Positions 1-64,000 of a DNA stretch of 64,000 nucleotides are shown here, piece by piece. A program made the position numbers and the translations under genes. Position 1 is the first letter of the stretch. Each line of letters begins with the position of its first letter. Origin of the DNA: Gautieria morchelliformis (lineage: Eukaryota; Basidiomycota; Agaricomycetes; Gomphales; Gomphaceae); assembly GCA_015179125.1 (NCBI GenBank), contig WHVA01000465.1:27002-91001 (forward strand), given 5' to 3'. The notes under the pieces are model-generated. The model had not been told where the DNA came from. It did no database searches and worked only from the letters and a program-made list of their open reading frames with translations.

Positions 1-598
1 TGATCACCCACACAAGTGCTTGGAGATGACACAACACTGTTCCAGGCACTATTCAGCAAGAAGCCAAATACAGCACGTCTAGAAGAATTTGGGAGGAACT
101 GCTGGGTCATGGTACCGGATCAACACCGGGCTAAACCTGATCCAAAAACAGAGGAGCACATATTCGTTGGAGTAGCTGAACATGCAAAAGCTTGGAAATA
201 TTACAATAAAGCTTTGAAGCTGGCTCAGATCTCAAGAAACATCACATTCAATGAAAACAACAATAAACTCTATACTATCCCGAATAATGACAACAACAAC
301 GCCAATGACATGGCACTGCTTGAGGGGGAGCAGGCACCACATCAGCATGTGCCAGAACCAATCCCATCTACCCCACAGACGTCATCACCCCAGTCGACCC
401 CCATTCCTGATCCACCTGAACAAGCGCCAGCTCCACAGATTCAATGGATGGTGCATATTACTCAAAGGCTGGATTATCAGAAGCTGCACAACTTGGGCTG
501 TACCAAGCAGGCTTATGTAATGCGGGAAATCGTCACCAAGTCCAAGAATTACAGGGCACCAGTATCATGTGATGATGTGCCAATATGGGAGGAAGCAA
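1..598 (+). pseudogene. Fragment of copia-A pol (integrase C-terminal part and hinge)
   Basis: The translation matches, almost residue for residue, the integrase C-terminal region and proline-rich hinge of the copia-A element on the minus strand near 23560-24160 (shared GKKPN/SKKPN, CWVMVPDQ and EHIFVGVAEHAKAW blocks). Similarity runs from the first base of the window, so the fragment continues upstream. It stops at 598/599, where the Helitron begins. The reverse transcriptase that should follow is absent. Many differences from the intact relative are CG to TG or CA changes, which points to an old, methylation-decayed copy. It cannot encode a working protein. Confidence 0.85.
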
Positions 599-873
599 TC
601 TAAGAGTTAAACGCGCTCAGTGGGTTGTGGGCGTCGAGGCTGACTAATAATATTACAAATAATATTACATAATAATTAGGTCAGCGGAGCGAGCGGCGCA
701 GCCGCGAGCCCTAGGCCCAGGCCCAGCGCAGACCTTGCCGGTACAGCACTGGGTGACCTGGCAGACGCTGCGCAGCCAGTCCCCTCTGCCCTCCTTCTAC
801 CATCATCCCATCCCATCCCATCCCTCCCACCACCTGCATCTCTTCTATTAACTTCCTATCTAGGTTCTTTCTG

Positions 874-1640
874 GTGAGTTTGATGCTACTGAAACTGCCT
901 TTTTTTATGTTTGTTATTTATAATTTCGCTTTTTTGGCCTTTTTTAGGGACTTTTCAAGTGATATTTGTCCTGTCACTGCTGCACCTGCTATCTGGCTGT
1001 TTCTGGTGAGTGCTATGCTATTGTGCCTGCCTTTTCTTGATGCTTATTATGTTCTTTTTTGCTATAATTTCGCTTTTTTGGCTTTTTTTAGGCACTGCTC
1101 AAGTGATATTTGTCCTGTCACTGCTGCACCTGCTATCTGGCTGTTTCTGGTGAGTGCTATGCTATTGTACCTGCCTTTTCTTGAGGCTTATTATCTTCTT
1201 ATTTGCCATAATTTCGCTTTTTTGGCTTTTATTAGGCACTTTTCAAGTGACATTCTTTCTGTCACTGCTGCACTTGCTACCTGGCTGTTTCTGGTGAGTG
1301 TTATGGCATTGTACCTGGCTTTTCTTGATGCTTATTATCTTCTTATTTGCCATAATTTCGCTTTTTTGGCTTTTTTTAGGCACTTTTCAAGTGACATTTG
1401 TCCTGTCACTGCTGCACCTGCTACCTGGCTGTTTCTGGTGAGTGTTATGGTATTGTATCTGCCTTTTCTTGATGCTTATTATGTTGTTATTTGCTATAAC
1501 TTTGCTTTTTTGGCATTTTGTAGGCACTTTTCAAGTGCATTTGTCCTGTCACTACTGCATACCCTACCTGGGTATTATCCCCTTTCTGGTAAGTTTTTGT
1601 AACTGTATCTGCTGTTTGCAGTATTTATATTAGGATCAGT
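874..1640 (+). repeat. Helitron leader: about five 144-base tandem units with splice-like borders
   Basis: The block AATTTCGCTTTTTTGGC recurs at about 922, 1066, 1210, 1354 and 1499 (the last diverged), a period of 144 bases. Each unit has a T-rich tract ending TTTAGG, a 58-base segment, and then GGTGAGT or a close variant, so each looks like a small exon between an acceptor and a donor. Units are open in one frame and give a hydrophobic 242-residue ORF, but the repetition and position before the Rep gene make a leader more likely than a protein. Helitron-2 carries diverged units of the same kind. Confidence 0.7.
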
Positions 1641-1749
1641 GGCTTTGCAATCCGTCTGAGATACCCGCACAGCCTGTTTTCCCTGAGTTTGCCTTATTCT
1701 GCTTGCGATGTAAGTCTGATATTGATATCTTTATTCTCTCTCTACTCTT

Positions 1750-4700
1750 ATGCCTGCATTTCTCAGGGATCCATCTACCCCAGAGAGCATCCGTCGGCAG
1801 GTGCGTCAAAGTGCGAGGGAGGGGCAGGAGGTAATGACACCACCCAGTCATCGGAGAGCGCGTCGGAGAGCGCATATTGGAGCTCAGAACCAGCCACCCC
1901 CTCCACCACCACCTTTTGCCATCCCTCACCCTCCTTCTAGAAGCAGTGCAGCCGATCCTTTTCAACAACCTGTGGCAGGGCCATCACATCCACCAATGCC
2001 TGCGGGGCCATCACTTGCTCCTGATCCCAGTCCTACAGAGCAGGTGGCAGCCCTTCGTGCTCAGTTAGCAGTTATCACACCATGGCAGCCCCTGAGAGGA
2101 CATAGGCCAGACCCTGTACAGCCAGCTCCATTGCACCCTCCTACGCTTGCGGGGCCATCATATCCACCTGATCCCAGTCCTGGAGAGCAGGTGGCAGCCC
2201 TTCGTGCACAGTTAGCAGCTATCCCACGATTACAGCCCCTCAGAAGAAATAGGCCTGACGCTGGACGGCCAGCTCCTGTAGCAGGTTCTGCAGCAATTGC
2301 TCAGTTGCGTGCTCAGGCGGCTGGAATTGGACAACCTGTAGTAGGCTCTACAGCGGTGGCAGATTTGCGTGCTCATGCTGCTGGGTTACAGCCTATCCCA
2401 GCACAGCCCTTGGGAAGACACAGGCAGGCACCTTTACAACCAGCTCCTAGACCTCCTGTAGTAGGTTCTGCAGCAATTGCTCAGTTGCGTGCTCAGGCGG
2501 CTGGAATTGGACATTTGGCAGTAGGCTCTACAGCGGTGGCAGATTTGCATGCTCACACTGCTGGTATACAGCCTATCCCAGCACAGCCCTTGGGAAGACC
2601 CAGGCAGGCACCTTTACAACCAGCTCCTAGACCTCCTGTAGTAGGTTCTGCAGCGGTCGCAGCATTGCGGGCTCAGGCTAATGCAGTAAGACCAATGCCT
2701 CGGCTAATCCCTGCACTTCTGCGGCCTCTTCAGCGACTGCCTGCACCTCCTCAGCCTCCTCAGCCTCCTCAGCCACTCCCTGCACCTTCACAGCCTCTTC
2801 AGCCACTCCCTGCACCTCCTCGGCCTCCTCAGCCACTCCCTGTACCTCGGCAGCATCCTCAGCGACCTCCTCCTCCTGTTCCACTTGGTCGCTCTAGAAT
2901 AATTGAGGCAGATGTGCAGCGTCATGATCTGGGTCCCATGGTTATTCCCTGCCCTGACTGTGGAGCATTACACTGGATGGCAGAACGCCTGCAGAGATCC
3001 TCAAATCGGCGGCCCAGATTTGGTGATTGCTGTATGGAAGGAAAGGTGCAGCTTCCAGAGCTGCCAGTGCTCCCTCAGCCATTGAGACGGCTCTTAGAGG
3101 GCCAGGACCCTGAGGCCAAACAGTTTCGCAAGAACATCAGGCAGTACAATGCTACATTTGCATTGACTTCCTTGGGAGCCGACTTTGATCTAGATTTGCT
3201 TCGGGAGGGTCGTGGTCCATATGTCCTCAAGCTGCAGGGCGAACTGTATCATATTCATGGCTCTCTCATCCCTAACCCTGGGAGGCGGATACAGTATGCC
3301 CAACTTTATATATATGATCCAGCATTGGCTTTGGCACAGAGGAACACGCGTAACCCAGGTCTGTCTTCAACTATCATGGGAGACTTGCAGGAAATGCTCC
3401 TCTTATGCAATCCTCATGTTCCCATATATAGACAAGCGGCTGAGAGGCTCAGAGCTCAGGGACAGAATGGTGAGATCCGGGCTAGGCTCACATACAGGGA
3501 ACACAGGGATCCTAGGAGGTATAATATCCCTACTGCGGATGAGATTGCGGTGGTTCTTCCTGGAGATGGCATCATCCCTGAACCTAGGGATGTTATTGTC
3601 CAGCTCAAAGGTGGACACTTTCGAAGGGTATCCGATATGAATCCAAACTATGCCTCTCTTCACTATGTCTTGCTCTTTCCCAGGGGAGAGTTGGGGTGGC
3701 AACCTGGTATTCGCTATGGCCAATTACCAGACGGGCGTGAGCGAAGTGGGCGTGTCACCCAAATTCAGTTCCATTCCTATCGTCTCTTCCAGAGAACAGA
3801 AGAACCTACAACACTCCTGCGCGCTGGCAAATTATTCCAGCAGTACATTGTAGACTCTTGGGCCGCTGCAGAGCAAAGCAGGCTGTGGTGGATCAGGACA
3901 AATCAACACACTCTCCGTGCTGAGATGTATAACCAGATGATGGATGCCTTTCATCGCAATGACAATGACAGAGATCCAAACAACTTGGGCATAAGATCCA
4001 TTCTGCCTGCCACATTTCAGGGGGGGACACGGGACATGCAGGAAAACCTGCAGAACTCTCTGGCCATTTCAAGGAAGTATGGTGTGGCAGATCTCTTTAT
4101 TACCATGACTGCCAATCCCAACTGGAAGGAGGTAATTGGATGCATTGTTGCCCGGACAAACTCCTCAGGACAGGCCTGACCTGGTGTCGCGGGTGTTCCA
4201 GCTCAAAAAGAAATACCTCATTGACTTGATCGTCAAGGAAAGATTTTGGGGGAAACCGTCGCTCGCGTCCACACCATTGAATTCCAGAAAAGGGGACTCC
4301 CACACATGCATATTCTTATCTGGTTTGAACGAGATTCCAAGATCAGACATCCACATGAGGTGGATTCAATGATTTCGGCAGAGTTCCCTGATCCAGAGAC
4401 TCATCCTGTCCTCTACCGGTTGGTCTGTGAGCTGATGACACATGGTCCCTGTGGACAAATGAATCCAAACGCACCCTGCATGGAAAATGGCAAGTGCAAG
4501 AAAAACTTCCCAAAGCCGTTCTGTGAGGAAACCAGTCTGAATGAGGATGGATATCCAAAATATCGTCGTCGCAATGATGGAAGGCTGCACAATGTCAGAG
4601 GTGACATGCTGGACAACAGATGGGTTGTGCCATACTCTGCTCTGCTCTTGCTCAAATTCTGGTGTCACATCAACCCTGAGCTCACCATCAATGTGAGGTG

Positions 4701-7053
4701 TATCAAGTATATCCACAAGTATCTCTACAAGGGCCATGATCGGACCACCATGGAGTTTGGTCGCACCCAGGATGAAATTAAGCAGTACCTGGATGCTCGC
4801 TATGCCAGTGCTCATGAGGCCTGTTGGAGGTTGCTGGAGCGGGAAATCCACACCCAGGTGCCTGCAGTCATGGCACTGCCAGTCCATGAAAAGGACCATC
4901 ACACAATCATCTTTGATCCCAACCAGGATGCGGACAACATCCTGGAAAGGGCTGAGGCAAAAAAGACACCGCTCATGGCTTACTTTGAGGCCAATGATAT
5001 CTACCCTGAAGCACGTGATCCGCTCTATGTGGAGTTTCCTGAGCATTTTACCTGGCAAGCACAGGAAAAGGTATGGACACCACGCCAAAGAAGATTTAGC
5101 ATCGGTCGCCTTCACTTTGCAAACCCTAAATCAGGAGAGAGATTTTTTGTGCGCACTCTCCTCACAGTGGTCAAGGGGGCTAGATCCTTTGAGGAGCTTA
5201 GGTTGGTGGATGGCATACAATATGCTACTTACAAGGAGGCCTGTCGTGCAAGGGGACTTCTGGATGATGATCAGGAGTGGAGGTTGTGTCTCCAGGAAGC
5301 CAGTGGCATGAAAACAGGTGCTCAGCTCAGACATCTCTTTGCCACCATCCTTGGCCATTGCAATCCATCGGGCCCTGGCAGATTATGGGATGGCTTCAGG
5401 GAGCACATATGTGATGATCTCAGACATCAGCTCCAAATCAGACATGGTATGCAGAATCCACAGGACGATCAGGTTTATGATTTTGGCCTCTTTCTCTTGG
5501 AAAAAATCCTCCAGCAGGGTGGAATGTCCTTGAGCAGCTTTGATGATATGCCTCGGGTGGCAGGCGAGTAGGAGGCCCTCATTGGAAACAGGTTCATAGC
5601 TGAGCAGAGGGACTATGACCCTGTTGCAGAGAGGGACATAGCTGATGAGGAGATTCCCAGGCTGAATGAGGGGCAAAGGCCTGCGCATGATCAGATATTA
5701 CGGTCGGCACTGACCAGAGATGCTCATGGGAAACCTGATGGACAAATGTTTTTTGTCACTGGCTCAGGTGGTGCTGGGAAATCATTCACATGGAACACTC
5801 TAATCCACTCCTGTAGAGCAGAGAGCCTCATTGTGATTGCAGTAGCCTCATCTGCAATGGCTGCACTTATCCTCACTAAGGGTACAACCTCTCATAGCAT
5901 GCTTGGAATTCCCATTCCTGTCCATGAGCGCTCTTTCTCCTCCATCAAAAAGAACTCTGACAAGGCTGACATGCTGAGACAGGCCAGTCTCCTCATCTGG
6001 GATGAGGCTGCAATGCAGCATCGCCATGCCATAGAGGCCATTGACAGGACACTGAGGGATTTCCTTGACCAGCCTGACAGACCCTTTGGTGGCATCACAG
6101 TCGCCTTTGGAGGTGACTTTCAGCAGACTCTCCCAATTGTCCCTAAAGGCTCCAAGGAGGATATCGTGGGAGTTACCCTTCAGAAGTCATATCTGTGGCC
6201 AAAGATCAGGGTCCTCCATCTGACAGAGAACATGCGGGTGAGAAATGACCCTGACAGAGCCAGGTTTGCAGAATGGCTGCAGAATGTGGGCCAGGGAAAG
6301 GATCTCCCACTAGATCATACGTTCTCACTCCCTCCTCACATGGTTTGTGGCCCTGGAATTGAAGATCTGATCCAGGAAATATACCCTGGCATTGGCAATC
6401 AAGTCCCTGCCCAGGAGAATTACTTTCTGGAGCGTGCCATCCTCTGTGCCAGAAACACTGAGGTCAATGAGATCAATTCCATGGTGTTTAGGGAGTTTCC
6501 AGGTGATGCTCAGGTCTTGCACTGCGCAAATTCCATTGAAGAATCCGACGATATAGATCGGTATCCTGTGGAGTATCTGAATTCCATAGAGATGGGCTGT
6601 CTTCCTCCTGCTCGCTTGGAAGTCAAGCCTGGAGTGCCTCTGATGCTGTTGCGCAATTTGGATCAGAAGCAAGGACTATGCAATGGGACCAGGTTGCGGT
6701 TGGTGAGGATAAGCATTAGAGTGTTGGAGGTCAGGATCATCTCAGGTCCATGTGCAGGAAATATTGCTTTCATCCCCAGGATCATCATTAAGCCATCAGA
6801 GGGAGAGTTGCCATTTGTGCTGCAAAGGAGGCAGTTTCCAGTGCGTTTGGCATTTGCAATGACCATCAACAAGTCTCAGGGACAGTCTTTGGGTACGGTT
6901 GGGCTGGACCTGAGATATCCAGTGTTTGGACATGGTCAGTTGTATGTTGGTGTATCAAGAGGGACCAATTGGAACAGAGTCAAGGTCTTGCTTGAGGAGG
7001 GTTTGGACACAACCAACATAGTATATAAAGATGTATTACTTAGAGCTCCCTGA
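1750..7053 (+). pseudogene. Helitron Rep/helicase (RepHel) with two frameshifts and one stop
   Basis: Rolling-circle replication initiator fused to a PIF1-family helicase. Order: a Pro/Ala-rich N-terminus with repeats, the Helitron-like N domain (LHYVLLFPRGE), the Rep HUH motif (GLPHMHILIW, about 4294-4323), the two-tyrosine motif (KYIHKYLYKGHD, about 4705), then a PIF1 helicase with Walker A GSGGAGKS (about 5760), Walker B IWDEA, GGDFQQ, and a C-terminal motif with TINKSQGQSL and YVGVSRG. Three lesions: an extra G near 4138, a missing G in the G run near 4249 (the two restore frame) and TAG at 5569. The start at 1750 gives MPAFLRDP; splicing of 1710-1766 would instead create an ATG giving MDPSTP. 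Otherwise the gene is complete, about 1760 codons. Confidence 0.9.
2282..2680 (+). repeat. 180-base in-frame tandem repeat in the RepHel N-terminus
   Basis: Two nearly identical 180-base units (starting about 2282 and 2462) and a partial third (about 2642) encode copies of a block containing VGSAAIAQLRAQAAGIG and PLGRHRQAP. Downstream (2700-2880) is a run of CCTCAGCCTCCT-like repeats encoding PQPPQPLPAP. The shared region of Helitron-2 has fewer units, so the region expands and contracts. Confidence 0.85.
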
Positions 7054-7209
7054 TTTTTTAATATCCACTTCTCTTGATATGGTTTATGTGTTTGACTTCA
7101 TTTTACTTGATGCAAATTGATTACTTTGGTTTTCCCCAATGTACTTGACCTTACTGATATGTTAGACTTACTGATGCATTTGACCTTACCGAGGCGCTTG
7201 ACCTACACC

Positions 7210-7237
7210 CCTGCGCGAAGCGCAGGTACCCACCTAG
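7210..7237 (+). other. Helitron-1 3' terminus: hairpin plus CTAG
   Basis: The stem CCTGCGC (7210-7216) pairs perfectly with GCGCAGG (7220-7226) around a GAA loop. Seven bases later comes CTAG (7234-7237), followed by T. A 3' hairpin shortly before CTRR and insertion before T define canonical Helitron ends; it is the presumed termination signal of rolling-circle transfer. Confidence 0.88.
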
Positions 7238-8963
7238 TTACACTATATGAAAACAGCTCGGTGGGTTGTGGGCGTCAAGCTTATGTCAGGTTTTAGGTCA
7301 TTAATTGGTCAGCGGCACGTGAGCGGCACAGCCACGAGCCCCTGGCCTGACCGGTTGACGCCGGTCTACCGGTCCAGCGCTGGCTGCGGTCCAGAACCGG
7401 TCTCGCGAGGACCCATCGGTCTTCCGTTCCTCCGCAGGAACAGCTGCGTAGCCCTGCCGCCCATTCTTCCCTCCCACCACCACCATCCCACCTGTTAGCA
7501 TTCTACTGGGGTGTTATAGTGCCATTCTGGTGAGTTTTGTACCTGCCTTTTGTTGTCATGTTTCTTATGTGGCTATGTCGCTTTTTTTTTGGCCTTTTTT
7601 AGGCTCTTTGCAGGTGACATAGGTCCTTCCACTGCTGTACTTCCTACCTGGGCATTATACCCCACTCCTGGTGAGCTTTATGCTGCTGTTTCTGCCCTTT
7701 TAAGGTCTGTTCTGTTTTTATTTCTTACATTTTCGCTTTTTTTTGGCATTTTTTGGCATTTTTTAGGCTCTTTGCAGGTGACTTTGGTCCTTTCACTGCT
7801 GTCCATTCTACCTGGGCATTATTCCCCTATTCTGTGAGTTTGATGCTACTGTATCTGCTATTTTAAGTATTTATATGAGGACCAGTGTCTCTGCAAGCCC
7901 TCTGGTAAAGGTTATTGTTTTATTTGGCCTTTTTAGGCTTATTTAGCCTCTCATGCCAGATATACCCTCCCTGACTGCTCTCCCTTGGGTATGTTTTCAT
8001 GCTCCTATCAGTTTCCCTCTTTTAGGCTAATTTTGTTTCTGTTTCTGTTTGAAATAGATATCTTTAAATTTGTGCTTGCAATGTATGTCTGATATTGGCA
8101 GCTTTATTGTTGCTCTACTCTTATGCCTGCATTCCTCAGGGATCCATCTACTCCACAGAGAAATCGCCAGCAGCAGCGTCAAAGGGCAAGGGAGGTGTGG
8201 GAAGGTCGTATGATGTCGCCCAATGATCGCAGAGGACATGTGCTTGCTGCTGCTGCTATCAGAGCTCAGGACCAGCCACCCCCTCCACCGCAGCCTTTCG
8301 CCATCCCTCACCCTCCTCCTAGAAGTGATGTTGCTGATCCTTTTCAACAACCTGTGGCTGGGCCATCACGTCCTCCTGATCCCAGTCCGGGAGAGCAGGT
8401 GGCAGCCCTTCGTGCTCAGTTAGCAGCTATCCCAGCAGCCCCACCCTTGAGAAGATACAGGCAGGAGCCTATACAGCCACCTCCTATTCGTCCTATAGTT
8501 GGTTCTGCTGGAATTGCAGACTTGCGTGCTCAGGCAGCTGCATTGCAGCCTTTGGGAAGGCACAGGCCTGCAACTGTACAACCAGCACCTCCTCCTCCTG
8601 TAGTAGGTTCTGCAGGAGTGGCAGCATTGTGTGCTCAGGCCAATGCAATAAGACCAATGCCTCCGCTACTCCCTGCGCTTTTGCGGCCTCTTCAGCGACT
8701 CCCTGCTCCTCCTCAGCCTCCTCAGTGACTCCCTGCACCTCCTCAGCCTCCCCAGCCATTCCCTGCACCTCCTCAGCCGTTCCCTGCACCTCCTCAGCCG
8801 CTCCATGCACCTCCACAGCCTCTTCAGCCACTCCCTGCACCTCCTCAGCCTCCTCAGCCACTCCCTATACCTCAGCAGCGTCCTCAGCGACCTCCTCCTC
8901 CTATTCCACTTGGTCGCTCTAGAATAATTGAGGCGGATGTGCAGTGTCATGATCTGGGTCGCA
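7238..8963 (+). mobile_element. Helitron-2, truncated relative joined directly to Helitron-1
   Basis: After the CTAG of Helitron-1 the sequence repeats the Helitron-1 start: a short AT-rich stretch, then GCTCGGTGGGTTGTGGGCGTC (Helitron-1 has GCTCAGTGGG at 615-624). The same leader type with exon-like cassettes and the same protein N-terminus follow. Homology is lost at 8963, where a reversed family C LTR begins, so Rep and helicase domains are missing. The exact 5' base is uncertain: 7238 if the two elements abut, about 7258 if only the strongly shared block counts. Confidence 0.7.
8123..8963 (+). pseudogene. N-terminal fragment of a Helitron RepHel gene
   Basis: Same start context as Helitron-1 (MPAFLRDPSTP) and the same putative 57-base intron (8083-8139) whose removal would create an ATG. 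The Pro/Ala-rich region with VGSAGIADLRAQAA and PQPPQPLPAP blocks aligns throughout. A TGA at 8726 interrupts the frame where Helitron-1 has CCA. The coding sequence ends at the LTR boundary just after the block preceding the N domain (IIEADVQCHDLG). No catalytic domain is left. Confidence 0.85.
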
Positions 8964-9418
8964 TGTAGAGTTCTTAGAAAGCTAGAATCAAATATACTCT
9001 CTCAGTGAATTTATTGTCACTGATGTATTAATACAATACCTAGAATCAAATATACTACATGATTTTCAGTCAACATGCTATGTAAATATGAAGAATACTA
9101 CTCGCCTCTCTCAGTGAATTTATTGTCACTGAGAGAGGAGTGTAATCCTGTCTCAGAAGGCATATACTTGCACCCGGCCCTTTAGCGCCCAAGGGCTCAC
9201 GCGTCGAAGTCATTTCAAACTCCGCTGGGTGCAGCCGCCTGTGAAAGTAGAAATAACAGAATGAAATGGAGAGATAGAGAGTGACTGGAAAATTTCGAAA
9301 ATAAACAGAGAGATGGATGCATGGTACAAGAACAATGTGAGAAACAATTGGAAACACCACACAATAAATTGAACATATTATGCTTGATTTTGGTGCAGGA
9401 GCATAAATGCACCCAACA
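8964..9418 (-). mobile_element. Diverged solo LTR of the copia-C family, reversed
   Basis: Reverse complement of the family C LTR: it begins TGTAGAG (the LTR end TCTACA reversed) and ends GCACCCAACA (the LTR start TGTTGGGTGC reversed). The inner blocks for the tRNA-like GCTGCACCCAGCGGAGT region and the conserved hairpin are present but altered. The flanking five bases differ (TCGCA and GAAGA), and the flanks are Helitron on one side and unrelated DNA on the other, so the site has been rearranged. Confidence 0.82.
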
Positions 9419-9503
9419 GAAGATGCTAGGGAGTGATGAGGGGGAACATAGAGGTAGCGCAGTAGGAGAAATAAACCGGTCATGACACTGAGTATGGTGC
9501 ATG

Positions 9504-9558
9504 TCTGTCAATGTCTGTCACCAAAGGTCAGCACCATCCACGTTCTTCGTAAACCATC
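9504..9558 (+). repeat. Left part of an unclassified dispersed repeat (R1), split by copia-B
   Basis: The stretch with GTGCATGTCTGTCA and GTTCTTCGTAAACCATC matches 30133-30171. Its continuation lies at 14697, after copia-B. No coding potential or known termini were recognised. Confidence 0.65.
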
Positions 9559-9653
9559 TGTGGGAATAGCAACATGAGGGGTGACGCAAGCAAACCGTGT
9601 CACCCCTGTCATGCCATGTGACAAACAACTCAAGGTTTCATTGTTCTTTTCGA
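9559..9653 (+). repeat. Truncated 5' LTR of copia-B
   Basis: The first 95 bases match the start of the 3' LTR at 14326 (shared GCAAACCGTGTCACCC and ACAAACAACTCAAGG). The match ends at GTTCTTTT, after which internal gag-like DNA follows. Confidence 0.85.
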
Positions 9654-9794
9654 CTCACCGAATACCTGACTCCACCCTGATCTGCATACATAGCAAATCC
9701 TCCCTGACAGAATGATGGGCACTGATCGTAAAAGAATTCTCAACAAAAGGAGCATTTGCACAAGCGGATTTGCATACCCATTTCATGGAGTCTA

Positions 9795-10237
9795 TGTTGG
9801 GTGCATTTATGCTCCTGCACCAAAATCAAGCATAATATATTCGATTTATTGTATGGTGTTTCAATCTCTTCTCACATTGTTCTTGTACCATGCACCCATT
9901 TCTCTGATCATTTTCGAAATTTTCCAGTCACTCCCTACCTCTCCATTTTATTTTGTTATTTCTATTTTCACAAGCGGCTGCACCCAGCGGAGTCTGAATT
10001 GACTTAGACGCGCGAGCTCTTGGCGCTAAAGAGCCGGGTAGTAGTACATGCACAGTGAGACAGATTTCCCCCTCTCTCAGTGACAAATAAATTCACTGAG
10101 AGAGGCAAGTAAATTAGTCTAGTGTTCTTTTGATTTATTGACCTAGAAATCCTCTGTAGTGAATTAATTTCTAGTTTCTAGTCTATTCTTTTGAGCAACA
10201 AGTCCATACCTACTGCCTATAATTCCTGTCCTCTACA
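9795..10237 (+). mobile_element. Solo LTR of the copia-C family inside copia-B gag
   Basis: Starts TGTTGGGTGCATTTATG and ends CTGTCCTCTACA. It is flanked by GTCTA on both sides (9790-9794 and 10238-10242), a clean 5-base target duplication, so it is a true insertion later reduced by LTR recombination. At 443 bases it is shorter than the 498-base LTRs of copia-C because it lacks the second hairpin-half block near the 3' end. Confidence 0.92.
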
Positions 10238-10242
10238 GTCTA

Positions 10243-12340
10243 AGTGCCCTGACGAATCGAACGTCCATGAATACCTCAACGGACTGTGAGTCAAGAAAGA
10301 AGAATTAGCTACCTTCGGTGTAGACATCAAAGAAAAGGATTACTGATCGATGAGTATAAAATCCCTCTCCCTGCATCTCTCAGCCTTTTCATCGAATCCC
10401 CTAGCTGGTGCCAAGCTATACAGCTCGACAAAAACTATCGACCCCGACGAACTCATTACGTTAGTATCTGAAGAGTATGAGCATCACGTAGCTCAGTGGT
10501 CTAGATGCTCAGGGAATGTTAGTGGGAAAGGTGAAGACAAGGACGAGGCAATGTTTGTCTCACCTAGTGGAAAGGGAAAGAAAGTCGATCAAAAACCGAA
10601 AGGGACATGCTGGAACTGCGGTGACAAGGGACACTACAAGAATAAGTGTCCCAAGCCTGTTAAAGAGACCGGTGACAAGAAACACGACTCACAAAAAGGG
10701 GGTGGCTCTGCAAATGCCGCTATCGAATCAGATGACAAAGATGAGGGTGCTTTCTTCACCGATCTCAATGATGACGATGAGCTCCCGGTGCTGCTATCCA
10801 ACTACGAGTCCGACTCGGATGCTGAAGAACATACCGATGATTGGTGTTCTGAAATGGGCAATGACACTGAGTATATCGAGTCACAGGACATTGTTGACAG
10901 AAGCGAGTGTGCTTACCCAGTCAACGTCTATGATGATCAGGCGGTCGCAGAAGCTGAAAATGCAAATGCTGTCCACATCAAAGACAGCACAGAAGCAGAA
11001 AATCAAATGCACACCGAGGTATACGACTCCAGCTGCAGCAGGCACATCACCCCATACCGCGAGGCAGTGACAGGCTTCAAGGCTATAAGTCCTAAGTCGT
11101 TCCAAGCTGCAAATAAACAGAGTTTCAATGCGGTTGGAACAGGCGAGATGGTGATAGACGTACCAAACGGAGTCACGACATCTCAGCTAAGGCTAACTGA
11201 GGTGTTGGACTCACCTGAGGTTGGCTATACCCTCGTATGAGTTGGAAGACTTGACAAGGCTGGTTTCACTCTGACATTTGCAGACGGCAAATGTGTTATA
11301 CAAGAGCGAAATGGCCAGAAGGTTGGGACAGTCAAAAAATCTGGACGAGGCCTTTACAGAGTCACACATGAGTCTGATGCAGTGAATACTGCTGTAGAAA
11401 CACTCAGCTTGGACCAATTTCACCGGCACATGGGACACATTGCCCCAGAGACAGCTAGGAACCTGGTTACCAACGGTCTGGTAACAGGAGTAAAGCTTGA
11501 AGTCTTACCATCAGGAAAACCCTTCTTTTGGGAGTCTTGTGTATATGCTAAGGCGACTCGCAAACCTGTCCTGAAAGCCAGGGAGGGCAGTCGTGCCTCA
11601 AGCTTTGGCGATGAGGTGCATAGCGATCTATGGGGACTGGCTCCAGTTGCCACCAAAGCTGGCAAAAGATACTATGTTACTTTCACAGATGACATGTCAA
11701 GATTAACGCACCTACATTTGTTGCACACAAAAGATGAGGCCTTCGCAGCATACAAAGAGTACGACAGGTGGTGTAACACGCAGCTGAATGCTCGTGTCAA
11801 GACACTTCACTCGGACAGAGGTGGTGAATACCTTGGCAAGGAATTCATAGTGTACCTGAAGTCAAAAGGAACCACGCAGAAACTCACCGTGCATGACACA
11901 CCCCAACACAATGGAGTTGCCGAACGCCATAATCGAAGCATCGTTGAATTTGTACGGGCCTTGCTACACGCCAGTGGATTGCCGAGATTCCTATGGGGTG
12001 AGGCTGCACGTCATGTCATATGGATTATGAATCGCACGTCAACCAAGGCCATTGCTAGGAAAACACCATACGAAGCTGCCTTTGGCAAAAAGCCTGATCT
12101 GAAACATGTGCGGGAATGGGGTGAGAGAGTATGGGTGTGCATAGAAAGTGGTGGCAAACTCGGGGGACACGTGTCAGAGGGACGATGGTTCAGGATTGAT
12201 GAGCGCAGCAAAGGGTATCGGATCTATTGGCCTGAAAAGCAAACGGTAACTGTCGAGAGGAGCATTCACTTCAACAACTCAAGTTCATCAGCTGCACATC
12301 TCAAGGGGGAGGATTGGCAAGTAACCGAGACTGGTAACTG
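10243..12340 (+). pseudogene. Copia-B gag, protease and integrase
   Basis: Gag C-terminal part with a CCHC zinc knuckle (CWNCGDKGHYKNKC), then a protease-like region whose active site reads DSS in place of DSG, then the GAG-pre-integrase segment with HRHMGHI. The second zinc pair is damaged: WESC where CxxC is expected. The integrase core has the D,D,E residues in HSDLWG, HSDRGGEY and NGVAERHNR. Disruptions: TGA at 10288 in gag, an in-frame TGA at 11238 between protease and integrase (LV-stop-VGRLD, where copia proteins have VSVGRLD or similar), and the integrase frame ends at 12340 before the hinge. Confidence 0.88.
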
Positions 12341-12741
12341 ACTCACCTCCCTCTCAAGGAGCTAAAACTACCGTTGCCTCAGTACCCCCCACCATCAACC
12401 CACCTAGCAGCCCAGCCAACCAAATTCCATCTGACTCCAAAGCCAAAGCACCCACCAAACGCGTACTCAAGCCAAGTCAGCAAATTCATGACATTTTGTA
12501 AGGACACGGAACTTCCACTCACCAATCCTCCGATCCAGTCATCCCAACGGGAGTCCAAATGCAAATGCCTACTACCGTTGAGACAAACACAGAAGTTCTA
12601 GAAGGGGAGGGATCATCAGATTGGTTAATGCTAGCCGACGAACTCGATGAGTATGCACTTGTAGCTGAGACAAGTGAACTTGAAGCCATAGAACCACGGT
12701 CCCTTGCTGAACCCAAATGATGCCCCAGGTCTCCCTCCGAA

Positions 12742-14318
12742 GTGGGTGGCTGGGATGAGTTGGTGCTCTTCCGTCAGGTATGCAAGGTCCTCCGGCCGTG
12801 GCATTTGTGGGAGGCAGCTATTCACGAAGAATTAGCAGTGCTCCGCGATGCCGGTACCTGGAAACTCACCGAAGCCCCACCTGGAGCCAACATCGTAGGC
12901 TCCAAATGGGTTTTCCATGCCAAGAAAGATTCAGCTGGAAACGTGGTGCATTATAAGGCTCGACTTGTTGCTCAAGGATTCTCACAAGTACCTGGAGTGG
13001 ACTACTTCGATACCTTTGCTCCCATCACAAAACTCGCCTCAATTCGCACGGTACTTGCCCTGGCCACTGCAAATGATATGGAGTTACATCAGATAGATAT
13101 CAAAGGCACATATCTAAATGGAGAACTCACTGATAATGAGACGATCTACATGTCTCAACCCCCAGGGTATCACCCTCCAAGCTCTTCTGGTAAGGTTTGC
13201 CACCTACAGAAAACTTTATATGGACTTAAGCAGTCCAGTCGACGATGGTATAAAAAACTCGTGGATATCATACTTACCAAACTGCTCTCCTCTCACTGCG
13301 ATGTAGACCAGGCTGTATTCTTTCGCCGCTCAAATGACTTTCTTGTGATTGTTTTGATACATGTCGATGATTGCACAATTGCAGCAACGACAGAAATGTT
13401 AGTAAAACAGTTCAAGGCAGGAATCACGAGGCATGTCAAAATAACGGACCTGGGTGAACTACACTGGTTATTAGGGATTGAACTCAAACGCGACAGAGAA
13501 CGACATACCATTCATCTTTCCCAAAGGTCCTATATCACCTCCATAATACGCTGTTACAATCTCAATGACCTAAAGCCCGCATCCACACCAATGGAATGCG
13601 GTCTGTTACTTTCAATGTCCCAAACACCCAAAACTGCTGCCGAATGGGCTCTGATGCGTGACACACCATACAGAGAGGCCGTAGGATCACTGATGTATGC
13701 AGCATTAGGAACGCACCCTGACATTGCCTTCACTGCGTATCCCGATACTCAACGAAGTTCAGCCCTACTCACTGGAATGCAGTAAAAAGAATTTTTCAGT
13801 ATCTAAAAGGAACTGCAAACCTTTGGCTGACTTACGGACATGCAAAGAATGCGCTGACCGGTTATGCTGATGCTGATGGCAGCATGGCGCAGGACAGGCA
13901 CACTATTTCTGGATATGTGTTTATAATTCACAGAGGCGCAGTTTCCTGGAGCGCAAAAAGCCAAAACATCATTTCTCTGTCCACAATGGAGAGCAAATAT
14001 GTGGCAGTAACTCACACAGAAAAAGAAGCTTTATGGCTTCGCTCCCTTATCAAACAGCTTTTCGACAATGATTTGTCTGCCACAACCCTGTTTTCCGACA
14101 ACCAATTGGCTATTGCACTCACAAAAGATCATCAGTACCACGCGCGAACCAAACATATAGACCTATGATATCATTTCATCTGCTGGATCGTTGAAAAAGG
14201 GGCAGTTCGATTAGTCTACTGCCCGACCGACGACATGATCGCAGACACACTCACCAAGGCTTTGCCGTCTGCACAAGCCAAGCACCTTGCAGTAGAGCTC
14301 GGGCTGATGACGGTTTGA
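12742..14318 (+). pseudogene. Copia-B reverse transcriptase and RNase H
   Basis: RNA-dependent DNA polymerase of copia type: GSKWVFHAKKD, ARLVAQGFSQ, YGLKQSSRRWYKKL and the catalytic HVDDCTIA. The frame breaks near 13750 (the expected PDIAF..LSQFS is scrambled) and resumes with RNase H: GYADADGS, ISGYVF, ISLSTMESKYVA and HARTKHIDL. A TGA at 14166 follows HIDL, and remaining sequence to LTKALPS and GLMTV ends at 14318, eight bases before the 3' LTR. 12341-12741 holds the poorly conserved hinge with no open frame. Confidence 0.88.
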
Positions 14319-14325
14319 GGGGGAG

Positions 14326-14696
14326 TGTGGGAATGGCAACGTGAGGGGTGATGCAAGCAAACCGTGTCACCCATGTCACACCATGTGACAAACAACTCAA
14401 GGTTTCATTGTTCTTTTACATATTCCATTGTCCGTCATAAATAGATAGTCCACTGCGCAGCAGTCATTGTTCTATTCCTCCCATTGTTCCCTAGAGTATA
14501 AAGCAGCTAGCTAGTACATCTTCTTCCCTCAGTCGTCTGCACTACGAAGCGAACACTGAGGTAAGAGATATCCCAAGTCTCGAGTAATTTATTTACTTAT
14601 CTATGCGTTGTAGTATTTCTCGTATAGGTAATAACAACAGTCCTTTGCAATATGAAGTGAACACTGAGTATTTCTCGTATAGCTATAATTATTATA
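14326..14696 (+). repeat. 3' LTR of copia-B
   Basis: Preceded by the purine tract GAGGGGGAG, the usual plus-strand primer. Starts TGTGGGAATGGCAACG. The end is set at 14696 by the CCATC target duplication that follows; it reads ATTATA, so the usual terminal CA is TA here. It contains a duplicated GAACACTGAG block (about 14549 and 14657). Confidence 0.8.
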
Positions 14697-14970
14697 CCAT
14701 CGTCAGTATTATCAAGGGACAGGTTCACATCAGTATACCGACCCCTACATAATTCACCAGTGCGCACTAACGGTTACAGCGCCACGTGTGATGAATCGCA
14801 ACCGAATTGAGGGTAATGCGGCACCACGCGCGGCTGGGAGCCAAGAATAGAAACATGGATTCGAAGATCTGAGGAAGTGCGTGCTTCTCACGATCTGTGG
14901 TTTGGCTTGCAAGCTTCGGGGCTTCTGCTTCCTAAGCCAATGCCTGTACGGTGCGTGAGCATTGTCACCT
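14697..14970 (+). repeat. Right part of dispersed repeat R1
   Basis: From GTATACCGACCCCTACATAATTC onward this aligns with 30202-30430, sharing GGGAGCCAAGAATAGAAAC and GCTTCTGCTTCCTAAGC-like blocks. Together with 9504-9558 it makes one copy opened by copia-B. No ORF, LTR ends or Pol III boxes were recognised. Confidence 0.7.
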
Positions 14971-17850
14971 CTAGATTGCACATCAGATATTTTAGAATAC
15001 AGAATTTATATATCTACAATCCACATCTTGACCCTGTGCCCATGGGCGCTATAGTTACCATTGTTATTGCTTCCGCCCATTATGACCACTAACCAGTATA
15101 TTTGGAACTCTACCGGGAGGAATCAATACACAGAGTTTCGTGCATGCACCATCCCCATACAACTATAGATTGTACTAGTCTAAGTGAAAATCTACTGAAG
15201 ACAAGCCAAACAACGAGGTAATAAGCAACCACCTAATCAAATATCACCGTCATGGCATTACAAGTAGAAAATGAAAGAGTGAGTTACTTTGGGTTGAGCA
15301 CATGGTGAAAATAAGGTAAATAAACACTTTCTTCCTTTGAATTGCAACTGAGGACAATCAGTGGAATGACTGTAGCTCATCAGCATGCAGTATTGGGACT
15401 AACTGCTTCCGGTGCAACAACTCGTGCCCTCCCAGCTCCAGAGACTGTAAATGTCACAAATATTATAGTCTCACACGATCTCCCCTTTTCTTCGTCCACA
15501 CCGTGCATACATTCTTACAATCCCCACTCGATAAAGTGGTACATCCCCGTCGACGATTGGATGGACGGCAATGAAGAATGAGAGCTTTCCCCATTCCCTC
15601 TTGTCTTCTGACCAAGACCAGAGCAATTATATGGATGTCAATGATGAGGATGTCTACTGTTCCCTTGAGACTCTGAGGATATTGGTCATCTTGGAGAGGT
15701 TCGATATGACCTCAGAGTCATGTTGCGGATCTGGGAACGGCGTTGCTGGTTTCCAATTGCATTGGTGATCGATAGGTGTAATCAATTAATGCACTCAAAG
15801 ACGGCATCTAACTTCATTCAAAGTCCCCAGGGACTCACCGGGAAGTGTCACTGTCCGGCACTTGGGAGCGACCATCAGTACACTTCTGGCTACCAGAGTC
15901 AATGGGTGCAAACTACCCCTAGAAGAATGCTTGCGCACCGCTCTCGTCAAACATTAGCAACTGCAATCGGCAATACAACCACTCAAAGATTTGAAGACTT
16001 GAAAACTGTCACACTGAGTGTACGCGAATACGAAATCTTGTCTTCCCAATTGTGGCTTTCATCTGGAGATGAGCACACTCTTGTCGGCTGGCTTTTCCAG
16101 GAAAGCAGTACGACACTTACAACTGTCGTGCTAGGTTCATGGATGGTTTGGCATCCACGAACCATGTAGGCGAGAACTGGAGAGTCCCATTCACTGTAGA
16201 AACAATAGGCGCTGTATACCAGCGCTTTTCAAGCCAACGCCGCTGAGACGCTCCTTTTTGCACTTGCCAGACGCCCCTTAAATTTTCAACATAATCAAAA
16301 GCTGAGGTACTGATCCTAGGCTTGGATTAGGACTTGTATCAAGGTACAAAAATTTCAATATACACAAAGTGAAATACCTTTTATTTGTATACACAAGAAG
16401 TGAAGGTAAATTGCCGTTTACCTATTCCTGATCGTCTATCGCATCAACTGTACAAGAAAAACTGCCACTTCAGTTGATGATCCCCCACTTGCTCCCACGT
16501 CGAACTATGCATTCCCTACCGATGCAACCAAGTTCAAGTGCGAGTGTGGGTCTGAAGGGAGCTCTGGAATATGAGTGCGGGAATACGAGTGCGGGAGTCC
16601 GAGTCCGAGTCCGGAGAGCGAGCATGGGAATGGGAGAATTCGAGTGCGGGAGTGTGAGGGTGAGTGCGGCACTGTGAGTCCGGGGGTCCCGGGAGTGGGA
16701 GTGGGAGTGCCAATGCAAGAATGCGAGCGCGGGGATGCATGTCTGAAGTGTTAGTGCCGGCAATGTACTCATCATTGACCGGTTCATTATATCGGGTGCG
16801 CCGAAAGCACAAGTTCCAGAGGATATTGAAGCAAGTGAGCCCCAGGCACAAGAGCTAGAATTTACACAGTCTACTGAGATCCTTGGCAGATGAATCAGTC
16901 TCGACAAAAGTCTCGCTGACTTGGTAAGGGTTTGGGTTACTGAGAACTGATATCATAATACAGTTGTGTGAGAACATGTATTCGAGTGCAATTAATACAG
17001 GCGACTGTAATTCAGCACTCACGTCGATGAGTCCAGACAGTGAGGATGAATAATTAAAAATGACACAGCAATGAGGCTGTAAATGTGGTATGTGAAGGAG
17101 AACATAGCTGGCGGGGTTGGGAATGGGAAGCCCGCATATGGCAACTGTCCTGAGACAGTCTGCTCAGCAAACAGTGAGTCGAGGCCATTGGAAACCGAAA
17201 TCAAATCGTATGTTGAAACTGCGATAGCAGGGAACACAACCGCCTGATTTAAAATAGCATGAGCCTCTAGCAAAAGGGGGATTGCGAGAAGACTTGCGTA
17301 GTCACCACGCCAGACGAGTCTGTCACGTTTTGCGCCATCGATGACCGCGCTGGAACCCTTCGCAATTGTAGTATTGAGGTAGGTCAGTGATCCGAGTCAA
17401 TCTGATCGTGCAACTGCGAGTTGGAAGTGCGTTATGAGTTATGAGGAATCTGAATCCAACCAACTGGAGTAGGTGATTGAACATCGTATGAGAGCTAGAC
17501 CTTGAACCGGGGAACCATCACCTTGATAGAATTTCCCAGGAACTGAGTCGAAGTGCCTCTCAGCATCCAGATCTCTATTGGCGCTACTATGGCTCATCCG
17601 GGGGGTCGCTTGCACAGCTTAGTGCAGCTTGCACCCGCTTCCGGTGACATTGACGTTGAACTCGTCTGAGTTCCGTGGTACAAGAAGGTATGCAGAGGAA
17701 CGGTTCCTTCTCCGCCATGGGTGATGGTCCTGGTGTGGGACTAGAACACACTCATCTCTTACAAATTTTATTTCGAGCTCCGGAGTAACCCCAGTTGGAC
17801 TAGAAAAAAAAGCTCATGTCATTTCGACTTCTGCAGGCTTATATAAGCAC
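14971..17850. other. Gene-poor region without recognisable features
   Basis: Only short ORFs on both strands, none with a motif I recognise. AT-rich, with scattered stops. It may hold decayed genes, but nothing can be named. The low-complexity block at 16540-16735 is listed separately. Confidence 0.5.
16540..16735. repeat. Degenerate GAGTGCGGGAGT-type low-complexity repeat
   Basis: Irregular hexamer-based repetition of GAGTGCGGGA, GAGTCC and GGGAGT over about 200 bases. The long ORFs through it on both strands are products of this composition. Confidence 0.7.
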
Positions 17851-17900
17851 GTTCTTTCCCCACATCACCCAAACCACCCTCGCACTCTCACCTTTCCGCC

Positions 17901-18860
17901 ATGATTCACTCTCACAGTCTCTGCATGCGTGAACCTACTGCATCCACTCACCATTGCCTCTTTGTTGTCAGAATGCATCCCAGACTTTCTTTCATCTCGA
18001 TCCTCAATGCCGACACGATCTCCATTTTTCACCACACTCGATTTGCTCTCGATATATTCCTTGCTCGTACGATTTACCCTAGATTTCCATCCTACGAAGC
18101 GCTAGATACGGCAACCTGATCAAGCTTTCCAACGCATACATCTCCGTGTCCTATGGCCTGATGATGAGTGCCGTCATTGCTGTCATCGTACAGTGGTTCT
18201 TCTGTTACTGAATCTGTTCATTGAGCAAATCCTGGTTGCTCGCTAGCCTCATTGCAGCGGTGCGTATATGCTTCTTGTCAACTCACATTGTTCTAAGACA
18301 TGTCCAGATTTCTCTGATGCAGGGTGTCACCTTGCTCATTATTGGCATTCGGGTTTGTAGTTTTTTGGCATTTGGCATTTGTCCTATTTAACTCACTCGT
18401 GTTGACAGGGCCATATTGTTGTGAATTTCTCCGTGGCCTGTGCTCACATTGATCTGGTAGCACTATATGTACGTGTCCCAGCAGTCGTCACTGAATTGTC
18501 ATTCAAGTTACCTTGTATGCAGATTTGGCTTATCATTCTATCCCATCCATAGATCGTTTATTCCAGTGGGTGCAGATGTTAAGAAGTAACATCGTATCGC
18601 TTGTCCATCTGCGTATTCATTTCAAGGAACGAGTACTGTCGGGGAGTGGGAGTGGCGACCTTGGCGGGTCTGCTGCAGTGGGTTCAAGTTCTTACCATTT
18701 CTTACAGCATGATTTGACCATAATATTTCATTAGGAGGCCGAATTTCTGGAAAGAGATCAAGTCGGCCCATCTCCACTGCCTACTCGCTTCGATTCCGGC
18801 ACGTTCAACAATGATGCTTGACTCTGCACGCTCGACTTTGGACACCCGATTATTGCCGTC
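17901..18860 (+). pseudogene. Decayed multi-pass membrane-protein-like gene
   Basis: A stretch reading RYGNLIKLSNAYISVSYG then SAVIAVIVQWFFCY, a stop, and ICSLSKSWLLASLIAA resembles the transmembrane segments around the FFxYRIxxLS motif of fungal DUF6534-type membrane proteins. Intron-like borders and further hydrophobic pieces (GVTLLIIGIR, FSVACAHIDLVALYIWL) follow. Stops occur in the pieces and no complete frame can be built. A TATA-like TATATAAGC lies at about 17841. Family assignment is a guess from memory. Confidence 0.3.
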
Positions 18861-19708
18861 TAGCTATGATTTTTCTCTCTATTCTGTACTCAATGTTTGT
18901 GCCTACGCTTTGCTATGCGATAGCCCGCCCTGTATTTATGACCTGAAATAAAGTTTATTTGTGGCTATATACAAGTCCCAAAAGCACTTGAATACCACGC
19001 AAAGACCGCTGCCGGCAAGCCACAAAATGCGCTAAAATGTTCATGATCACTACTGAATTTCAGCCCGTGCCGATCAGAGGAAAAAAACTTAAGGTAGCCA
19101 GTTCCAAGCTCCTTTTGAACTTCTTAGCAGTCCCTTATGAACTGATTCTCCAGGCGCCAATTGTACTGATTTTCAGGGGGTACTCTTCCTGCAGTGCATT
19201 GTGAGCTTGAACTGCTCTCGCACGAATGCCTTCGGCGGGGCATTGAGAATATCGTGGAGATACCAGCATCCCCACATTTTCCATCCAGATCCCAGCTGCG
19301 CGACTGGAAAGGGATGTTGAGCAGCGTTTTTCAATGAAGAACATGGGTGCAGGCGAGAGAAAACCCAGAGGGGTCCTTAGGCCATGCTTGATCTGTTTGT
19401 CCACATTAACACACAGAAGGGCATATGCAGTTTGGTATGAGAGTCTTTGAGTTTCCTTCTCGAAATGTATCCCTAGCTCAGAATAGTACGGCTTTATAGT
19501 AGTAGCACTGATAATAATCATGTGGTTTTATTCTTGAATATTCAAGTATGTTTTCATACTAGTATAAGCATTAGAGAACGGTTGCGTCCACGCTGTACAT
19601 ATGCTATATACTGTAGTATTGATACACATGATATGAGATTAGGGACACGCACTTCAAGTGATGGCAAGGTGCGACGCCGCACAGCCTTGGAAGCCGACGC
19701 ACCCACAG
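18861..19708. other. Intergenic region, nothing recognised
   Basis: AT-rich, with an AATAAAG-like signal at 18948. The 128-codon minus-strand ORF at 19135-19521 has no recognisable motif and no neighbouring exons. Confidence 0.4.
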
Positions 19709-21193
19709 ATGTCAACAGAGTTCGGTGAGTCACTGACCGCCTCTCACTCTCTCACTCTCTCACTCTCCCATCGATCGCCGGCATCGACGAATCCTCTCCC
19801 TCGCAGCCGCCCTCGCCCTCTTCTTCCTTCACTACACCTACGCCTACCAGATCCGGAACACCATCTCCTACGGCTCCCGCCCGCTATGGGACACGCCGGA
19901 CGGCCCGCGGCGCGTCGTCCCGCACTACTACGCGGAAGGCACCACGTTCGACGCACACCACTGTGCGCTGCACGGCTGGACCCTGCGGGACCGCGCGCGC
20001 GCGCCAGAAGTGTGGGACGCGGTGCTGTTCAGCACGGAGCTGGACCTGCTCGAGATACGGAGGCACGAGCTCGACGCCGTCGTCGACAGGTTCTTCATCA
20101 CCGTATGTTCATCGCCGTTTGTGCCTTTTTTCGTTGGTCGCTGACCAAACATGCATGCTCTTCATAGGTACGTTCACGGGCATCCCGAAGGCGCCCGTCT
20201 TTTCGCAGAACCGCGCCTCTTCGCCGGCAAGATCGTCTATAAGCTTAACAGCGTTCGACGTCGAGCGCGACCAGCGCGCTGCGATGACCGGGCTGATCAA
20301 CGCGCATGTCCCCGCGCAGGCGCAGGTGCGCCCGCTTGTCGTCTTCTCGGACGTGGACGAGATACCGGCCGGGAATACCTGCGTCTCATCAAAGCTTGCG
20401 CGGCGACGTCGCCACTGCACCTCCAGATGCGCCACTACATCTACTCGTTCGAGTGGCCGTACGGCTGGGGGAGCTGGCACGCGGAGATACACGAGTGGGG
20501 CGCCCGTGAGCTTTACATGCACTCGAAGGCGACGGACGTCGTGTTGACGGATGCGGGGTGGCATTGCAGGTGCGGCATCTCTCATGGATGGCTGCGACTG
20601 CGACTGCGTGCGCCGCCGGTGGCTGACGTTGACGTTGACGGGCGCTGCAGTTATTGTTTCAGGTATATCCACGAGTTCGTGACGAAAATTCAAGGTGCGG
20701 GTTTTCAATTCCCGGTGGTGACTTTGGCTGGCATTCAATCAATGTACTTATGTGTGGTTTGCGCGTAGGTTTCTCGCACGCCGATCGTATTTGGGGAGAT
20801 CGGTCCCTTCTCTCTCCAGCGAGGATTCAGAAGGTGATATGCGAGGGTACGGATATATTCAACATGTTGCCTAAGGTCTGTCAATACCTCTATTCTACGC
20901 AATCGATACTCATTCTTCATCTCGACCTTCAGGCATATCCCGTACGTCCCGCCAAATATTCACTTAACGTCCTCGACCCAACTGACCCCGCCAACCGATT
21001 ATACAGTACAAAGACATGCTCTCTCTGATGCATCCCGATGCGTAAGCCCCAGTGTCACATGTTCCGAGATCCGTCTATATAGCCAGTCCAGCAGGTTGCA
21101 GAGTGCCGTCGGCTTACCGCAGCACCTCATACGGAACGCGGAAAAGTTCAAATTCTTACTGCCCGGGGGGTGCCAGCGCGCGCCCGAGGACTG
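19709..21193 (+). pseudogene. Glycosyltransferase family 17 (MGAT3-like) gene, frameshifted
   Basis: GT17 enzymes add beta-1,4-linked GlcNAc to N-glycans in the Golgi. A short first exon (MSTEF) joins in frame after a GTGAGT..GCAG intron (19725-19806) to a hydrophobic anchor (ALALFFLHYTYAY). Family blocks follow in order: [109 protein letters not shown], and [12 protein letters not shown] before the stop. The last four exons have good introns. Exon 3 (about 20168-20390) needs at least three frame changes, including one at its start and one just after DEIP. Either a pseudogene or GC-rich sequence errors. Confidence 0.75.
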
Positions 21194-21833
21194 AATCGCT
21201 TTACCGTGAGTAAGGGGTCCGGGTCCGGGTTCGTTGTTCGTCGTCGCACATTTTTACGCCCGCAACGGCTCGCCTTTTTGTCACGTGCGAGTCAGGTGTA
21301 GTGCGTTTATTTGCTAAGGGCCTCTTTCGCGCACCTCTGTTCCAGCGCAGTAAATACCAGCTTTGCGGCCCTCGTCCTCTGTGACGGCGGGTACGGCACA
21401 GTCCGCCCATATGTCCCGGCTGGGACGTATGGCGAACTCGTACTGGCCACACCAACCCCGACGGAAAGGTTGGACATGCGCCAGCTGCCGTCAAAGGTGT
21501 AGTTCTCACAAATTTACCTTTGTATTTGTTTATGTAACTCAAGCACAGTAGGATGGATGCACGCCAGTCCTAGCCATTACTGTAACAAGATGCGGCGTAA
21601 ATTCACGGAAATGGTAACTCTGAACCGAATAAGCCATGCATGTAGTAGTAGCAGGGGCATTGGCAGCTTTCATCTCCTGCCAATGCACCTGGATTACGCC
21701 ATGAGCCTCACAGGTGCAGTACCAGTACGCGTCGAAAGCCCCTCTAGATAACGGGCATTAAATTTATATGACCAGCATAGCCCATGCTGAGACCGTAAAC
21801 ACGTGACTGTCTTGGAGATCATAGTCGCGCATG
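21194..21833. other. Intergenic region between GT17 and copia-A
   Basis: No gene recognised. The last five bases, GCATG, are the left copy of the copia-A target duplication. Confidence 0.5.
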
Positions 21834-22057
21834 TGTGGAACGAAGGAGATATAATAGACTTGTTATACTACGATCTCAAGTAGAGCGTTCTGCCTTATAT
21901 GCAAAATATGATGTCCATTGTATTACCAATCTCTTCGAGCTGCTGTGCCGATGCGGTGCCGGTGTACCAGCAACCCGGGGATCGAGAGCGATCTCGAACC
22001 TCCGGCTAAGTGCGTGCCGGCTCTGCCTTGGCGGTGTCATCATCCCGATTACTAACA
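21834..22057 (-). repeat. 3' LTR of copia-A
   Basis: TGTGGAACGAAGG to GATTACTAACA on the plus strand. It differs from its partner at three positions (near 21888, 21901 and 22041). The pol frame runs into it, ending at 22006. Confidence 0.95.
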
Positions 22058-25000
22058 CTCCCCCTCAGCGAGAAGTCCCTTCGGTAAAATCCTAATTTCC
22101 CTAATAGATACCTATGTTGATGCATGTCTAGTCCCTTTGTAAATATGTCCGCTACGTTCTCCTTCGTCGGTACGTACGTAAGTGATGCCTCGTGAGAGGC
22201 CACTTTCTCACGGATGAAATGATATGCGACATTGATGTGTTTGGTACGCGCATGATACGTTGCGTCATGCGATAGTGTAATGGCACCTAGGTTGTCTGAT
22301 CGAAGTGACGTGGGCTGGGTTTGATTGATTCCTAGTTCCTCGATAAAACGCCTCAGCCAGATTAATTGCTTGGCGCCCTCGGTAAGTGCCATGTATTCGG
22401 CCTCCGTGGTAGATAGCGCGATCGTTCACTGCTTCTTCGAGCTCCATGCAATGGTTCCTCCTCCTAGTATAGCTACATAACCGCTAATAGACAGTGCGTC
22501 GTTTCTATTAGCATAGTCCGAGTCAACGAATATTTCGAGGTCGAGACCAGCGTCTCGTCGGAAGATTATGCCGTCGTCACGTGACCCCTTGAGGTACCTG
22601 AGCGCGTGCTTGATCGCCGTCCAGTGCTCGGTTCCGTAAGTAGTAGTGAATTGGCTCAAGTGTTGTACGGTAAAAGCCAAATCAGGTCGCATGCTGAGTG
22701 CTGCATACATTAGTGATCCGATTGCTTTGGCATAGGGTACTTCAGCAGTTGGACCTGTTGAGTCCATGGGTGTCGTGAGTTTGATCATTTTATGCAGAGG
22801 TGTAGATATGGAATGTGCCGTAGCCATGTTGAATTGATCGAGTATGATGTCGATGTAATGTCCTTGAGACATGATCAGTGTTCCCTCATCCCTATTCCTC
22901 TCAACTCTAATTCCCAAGATTTTCTTCATTTCTCCTAAATCTGTTAAAGGGAATTTTCCATGAAGCTCCTCCTTGAGCTTAACCATCCCTCCTTTGGAAT
23001 CAGCAAATGGTCTGAAGTCATCCACGTATACTGATATGACTTCGATTGAGTCCTTATCTTGCCTGATGTAGACACATTCATCGGCTGTGCTTTGATGGAA
23101 GCTGAGGTCGAGTAGTAATTTGCATAAGCGCTGATGCCAAGCTCGTCCCGATTGTTTGAGTCCGTAGAGCGCTCTGTATATTCTTAGAACGCGTCCAGAT
23201 CCATCATCAAAACCGTCGGGCTGGCGCATGTAGATCTCCTCATCTATGGTTGAATTGAGGTAGGCGCCTTTGACATCCATCATTTCGATTTCCCAATCGA
23301 GTGTGTTTGCAATCGCTAATAGAACACGTAGTGAATCGAATTTGACCACGGGTGAGGTTATCTCGTAGTAATCCATTCCTGGCCTCTGTGTGAATCCTTG
23401 AGCCACAACCCTTGCTTTAGCCTTATTGAATTGTCCGTCCGGTTGTGTTTTGACAGCGTATACCCATCGGCAACCAATAGCTACTCGTCCGGGTGGTAGT
23501 TCTGTTAATTCCCATGTTCCTAATGTCTTGTGTTGGTCCATCTCAATTTCCATCGCTTTCTCCCAGATCGGCGCATCATCACGTGATACCGCCGCTCTGT
23601 AATTCTCAGGTTCAGTGACGATTTCTTTTGTTATGTAAACCTGCTCGGTGCGTCCTGAATTATTCAGTTTCCGGTAATCCGGTCTCTGAGTGATACGCGC
23701 GCTCCGTCGGATCTCTGGAGCTGGCGCTTGTTCAGGTGGATCAGGGACGGGCGTTGTCTGGGGTGATGACTTCTGTGGGGTAGATGTGATCGGGTCTGGC
23801 ACATGCTCGCGCGGTGAGTGCTCCCCCTCGAGCGGTGCCGTGTCGTCATCGTCGTTATCTGGGATAGGGTAGAGTCGGTTGTCATTTTCGTCAAATGTAA
23901 TGTTTCTAGATACTTGAACGTGCTTTGAGGCTTTATTGTAGTACCTCCAGGCCTTTGCATGTTCAGCTACTCCGACAAATATATGTTCTTCTGCCTTTGG
24001 ATCAAGTTTGGCTCGACGTTGATCCGGCACCATAACCCAGCAATTTGTCCCGAATTCCTCTAGACGTGCTATGTTCGGCTTCTTGCCGAATAGTGCCTGG
24101 AACGGTGTTGCGTCATCTCCAAGCGCTCGCGTGGGTGATCGATTTTTGATATAACACGCGTAAGCCACGGCCTTGGGCCAGAGTATTTTTGGCAGGTTCT
24201 TGGCAAATATCATTGCACGTGCATGCTCGAGTAAGGTCCGGTTGAGTCGTTCGGCGATTCCATTCTGGGCTGGGGAGTATGGAGCTGTGGTCTCCATGAT
24301 AATGCCATATTTTGCACAAAATTCCTTGAAATTTTTATTGACATATTCCCCTCCATTATCCGAGCGAAACCTCTTCAGTTTCTGACCTGTTTGGGTCTCG
24401 AGGAATGCCTTGTACGTCTCAAAGTGTTTGAGCGCTTCATCTTTGGTGCTCCCAAAATAGATTACGGTGTACCTCGATTTGATGTCCGTGAAAGAATAAA
24501 AGTATTTCTCACGCGATGGTCCCTCGGTCTGGGCAGGTCCCCATACATCGGATACTGTTAGGTCACGGACCTGTTCTACAGTGTCCTCGGCTCTTTTGGG
24601 GAACGGCTCCACATGCTGTTTGCCTTGTATGCATGCTTTGCATTGGCTCGGCTCGGTTGACTCGTCGATCTCGAGTCCAGTAACTAGGTCGTTAGATTTC
24701 AACAATTTTATGGAGTTTATGTTGACGTGCCCTAGTATCCTGTGCCATTTGTCCCATGACCGTCCTTTTGCCGCTGCGGCAAAGTCCCGTGCCTCGACTG
24801 ATCGAGTGACTCGTGCCTTCATACAGAACAGCCGCCCACGCTTCTGTCCCTGTGCGAAGGTAACTCCGGCGCGTGATTTGAATTCGACGCCGGTGCCTGA
24901 AAATGTGGCCGTGTTGCCCTTATCAGTTAAACGCCCTACGCTGATAAGGTTGTTCGGCGCATCTGGTGCGTGTTTGACGTCACGTAGTTCGATCGTGTTC

Positions 25001-25125
25001 GTCTTGGCGCCGATCTTGAATTCCATGTATATAGTGCCTCGGCCTTGTGTATGTAGTACCGCACCGGGTGAAATTCCTTCGATTTCAGATGGTTCCTCGG
25101 CATAGCTAGCGAAATCGTTTCGGCT
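22006..25125 (-). pseudogene. Copia-A protease end, integrase, RT and RNase H
   Basis: Starts after the stop at 25126. Integrase: WHRILGHVN and CKACIQGK zinc residues, then VSDVWGPA, FRSDNGGEY and NGIAERLNRT as D,D,E. The hinge is Pro-rich. RT: GCRWVYAVKTQ, KARVVAQGFTQ, DVKGAYLNS, YGLKQSGRAWHQ, and the catalytic SVYVDD. RNase H begins DSDYANRND and is interrupted by TGA at 22426 after AWSSKKQ, then resumes ALSTTEAEYMAL and HARTKHINVAYHFIRE. The residue replaced was probably Arg (CGA to TGA). The long frame of 866 codons is otherwise open. Confidence 0.93.
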
Positions 25126-26027
25126 TCAAGCTATATGTGTTGTTGCCGCTGAATCGGCTAGCCAGTCAGATGCAGATATAGCACTGTATCCTACCTCCTT
25201 AGATACAAACGCGAAATCCTTTTCTTCCGCTTGTTTAACTGTTTCTTTGTTCCCTGATTTGAACCATTTTGGTGCTTGGCCTTCTTTGCCGCCACCTTTC
25301 ACCCAACAGTCCTTCACGTAATGACCCTTCTTGCCGCAATTTCGGCACTTTCCCTTTGTTGCTCCTGAGTCATCTTTCTTGGGCCTGTGACGTTGTTGCG
25401 CCTTAACCGCCGTCTGCCGTGCCGATCCAGCTTTCCGTGCTCGATCCTCATCAAGGACCCGAGCTATTAATATATCAGCTGTTGTCCCGCTCCACTGGCG
25501 TTTACTGCCGTAATAAACGCCGACCAAGAATCTGGTAATGACGTCAGCAACGTGTTCGAGAACTCGGTGTCACTGATGTAATGCCCCCGCGCATTCAATT
25601 CCTGTTGAATGCCGCGGAGCTTGCGTACGTGCTCCTCCATGTTCGCGCCGTCCTCGGCAAGCGTCCGGAAGAAATCTCTTCGGAGATTTACAATTCCCAC
25701 TGCTCCCTTAGATTCGAATATAGTTTGTAAACTAGTCCATACAGCAAATGCAGACATTGTCTGATTGATGTAAACTAGTTGTTCATCGGCAACTCTGAGG
25801 CAAATCTCTTTTCTAGCTTTCTTGTCCTTCCTTCTCCAATCGTCGATCTCCTGCTGCTCGGTCGCAGTGACGTTGTCGGCATCTGCCGGTCTCGGTTCCG
25901 TCTCCCTGCCGATAGCCATGTCCCACAGATCTAAGTCATCGAGTATCCACTCGAGCCGCCGGCGCCACGCCGCGTAATTATCCCCGTTCAAGGGGTCGAT
26001 CTTGTACGTGTTGTTACTACTCGACAT
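25126..26027 (-). pseudogene. Copia-A gag and protease start
   Basis: Nucleocapsid precursor. MSSSNNTYKIDPLNGDNYAAW is the typical copia gag start, followed by the UBN2-type helical region (WTSLQTIFESKG, EEHVRKLRGIQQEL). A frameshift near 25500 separates this from the zinc knuckle (CRNCGKKGHYVKDC) and the protease active site region (WLADSAATTHIA; DSA in place of DSG). TGA at 25126 then ends the frame; CGA to TGA is the simplest origin. Confidence 0.9.
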
Positions 26028-26093
26028 CGTCGATCGGTATTGAGTTTGTTGGAGTATAGAGCGTAGTTAGATTTGTAGTAGTTTTAGTTATGC

Positions 26094-26108
26094 GCGGGGC
26101 CCATAACC
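26094..26108 (-). promoter_or_regulatory. Copia-A primer-binding site (initiator tRNA-Met half-molecule)
   Basis: Directly inside the 5' LTR the element-sense strand reads GGTTATGGGCCCCGC. GGTTATGGGCCC is the complement of the anticodon stem-loop of eukaryotic initiator tRNA-Met (GGGCCCATAACC), the internal primer site used by Drosophila copia. Copia-C has the same. Confidence 0.8.
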
Positions 26109-26332
26109 TGTGGAACGAAGGAGATATAATAGACTTGTTATACTACGATCTCAAGTAGATCGTTCTGCCTTATATACAAAATATGATGTCCATTGTATTA
26201 CCAATCTCTTCGAGCTGCTGTGCCGATGCGGTGCCGGTGTACCAGCAACCCGGGGATCGAGAGCGATCTCGAACCTCCGGCTAAGTGCGTGCCGGCTCTG
26301 CCTTGGCGGTGTCATCGTCCCGATTACTAACA
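26109..26332 (-). repeat. 5' LTR of copia-A
   Basis: Identical ends and length to the partner at 21834. It contains a short palindrome, CGAGAGCGATCTCG, near its centre. Confidence 0.95.
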
Positions 26333-26337
26333 GCATG

Positions 26338-28370
26338 TGGGGGCGCCGTACGGTGGAGGTGCACCGTAGTGAGAGGCGGGATATGGTGCACCTGCGTAAG
26401 AAATCAGTCACCGCGCTTATGTGGATATATACCGAGAGCGCTCAGCACTCTACTTCCGACACGCCGATCAGGGCAGAGATTGATGAGCGTGGCGTGATCG
26501 TGATCGCGTGGCGTAATTGACTCCGCGTGGCGTGATCATGATCACGTGGCGCGTGCCTGATCGGGGCCGTGATGCGCCACGTCATCGCGGCTCCCGTCCA
26601 TAAATGGCGATTCTCAATAGCCGTCTATTGCTAGAGTCTTCCTATCCACCCTCCGACCCTAGATTAGCTCTGTCCTGAGCCTCTTCGTCCACCTTCCACC
26701 ATCGTTCCCTCTTCCCACTTTCGGCCCCTGATAGTGTGCGTGTGCAAGTTTGTTTTGCCTGGGCTGGTACCGTCTGCCTCTTGGAACTCCACCTTTCCTG
26801 TGTTCCCTCATTCTCCTTTCCTTCCTGTCTCTCTCCATTCCGCTTCCCGTTCTGCCTCCTACCCCACCCTGTGTCAGTCGGAGGTATGCAGCCGTGGCGT
26901 GGCTAGTGTTGAGCGTAAACAGCTTGCGTTCGACACATGCTTGGAGGGAGGCCTTCGGTGAGATGGATAGCTTATATTTGAAGTGTTCGACCCTCCCTCA
27001 TATTCTCGAGTTGACCTTGTCCACGACGTTCTGGTCAACATAAGCGTAGCATTGACGGAAGGAAAGATGGGGAAAAACCCAGAAAGTGCCTCGACGCCTA
27101 CGTCCAGGACAGAATCATTCTTGAAATGCAGGGCAATGCGATCTACCGTGGAGTTACCGAAGCCAACCAACCAGCCCGCTCTCCGTCGGCTGCTCTCGCC
27201 GCTCCCGACCTCGCCAACACACATTTCCGCCAGTTCCGCCTCTTCCACCCCGCCTCATTCCGTTCTCTATCGCCGTCGAGCCCATCCTTCCGCAAACGAC
27301 GCCACGCCCCTACCGCCTCTCCCACATTGCCCGTCCTCCGCCACCCCCGTTGAGCAGATTGCCTTTATCAACCTTTGCACCTCCTCGCCCGCTGTCCCCC
27401 CACCCCACCAACTTGCATACCCGGCCAGCTATCCGTTTCGATACCCCTCTCCCAACAGGGTGGCCCACACACACACGCCCTCTGTTCTCGAGCCAGGATA
27501 TCGGTGGTGTCATTGCTTCGGAAGGAGGCACTATGTTTTGTGAGGGTCCACCAGGCGGAGTTGTCGTAGTCTTTGGAGGTTTGGGGCTTGTGCTGGGTAT
27601 GGGGCTTTGAAGTGGCCAGAGTGGGATTTGGCTTAGGGGGCTGGTGAAACGCATTAAATACAGCGGGATTGCGGGGTCATAGAGGGACGCGCTGGCAGGG
27701 AACGGAGGGTGACCCACTTGCGGGCGGATTGGTACTGGACGGTTCGGAAGAGGATGGCCATGGACCCTCTCGGGGCTTGATACGATTTGGAGAAGGATTT
27801 CCTGGGGAAAATACGGTTGCTGACCGTTAAGAGATTACTGATGAAGCGCGATGTGGGGTATTGGAGGGTCTAGGCTGGCTGGAAAAGTTGGGAGGGGAGA
27901 TGGACAGGAGGGACAAGTGCCGCGTTTGGAGGTCTGGTAGCGGACTGCTTTGAGGATGGAACTGGGCACTGGATGTTAAACGTTAACTGACTTCATATCT
28001 AAGTATAAGTGCGGGATAGACCGCCGGGGCTAACTGACTTCAAGTACTTGTGATGATGCACATGTTGTGGGCACGACAACGGATCCACGAAACTTTGCCC
28101 AGGCGGTGCACAGATGTCACTCACGGAAAGGCACGACACGATATGTACCCTTGTTGCCTCTGAGATACGCACCAGCTGTACTTAGGAAGACGGTCGAGTA
28201 CTTGAACATCGACAGGCGCTTCACATTGACGCCGGGAACACGTGGGCGCCGTGTCAGGTCCGACGGCGGCGCCTCTCGTCGTCTTTTTCCATCTACCACC
28301 CACCTCAAACACTGTGCACGACAACGTTGGAGGCACTGTGACAGCACCGTAAGTCCACGATCGTTTCTCT
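26338..28370. other. Region without recognisable genes
   Basis: 26480-26580 has several CGTGGCGTGATC-type units and the palindrome TGATCATGATCA. 26620-27600 is pyrimidine-rich with overlapping ORFs on both strands, none recognised. 27600-28060 shows nothing. A promoter for the gene at 28480 could lie here but no element is clear. Confidence 0.4.
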
Positions 28371-28479
28371 AGTGAGCCAACTGTTCACTCTCCGCCCAGA
28401 AATATTCCTGCAGGAATCAAAGTTGCTGGAAAGACTCTTTCGTTTGCACTGCTTGTTGCATACTGACTCTTGCCGATCG

Positions 28480-29440
28480 ACAACAGGCCTGAAATGCGAG
28501 CACCTTACCACTGTCGAACTGCTCTCTATATGTCCTAATAACTACTACGTAAAACTCAATGTCGATAAGGATGTGAAGAAGACTGCGTTACCTGCGAGCG
28601 GAAGTACTGCTTCGTGGGATGATTCGTTCTATTTGTGCGTTTATTCCCTGTGTTATCTTCACATAGATCTTAAATCCATGCCCAGCAACGACTTGAATGA
28701 GGGTTCCGTATTAGGAATCGATGTCTACGGGCACCGTATCTTTACACGTGATTACTACATAGGCGGCGGGAGGGAAAGCATTGAGTCGCTGCTTACAGAA
28801 GGAGCAACTGCAGGTCAGTCCTTTTCCCTCGTCGACGGAATGCACATGTAATCATCGAACACGGCAGCCGTTGCTCGCACACTGCGTAAATACCACGACG
28901 CAGGGAGCATACGTGAGGTACTAACTGTCCTAGAGTTCACCCTCACGTCTTTCGCGACGTCCGACGAGCCGCGGGAGGTCCAGTTGAACAAAGCCGTCAG
29001 CGGAACAAGAGTGGTCAATGATATGAACCCACCGCCGTCTCTAATTCCTTGTGTACAGAATATAGTAAACTGGGTCACTTCGACCACCAATACTATTGGT
29101 CCAATAGTGGCGGCTTGCGATCCCCTCCTGAACAATATCAGGCTGTTTACCGAGATCGCGGATAAGGCCTCCGAGGTACAGTTCAAACACCGGGGGTCTC
29201 TCAGGTCATCTCATTGACACGGTGTGCTCTACTCCTAGGTCCATCCTGGTTCTTGCTCACATGGTACATCTATGGCATACATTAACAGACATAGCTGACA
29301 TCTGCGGTTGACTCTATTAGACAATCATTGCTCAGATGGACCGGGACGATAGGATCCATGGTCTGGCGAAAATTATTGGAGACACCTATGATTTCTTCCA
29401 TCTGGCAGCAGTGGCAGAGAACCTCAGATTCTAAGGGGAT
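28480..29440 (+). pseudogene. N-terminal part of a fungal STAND/NLR-like gene
   Basis: Exons joined by consensus introns give a C2-like segment (NNYYVKLNVDKDVKKT, SWDDSFYL, VLGIDVYGHR), then, across an in-frame intron (28814-28867, GTCAGT..CAG), AVARTLRKYHDAG. A segment with MNPPPSLIPCVQNIVNWV, DPLLNNIRLFTEIADKASE and, after a decayed patch, TIIAQMDRDDRIHGLA and DTYDFFHLAAVAENL follows. This order resembles the N-terminal regions that precede NACHT domains in agaricomycete STAND proteins. No NACHT or repeat domain follows: the frame ends at 29434 (RF-stop) and unrelated DNA follows. Family call is from remembered architecture. Confidence 0.5.
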
Positions 29441-29445
29441 CGATA

Positions 29446-30124
29446 GGTTGGAGCCCGAGTGGCGAGCTTCGAAGACAAAGCAAGGGGAACACGAAGAAGC
29501 TGGGCGGGTGCATTCCTTGGGGTGCGTTCTCATTCATGCTACTCTTTGCGTTTCTTTCCTGACCCTCTGTCTTCCCATGGGCCCTTTTGCGTTTCCTTTG
29601 TGTCCCTCTTTGAGTTCTCTTTGCGATGCGTGTCTTATTCGGATATTCCTTTGTAACGTCCACTTCGAGACGTGTGCGATGACTGGTTGAGATATGTTGA
29701 TTTGTGAGTCTTGACGCACGTCTCCAAGTTCCGGTATCCTCCAGCGTCACCTATGCGTTGCGCGCGATGGGAAATTATGCTGTGAACGTGTGCTACTCAG
29801 CGTGATAAGAAGGACGTCTAACAGCAGAGATCAGGCACACTTTGGGTCGCATTGCGGATGTGTATGACAGACTGACCATCGACGCGATGCGGGTGCATTT
29901 GGAGACAAGCGTTGGAGGCCATCTTCGGCACGAATGGTATGCGGACAAGCTAATGTCATGGAAGGGGGTCTATCAACAGGCGATGCAGAATCCGTCGCGT
30001 TGGTTCAACTCCATAGGACGCGAGCTTGTGAGGGGTTCGATTCAGGCCTCCGGAGACTGTTGTGCGCGATGGACCGTCAGCCAGGATAGGGTTGCGCATC
30101 CGATGTCCTGTCGATGTTCTGCCT
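29446..30124. other. Unassigned region
   Basis: A plus-strand ORF at 29842-30225 (IADVYDRLTIDAMRVHLETS, HEWYADKLMSWKGVYQQAM) looks protein-like at its start but I do not recognise it. It could be a downstream piece of the preceding gene. Confidence 0.3.
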
Positions 30125-30560
30125 GCCCGTATAGTGCATGTCTGTCACGGAAGGTCGTTCTTCGTAAACATCATCACTATCCCTCACCTCAAGGCTCCTC
30201 AGTAAGTATACCGACCCTTACATAATTCACCGGTACTTACTAACAGTTACATTGCCACGTGTGATGAGTTGCAACCGAGAGGGTAATGTGGCACCACGCG
30301 CTGCCGGGAGCCAAGAATAGAAACAGGGGATGGATTCAAAGATCAGAGCAACCGCGCGCTTCTCGGGATGTGTTGATCGGGTTGCAAGCTTCTGGACTTC
30401 GGCTTCCTAAGCTGATGCGTGCCTGGTGGCGTTGCGTGGCAGCGAAGTGGTCTGCGCGCTTCTGGAGGTGGGTTGATCGACAGGTTGGCCTTGCAATGCT
30501 TCTGGGCTTCTGCTTCATAAGATGATGCGTGCCTTGTGGCGTGGCCTGCCTGCGCGCTTG
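30125..30560 (+). repeat. Second copy of dispersed repeat R1, uninterrupted
   Basis: Aligns with 9504-9558 plus 14697-14970 and serves as the empty-site version of the copia-B insertion. The right part holds a diverged internal duplication of about 95 bases (30350-30440 and 30450-30545, both with GCGCTTCT, TTGATCG, GCTTCTG and GATGCGTGCC). No coding potential seen. 30561-31070 beyond it shows nothing recognisable. Confidence 0.7.
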
Positions 30561-31070
30561 ACGTGAATCGAGCCTATATGGGTATAGCATCAATACGTCT
30601 GATGCCCGATCGATCACTGAGCGATCACTTTGATCGCATGGCGGCGAACTTGATCTGTTAATTCGGCTTCGGGTTCCTGGCTACATCTTACGTCACTTCC
30701 TCGTTCTCTTGTTAACTTTGGCGCTGCGGCGCTTCTGTCCCTGTCAAACGGAATTTGGCGCTGGATGCTTCCCGTTTGCAGTACCTAAGGCGCGCGTCGG
30801 ATTTGCTTCCGTTTTAGCGCGCAAACTTCGAACAACGATATCTTGCTTGATATCGCTCCGATTCGCTTGAAATTTCATATCTGAAGCTATGTGGGCCATA
30901 GCTAGGGCATAGAACTAAAAAATCCAAATAAAACAAGCATTTTTTATTTTGCATTTTGGGTGCTGAGGGCAAGCTTAGCTTACTGTATGTAGTTCAATGC
31001 AGGTTTTAATTTTGTTTGCTACTTTGTACTAATGGTGAGAACCCACTACAGGAGAATCTCCAGAAGAGGG

Positions 31071-31785
31071 TGTTAGAATAAATGGATAGCTATATCAAAC
31101 ATTATTCTAAGGTCTATATAATCGTCTAACTGAGCTAACATCTGGGAGAAATGATCCATGCACCAGTCACAGTGCCTGCCCTGGAAAGCAGGCACCTGGG
31201 CCCTGGTCAGAAGAAATATTGCTATGGGACTAATAGTCCCATACAGGGACATCGTACACAATGGAGATTACAGTATACAGTCCTATCTATGGATGTACTG
31301 AATAGCTACCTCAGGAGAGAGGTACAGAGATGGCAAATGCCTTGCCAAGGCTGCTGTAGGCACACAGCACAGGACACACAAGTTTTCTATTCTATTCTAT
31401 TCCCCTGACCAGCTCCACTGATTATGAGCTGTATTACACATTGAAAGGGGCTTTGTACATTGCTCCAAGGTCCCAGCTTAGATACTTGTCAGTAGGACAA
31501 GTATCCCCATCATTGTTCCTGCTCCACAGCTGTATGCAGCCTGTGGAGCATTTCCACATTATCCTGACCCATTCTATCACTATCTTGAACACTGGTAGTC
31601 ACTACTATTTTAGTATAAGTAGCTACCTTAAATGTACAAACAAAACATCCAGAATATCATCCAGAACAATCCAGAATTGCTGTTTCACCTCCTGAAGTAA
31701 CTGTAGACTTGTTTGATAGCTACAGAGCTTATTTCTTGATAGTTTTCTGTAATTCTTTGTTGAGAGTCTACTATAACTGGCTACA
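31071..31785 (+). repeat. Possible 3' LTR of an unidentified retroelement
   Basis: TGTTAGAATAAATGG follows a purine-rich tract (CCAGAAGAGGG), and a TG..CA segment can be closed at CTGGCTACA. Inside is a TATA-like region (AGTATAAGTAGC). There is no partner LTR, no target duplication and no pol gene next to it. Confidence 0.35.
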
Positions 31786-32340
31786 CTATACTGTTCTGAA
31801 AGCGAAAGCTTCGGACCTCTTGTTCCTCTGTTCTCACCTGTTTCTTCCTCGACTCGGTCACGTGACCTACATCAATCAGTGACGCACTCGCCCCACAGAG
31901 CTTAGTCAGCTCGCGCATATACTGTGCACAGGGGTGCACGAAGAGTCCCCACTCCCTGAGTCATCAAATATATCAATTCTGATATATCTAATCTATTATT
32001 CCTAAAAGAGGGTGTCGTAGGATTGGAGAGGAAGGGCTTAGCTTCTTCTGACGTTGGATCAGTGAGATCTGACGGTAGGTGTTCATTCTCGATGTCGGAT
32101 TTCCTCCTATGTAGCATAAGCCCTGAAAATCTGAGGGATCATATAACGTGGAACATACGCGTCATCAAAGTTCGTAATAGCATCTTTGATCCCTTCCGCA
32201 CCGAGTGCCAATGCACCATAAGGCAACTTTGCTGATCCTGACACGTTCTTGAGCCCGGAAACCATGGGGGCACACGTGTATGCGGTGGGGTGAGGGGCGT
32301 GGAGGTGCAGGCGTTGGCGAGCTGGTGTAGGAGGATGGGG
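31786..32340. other. Unassigned region
   Basis: Contains a GTCACGTGAC palindrome at about 31857 and short ORFs without motifs. Confidence 0.35.
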
Positions 32341-32840
32341 TGGTGGGGGAGTGGGCGGCGGGTGCAGGTGTGGGTGCGGGTGCAGGTGTGGGTGCGGGTG
32401 TGGGTGTGGGTGCAGGTGCGGGTGCAGGTGAGGGTGCAGGTGCGGGTGCAGGTGCAGGCGCAGGTACGGGTGCGGGTGCAGGTACGGGTGCAGATGCAGG
32501 TGCAGGTGCGGGTGCAGGTGCGGGTGCGGGTGCGGGTGCAGGGACAGGTTGGGCGGCGACGTGAAGGACGCGGGGGCGGAGGTGGGCGAGCTGGTGTAGG
32601 TGGACGGGGTGGTGGGGAAGCGGGCGGCGGCCGGGTGCAGGTGCAGGTGCAGGTACGGGCGCAGGTGCAGGGACGGGTTGGGCGACGACGCGAAGCACGC
32701 GGGGGGCGCACGCGTACGCGGTGGGGTGAGGGGCGTGGAGGTGCTGGGGTGGGTGAGCTGGTGCAGGAGGACGGGGTGGTGGGGGAACGGGCGGTGGCGG
32801 GTGCGGGTGCAGGTACGCGTGCCCTGGGACACGAATGTGC
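32341..32840. repeat. GGTGCG/GGTGCA hexanucleotide array
   Basis: Most regular at 32360-32545, where GGTGCG, GGTGCA and GGTGTG hexamers follow one another about thirty times. Diverged blocks recur to 32840, including a second CAGGTGCAGGTGCAGG run at about 32640 and a duplicated GTGGGGTGAGGGGCGTGGAGG block (32285 and 32730). Long ORFs on both strands (Val-Gln, Gly-Ala, His-Pro repeats) follow from the hexamer. Confidence 0.85.
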
Positions 32841-33178
32841 CTGGGCTGTGGTGCTCTGCGGGAGTCGAGTGGTCAGACACCCTGGTATGAGGAATATGGG
32901 CCAGGATACTCACGGAAGTTGGCCACTGGGGTTATGGGGGAGTTGACAGGGAGCTGCTGGTACTTGACGGTGAGCCTGTGGAGCTAAGCGAAAAGGCACG
33001 ATTGAAGAACAGGGTCAGCGGATGCTTCGAAGCCCGGGGCAAGTTCATATGGAAGACGAGTGCCAAACCAAGAGAGGCTGAAGTGTCTGTGGTGCGTGGT
33101 GTTGTCGATGGTGCAGCGTGGCAAGCCGCCTATTATGAATCGGCATAACCCGACCAAGTTCGACTTGCCTTACCAACA

Positions 33179-34857
33179 ATGGGAAATAACAAAAATAAAA
33201 GACAGCCCACCAAGTCAACACGAGCAACGAAAAAGGTCAAAGAACCTCCAGAGGAACTGTCACCTGACATAGCGGGAATTCAGGGCAAAGGTCGGTTTAT
33301 ATATAATGATGCTATTTCAAGCTCACCAGTTATTTAGAATCTGTTCAAACTACTAGCACTTTTCGACCGAAACATCAGGTGGCAAAAAAAGTAACTTTTG
33401 AAAACTTAGAATCTGAGTCAGGGTCTTCATATGAGGAAGAGACCCAGCCGGCTCAAAGTGCATCTGAGTCCAAAGCCGAGCCCAACGACCCTAATCGAGA
33501 CTCAGAGTCTGAAGAGTTAGTAGAGGTGGCAGTTCCCAAACAGGTAAAGGATATTGATGAACCTGGTATGCCATCATATTTTTCATTTATAATTTGATGC
33601 TCATTTCACGGCCTAGTAATTATCTTGCATGTTCCGGACGGCACTGAAGCCGGTTTGTTGAGCGTGTGAAGCTTCCTGCCAATGTCAGTTACAAGAAGGT
33701 CGAGGAACGTATCTTCAAAGCGATAGGGTGCTATCAAACAGTGAAAAAGATGCCGCACCTAGCTTACCGGCTCAAAGGTGTGTGAGATAAACACCTTTCG
33801 AAACTGGCAAAAGAAGAGGACTGGGACAACCTCAAGGATGATGTGAAGGGCGCTCAGGCAAGGAAGAAAAAGGGCGATGCCAGTGGCGTGGAAGTAGACA
33901 TCATTCTGGATGAAAGTGTACGTGTGCGTGTGACTTCGCATGGCAGCCACATCTGATATTATAAGAATTATAGTACATCGCATCGCTTCGGCATACACTT
34001 TCCAGGAAAAGGGACAAAACTGTGACAAATGCAGCTGGCAGGGGCAAAAAGAAGAAAGCTCGTATTCAGGACTTGAACGCCGATGCTGACACTGAAAGAT
34101 CTGAGATCGAAGAACATGGCCTACCGACAAAACGGGAAAGGGATTTCATGGAGGCGTTGAAGGCAGAGTATTCAAACTGTGGCAAACCGGCATGTGCTTC
34201 AAAAGTCTGCAAACAGAATAAGAACGGAGAGCACATGCATTTATCATGGTGCCAACTCCAGTCCTGGGTAACAGCCTTGGTGAGTACAACCTTTGCATTT
34301 AGATGTATTACTCGCTGCTAATAATGCGAATTTAGGTTTCTAACATTCACGGGGTCACTCTGAAAGTTCCTCCAAACAACGCTCACTTCGAAGGTTTCCA
34401 TTATCGCAAAGACTCTATTCAAAAAGAGAAGACCGATGAAGGGTCAACGGCAAACCTGCCTGGCACTGCATTGGGTCTTCAAGGATCATTTCCTATGATG
34501 ATGTTCCCACCAATTGACTATCGAATGTTTGCTCAGAACATGGTCCTGAACCGCCCTGTTACTCCAGTCAATCCTGACAAGAGACCGGAACAGTTGACCC
34601 CTGCGACTCCCGGTGACATCGCTTACCCAAGCATCGAAGAGTTTCTTGATGATGTCCGTAATTGGCCTGAGTCTAGGGGGCGGAAAATTGACGAATTCAA
34701 AGGTAAATTTGAAGCAAACAACGTTTACTTCCTAAATGAACTGAAGGAGGTGACGGCTGATGTGCTCATGGCCAACATCGGGATGTCATGGGGTGACGCG
34801 AATTTCATCAAAGGAGCAGCTAGAAAGGCTATAAGGAAGCTTGCTAAGAAGGTGTGA
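33179..34857 (+). pseudogene. Multi-exon host-like gene of unknown function, probably broken
   Basis: Pieces in order: a basic start (MGNNKNKRQPTKSTRATKK), an acidic Ser/Glu-rich exon (33379-33560), SYKKVEERIFKAIGCY.. HLAYRLKG.. EEDWDNLKDDV, a Lys-rich stretch, a cysteine region (CGKPACASKVC, then GEHMHLSW), PSIEEFLDDVRNWPE, and a helical end (NELKEVTADVLMANIGMSWGD). Introns with good borders occur at about 33564-33615, 33917-34014 and 34279-34334. The order matches a lineage-specific agaricomycete family I know only as hypothetical proteins. Stops at about 33668 and 33783 and a frame change in the third exon suggest decay. No function can be given. Confidence 0.45.
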
Positions 34858-35165
34858 GAGGGAGGGAGGCAAGCAGAATTATGCCAGTAGGACACAATAA
34901 TTAGATTTACTATATACATCAAAAAGAACAATTTAGAGAATTATGGATATTTGAAATCGGCGGCCTTAGTACCATCAGAGGCAGTGCACGGCACATTATT
35001 GGTATTTAACCTTGAGGCCGCTACCACCAACACACCGCAAGAATGTAGATGGTTCACTTGTCACGTGACTTGTCCGCATGTTGACAACAGCTCTGCCTCT
35101 CAGACTCGCACAACATAGTTCTTTACTTGTTGTCTGCCTCTAATTCTCAATATTTGTTATTCCAG
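34858..35165. other. Intergenic region before the FunK1 gene
   Basis: Contains TTGTCACGTGACTTG at about 35055. No gene seen; it may include the FunK1 promoter and 5' leader, which ends in an acceptor-like TTATTCCAG just before the ATG. Confidence 0.4.
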
Positions 35166-37519
35166 ATGCCATCAACACCGCCCCAAGCTCTCAAGCTTCC
35201 ATTGATGACGAGCACACCATATAGCGTCAGTTCCAGTAAATCTCATGAATCACACATTTGGACCCAGGATGATTTGAAAAAGCTGATGAAGGGCGAGTTC
35301 TCCAGTGCGATATTCGAGAGTAATTCTCTGCTTGAAGAGCGCTGTCGGGCGGATCAAAAAATTGTCGACACTGTCCTATCCAAACTGAAACCTGGCGTGT
35401 TCTGGGACAGCCCAACCAACACTTTCAAGGAATGGCCCAGCCGCACTGGTCCAGAAAGCGCTCATTATGCGCCGTTGGAGTGGTTACTCAACCAGATTCT
35501 GTCCATCTCCCAAAAGCTGCCGAATGGCAATATCCACCGAGGTCTTCAGTTTTACGTGTACGGTCGGGAAATGGCTGAAGGACTTGACAAAGACTCCCCC
35601 CTAAAACCAGGCCTTGTTGGTTGTCAGTCTGTTGGTGAGAGCCGAGGCTCGAAGCCAAAGCTCTCATGGAACGAGGCTGAAATTTGCGTAGAGGTGAAGA
35701 ATGACTGGCCTGGTTTGATCCTGCAGTCAAGCACGTACGCGCGCTGTATGTTCACACACCGATTGGATAGACTCTTCATCACTGTTATCCATTTCAACAA
35801 TGCAATGATGGGGGTGCGCTTTGGATTTTATTCTCGCATGGGTCTGGTTGTTACGCCGGAACTTGACCTCTCGAAGGAGGGAGGCTTTAAAGGATTTGTC
35901 CGCGGAGTGGTTGGGATTAATTCTTGGACCGACACAAACCACGCTGGAATCGATACTACTCGTACCATCACAGACATTGCGATTCCCGAGAGGGGTATAT
36001 TCAAGATTTAGAAAACACTTTGTGACAGACGTTGCGTTCACGGACGAGCAACACGTGTGTATCTTTTGGTCAAGAAGGGTGCGTTTTGATGTTTAGATAT
36101 CTGGGCCAGTATTTAACAATTGGGTTTGAAGGTGCAACCGCCACTGATGGTTCTCCCGCTCAACCTCCGTCCACTCACTGGTATAACTTACGAAGTCACC
36201 AACCCCCGCGTTCTCAGCCTGGACAAGAGACTGACGGTCGAGAAACCTTGAGGTTGAAGGGAGGCATATCTTTTCTCTTGCTGGACACTGTCATTCTGAA
36301 AGATTCATGGCCATTGAAAACCCATAACAAAGAAGGCACAATGTTTGGAGCATTATCGGGTGGATTTGGACTGCCAGACATCCTTGCCTCATACCCTGTC
36401 AAGGACGGAATGGATAAGCTCATACCTGATGACGCAACGTATTGGCCCGTGTGTGCGCCAGAGCCATACGCCGGGGTTAGGCCTGACAAACGAATACATA
36501 TGCGATCTGTTTTTGAGACCTGAGGGAGGTCACTGCGAGCTGTTCAAAGTCCTCGATTGCTCGTGTGTTGCATAGTGCACGCCATGTTGGGTATGTGAAC
36601 GAAGAGGGCATCGGACATGATTTACCTATAATGGTGACTGACAGGGCATTTTGGGCTGTTTAAGAACGGCTGGTTGCACTGCGACGTAAGTCATGCTGAT
36701 GGATGAAGCTGAGCGGCCGCCTGTGCCAGAGTACGTACCGTCTTTCACATCAGTCCTTTCACTTTTTTATGTTTGCTTCAGTTTTGCCGTGACTCGAGAA
36801 GTTACTAGATGTGTGGGATTCATATGCGATGGGGACCAGGTGATTCATTGGATGCATCAGAAGCAGGAATTAGCAAAGCATCGCTCGGTGGGTCTTTAGT
36901 TGTTGTGTGCGGCTTGTGATTTACATGGTTCTAGGGTACGCTGCCTTTCATGTCTCAGGCGTTGATTGTTGCTTGGGACTCTGGAACGCAAGTTGTGCAC
37001 CAAGTAATTGATGACCTGGAGTCGTTTATATGGGTTTTATTTTGGTCGATTCTGGAGATTCTGGAGACCAAGGGGGCACTCGCGCTACTAGAACTGAATT
37101 ACCATCAAACGATGCTCTCCGACGAGTTACCTGTGTTACAAGCTAGGGGAAGTTTCCTTGATAGGTTAAAGCAACAGGATGCCACGAAAAACTTCTCCAT
37201 GGGCTTGAAGCCATTCTCCAACCTCTTGATTCAATGGTTAACACTTTCTCGGGAGACTGCTCTGGAATGGCTGAAACCAGACTTTGTTAAGGTCGTATTT
37301 TCGGATGCCGATGAGTACAATTTACAGGCCACCAAGCAATACAAGCAGTATGTAACGATTGGGCTTGAATCTCTTTCAGACCTGCCAGAGAGTTGGGATT
37401 ATGTTAATGAGGGGGAAATGACAGGTGAAGAGAGAGTCAAGGAGGGGGGAATGACAGGTGAAGAGAGAGTCAAGGAGGGGGAAATGACAGGTGAAGAGAG
37501 AGTCGAGGAGGGGAAATGA
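35166..37519 (+). pseudogene. FunK1-type fungal protein kinase, catalytic loop damaged
   Basis: FunK1 kinases are an expanded fungal family of uncertain role. The N-terminal exon has the conserved YARCMFTHRLDRLFITVIHF and FVRGVVGINSW regions. Later pieces: VILKDSWP (the lysine strand), VFETxGG, GHFGLFKNGWLHCD (catalytic loop, HCD where HRD is usual), FICDGDQVIHW, HRSGTLPFMS and DDLESFIWVLFW. After HCDVS the frame is lost and resumes at LMDEAERPPVPE, so the loop asparagine is missing. Introns with GT..AG borders separate several pieces. The C-terminus ends in an 11-residue repeat. Kinase activity is unlikely if the sequence is right. Confidence 0.72.
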
Positions 37520-37530
37520 CAGGTGAAGAG
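37411..37530 (+). repeat. 33-base minisatellite in the FunK1 C-terminus
   Basis: Unit GAGGGGGAAATGACAGGTGA plus AGAGAGAGTCAAG, three and a half copies, encoding GEMTGEERVKE. The final copy has a short G run (GGAGGGGAAATG), which brings the stop TGA into frame at 37517. Confidence 0.9.
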
Positions 37531-37730
37531 AGAGGATGAGCTGGGAAAGACCGCATGTAACGCATGACATGTAATATTATGAGATCCTGTAGCCACTGTA
37601 GGAAGAGCGGGCACTTATACTGAGTACTTTTTGCACTACTAAGTGTTGTTTACCAATATCATCCATCACATTGCAGATAATTTTCAACATTCTGACAAAA
37701 AAAAAATTACATTACAGTAGTACAACTGCA
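37520..37730. other. Spacer and Tc1 downstream end
   Basis: Holds the 3' flank of the Tc1 transposase. A terminal inverted repeat should lie here (possibly around 37615-37650), but the partner end is lost and it cannot be confirmed. Confidence 0.35.
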
Positions 37731-38311
37731 CTACAGATAGCCACAGTCCTTCATCCACCCTTGCGCATGTCTGCGTGTAATCCGATCCAGTGCCTCATAG
37801 AGAAACATGAATAGCTCAGCCCTCTCCTTACTTGCAACGCATGCACGGAACTCGGCACCATGACGTCTGAGGTGAGCTTTGATGAAGGAGACTGATTCTT
37901 CGATCAGGTTGAGATCAGGCGAGTACGGCGGAAGATACATCAGTTTGATTCCTCTGCAAATGCAAGATTAGACACTAGTGAAAACAGTTTATAATGGTAA
38001 AAACCTTTGGGCACATAAGAGTGAGACCTCAGGTATGTGGTGAATGGCACAGTTATCCATAACAAGAACGCTCTGTGGTGCCGGGTAAGGGTTCATTACC
38101 TCTAAAAGGCCCTTCAGAAACCCAAGGAACTCTGGACCGTCATATGCCCCTATTTTGATATGGCTATAGATGATTCCATCGTGTGAGAGTGCCAGAAGGA
38201 TTGAAAATCTGAGTGGATATTAGCGATACAATAATGGAGGCCCGTGCACAAATCGTTACCTTTCGCCCCTTTGGAAACGTGCTTGCACTCGAGGCCTACA
38301 TCCCTTGTAAG
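37731..38311 (-). pseudogene. Tc1-like transposase, C-terminal exons
   Basis: DDE transposase acting on inverted repeats at TA sites. Carries the second catalytic D (VLVMDNCAIHH) and the E (PPYSPDLNLIEE), separated by 34 residues: the DD34E pattern of true Tc1 elements. Two 51-base introns (37954-38004 and 38209-38259) with GT..AG borders. It ends at the GTAAG target duplication (38307-38311) of gypsy-1; coding continues at 46784 on the far side of that element. The frame is open throughout. Confidence 0.92.
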
Positions 38312-38988
38312 TATTACGACTGTTCCGATCAACCATCTCCGCCACCTCCGCACATCCTCTGCGCCACCTCTGCGCCACCTCCGACTCTATTCCGACATCC
38401 GCAATATCTGCAACCCTCCTCCCTTGTTCTTTCAGTACCCCTGGCCACCTCCAGATACCGGCCCCCGTACTCGACCCTGAGCACAGCAAGATACCATTTC
38501 CGTAGTTCCGTTTCTTCCGATGCCTATTGTACTTACCCGCCATTGTACTTACCCTACCCTGCACCCCCCTTGTCACCCATTGTTCCGTATTAGTTACTTA
38601 CCCCGTATGTCTATCTGATTCCCACACTCTCCAGAACTTGCTTAGTATCATACCATTACTTGTTGTTCCTGCGCTTTGTATAAAACCCCCTCATGTATGT
38701 CTGTTATTCTGCAATCAGATAATCGCCTTCAATACTTGATTTCCTTCGCTCCATCTCCTGTTCTTAGTACAGCAAGTCTAGCAAGATCTCAGTCTCTCTC
38801 TCTGCCTTCCGTCTTCCGCCTTCCGCCTCAGTTCCGACTCAAGTTCCGACCAACCTTTGGTTCAGTACCTTCCGACTTCCGACTCAGTTCCGAAATACTG
38901 AGGATGATAGTTCATTGGGGGCGCAACCTATAAGTTGAAGCCGCTGTCCTTTCCAGTTCCGACTTAGCGGAAATCTCGATACGTAACA
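38312..38988 (+). repeat. 5' LTR of gypsy-1, rich in TTCCG
   Basis: Begins TATTACGACTG (TG has become TA) and ends ACGTAACA. About fifteen TTCCG pentamers occur, eight of them within 38806-38892. A TATA-like GTATAAAACCCC lies at 38678. The 3' LTR has an extra 12-base block (TTGTTGTTTGCC) near 46321 and few other differences. Confidence 0.93.
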
Positions 38989-39021
38989 GTATTATCTGAT
39001 TCCCACCCGATAACTATCACT

Positions 39022-41211
39022 ATGCCTCCTCATACCACAGCTACTTCAGCTCGAGCAGGAGCTGTCAAAGCTCTCTCTTATTTTGGCAGTCTTAGATCCG
39101 CAGCACCAAGGCACGTGGAACCCTCCGGCAGCTCTCATGTCGGCGATGAGCTCTCCAATGCTATTCCGCAACGATTCGAAGAAGTTCCCGACGCTAATCC
39201 CGACGACAATCCCGACTATGATGGAAACTCGACGAGTAGCAGTGGCGAACAAACAGCAGCGTCATTCCGACGCCCAGCCCCACCACCACCACCTCCACCA
39301 GGACTACCTCAAGGCGGCCCACCCGGCGGTCCCCCAGGCAGTCCTCCACCTCCAATTCCACCTCAGATTCCCGCCAACCCAGTTCCACCTGCGCCAGTTC
39401 CGGATCTTGCACAAGCCATCGCCATGCTAGCCGGACAACTTCAGCGCCCGGCCCAAGCACCACGCCCCAAGACAAAGGTCCGCAAACCAAATCAGTTCGA
39501 CGGTTCCGACCCCAAGAAGCTCCAGCCATTTCTGGTCCAGCTTCAACTCAATTTCCGTGATCGTCCCGACGCCTTTACCGATGACGAATGAAAGGTCAAT
39601 TATGCCCTTTCCTATCTCCGAGGCACGGCTCTCGACTATTTTGAACCCGCCCTCATGGATCCGTTCGCTCTCGTGGACTGGTCCGACGATTACCAGAACT
39701 TCGTTTCCGAACTCCGCAGCAACTTCGGACCATTTGACATGGAAGCCGATGCGGAAAATGAACTCGATAAGCTTCGTATGAAAGACACTCATAAGATAGC
39801 TAAATATATCGTCACATTCCAGCAGCTCACTCCTCGAGTCCAATGGGGAGAAGCCGCACTCCGACGCCAGTTTTACATGGGCTTGCCATCCTGGATCAAG
39901 GATGAAATTGCCCGCGTCGGAAAACCCGCCACCCTTACCAACCTTCGCAACCTTGCCCAATCCATCAATTTGCGCTACTGGGAAAGACATTCCAAGATCG
40001 CTCGCGAAACTTCCGCCCAGAGCAAGAATGACAAGTCTTCCGGCAAGAAGTCTGACAAAGACAAGAAGAAGACTAATTCCGGAAACACCAACTCTGGAAA
40101 CAACAACAACAACAACAGTTCCGGATCCAACTCCGGCAACTGGAACAACAACTCCACCCCTCGCAATAACCAGGCCTCTGGTTCCAACACCAACGCCCGG
40201 AAGAGTACTCCGGATCTTTCCGACAAACTTGGGAAGGACGGAAAACTTACCCCTGTAGAACGCCAGCGTCGCATGGACAACAACCTTTGCCTTTTCTGCG
40301 GCAAAGGCGGTCACGTCGCTTGGGATTGCACCCGAGCTTCCGCTTCCGCTGCTAAGGCCAAGGGCCATGTGGCGAAGACGGAAGAGAAATCCGAAGCGGC
40401 CCCCGCTACGGATGCAAAAAAAATAGTCAGCAGTCCTCCGGCCTCCGCACGAGCTGAGGGCTGTGTTGACCCCATTCGTGCGACAAAAAATGTTAAACTC
40501 AACGCATCCGCTCTTTCGTCCTCCGACTCCCTCTCTGTTCCGCTCACTTCCGACACAATTTCCGCACCCCCGTTCACAGCATTGATCGACTCCAGTTTGA
40601 GTCATTGTTTCCTCGATTCCGACTTTGTTTTGAAACATAAACTTCCGACCCACAACATCCCGACTATTCCGCTCCGCCTTTTCGACAGATCTTCCAACAC
40701 GGCAATTTCTCAAGTCGTGGATCTGTCTATCCGTTTTGCTACTGGGGACAACCATGAAGTTACGTTTTACGTTACTCCGCTAGATGCTAGCTGTTCCGTT
40801 GTACTAGGACACAATTGGCTCACCCGATATAATCTGTCGATTAACTGGGCATTGGGTCAAATACAGTTCCGTACCCCGGATCAACTTCCGTCTATTCCGA
40901 CGTCGTCCGCAAAGATGGCTCAGGCCTCTTCTGCAACTCTGCTTGTGGATTCAGTTCCGCACTCCGGTCCCGCTTTAGCACCTCCGTCCCTCGAAGCTCC
41001 TCGAATTGCGCTCGTTTCCGCCACCGCTTTCCAAGTATTGCAACGGCAAGATGATACGACCGTTTTCCAGCTTCACCTTTCCGACTCGGCTTCAGTCAAG
41101 GCTCGTTCCGCCTCGACTACCGCTCCGGTCAACATGAGCTCAGTTCTGGAAGAATATCGTGACTTCCCGGATGTGTTCAATAAGGCCAAAGCCGATAAAC
41201 CTGCTGAACAT
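39022..41211 (+). pseudogene. Gypsy-1 gag and protease, two stops
   Basis: Structural protein and aspartic protease. A Pro/Gly-rich N-terminus, the retrotransposon gag domain (FLVQLQLNFRDRPDAF, YLRGTALDYFEP), an Asn-rich linker, a zinc knuckle (CLFCGKGGHVAWDC) and the protease (TALIDSSLSHCFLDSDF; DSS where gypsy-2 has DSG). TGA at 39589 and at 41212 correspond to CGA in gypsy-2, so both are C-to-T changes. A run of eight A (40426-40433) fuses gag and protease in one frame; gypsy-2 has seven A and a stop. Confidence 0.93.
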
Positions 41212-41235
41212 TGACCTTACGATTTAAAGATAAAT

Positions 41236-43325
41236 TTGGAAGAAGGAGCATCTCCGCCCCTTGGATCGATCTACTCTCTTTCGCAAAGTGAACTCCAAAC
41301 TCTCCGCGAATTCGTCGATGAACACCTCAACATGGGCTTCATCCGCCCTTCGCTGTCTCCGCACGGCGCTCTGGTCCTTTTCGTCAAGAAAAAGTATGGA
41401 TCTCTCCGCCTCTGTGTCGATTTCCGCGGACTCAATGCCCTTACTAAGAAGGACAAATATCCGCTTCCACGCATTTCCGATCTACTCGACACTCCCCGCA
41501 GGGCAAAGATCTACACCAAAATTGACCTCCGGCACGCTTATCACCTTGTCCGTATCTGGGAAGGTGACGAGTGGAAGACCACTTTCCACACCCGCTATGG
41601 TGCTTTTGAGTGTGTTGTCATGCCTTTCGGTCTAACCAATGCTCCCGCCGCTTTTCAGCGATTCATGAACGACGTATTTTCCGACCTTCTCGATGTATGC
41701 GTCCTAGTCTACATTGACGACATCCTCATCTATTCCGACACACCGGAAAAACATCGGGAACATGTCCACAAAGTACTCCGCCGTCTACGCAAACACCATC
41801 TCTACGCAAAAGCAGAGAAATGCGAATGGCATCGCGACACGGTCGAATACCTCGGCTACATCCTCTCTCCAACAGGTCTTACCATGGCAGAGGACAAAGT
41901 CAAGGCAATTCAAGAATGGCCGGAATGTTGGGTGCATTTATGCTCCTGCACCAAAATCAAGCATAATATATTCAATTTCTTGTATGGTGTTTCAATCTCT
42001 TCTCACATTGTTCTTGTACCATGCATCCATTTCTCTGCTTGTTTTCGAAATTTTCCAGTCACTCTCTACCTCTCCATTCCACTTTGTTATTTCTATTTTC
42101 ACAAGCGGCTGCACCCAGCGGAGTCTGAAATGACTTCGACGCGCGAGCTCTTGGGCGCTAAAGGGCCGGGTAGTAGTACATGCACAGTGAGACAGATTTC
42201 CCCCTCTCTCAGTGACAACTAAATTCACTGAGAGAGGCAAGTAAATTAGTCTAGTGTTCCTTCGATTTACTGACCTAGAAATCCTCTGTAGTGAATCAAT
42301 TTCTAGGTAGTGTATAATATATTTACAGTGACAACTAAATTCACTGAGAGAGTGAATTAATTTCTAGTCTATTCTTTTGAGCAACAAGTCCATACCTACT
42401 GCCTATAATTCCTGTCTACTACACGGAACCCCGACGTGTTAAGGATGTGCAGTCTTTCCTTGGCTTCGCCAATTTTTACCGACGTTTCATTTATAATTTT
42501 TCCGACATTACTGTTCCGCTCACGCGTCTCACCAGGAAGGGTGCCCCATGGAATTTCACTCCAGAATGCCGTTCCGCATTTGAAGCTCTCAAAGCGGCCT
42601 TCACTACGGCTCCTATACTCGGTTTCTGGATTCCTGATGCCCAACTTGTACTCGAAACCGACACTTCCGACTACGCGCTAGCTGCCATTCTTTCCATCAT
42701 TTCCCCCGACGACGGAGAAATTCATCCGATCGCCTTTCATTCCCGCACCTTTTCCGCCCCGGAACTCAACTACGACGTCCACGATAAGGAACCACTTGCG
42801 ATTTTCGAAGCCTTCAAAATCTGGAGACACTACCTCAAAGGTCCAACCTATCCGATCGACGTTGTAACGGATCATAAGAACCTTGAGTATTTCGCGACTA
42901 CTAAGATATTGACTTGCCGTCAAGTCTGCTGGTCTGAATATCTCTCACAGTTCAACATGGTGATCCGCTTCCGCCCCGGAAAGCTCGGAGCAAAACCCAA
43001 CGCACTCACGAGACGTTGGGACGTCTACCCAAAAGAGGGAAGTAGCGACTATGCCAGCGTTAATCCGCACAACTTCCGCCCAGTATTCTCCACTGAGCAA
43101 CTGGCATCGTCCCTGCGTGCCACAGCATTGCAGTTTCCACTACTCCGCGCCTCAATTATTATGGACACCGAGTCTCTCCATTCCGACATCCGTTCCGCAC
43201 TCCGTTCCGACCCCATCTCCGCAGCCCACCTCGATGACCCCACCAGTCCTGGATGGTCCCTCGATTCCTACGGTTTTCTCCGCTACAAGTCCCGGATTTA
43301 TGTTCCGGATACCAACGATCTATGA
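41236..43325 (+). pseudogene. Gypsy-1 reverse transcriptase and RNase H, split by a solo LTR
   Basis: RT blocks [49 protein letters not shown] and the catalytic [11 protein letters not shown]. The sequence is interrupted at 41926-42423 by the LTR and resumes [18 protein letters not shown]. RNase H follows: LVLETDTSDYALAAIL, FHSRTFSAPELNYDVHDKE and VVTDHKNLEYF. TGA at 43323 separates it from the integrase, probably from CGA. R-to-W and R-to-H changes against gypsy-2 (VRIWEG, TTFHTR) fit the same C-to-T decay. Confidence 0.93.
41926..42423 (+). mobile_element. Solo LTR of the copia-C family in gypsy-1 RT
   Basis: 498 bases, TGTTGGGTGC to CTACTACA. It is flanked by CGGAA at 41921-41925 and 42424-42428. 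Removing the LTR and one CGGAA restores the exact sequence found in gypsy-2 (GGCCGGAACCCCGACG), which proves the insertion. Confidence 0.97.
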
Positions 43326-43331
43326 CTTCGC

Positions 43332-44627
43332 GTGCTCCAGCAAAGCCATGATCATCCGCTCTCAGGACACCAAGGCCAGAACAAAACCCTCGACATAATC
43401 CGATGTTCCTACACTTGGCCTCTCCTCCGCACGATGGTCCAAGACTACTGCAAGTCATGCACCACCTGTATGCGCACCAAGCCCCAACGTCACAAACCAT
43501 ACGGCCTCCTGAAGCAACTTCCGATCCTGGAACAACCGTGGAATTCAATATCCATGGATTTCATTAAGAAACTTCCTAAGTCATCTGGCTATGATACCAT
43601 TCTAGTTATCGTTGACCGCCTCACAAAGCAGTCCATCTTTATTCCGACCTACGACACCATCACTTCCGCCCAGCTCGCACAGCTCTTCGTGCTTCACGTC
43701 TTTTCCAAGCATGGAATCCCTTCCCATGTCACTTCCGACCGTGGATCTGAGTTCGTGTCATCCTTTTTCCGCACACTCGGCAAGGCTCTCGACATGAAGC
43801 TCCACTTCACTTCCGGTTATCACCCCGAAGGAGACGGACAGACGGAATGTACTAATCAGACCCTTGAGCAGTATCTCCGTGTCTATTGCAACTACCAACA
43901 CAGCAATTGGTCCGACCTCCTTCTGCTGGCGGAATTTGCCTACAACAATGCGCCTTCCGCTACCACCGGAATTTCACCCTTTTATGCCAACAAGGGCTAC
44001 GACCCGAATCTCGCCATCCACCCTGAACGCGACCTCACCTCTGCAAGACCCCGAGATTTCGTTGTAGAACTCGACGACCTTCACCAACACCTCCGAGAGA
44101 ACATCTCTGCTGCCCAGAAGAGATACCAGACTTCCGCCGATCGGAAACGGCTTCCGCAACCGGCATTCGAGATAGGCGACAAAGCCTTTGTCAAAGCTAA
44201 AAACTTCCGCACCACTCGCCCCTCGAAGAAGCTCTCTGAAAAATACCTTGGACCTTACGAGATCATCGCTAAGGCCGGCAGTCGTTCTTTCACCCTCAGA
44301 CTTCCTGACAATATGTGCGCAGTACACCCGGCATTCCATGTCTCCATGCTTGAGCCCGCAGTTCCGAATACAATTCCGAATCGAGAACAACCTCCGCCAG
44401 TCGTCATCGACGGAGAACCGGAATATGAGATCTCGGAAATTCTCAACTCCAAGCTAGACAGACGATACCGCTGCCAACTCCAGTACCTAGTCAAGTGGGC
44501 AGGCTATGAAAACACCGACGAAGAGACTTCCTGGATTTCCGCCACGGAACTCGACCACGCCTCCGAACTCGTCTCAGATTTCCACAAGGCATACCCTGCC
44601 AAGCCTGGACCCCTTCTCGCGCATTAA
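43332..44627 (+). pseudogene. Gypsy-1 integrase with chromodomain
   Basis: Inserts element DNA into the host genome. Zinc-binding start (LSGHQG, CKSCTTC), catalytic core with D in SMDFIKKLP, D in VTSDRGSEFV and E in GQTECTNQT, then a GPYEI-type C-terminal fold and a chromodomain (YEISEIL, YLVKWAGY, TSWISATEL). Chromodomains guide insertion to marked chromatin. The frame of 431 codons is open, but it depends on upstream pol, which is broken, so I list it as part of a dead polyprotein. Confidence 0.93.
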
Positions 44628-44766
44628 GTTGTCCCCAACATTTCCGCCATCTCCGTTTCCGTTTTCACTCTTTTCACTCTTTCAGTCACAAGTCAAATCC
44701 GATTAATTTTTCCACTACACTAATTCCGACGTTCCAAGAAATCTATTCTACATGTCATTCCGACCC

Positions 44767-45971
44767 CTAGTCATCCTCCATCGTGTCCTCACCAAAGCCC
44801 GCCCAGTCTTCCGCTTCCGGATCCTCCGCGTTTCCGTTCCGCCCATACTCCTCTGCGAACCTCTGCACATCTTGGACCTCGCCCTCAGATACTTCCACCT
44901 CCACTTCCGAGTCCTCCCTCTCCTGAATCCACCTCAGTTCCGTGACGATCCGGTTGAGATAGTCCTCGTATGCACCAAGCCGATCCGCGACTGCCAGGTA
45001 GAAGTGGTGTTGCATCTGCAACACCTGCTCCCCCTGTCGAAGCAGCCCCCGGAGCGACCTGGCGATATCCGCAAGCGGATCCGCCACCTGCTCCTCCCGC
45101 GTCGTCCCACTTCCGCTCGCCTCCGGCCCGTCTTGGACTCCCCTTGCCTTGGCAGCCCTGGACAAGGGCTTCTGCACGCCCTGAGTAGGCTTTTCCGAGC
45201 CTACCTCCGATCCTCCGGTTTTCCTCCGCTTGGCTGTCACCCGGGCCTTAAACCCGTCGACCACACATGCCCGCTTCGCGTCCTTGCAGCGATTACAGTC
45301 CGTGGCCTTTCCCGCCAAATCCCTTATGCACGGAAGATTTTTCTCAAGACAGGCATCACAGCTAAGCTGCGATGCGCCGTCTTCTTCCAGAACCGTCCTC
45401 TTGGACCTATCCTTCCGGCGCTGTTTCTCCTCCTGCGCCGCCCGCCATTCCGCCGTCGCCTTCCCTTTGCCCTTGTTCATTGGCCTCGGGGTTTCTTCCG
45501 GCGACGTTTCTGACGGAGGTCCACTCCGCTCGGACTCCTGGTCTGCATCCGCAGCCTTTTCCTGTTCCGATGGTCAACCCCATACCGTCAAGAACAAGAA
45601 ATACTTACTTTCTGCGACCCGCGATTTTCCTCCGCCTTCTCCACGGTGGACATTTCCGCAGCCGCTTGCTCCTCCGCAAGCTTCTCCGCAGCTTCTTCAG
45701 CCTCCCTCTCCTCGCGTTCGCGCTTGATGCGCTCAAACTCGCGCTCGCGGTCTTCGCGCTCGTGCTCCAGCCGATCGTGTTCCTCCTGGTCCTTGCGCTC
45801 TTTTTCCCTGCGCTCTTCCTCCCTGCACACCTCCTCCAGTCGTTCCTTCTCTTTTTTCGCTGCCTCCTCGGCCTCACGCTTTTCCGCGAGCTCCTTCTCG
45901 GCGAGAACATTGGCAAAATGCTCTTTCATCTGAGCACTGGTCATTTTCGAGAAATCAGGAAGAGAGCTCAT
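44767..45971 (-). CDS. Antisense two-exon gene in gypsy-1: coiled-coil and Zn(2)Cys(6)-like protein
   Basis: Exon 1 (45971-45609) encodes MSSLPDFSKMTSAQMKEHF, then a long Glu/Arg/Lys-rich coiled coil. A 47-base intron (GTAAGTAT..GAACAG, 45562-45608) joins in phase 0 to exon 2 (45561-44767). Predicted length 385 residues. Cysteines 189, 192, 199, 210, 213 and 220 give C-x2-C-x6-C-x10-C-x2-C-x6-C, exactly the Zn(2)Cys(6) binuclear cluster pattern of fungal DNA-binding proteins. Basic residues precede it; a helical region (residues about 270-330) and an acidic tail follow. No stop or frameshift, unlike the sense genes around it. Its start lies 121 bases from the 3' LTR, the likely source of an antisense promoter. 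Function is unknown; DNA binding is inferred. Confidence 0.75.
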
Positions 45972-46092
45972 GATGGATCAGAAATCGCGATGATTTTCTC
46001 CCGCCTTTCTTTCGAACTCCGACGCGTTTTGTTCACAGGTCACGTGACCCGATCTGTGGTCTCGCAGGGCTCAACCTTGAAAGGGAGATACT

Positions 46093-46779
46093 GTTACGAC
46101 TGTTCCGATCAACCATCTCCGCCACCTCCACACATCCTCCGCACCACCTCCGCGCCACCTCTGACTCTATTCCAACATCCACAATATCCGCAACCCTCCT
46201 CCCTTGTTCTTTCAGTACCCCTGGCCACCTCCAGATACCGACCCCCGTACTCGACCCTGAGCACAGCAAGATACCATTTCCGTAGTTCCGTTTCTTCCGA
46301 TGCCTATTGTACTTACCCGCCTTGTTGTTTGCCATTGTACTTACCCTACCCTGCACCCCCCTTGTCACCCATTGTTCCGTATTAGTTACTTACCCCGTAT
46401 GTCTATCCGATTCCCGCACTCTCCGGAACTTGCTTAGTATCATACCATTACTTGTTGTTCCTGCGCTTTGTATAAAACCCCTCATGTATGTCTGTTATTC
46501 TGCAATCAGATAATCGCCTTCAATACTTGATTTCCTTCGCTCCATCTCCTGTTCTTAGTACAGCAAGTCTAGCAAGATCTCAGTCTCTCTCTCTGCCTTC
46601 CGTCTTCCACCTTCCGCCTCAGTTCCGACTCAAGTTCCGACCAACCTTTGGTTCAGTACCTTCCGACTTCCGACTCAGTTCCAAAATACTTAGAACGATA
46701 GTTCATTGTGGGCGCAACCTATAAGTTGAAGCCGCTGTCCTTTCCAGTTCCGACTTAGCGGAAATCTCGATACGTAACA
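46093..46779 (+). repeat. 3' LTR of gypsy-1
   Basis: Starts TGTTACGACTG and ends ACGTAACA, just before GTAAG. Same TTCCG array as the 5' LTR. On the minus strand it would have to drive the antisense gene. Confidence 0.94.
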
Positions 46780-47373
46780 GTAAGCCCATCCCATTAGTCT
46801 ATACGTTGTGCGAAGGTCAATTGCACTTTCATCTGTGAAAACCAAATGGTCCGGTGGTTCACTACCAATACGAAACTGGAAACCAGTCCGCGAGGCTTCA
46901 CAGCGCTCTGCGGCTGCCCGTGAAAGCTGGATTGGAGACAAATATAAAGGTTGTCATTCTTCGAGGATTTAATGACTCACTTTCTTTCTTTGCAAGCCAA
47001 GATGTCGAAGCGTCCTCCAGACAGTTGATATACTTACTAAAATACCATGCCGCACCTCTAGCTCTTCAACAAGCTCATCGAGGTAAAGATCGGGTGAGCG
47101 TTCAAGAAGCGCAAGAAGAAACTGTTATAAAGTAAAATAAGCTACAGCTAAACACAGACATGAATTACTTACTTCACTCTGAGCTGAGGTCATTTTTGAC
47201 CCATGAGATAGCCACTTTGGCTCTGCCACGACGTCTCCAACATCCCACCAGAGTTTGATTGTGCGTTGAACTACACGTAGTGACATATCAAGGTCAATTG
47301 CAATATCGGTTGATTTCTTGTTGAGCTTGAATTTTTGGTGTATAACGCGATCCTGCAGATCCTTGCTGTACAT
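46780..47373 (-). pseudogene. Tc1-like transposase, N-terminal exons
   Basis: MYSKDLQDRVI starts a helix-turn-helix DNA-binding region (STDIAIDLDMSLRVVQRTI), a second helical region (LYLDELVEELEVRHG, VSISTVWRTLRHLGL), then the first catalytic D (HLVFTDESAID). Introns at 47122-47172 (51 bases) and 46927-46980 (54 bases). With the part at 37731-38306 the coding exons sum to 963 bases, 320 codons and a stop, all in frame. The ATG lies two bases from the copia-C LTR, so everything upstream, including the second terminal repeat, is lost. Confidence 0.92.
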
Positions 47374-47375
47374 GT

Positions 47376-47873
47376 TGTTGGGTGCATTTATGCTCCTGCA
47401 CCAAAATCAAGCATAATATATCCAATTTGTTGTGTGGCCTTCCAATTTCTTCTCACATTGTTCTTGTATTATGCATCCATTTCTCTGGTTATTTTCGAAA
47501 TTTTCCACTCATTCCTTATCTCTCTATTTCATCTTGTTATTCCTACTTTCACAAGCGGCTGCACCCAGCGGAGTCTGAAATGACTTCGACGCGCGAGCTC
47601 TTGGGCGCTAAAGGGCCGGGTAGTAGTACATGCGCAGTGGAACACATTTCCCCCTCTCTCAGTGACCACTAAATTCACTGAGAGAGGCAAGTAAATTAGT
47701 CTAGTAGTCTTTGCATTTATTGACCTAGAAATCCTCTGTAGTGAATTGATTTCTAGGTAGTGTATAATATATTTATAGTGACCACTAAATTCACTGAGAG
47801 AGTGAATTGATTTCTAGTCTATTCCTTTGAATAACAAGTCCATACCTACTGCCTATAATTCCTGTCCTCTACA
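47376..47873 (+). repeat. 5' LTR of copia-C
   Basis: TGTTGGGTGCATTTATG to CTGTCCTCTACA. Contains a 12-base perfect stem at 47654-47686 and a partial repeat of its right half near 47780-47801. Confidence 0.96.
47654..47686. promoter_or_regulatory. Conserved 12-base hairpin in family C LTRs
   Basis: CTCTCTCAGTGA (47654-47665), nine-base loop, TCACTGAGAGAG (47675-47686). The stem is unchanged in the solo LTRs at 9795 and 41926, in the 3' LTR, and recognisable in the decayed one at 8964, while the loop varies. Role unknown: terminator, packaging or protein-binding site are possible. Confidence 0.75.
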
Positions 47874-47889
47874 GGGTTATGGGCCCCGG
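47874..47889 (+). promoter_or_regulatory. Copia-C primer-binding site (initiator tRNA-Met half-molecule)
   Basis: GGGTTATGGGCCCCGG follows the LTR directly. GGGTTATGGGCCC complements the initiator tRNA-Met anticodon stem-loop over 13 bases. The gag start codon (47879) lies inside this site. Confidence 0.82.
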
Positions 47890-50212
47890 AGACACTTCTG
47901 AGAAGCTGTTGGGTGTTGAGAAGCTTGCTACTGATGGAAGTAATTGGCCATTGTGGCGAGCCACTCTCATCAGCTATTTTGAGTCCAAAAATCTACTCAA
48001 GCATGTAGAAGGGAGAGTCACTCGACCTCCTGATCCTCCAGTCATGCCCCCAGGCCATATTCTAACAGAAGCTGAGGAAACTCAGATGGATAAGGCCGAG
48101 GAGAAGCTGGAGAGATACCTTGCTAGAGAAGGACAAGCCAAGACCCAAATCATCGTCTCAGTGTCAGAGTCATTAGCCCTGATGCTACAGAAGCAGAAGA
48201 CAGCAAAAGAGACTTGGGATGCACTGGTCAATGAAATGACCAAAAAGCCCAAGATGGTCCTCACCAGCCTGCAGAGACAACTCCGCAGTATGAGATGTCC
48301 TGAGGATGGAGACTTGAGAGATCACTTGGACAAGGCCCAAGACCTATATGCTCGTCTTAATGAGATGGGAGCTAGAGTTTCTGAAGAAGAATTCATGGAC
48401 ATAATCCTTGCGTCACTTCCACCATCCTATGAGGCAGTCATGAATGCCCTTACAACTTCGCTTGAAGAATGCGGGATGCCATTGGTCCCTGATAATATTA
48501 TTAGGGTACTAAAGGCTCAGTATGACAGGAAGAAAACACTCCCGCAAGAAGAGCAGGTGTTTATTGGTTCATCTACTAAGAAGGACCAGAAGGGGCAGAA
48601 GGCGCATGTATGCACCAACTGCAAAAAGCCTGGACATTCCATCGAAAATTGCTGGGCTAAAGGAGGTGGTAAAGAAGGTCAAGGACCACGTCAGAAGAAG
48701 AAAGCCAAAGGCAAGAAGAAGAAGAAGGGTAAAGCAAAAGCGAATGTTGCCGAAGAAGAGTCTACTTCTGAGGAAAGTGGTGATGGGCATCTTGCCTTCA
48801 CCAATTTTGACGAGTGCTCTAATTTCAATTTGAGCACATCCTCAGGAGTTATAGTCATACTCGACACCGGAACGACATCGCATATGACTCCTCACAAAAA
48901 TTTATTGAGGAACTACTGTCAATTCTCACAGCCGAGGACTATCCGAGCAGCCAACAAAGGTACCTTTGATGCCTTCGGCTCAGGACTGCTCGTATTATCC
49001 AATAAGGTTGGAGATAGAACAGTAGAAGTCACGTTGCAGGATACATACTATGCACCCAAAATTGCTGCTACCCTCGTCTCGATCGGTCGGTGCGATGATG
49101 CTGGCTACGACATTCGACTCGGTGGCCAGAAATGCACAATATCTAATGCTGCTGGAAAAGTATTGATGCAAGCACCGAAAGTCAATGGCTTATATCGACT
49201 AGACCTCCAGTCACCAAGTGCTCAAGCCCATATGTGTTTATCTGCCATGGAAATTCATCAAAAGATGGGGCACATCTCGCAGAAGTCCCTACAACATCTA
49301 TTAAATCATGGCATGATATTGGGCATTGAACTGAGCTCCACAGGCGATAGAATTGTCTGTGATGCGTGTATTCAGGCCAAGATTGCGCGCAAACCTCTTC
49401 CTCGAGAACCCAGAGACCGAACATCAAAATTCGGTGACAGAATTTATTCTGATGTCTGGGGACCTGCAAGACACCTCACGATCGATAAGAAGTCATATTA
49501 TGTCTCCTTTATCGATGACTACTCAAGAGAATCGGTGATCTATCTCATGGCGAACAAATCAGAAGCATTCTCAAAGTACAAGCTCTACGAGGCTTTAATG
49601 CTTCGACAGAGAAATGTGCACATCAAGGCACTTGTTTCTGATCGAGGGGGCGAGTATACGAGCTCTGAATTCGAACAGCATTTAGCCAAACAAGGCACGA
49701 AGCATCAGCTGACGGTACACGACACACCAGAGTCCAATGGTGTTGCGGAGCGCCTGAACCGAACCCTCACTGAGAGAACTCGTGCCATGCTGCTAGAATC
49801 AGGCCTTCCTAAGATATTATGGGGCTATGCAATACAGCATGCCAATTATCTTAGGAACAGGACGCATACAAGAGCTCTACCAGATAAAACGCCCTACGAG
49901 ATGATTCACCATGAAAAACCGAATCTCAAAGACATTCACGCGTGGGGAACTGAAATTTACGTTAAAATCACTCAGGGAGATAAATTGGCAGCTCGTGCCA
50001 AGAGAGCTCGGTGGATAGGAATTTCTGCGCAGAGCCATGGTCATTATGTTTATTGGCCTGACTCGCACAAAGTTTCTGTCGAGCGGAACATTGTCTTTGA
50101 TTCAGAAATGAAGAAGGGAAAGGTCCCAATCATTTCTATTGAGGAATCCAAGCTACCTACGTCTAAAGAAGAGAAGAAGCCATTCCGGCATCAGTGCCTG
50201 TGCCCGGTCGCT
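47879..50212 (+). pseudogene. Copia-C gag, protease and integrase
   Basis: One frame of 778 codons. Gag (WPLWRATLISYFESKN, YARLNEMGARVSEEEF), zinc knuckle (CTNCKKPGHSIENC), protease (VILDTGTTSHMTPHKN), zinc finger of integrase (HQKMGHIS, CDACIQAK), core with YSDVWGPA, VSDRGGEYTS and NGVAERLNRT, then the C-terminal region. Everything up to about 50180 looks functional. A one-base loss there shifts into a stop at 50213, separating the hinge and RT. Confidence 0.9.
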
Positions 50213-52111
50213 TAGTCAGCGAAGAGGCAAAGATCGAAGAAATTGATGAAAGTGCACCGGAAGAATATCTTGAAAAGCTGCAACCTATTCAGGGAGTTGA
50301 TGACAGACCTAGAGAAGCTGAACCGATAAGGAGAAGCGAAAGGATCCGTCAACAACAAGTGCAGTCGGCCCCATCAGGTCCCGTGACAAGATCTCAAACT
50401 CAGAGACAAACTGGCGCACATATGACTACGCTAGCTTACGAGGACGTTGAGGACCATGAAGAAGTTTTATTCGACCAAGAATTATCCTCCGAGATTGATG
50501 GCATCAGTAGCTATGAGTGTGCCATCAGTGCGTTTCTAACCGACGGTCAAAACAATACAAGGCGCCGGATTTGAGTCAAATTGAACCTAGCAATGCAGAC
50601 GAAGCTCTGAATATATGTGGAAGAAATCAATGGACAAAGAGTATGAGGCCCTAATCGACAAGGGAGTGTGGGAAAGAACCAAACCACCTCCTGGAGCCAA
50701 CATTGTCGGCAACAAATGGGTCTACCTTTGGAAGCGTAATCCAGAAGGGAAACCAATAGTACCTAAATCGAGAATGGTCGCCCAAGGCTTCACGCAGAAG
50801 TTTGGAATCGACTATGATGAGACATACTCACCTGTTGCTCGGTTATCCTCCCTACGGATCATATGCGCCATTGCTGCTAGGAATGACTGGCCTATTCATC
50901 AAATGGACGTGGACTATGCATACCTCAATGCTAAGTTGCCCGAACCTATTTACATGAAGCAGCCGTATGGATATGAGTCAGGAGACAAAGGCGAAGTGCT
51001 ACTTTTGAAGAAAGCACTCTACGGCCTCAAGCAATCTGGAAGAGAATGGTACAAACGTCTAAGTGGTGAATTCCACAAGTTAGGATTCACTACGTCAGCC
51101 ACAGACGGGGCTGTTTTTATAGACGTGGCGGAAAGGGGCATGTGATCATTGCAACAGCTGTGGACGACCTTACCATCACAGCTGAGAATCAATCAGTCCT
51201 GGACGAAGTCAAACGAGATCTTGCTCAGGTCTTCAGTATGAAAGATCTAGGCGAGATTCATTGGCTATTGAATCTCAAAATCGAAAGAGACTGGCAGAAG
51301 AAGACCATTGCAATTTCACAACCTGCATACATCGAGAAGATCATCAAAAAATTTAATCTCGAAGATGCAAAGACTTATGCTACGCCTCTTGATCCAGCCG
51401 TAAAATTATCTAAAGACCAATGTCCTTCTACAGAGAGAGGCAAGAAAGCCATGTCGAATTTCCATACAGCAAGCTATAGGATCACTGATGTGGGCGGCTG
51501 TAGCCACTCGACCTGACATTGCATTTGCGGTGTCATTACTCTCGCAATTCCTTGAAAATCCAGGTGGCACACACTGGAATGCAGTCAAACGTGTCTTCAA
51601 ATATTTGAAAGGCACGAAGCATTACAAGCTCACACTTGGAAGAAATCAAGACGGCTTGATGGGGTATTCAGATGCGGATTGGGGTTCACAGAGTCATAGG
51701 CGTTCGTATTCGGCATACTTATTTCAGATTGATGGAGGCACTGTTTCATGGAGTTGCCAGAAACAGTCGATAGTAGCCCTCTCATCAACTGAAGCCGAAT
51801 TCGTCGCCCTGACCCATGCGGGCAAAGAGGCTCTTTGGATGCGCCATTTTATTTCTGAAATATTCCAACCACTGAACAGACCCATCCAAGTTTATTCAGA
51901 CAATCAATCAGCCATTGCCATCACGTATGGCACCCAACAACACACGAGAACCAAGCATTTCGACATCAGGTTATATTTCCTTCGAGATATAATCAAAAAT
52001 CAACAAGCCAAGCTCGTTTATTTGCCAACCGAACAAATGTTGGCAGATATCCTCACTAAAGGACTTCCTAGTCCTAGAGTGAAGATTCTCAACGAGCAAA
52101 TCGGAATATAT
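50194..52111 (+). pseudogene. Copia-C hinge, RT and RNase H in four frames
   Basis: Hinge (REAEPIRRSERIRQQQ), RT (GNKWVYLWKRNPEG, MVAQGFTQKFGIDYDETY, YGLKQSGREWYKRL, catalytic TAVDDLTI) and RNase H (GYSDADWGS, ALSSTEAEFVALT, DNQSAIAIT, HTRTKHFDIR, DILTKGLPS) are all present. Frame breaks lie near 50605 (LNI for LKYM), 51130 (short G run before CATGTG), and 51480. The end, IGIY-stop, is followed by the purine tract GAGGGGGCG and the 3' LTR. Confidence 0.9.
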
Positions 52112-52127
52112 TAAGCTTGAGGGGGCG

Positions 52128-52625
52128 TGTTGGGTGCATTTATGCTCCTGCACCAATATCAAGCATAATATATCCAATTTGTTGTGTGGCCTTCCAAGTT
52201 CTTCTCACATTGTTCTTGTATTATGCATCCATTTCTCTGGTTATTTTCGAAATTTTCCACTCATTCCTTATCTCTCTATTTCATCTTGTTATTCCTACTT
52301 TCACAAGCGGCTGCACCCAGCGGAGTCTGAAATGACTTCGACGCGCGAGCTCTTGGGCGCTAAAGGGCCGGGTAGTAGTACATGCGCAGTGGAACACATT
52401 TCCCCCTCTCTCAGTGACCACTAAATTCACTGAGAGAGGCAAGTAAATTAGTCTAGTAGTCTTTGCATTTATTGACCTAGAAATGCTCTGTAGTGAATTG
52501 ATTTCTAGGTAGTGTATAATATATTTATAGTGACCACTAAATTCACTGAGAGAGTGAATTGATTTCTAGTCTATTCTTTTGAATAACAAGTCCATACCTA
52601 CTGCCTATAATTCCTGTCCTCTACA
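52128..52625 (+). repeat. 3' LTR of copia-C
   Basis: Same length and ends as the 5' LTR. The minus-strand LINE begins at 52626 with no target duplication. Confidence 0.96.
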
Positions 52626-55600
52626 GGAGGGTCCCCCTGCACTCGATGGGGATGAATCTCTCTTCGCTCGAGTGTCCTCTGGCCGCTTTTTTGGCTTCTG
52701 CGTCAGCTCTCTCGTTTCCCGCTATTCCAGCATGTCCCGGGACCCATCTCATGAGCACCGCCGCCCCTGGCTGCTGTGCTACCATGCCCTCGATCTGTCT
52801 GTGGAGCGCTTCTACCAGATACTGGCCTGAGGTGGCCTTCTCCCGCCTCGTGGTTTGTATCGTGGCCTGGCTGTCTGTGGCTATGACGTACTTCTTTCCC
52901 CTCTGTGTGTTCAGGAGCTTAGCTCCCATTGCCGCACCTGCCAGCTCGGCCTCGAAAACGGTGTGATCACGATCTGTTCCCATGTATAGTCTCACCACCT
53001 GCACCATCCTGCTCCCTCTGTATAGGACTGCTGCCGCTCCTACTCCCCCGTTGATGCACGAGCCGTCTGTGTATATCTTGACATCTGCTGCTTCCTTATC
53101 ATTCTCTTCCACTGCTTGGTCTTTGCCTGTTGGGATGTGGGTTTTGAAGGCTGGCGACCACTTTGGCCCTTGCATGACTGTCCGAATCTTCTCCATCTTA
53201 TCCGGCTCAAGATTGAATGCGTGCAGTATTTCATGCAGGGGCGCCCTGTGTCTCTTTACATATCTTTTGGCTGCTGTGCTTACGGCTGACGCTAGGGGGT
53301 GAGTATTGGGTAAACAGGTGAGTCTCAATGCAGCTCTGTGTACGAGTTTGGAGACTAGGAGTGGGAATGGGAGGAGGTTCGCATGCGCGTCCAGTACGTC
53401 GTTTGCTGTTGTACTCATAGCCCCTGTTATTGACAGCGCTGCTTGCCTTTGGATCCGCCCCAGTTTGTTTATGTGGCCCTTGGTTCCCTTCGAGCGTTCT
53501 GATCCTGGCACGAGGAATACGTCAGCTGCGTACAACATCTTTGGTATTGCAACCGTGAGGTAGTATCTCTGCATGTACTTAGCTGACACTCCTTTGGTCG
53601 GCCTTGTCAGACGTCTATACTGCGCAATATAGTGTTCACCCTTCTTGAGCGCATGGTTCACCTGCTCTTTGTAGCGTAGTTCCTGGTCTATTATCATTCC
53701 CAGAAACTTGTGAGTGGTGGCTGGCTTTATTAGGTGTGCCCCGATCTTTATGGTTGGCCGCGTGAGTGGTCTGGACCTCTTGGTTTTCGTGGTGTCCTTC
53801 TCCCGACGCCTCGTCAATCCCATGAGGCCGAATTTTTCGACCGCGAAGCTGCAGTGATGCTTCTCCACCCACTCGTTGGCCCCCCCGGGCCTCGTCATAA
53901 TATTGGCTAGCTTCCCGAATGCCTCGTTGAAATCCGCTCCCTCGGCTATTAGAGTGGTGTCATCGACGAAACCGACACAGTCCTCGCCTCTTTCTCGCTG
54001 CACTACCTCGATCAAGTCAGCGTTATAGAACTGATATGCTATAGCAGATACCGGGCAACCCTTGTCCATCCCTCGATCTACTGGCATGGCCTGCATGCTG
54101 TAGTCGTCGAAACCAATAGTTGTGCGTCTCCCCTCTACCCTTCTTTTGATCCACTTCGTGTACTCCTCAGGTACTCCCCTCTTGCGCATGTTATGTACTA
54201 GCTGGTCGAGGATGACACTCGGGAAGGCACCCTTTATATCTAGGTATAGCACTCCTAGAACCCTGCCCCGCCTCCATGCGTTTTTTGCCGCGGTTATGGT
54301 GTAGTGCAGGGCGTCGGTTGTCGTCCTTCCAGGCCGGCAGCCAAAATGATTGTCCGGCAGCAGGAAGTGCCTCTCCATCATCTTGACCAAGTCCTCTGCT
54401 ACACAGGCCGATAATACCTTGCCTATTGTGTCTAAGAGCGCTATGGGTCTATACGCACCGGGGACTGTGTAGTCCGGTTTCCCCGGTTTCCTGAGGACTC
54501 TCGTAACCGAGTATTTCCACTCTGCTGGATAGGTGTTCAGGCTAAAGGTAGCTCTGTATAGCGGGCCTAGATAAGGCAATAGTGTATCAATGCACTGCTT
54601 TATAACTATATTGGGGATGCCGTTGGCCCCAGGTGCCTTGAAGGGATTCAGCCTGTCTACCGCTCGGTGTATCTGGTTGTCGGTGATGGGCTCGAACTCA
54701 AAGGCTGGTGGTGGGTACTCGAAGTCCTCTTGAACCTCGGCTGTGCTTGCCCTAGCTCTTGGGAAAAATGTGCTGAACAGCCTTTTTGCCTTTTGCTCAT
54801 TCGTGGTGGCTACCCACTTTGTGCCGTCATCCCGCTTTGCTGTTAAGTTCGGCACCCTCGTGCGCCCCCATCTGTCGCATCTGCTGTAGCATACCTGTGT
54901 GCCGTCCATACTGTCTTCTCGTCTATCTCCTCTAGGAAGGCGTCCCAATGCTGCTTCTTGTTTTTCTTGATGGCGTCGGCATATTGATTCCTTGCGTTCT
55001 TGTAGTCCTCATGCGCCCGGTCTGCTGGCTCTCCCCTTCTTACATATGCTCTCCTGCCTAGCCACCTGGTGTTGGTCCTAAGCTCGGTCAGCTCTCGCGA
55101 CCACCACCTTTTCATGTATGGCGAGGGCTTGGTCTTGGGTGCTAGATCCTCTGCTGTCTCGATTATTGCCTTTGTGATCTCATGGAGGTGATGCTGGAAG
55201 GTGCGCTCGTCTGCCGGCTCTGGTTCAGCAATGTTGTCTAGCAGGCGCTCCTTCAGGCTTTCGTTGAAGGCCTTCCAGTCGACCTCCCTGTAGTTCGCTT
55301 TTGGAAGGCAAGTCACCGTGGCGATGGTCATGTCTATTGTTGTATCAACTGGGAAATGGTCACTCCGCACCGGCAGGTCCTCTGGGACTGTTGTGCATGT
55401 GATCAGCCTTTCAAGCAGGGTAGTAGAAATGAAGACGTTATCAGTTTGTGTGTGATTTCCCGTCGACATAGCACGTAGCGTAGGTATGGCCCCGGGGAGT
55501 GCCATTTGTAGGTCGTGTTCGGCAGTAGCATTTAGGAGTATCTGTGCTGCGTCCAGGTTGCTGCTGGTGAACAGGTGTGCATTTCGTTCTTCATCCCATA

Positions 55601-56087
55601 TTGGATGATGGCGGTTGAAATCCCCCAGCCATATGACTCCTTCGACGTTTTCTTGTAGCGCTTGGCCCTCCCTCGCTCAGAGCTGCATGTGCTTTTGCAT
55701 ATCGCGTATGCTGTCAGAATTGTTACAGTCACAATATATGTTGAATATTAAGACTACACCGGTTTCCATTTTCACTTTTATCGCCGTGATGTCTGGCGAT
55801 CCCACCTCTACCTCTGTCCATGCACTGGTGGCTATTTTCTTGTTGACTAGGATGGTGGATCTTGTGCGTTTACCTCTGTCTTGATAGTGGGACTTCGGAT
55901 ATACTGAGTACCAGTGTGATGACGCCCTCGCGTTCCCCAGGAAGTCTATGTATGGCTCTTGTATTGCGACTATGTCATACCTGTCGGGTGGGCATTTCGT
56001 TAGTAGGTCTGTGACAGCGGTGAGAGATTTGTTCGTATTCTGTTGTCTTATCCTTAGTTTTTGATTTGTATGCGTGTGCCTATTCAT
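52626..56087 (-). pseudogene. LINE ORF2: endonuclease, reverse transcriptase, RNase H
   Basis: MNRHTHTNQKLRIRQQN begins the endonuclease (DIVAIQEPYID, then WLGDFNRHHPIWDE and SDHFPV). RT: LNPFKAPGANGIPN, YRPIALLDTIGK, GVLYLDIKGAFPSV, DKGCPVSAIAY, catalytic CVGFVDDTTL. RNase H: IYTDGSCINGG, FEAELAGAAMGA, ATDSQATIQT and WVPGHAGIAGNERAD. TGA at 55677 (probably from CGA) interrupts the endonuclease. A G-run deletion near 54866 shifts frame before RT. The frame then reads into the LTR and ends there. Confidence 0.92.
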
Positions 56088-57771
56088 CCGCGGTACGAGC
56101 TAAGGATGTCGTCGTCGGGTTGTTGATCCTCTGCCTGGCTGCCCCTATGCCGAACTCGTCCAGCCTTTGTTGCCTCGCGTTCTGGTTGGCCCACCCTTCG
56201 TCTCTGTGCCCTCTCTGTGGATTTCCTCCCCTGCCTTCGTTTCGGCTTGGCCTTCTTGCTGTGCCGTTTATCCCCTGTCTACTAATGATCTCTGGTGCGG
56301 TCTGTCTCTGTGGCGCATCCTGCATTGGGTTTAGCCCGTATAGGCCCCATGCCGCTGTGTCTCCGCTGACGGCTTCCTGCTGTTCCCATGTCCACAGGTC
56401 TTCGCTGGGGAAGAACTTGTAGGTATGTTCGGGGTCGTTTTTCTCCACCGCCTGGCATGCCGCTTTGAAGCTCGGGCATGTGCGGTCCCATGACGCGTGT
56501 CCTTGCGTGTCGCAGTTGGCGCATCTAAAATTGTCTGGGTCGGTCTCTTGACATTCTGCGGTTTTGTGTTCCTTGCTGCATGTTCCGCATTTGTTTGGGC
56601 TGGTGCACTCTGCCGCCATGTGTCTGGTGTTGAGTCTCTGGCATTTTAGGCATCGCCTCGGATCCCTTCTCATTCTCCTTGCCCAGGTCCTTTTCCCCGC
56701 TATTACCAACCCCTCCCTTATGCTCTGGTTCGCCGCTTCTATTGTGGCGAACTTTGCTATTATGTGCGCGGTCCTCTGTCCTGCCGTCCTCCTGTGCAGG
56801 GGCTTTATCCATCATGTTGATATGAGGGTGTCACTTGGCAGCTTCGACTCTCTCTCTATCTTTCTCATTTCTGCGAAAGCCTCCGGCGAGTGGCTGACTG
56901 GTACGTACTCGACGATGATGGACAGGGCTCGGTCCTTGATCACCGCCGTTCCGCTGAATTTGTCCAAGAATGTCTGCTTGTGCATCTGCATCCACCTCGC
57001 CGCGCCGGCCGTGGTCAGGTCAAACACGATGCCCCCGTTTGCCAGCCTCTTCACCCTTATGAAGTTCATGTCAACCTCTTCCGGTAGCTCTAGCTGGGTC
57101 ATGGCTTCGTTTGCTTTGGCTACCAGCTCCTGTTCGGTAAGTCCTTCGAGCGCGCTCTTTTCAACCCTAGGGTCACTGTCGACTAGGATCTGGCACTGTC
57201 TGGCCTTTGCCTTGACTAGGTTAGTGTGGTGCGAGAGTGGTACATTACCTCTCAGTGCTGCCGCGTATGTCGCTTTGCCCGCCCCGTGTTCCTTCCCCCA
57301 GCTCGCTCCTCCCCAGCCTTCTTGTGCCTCATCTGCTCTCCTCGCCGCTGCCTGGACTGACATTTGGGCCGCCTCCATCAGGTTCATCGCCGCCTCCGAT
57401 GCTTCCTCGATCCTCTCCACGGCCGTCTTCAGCTTCTCCCCCACGTAGCTCACAACCGTTTCTCCCAGCCCTTTCACCGCCTCCTCCATCATAAGGATAG
57501 CCACCGCTCTGGCTCCCTCCTGCAGCATTTTCCCCGTGGAGCTGTGTGCCAGGGACAACAGTGCGTGACTGAGCAGTTCCGTAGTCAGCGGCTCTTCTTT
57601 TGCGAAGTATCCGTTCTTGTCTAGAAAGGTGCGTGCTCCTTCCTTGTTGCGGACGGCTGCATATGGGTCTGACAAGAGTTCCGCTCTCGTTTTGTTTGCG
57701 CTCTGCTGGATGCTGGCTCGAGTGCGGGGTTGTGAGGCTGTAGCTGTTGGATGGTCTGTGTGGGGTGGCAT
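56080..57771 (-). pseudogene. LINE ORF1: nucleic-acid-binding gag-like protein
   Basis: Starts MPPHTDHPTATASQP; 563 codons with one interior TGA (56812). An Ala/Glu-rich helical part (MLQEGARAVAILMMEEAVK) is followed by an RRM-like region (VKRLANGGIVFDLTT) and zinc knuckles (CLKCQRLNTRHMAAEC, CGTCSKEHKTAEC, CANCDTQGHASWDRTC). The stop at 56812 is followed in the same frame by WIKPLHRRTAGQ, so a single substitution explains it. The ORF2 ATG overlaps its last eight bases, suggesting coupled translation. Confidence 0.88.
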
Positions 57772-58229
57772 GTCCCCTCCTTTTCTAGTTATGGTGTGCG
57801 TGCTACCTCTATCTTCTACTATCAGGTCTCTACATGTGTTTTGGATGGTGTGGGGATGAGAAAATGTGTTTTGGAAATTTTGGTGTGGTGGTAAGCGTGA
57901 GAACTTTTTTTTTTGGTGAAACCGGTATGCCATGGTCCTGTTCTGACAGCGAACAGCTTCTGAGGCACCGACTTGCATGCTACAGCGAAGAGTACGTGGG
58001 AGTCCCTTGGACACACTTACACTCGAAGGTCCACATGGTAACAATGTACCTGACTTAGCTGTGCAACCTAATGTTTTCCGGGCCAGGGCTGGGCTCAAAA
58101 GCCTGGGCTTGGGCTTGGCCTGAAGGGGCCCAGGCCTGCGGGTGTGGGAAGTCGTCGAAGGGGACGCCGCACAGGCATACAATTTGGTACTTGTAATTAG
58201 TACTACAATAAATTAGATGGCAGAATGGC
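57772..58229. other. LINE leader and spacer before the peroxidase relic
   Basis: An ORF extends upstream of the ORF1 ATG on the minus strand but its sequence shows no domain. 58080-58140 has GGGCTTGGGCTTGGCCTGAA-like repetition. The LINE 5' end cannot be placed exactly. Confidence 0.4.
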
Positions 58230-59150
58230 CTCACAGGATGATAGTCTCTGTTGCACCGGGGTCAGTGCTCAGGGTCGGGAAGGGAATTGCATAGCCGCCA
58301 CTTCGACGTCAGTCTGTGTCTGGGTGGCGGGGAAGCTACATAAATGATTAGATGAGACAATGGTGTGACAGGGAGAAATACATACATCGCTGGGTTCCCG
58401 GAGGCAGGCATGGGGTCAATAATGACTTCAGAGCAGTCAACCCACTTGTACGGGTTCTGACCAATCACGGCGAGCTTAGCTATAACATCCTTGAAGGCAT
58501 TGGACATTTTTTCTTGCTCATTGATGAAGCCTTGCCATGTGCAAGCTGTGTGGGGGTCACGAGCAATGAGGAAGTTGGATTGGAGATGCATCTCTCCCAC
58601 ATTCACCCCAGAACCCCAAGGAAGGGGGGTCAAGGCCTCACCTAAAAATTCAAATTAGATACAGCGAAGCGTCAAGGAAAGCTAAACTGACTGGTGTTTT
58701 TTGGAGTTCCGGGGAATCCAGTACCCTTGATCAAAACCTCGAGGAAAACTTGAGTGTCGAAGGTGAAAGGCATCGAGTTGAAGGGAACAGCCTTGATTGA
58801 GGGGTCAATGTGATCTGATCTCGCAATGAAGTGGGAGCAGCGGCGAATTGAATGAGGTCACCTGCAGAGACCTGGGTGTGGTTGTGGAGGAAGGGGGTAA
58901 GTAGTTCAACGCTGTCAGAAATCCCGAGGTCTGCGTGGAAATTCGGCTCGACGTTGGGTAAAATAAGCATAGAACCGTCGCACCTCCACCAGCTGGGAGC
59001 TCCTGATACCTTAGGGCTGGCGAGAATCTGATGGCATTGTCTGAAAGACAAGAATACCAGAGTAAGTAAATGTACACCACCATCGTGTGGGAATGGACTG
59101 ATGGAAACTGAGACAAACTGCCTCATGAGTGTTCTCACCGCACTGGTTTG
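58230..59150 (-). pseudogene. Class II fungal peroxidase (MnP/LiP/VP family) relic
   Basis: Secreted haem peroxidases of this family oxidise lignin or Mn(II). Visible blocks: CGENTHEAVCLSFH (distal-His region; the usual RLTFH Arg is Cys), DNAIRFSPALRYQ, DGSM, VEPNFHADLGISDSVELLTPFL, SAGDLIQF, then directly IARSDHIDPSIKAVPFNSMPFTFDTQ, VFLEVLIKGTGFPGTP, LQSNFLIARDPHTACTWQGF and DPGATETIIL. About 60-70 residues between DLIQF and IARSDH are missing, including the proximal haem-ligand His. Frame changes and decayed intron borders occur. The 5' part is cut at the LTR at 59194. Which subclass cannot be said. Confidence 0.85.
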
Positions 59151-59193
59151 AAAAGCTAAACAATTGATCAGCTAACTAACTGAGCTGCACAAC

Positions 59194-59406
59194 TGTAAAG
59201 ATGTCTATCTTAAGCCTTAAGTCACAAGAGCACGACAGAACTTGACCAATGTGTGGTATTCTGATGCTACGTAGTGACAGTGTAAGGGTAAGATGCGATG
59301 GGGACCGCTATCCGGTTCCCACGCATAAACTATACAGTGGGTCCCTAAGGGGCCCACTGGGATTATGTAATAACTAATGTACATGTAGATACACGGGTTA
59401 TTTACA
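59194..59406 (-). repeat. 213-base LTR of a third gypsy-like element
   Basis: Ends are the inverted TGTAAA..TTTACA. On the minus strand it is preceded by the purine tract CTATAGAGGGGGAGGG and an ORF end, so it is the 3' LTR of a minus-strand element. The element beyond 59675 is replaced by gypsy-2. Confidence 0.65.
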
Positions 59407-59442
59407 CCCTCCCCCTCTATAGACAACTATAGGGGTTAACTA

Positions 59443-59675
59443 CTACTCATAGAGGTCATCCATGAGGGAGTCCTCTAGAGTGGCCGATACGATGATGTCG
59501 TCATCGTACGGGGCTGGTGGAGTACGTGACTCCTCCGGGGGTACCTCCGCGTCATCGGTGGTGATTGGGTGAGGCTGGTCGGCCTCACCACCAGCAGAGG
59601 GATCCGCTTGGGTGCTGGGGCCCGTGTCCTCGCGGAGCATGGCCTCAACGGCCGGGTCCTCAGTTTGAGGAGGGG
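59443..59675 (-). pseudogene. C-terminal end of a retroelement polyprotein, cut by gypsy-2
   Basis: Acidic, Pro-rich tail (DDAEVPPEESRTPPAPYDDD) ending in LEDSLMDDLYE and a stop, shortly before the purine tract and LTR. Its position suggests the end of pol, but no domain is visible. The continuing ORF upstream lies inside the gypsy-2 LTR and is not real. Confidence 0.5.
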
Positions 59676-60358
59676 TGTTACGACCGTTCATTTCCGACTT
59701 CCGACCCTCAGTTCCGCCACTCCTTCCGCCCCTCCAATAGTTCCGCACAATGTTCCGCCCCTCCGACATTTCCGACATTCCGCCCCTTGTACATTTCCCT
59801 TGTTCTTTCGACGCTATTACTCGGACCCACCGGACCCACCTCGCCATCCATCAAAACCATATATCCGGTCACCCTTGTAGTTCGTTGTCAGATATGTTTT
59901 CCCGACCCCTTGTTCTTTGCCATTGTTCTACCTTACCCTGAACCCCCCTTGTAGTCCCATTGTTCCCAATTAGTTAGTTTCCCACACATTGTACTCGACT
60001 TCCGCTTCCTCCGGAATTTGCTTAGTACAACACCATTACTTGTTGCTCTGCGCTTTGTATAAAAACCCCCTCATGTATGTCTGTTATTCTGCAATCAGAT
60101 AATCACCTTCGATACTTGATTTCCTTCGCTCCATCTCCTGTTCTTAGCACAGCGAGTCTAGCAAGATCTCAGTCTCTCCGTCTTCCGCTTTCCGCCTCAG
60201 TTCCGCCTCAAGTTCCGACCAAACCTTTGGCTCAGTACTTTCCAACTTCCGACTCATTCCCGAAATACCTAGGACGATAGTTCATTGGGGGCGCAACCTA
60301 TAAGTTGAAGCCGCTGTCCTTTCCAGTTCCGACTTAGTGGAAATCTCGATACGTAACA
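59676..60358 (+). repeat. 5' LTR of gypsy-2
   Basis: TGTTACGACCGTTC to ACGTAACA. The 3' half aligns with gypsy-1 from about 59940 on; the 5' 250 bases do not align well, yet are again full of TTCCG (eight in 59685-59785). Confidence 0.9.
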
Positions 60359-60391
60359 GTATTATCTGATTCCCACCCGATAACTATCACT

Positions 60392-61804
60392 ATGCCTCCT
60401 CGTACCACAGCTACTTCAGCTCGAGCAGGAGCTGTCGAAGCTCTCTCTTATTTTGGCAGTCTTAGATCCGCAGCACCAAGGCACGCGGAACCCTCCAGCA
60501 GCTCTCGTGCCGACGATGAGCTTTCCGATGCTTTTCCGCAACGATTCGAAGAAGTTCCCGACGCTAATCCCGACGAAAATCCCGACTACGACGGGAATTC
60601 AACGAGTAGCAGCGGCGAACAAACAGCAGCGTCATTCCGACGCCCAGCTCCACCACCACCACCTCCAGGCGGCCCTCATGGCGGCCCACCTGGCGGTCCC
60701 CCAGGCGGTCCTCCCGGCGGTCCTCCACCTCCAATTCCACCTCAGATTCCCGCCAACCCAGTTCCGCCCGCGCCAGTTCCGGACCTTGCACAAGCCATCG
60801 CCATGCTAGCCGGACAACTCCAGCGCCCGGCCCAAGCACCACCATGCCCCAAGACAAAGGTCCGCGAACCAGATCAGTTCGACGGTTCCGACCCCAAGAA
60901 GCTCCAGCCATTTCTGGTTCAGCTTCAACTCAATTTCCGTGATCGTCCCGACGCCTTTCCCGACGACGAACGAAAGGTCAATTATGCCCTTTCCTATCTC
61001 CGAGGCACGGCGCTCGACTATTTCGAACCCGCCCTCATGGATCCGTTCGCTCTCGTCGACTGGGCCGACGATTACCCCAATTTCATTTCCGAACTCCGCA
61101 GCAACTTCGGACCATTTGATATGGAAGCCGATGCGGAAAACGAACTCGATAAGCTTCGCATGAAAGACACTCATAAGATAGCTAAATATATCGTCACGTT
61201 TCAGCAGCTCGCTCCTCGAGTCCAATGGGGAGAAGCCGCACTCCGACGCCAGTTTTACATGGGCTTGCCATCCCGCATCAAGGATGAAATTGCCCGCGTC
61301 GGAAAACCCGCCACCCTTACCGACCTCCGCAACCTCGCCCAATCCATCGATTCGCGCTACTGGGAAAGACACTCCGAGATTGCTCGTGAAACTTCCGCCC
61401 AGAGCAAGAACGACAAGTCTTCCGACAAGAAGTCTGATAAAGACAAGAAGAAGACCAATTCCGGAAACACCAACTCCGGAAACAACAACAACAACAGTTC
61501 CGGATCCAACTCCGGCAACCGGAACAACAACAACACCCCTCGGAACAACCAGGCCTCTGGTTCTAACACCAACACCCGGAAGAGCACCCCGGATCTTTCC
61601 GACAAACTTGGGAAAGACGGAAAACTAACCCCTGTAGAACGCCAGCGTCGCATGGACAACAACCTTTGCCTCTTCTGCGGCAAAGGAGGTCACGTCGCTC
61701 GCGACTGCACTCGCGCTTCCGCCTCCGCTGCTAAGGCCAAGGGCCGCGCAGCAAAGACGGAAGAGAAATCCGAAGCGGTTCCCGCTGCGGATTCAAAAAA
61801 ATAG
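60392..61804 (+). CDS. Gypsy-2 gag
   Basis: 470 codons without lesion: Pro/Gly-rich N-terminus, gag domain (FLVQLQLNFRDRPDAF, YLRGTALDYFEP), Asn/Ser/Gly-rich linker and the zinc knuckle CLFCGKGGHVARDC. It ends AADSKK-stop, where the last two Lys codons and preceding A form A AAA AAA. It shows the ancestral residues (CGA, CGC) at sites that are TGA or TGG in gypsy-1. Confidence 0.93.
   Translation: MPPRTTATSARAGAVEALSYFGSLRSAAPRHAEPSSSSRADDELSDAFPQRFEEVPDANPDENPDYDGNSTSSSGEQTAASFRRPAPPPPPPGGPHGGPPGGPPGGPPGGPPPPIPPQIPANPVPPAPVPDLAQAIAMLAGQLQRPAQAPPCPKTKVREPDQFDGSDPKKLQPFLVQLQLNFRDRPDAFPDDERKVNYALSYLRGTALDYFEPALMDPFALVDWADDYPNFISELRSNFGPFDMEADAENELDKLRMKDTHKIAKYIVTFQQLAPRVQWGEAALRRQFYMGLPSRIKDEIARVGKPATLTDLRNLAQSIDSRYWERHSEIARETSAQSKNDKSSDKKSDKDKKKTNSGNTNSGNNNNNSSGSNSGNRNNNNTPRNNQASGSNTNTRKSTPDLSDKLGKDGKLTPVERQRRMDNNLCLFCGKGGHVARDCTRASASAAKAKGRAAKTEEKSEAVPAADSKK
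61795..61804 (+). promoter_or_regulatory. Candidate -1 ribosomal frameshift site between gag and pol
   Basis: In the gag frame the sequence reads TCA AAA AAA TAG, which contains the slippery heptamer A AAA AAA directly before the stop. A -1 slip continues as KIVSSPPASARAEG, the protease frame, which is open to 62355. Gypsy-1 has eight A and no stop. Confidence 0.6.
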
Positions 61805-64000
61805 TCAGCAGTCCTCCGGCCTCCGCACGAGCTGAGGGCTGTGTTGACCCCATTCGTGCGACAAACGAGGTTAAACTCAACGCATCCGCTCTTTCGTCCT
61901 CCGACTCTCTCTCTGTTCCGCTCACTTCCGACACCATTTCCGCACCCCCGTTTACAGCATTGGTCGACTCCGGTTCGACTCATTGTTTCCTCGATTCCGA
62001 CTTTGTCTTGAAACATAAACTTCCGACCCGCAACATTCCGACTATTCCGCTCCGCCTTTTCGACGGGTCTTCCAACACGGGAATTTCCCAAGTTGTGGAT
62101 CTGTCTATCCGTTTCGCTACTGGGGACAACCATGAAGTTACGTTTTACGTTACTCCGCTAGATGCTAGCTGTTCCGTTGTACTAGGACACAATTGGCTCA
62201 CCCGATATAATCCGTCGATTAACTGGGCATTGGGTCAAATACAGTTCCGTACCCCGGATCAACTTCCATCTATTCCGACGTCTTCTGCAAAGATGGCTCA
62301 GGCCTCTTCTGCAACTCCGCTTGTGGATTCAGTTCCGCACTCCGGTCCGCTTTAGCACCTCCGCCCCTCGAAGCCCCTCGAATTGCGCTCGTTTCCGCCA
62401 CCGCTTTCCGCGTATTGCAACGGCAAAATGATACGACCGTCTTCCAGCTTCACCTCTCCGATTCGGCTTCAGTCAAGGCTCGTTCCGCCTCGACTTCCGC
62501 TCCGGTCGACATGAGCTCAGTTCCGGAAGAATATCGTGACTTCCCGGACCTGTTCAATAAGGCCAAAGCCGACAAACCTGCTGAACATCGACCTTACGAC
62601 TTGAAGATAGATTTGGAAGAAGGAGCATCTCCGCCCCTTGGACCGATCTACTCTCTTTCGCAGAGTGAACTCCTAACTCTCCGAGAGTTCGTCGATGAAC
62701 ATCTCAACATGGGCTTTATCCGCCCTTCGCTGTCTCCGCACGGCGCTCCGGTCCTCTTCGTCAAGAAGAAGGATGGATCTCTCCGCCTCTGCGTCGATTT
62801 CCGCGGACTCAATGCCCTCACTAAAAAGGACAAATATCCGCTTCCGCGCATTTCCGACTTACTCGACACTCCCCGCAGGGCGAAGATCTACACCAAAATT
62901 GACCTCCGGCACGCTTATCACCTTGTCCGCATCCGGGAAGGTGACGAGTGGAAAACCACCTTCCGCACCCGCTACGGTGCCTTTGAGTGGACTGTCATGC
63001 CTTTTGGTCTAACCAACGCTCCCGCCGCTTTTCAGCGATTCATGAACGACGTATTTTCCGACCTCCTCGACGTATGCGTTCTAGTCTACATTGACGACAT
63101 CCTCATCTATTCTGACACACCGGAAAAACATCGGGAACATGTCTGCGAAGTACTCCGCCGCCTACGCAAACACCATCTCTACGCAAAAGCAGAGAAATGC
63201 GAATGGCATCGCGACACGGTCGAATACCTCGGCTACATCCTCTCTCCAACAGGTCTTACCATGGCAGAGGACAAGGTCAAGGCAATTCAAGAATGGCCGG
63301 AACCCCGACGTGTTAAGGATGTGCAGTCTTTCCTTGGCTTCGCCAACTTTTACCGGCGTTTCATTTATAATTTTTTCCGACATTACTGTTCCGCTCACGC
63401 GTCTCACCAGGAAGGGTGCCCCATGGAATTTTACACCGGAATGCCGTTCCGCATTTGAAGCTCTCAAATCGGCCTTCACCACGGCTCCCATACTCGGTTT
63501 CTGGATTCCTGATGCCCAACTTGTACTCGAAACCGACGCTTCTGACTACGCGCTAGCCGCCATTCTTTCCATCATTTCACCCGACGACGGAGAAATTCAT
63601 CCGATCGCCTTTCATTCCCGCACCTTTTCCGCCCCGGAACTCAACTACGACGTCCACGATAAGGAACTACTTGCGATTTTCGAAGCCTTCAAAATCTGGA
63701 GACATTACCTCGAAGGTCCAACTTATCCAATCGACGTTGTAACGGATCATAAGAACCTTGAGTATTTTGCAACCACTAAGATTTTGACTCGCCGTCAAGT
63801 CCGCTGGTCTGAATACCTCTCACAGTTCAACATGGTGATCCGTTTCCGCCCCGGAAAGCTCGGAGCAAAACCCGACGCGCTCACTAGACGTTGGGACGTC
63901 TACCCAAAGAGGGAAGTAGCGACTATGCCAGCGTTAATCCGCACAATTTCCGCCCAGTATTCTCCACTGAGCAACTGGCATCGTCCCTGCGTGCCACAGC
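61801..64000 (+). pseudogene. Gypsy-2 protease, RT and RNase H
   Basis: Protease FTALVDSGSTHCFLDSDF (intact DSG), then RT with [51 protein letters not shown] and [11 protein letters not shown], and RNase H (ETDASDYALAAIL). Frame changes at a C run (about 62348) and a T run (about 63372), each one base, and a missing A at about 63907. Apart from these three indels the pol looks functional. Confidence 0.92.

Follow-up and report, generated by a model that had tools for sequence, protein, structure and literature searches.

The window, that is the 64,000-nt stretch of Gautieria morchelliformis DNA analyzed here, contains on its plus strand a chromodomain Ty3/gypsy element (38312-46779) delimited by a pair of long terminal repeats (LTRs) and by a 5-bp target-site duplication, GTAAG, at 38307-38311 and identically at 46780-46784. 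The 5' LTR (38312-38988) and the 3' LTR (46092-46779, rich in the word TTCCG) are 95.5% identical. Between them follow, in the same orientation, a region for gag, protease and part of the reverse transcriptase (39022-41925) with in-frame TGA codons at 39589 and 41212, a solo Copia LTR of 498 bp inside pol (41926-42423), which shares about 91% identity with the LTRs that lie at 47376 and at 52128, and a region for RNase H, integrase and chromodomain (42424-44627) with a third in-frame TGA at 43323. The Pfam domains Integrase_H2C2, rve, SH3_Tf2-1 and Chromo exceed their cut-offs over 43332-44624 (Chromo with 32.6 bits versus a cut-off of 25.1), and with a chromodomain behind the integrase, LTRs and a 5-bp duplication the element is a Ty3/gypsy chromovirus. 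Target-site duplications of 5 bp are also legible at four other loci (L011, L013, L019, L022).

Several further features were noted in the same window. Another member of this gypsy family (92-96% identity) starts at 59919 and is truncated at 64000, where both the contig and the window end, and a Copia element with LTRs 99.2% identical and a 778-codon open frame (47879-50215) is located at 47376-52627. A degenerate internal repeat array at 32266-32822 lies in a bin with 64% GC and a GC skew of +0.43, and a short tandem repeat of MTGEERV units closes an open reading frame (ORF) at 37403-37534.

Between the chromodomain and the 3' LTR, on the strand opposite to gag-pol, lies a gene that the initial annotation had described as a spliced minus-strand gene with a 47-base phase-0 intron, carried inside a gypsy element. 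This description is borne out. Exon 1 (45971-45609; 121 aa, rich in E, K and R, a putative coiled coil) and exon 2 (45561-44767) join into an open frame of 385 aa, and the 47-nt phase-0 intron between them (45608-45562) reads GTAAGT...TTGAC...CAG. Exon 2 encodes a six-cysteine cluster, a long helix (in the structure model) and an acidic tail; the cluster has the spacing C-x2-C-x6-C-x10-C-x2-C-x6-C that had been reported for it, with the cysteines at exon-2 residues 68, 71, 78, 89, 92 and 99 (codons 45265-45360). The gene is preceded by a leader (45972-46091) including a purine-rich tract that adjoins the LTR, and the inner 95-99 nt of this leader are 85-90% identical in all ten loci from L037 to L046.

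A search of the host genome (122-Mb assembly) gave 125 matches, the best-scoring 20 of which, the window copy among them, were studied; as top scorers these are a non-random sample, and L016 and L017 are near duplicates. Absence from other family members had been named initially as an observation that would speak against the gene, yet it is present in antisense orientation at the same place in all 20 copies. Both the chromodomain and the 3' LTR are visible around it in 18 of them, the exceptions being L012, which begins at a contig end past the chromodomain, and L026, which has no leader or 3' LTR match. The six cysteine codons encode cysteine in 20 of 20 copies, the splice donor GT is found in all 20 and the acceptor AG in 19, and the length of exon 1 is divisible by three in 16 (with exon 1 of L026 taken in its shortened form). 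In its location between pol and the 3' LTR, its opposite strand and its presence in most copies of the family, the gene agrees with the antisense ORFs of LTR retrotransposons (aORF-3R), a class for which an antisense transcript and a nuclear protein are expected as well. The antisense gene is real and is part of the element.

The initial annotation had contrasted the three stops in gag and pol, which are indeed in frame, with the lack of any lesion in the antisense gene and had taken the latter to suggest recent constraint or chance escape. For this single copy the lack of a lesion is uninformative, because three stops in about 5.1 kb predict fewer than one lesion in 1.16 kb and because only nine of the 20 copies keep an unbroken spliced ORF. 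One of these nine, L019, has AA in place of the acceptor AG, and another, L016, has the most similar LTR pair (99.8% over 630 nt).

Constraint is evident from the substitutions among copies, which were compared with an expectation derived from the same mutation spectrum (19 copies for the exons, with L017 left out; 15 for the reverse transcriptase, 17 for the integrase, 18 for the chromodomain and 11 for the LTR, the latter read in three frames). Shared substitutions in exon 2 comprise 116 synonymous, 86 non-synonymous and no stop changes, versus 66.2, 130.3 and 5.5 expected, which corresponds to a ratio of non-synonymous to synonymous changes (N/S) of 0.38 relative to neutrality (p 8e-12); the ratio for exon 1 is 0.32. 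A dN/dS near one across copies, which had been put forward as an outcome that would refute the initial interpretation, was not what we found; together with the presence of the gene in the other copies, this supports that interpretation. The corresponding ratios of the sense genes are 0.25 (reverse transcriptase), 0.18 (integrase) and 0.26 (chromodomain), and those of the LTR control range from 0.76 to 1.27. Singleton changes, which we take to be mostly post-insertion, give ratios of 0.68 for exon 2, 0.81 for exon 1, 0.65 for the reverse transcriptase, 0.61 for the integrase and 1.12 for the chromodomain. When exon 2 is read in its five remaining frames, shared changes give ratios from 0.56 to 1.90, the frame of the antisense protein being the lowest of all; the value of 0.56 belongs to the opposite-strand frame whose third positions coincide with it. 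The antisense protein is under purifying selection, which is strongest in its own frame of exon 2, and the ratios indicate that it has been maintained in transposing lineages, although less strictly than pol. It is hardly credible that the frame represents a functionless host gene that was captured and carried along, or that chance alone has kept it open. The small number of copies with an unbroken spliced ORF would fit such an origin, but the selection seen in shared changes contradicts it, and so does the intron, whose place and phase are shared by four gene types (described below).

These gene types were found beside chromodomain elements elsewhere in the genome. In addition to the type present in the window (type A), locus L035 led to type B, with at least 150 scored matches, and L047 to type C. 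Types A and B show an identity of about 30% and both keep the six cysteines, and P0001, a protein from a metagenome contig of 916 bp, is 47% identical to exon 2 of the window; the cysteines are invariant across types A, B and P0001 (the six sequences of alignment A2) and, by inspection, are present in type C as well. At L035:2151-2663, a junction of inverted elements, the type B cysteine-cluster frame continues into a chromodomain as one 170-aa ORF. A further type, D, belongs to an element family (L050/L051) with 75% protein identity to the integrase part of the window. Its own antisense gene encodes C-x2-C-x6-C-x15-C-x2-C-x6-C and an acidic tail, and its homology to types A to C is weak (hhalign probability 4.6%). 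Each of the four types has a readable intron, with a length of 47 nt in A, 56 nt in B, 55 nt in C and 46 nt in D; all are in phase 0 and all precede the cysteine exon, with other acceptors being conceivable in type C.

Among the best 150 of 2361 first-look chromodomain candidates, considering up to 2.5 kb downstream, 127 are accompanied by an antisense gene of type A (28), B (61) or C (38) and one by a type B gene in sense orientation, so that at most 22 are without a gene among the matches listed. Near five of these 22 (C136, C394, C460 and two on C315) there is antisense-gene DNA. The type C gene on C136 (L048) is internally deleted, the stretch from exon 1 to the tail being seemingly gone, and C394, judged by its DNA match at 57722-57950, seems to share this deletion. 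The pol frame amounts to 1257 aa in both, and these elements may make use of the protein in trans. A lineage lacking the gene was considered and discarded, as among 40 matches C394 is the only one besides L048 to span the L048 junction. U3 type 1 occurs in 15 of 18 scored A copies, and U3 type 2 in nine of nine B copies and in the one C copy. Strict co-inheritance of the two was rejected, since the A copies L016 and L017 have the U3 of types B and C and L019, also of type A, carries both U3 types in one LTR; the LTRs of these three copies are recombinant.

The Zn2Cys6 family (PF00172) is characterized by the spacing C-x2-C-x6-C-x5-12-C-x2-C-x6-8-C, into which types A, B and C fit with x10, while x15 of type D falls outside the range. 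Exon 2 of one type B gene (L040) matches the Pfam profile Zn_clus with 22.5 bits versus a cut-off of 21, the full-length protein reaching 13.3; two other type B genes (L042, 18.3; L035, 19.2) and type C (15.5) stay below the cut-off. In the Pfam scan the window's antisense protein had no match and type D no Zn_clus match, and NCBIfam gave no match for the two proteins scanned. AlphaFold models, which were built from only two sequences and are of low confidence, show a long helix in exon 2 (residues 162-217, block pLDDT 72-93, mean of the model 57.7) and, for the cluster piece (mean pLDDT 52.1), helices at 9-14 and 30-35 that each begin at a CxxC. Foldseek (best match E 7.4) lent no support to a binuclear zinc fold, and the best hit of a profile search against PDB had an E value of 0.098 (8a3k). 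A protein database search with the exon-2 ORF gave one relative, P0001 (45% identity), and the viral contigs searched yielded none. The profile of alignment A2 retrieved no protein at E <= 0.1; this search was insensitive, because its own member P0001 was missed too. The antisense protein is likely Zn2Cys6-like, judged from its sequence, and the role of a DNA-binding regulator suggested in the initial annotation would be in keeping with this.

More surprising than the antisense gene itself is the accumulation of a short motif, which had not been noticed in the initial annotation. Over its 8 kb the element's plus strand contains 100 TTCCG, compared to about 36 expected from an order-2 Markov model, and 22 CGGAA; in the background (10001-38000) there are 0.9 per kb on either strand, and the Copia element contains TTCCG once and CGGAA five times. 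The solo Copia LTR inside pol is flanked by CGGAA on both sides, which places its insertion in a TTCCG motif. In gag-pol, TTCCG is found 50 times versus 17.0 under synonymous codon shuffling, which preserves both protein and codon usage (z 9.8, first of 1024 pentamers). It also ranks first in the window's antisense gene (13 versus 5.5 expected), and its z under shuffling is 3.6 in the type B integrase part and 2.9 in each of the type B and C antisense genes. In non-coding DNA, observed and expected numbers are 17 and 2.1 for A, 17 and 2.0 for B, and 9 and 1.3 for C.

The LTR is particularly rich in the motif, with 12 occurrences in a 691-nt stretch versus 1.2 by order-1 expectation. Together with the Zn2Cys6-like cluster, the long helix and the acidic tail, this would suit a plain activator in the manner of Gal4 or Tat that acts on LTR sites only, the motifs elsewhere having another cause. 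We consider this unlikely, as TTCCG is present at 4-10 per 500 nt throughout the element and its excess in gag-pol goes beyond codon usage.

The strong strand bias (100 versus 22) and the similar enrichment of LTR, gag, pol and antisense gene raise the question whether the motif might act in the genomic RNA, for example in packaging, export or protection, with the zinc protein as an RNA-binding helper. This appears improbable: CGGAA is itself in excess (17 versus 6.5 expected by synonymous shuffling in gag-pol, rank three; the top word in the integrase part of type B), which suits double-stranded DNA, and a single shared orientation is likewise described for the sites of VANC21 in the accessible part of the respective report (PMC5735166).

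The excess of TTCCG could also reflect a mutational or codon-pair bias of the lineage that is unrelated to the antisense protein. At 31 of the 50 gag-pol sites the motif is formed by the serine codon TCC between T and G, words with z of 4-6 occur in control elements too, and constraint at single motif sites could not be detected. In family A the numbers of shared and single CpG transitions are 79 and 79 within motifs versus 304 and 335 at other CpGs (p 0.59), and at the non-CpG bases of the motif they are 22 and 43 versus 518 and 700 elsewhere (p 0.20), so that there is no significant extra conservation. At CpGs that are not part of a motif, transitions exceed the remaining C-to-T changes about 4.5-fold per site, a raised rate that suggests methylation of these elements by the host. 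Against a bias of this kind, the excess recurs in non-coding DNA, LTR and antisense gene; none of the words TTCGG, CCGAA and CTCCG is enriched, and Copia and two gypsy families of the same genome lack an excess of TTCCG in the coding stretches tested. On balance we find such a bias a rather unlikely explanation, albeit one to be taken seriously.

The two gypsy families in question (L049/L052 and L053) are 47% and 37% identical to the integrase part of the window. Within 1.4 and 1.7 kb, respectively, past the chromodomain frame they show no antisense six-cysteine pattern, and their pol regions show no excess of TTCCG or of the words of family D, their own top words reaching z of 4.6 and 4.2. 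A Copia LTR interrupts L053, in which the 1.7 kb past pol contain five TTCCG. L052, whose family has no visible antisense cysteine gene, shows at 1047-1351 a local array of 19 GACTC copies with spacings of about 10 or more.

Family D differs from the others in its words. In 1.8 kb of its pol, TTCCG is at expectation (3 versus 2.9), and the top three words are CCGAG (18 observed, 6.0 expected), CCTCG (20 and 8.8) and CTCGG (11 and 4.3), of which CCGAG and CTCGG are reverse complements. The non-coding DNA of family D has 6 CCGAG (0.9 expected), 5 CTCGG (1.0), 5 CCTCG (1.2) and 3 TTCCG (1.3). In its antisense gene CCTCG is merely sixth-ranked (15 versus 8.6), and the type B and C antisense genes have a mild excess of the same word (9 versus 4.2 and 6 versus 2.0). 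The top z of family D, 5.7, is unexceptional on its own, because the control word AGAAG reaches z 6.0 in Copia, which we think is due to a lysine-rich stretch. The word contrast of family D is weaker than the TTCCG result. It is conceivable, if doubtful, that a self-recognition resembling that of VANC evolved independently in this fungal LTR-retrotransposon lineage, with a word distributed over the entire element, its coding DNA included, and changing along with the protein (TTCCG in A to C, CCGAG/CCTCG in D) and each family evading silencing selectively; the comparison behind this idea sets four gene types, three of which share one word, against two imperfect control families.

The reading that we favor, tentatively and with chances we would put close to even, is that the antisense gene is a maintained accessory gene of chromodomain Ty3/gypsy elements, whose predicted Zn2Cys6-like protein binds TTCCG/CGGAA in its own element and aids transcription or an open chromatin state. 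The gene would probably be transcribed from the leader or the U3 of the 3' LTR, with a likely start in the 120-nt leader or the adjoining U3, and then spliced. The intron survives retrotransposition because it is antisense to the genomic RNA and thus not spliced out, and the fact that all 20 copies have kept it is consistent with replication by way of the sense RNA only. The product is predicted to bind DNA through its Zn2Cys6-like cluster, probably as a dimer, and to end in an acidic tail; it may occupy the sites dispersed over its own element and so sustain transcription or an open chromatin, in a self-targeting comparable to that of VANC in VANDAL elements. According to the available part of the source, Zn2Cys6 proteins typically recognize CGG triplets (PMC5559640). 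If our reading is true, a retroelement would have been reshaped, one synonymous codon after another, to hold sites for its own protein. With a gene for a recognizable DNA-binding motif and a candidate target in one and the same element, the question of function can be reduced to a single binding assay.

Antisense extra genes of LTR elements as such are already known. The plant elements Grande (gene23), RIRE2, Retand (TRP28) and PvRetro13 likewise carry them between pol and the 3' LTR in most copies, and a DNA-binding or nuclear protein is suspected as the product, as it is here; in the passages available from these reports the authors suspect a regulatory role only (PMC7264820, PMC11963269). 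The domain of Retand is TRP28 (PF04195), whereas the genes described here encode a six-cysteine cluster, contain a phase-0 intron that is conserved, and go along with a motif spread over the whole element. Boty of Botrytis cinerea with its antisense gene brtn is also fungal and also has a chromodomain; the comparison is one by description and not by sequence, and the descriptions at hand mention neither a zinc cluster nor an accumulation of motifs (PMC7264820, PMC4227169, PMC8365987). In the titles and abstract openings that made up the literature searched, we found neither a zinc-cluster antisense gene of an LTR element, nor its conserved intron, nor a family-specific word of this kind, and to that extent these features are apparently new. 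Fungal Zn2Cys6 factors of the Gal4 type have the six-cysteine spacing and a downstream helix in common with the antisense protein, which differs in its weak or missing profile match, in being encoded by a retroelement and in the roughly 60 residues by which the model separates the cluster from the long helix. HBZ of HTLV-1 is a bZIP protein. As an antisense-encoded nuclear protein of a retroelement it provides a further parallel, drawn in the part of PMC11963269 available and consisting in a likeness by description.

A close counterpart in layout is VANC of the Arabidopsis VANDAL elements, an anti-silencing protein that binds its motif and removes methylation, although the parallel is one without sequence homology; none of the type A to D proteins scanned had a VANC domain among its Pfam matches. 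There, too, a protein encoded by the element goes along with a dense motif of one orientation in the element itself, and VANC21 binds short words that are densely arrayed in this manner, as stated in the accessible portion of the report (PMC5735166). From the same portion, VANC21 motifs are mainly non-coding and often form tandem repeats, whereas TTCCG is found throughout coding DNA as well, and related VANDAL families differ in their motif, a difference to which the word contrast between D and A to C, uncertain as it is, may or may not correspond (PMC5735166). A recent survey, as far as its available text extends, places TET/JBP enzymes in fungal DNA transposons and in no retrotransposon (PMC12730594). 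If the self-binding proposed here is true, retroelements would have a route different from that of the TET/JBP enzymes of DNA transposons.
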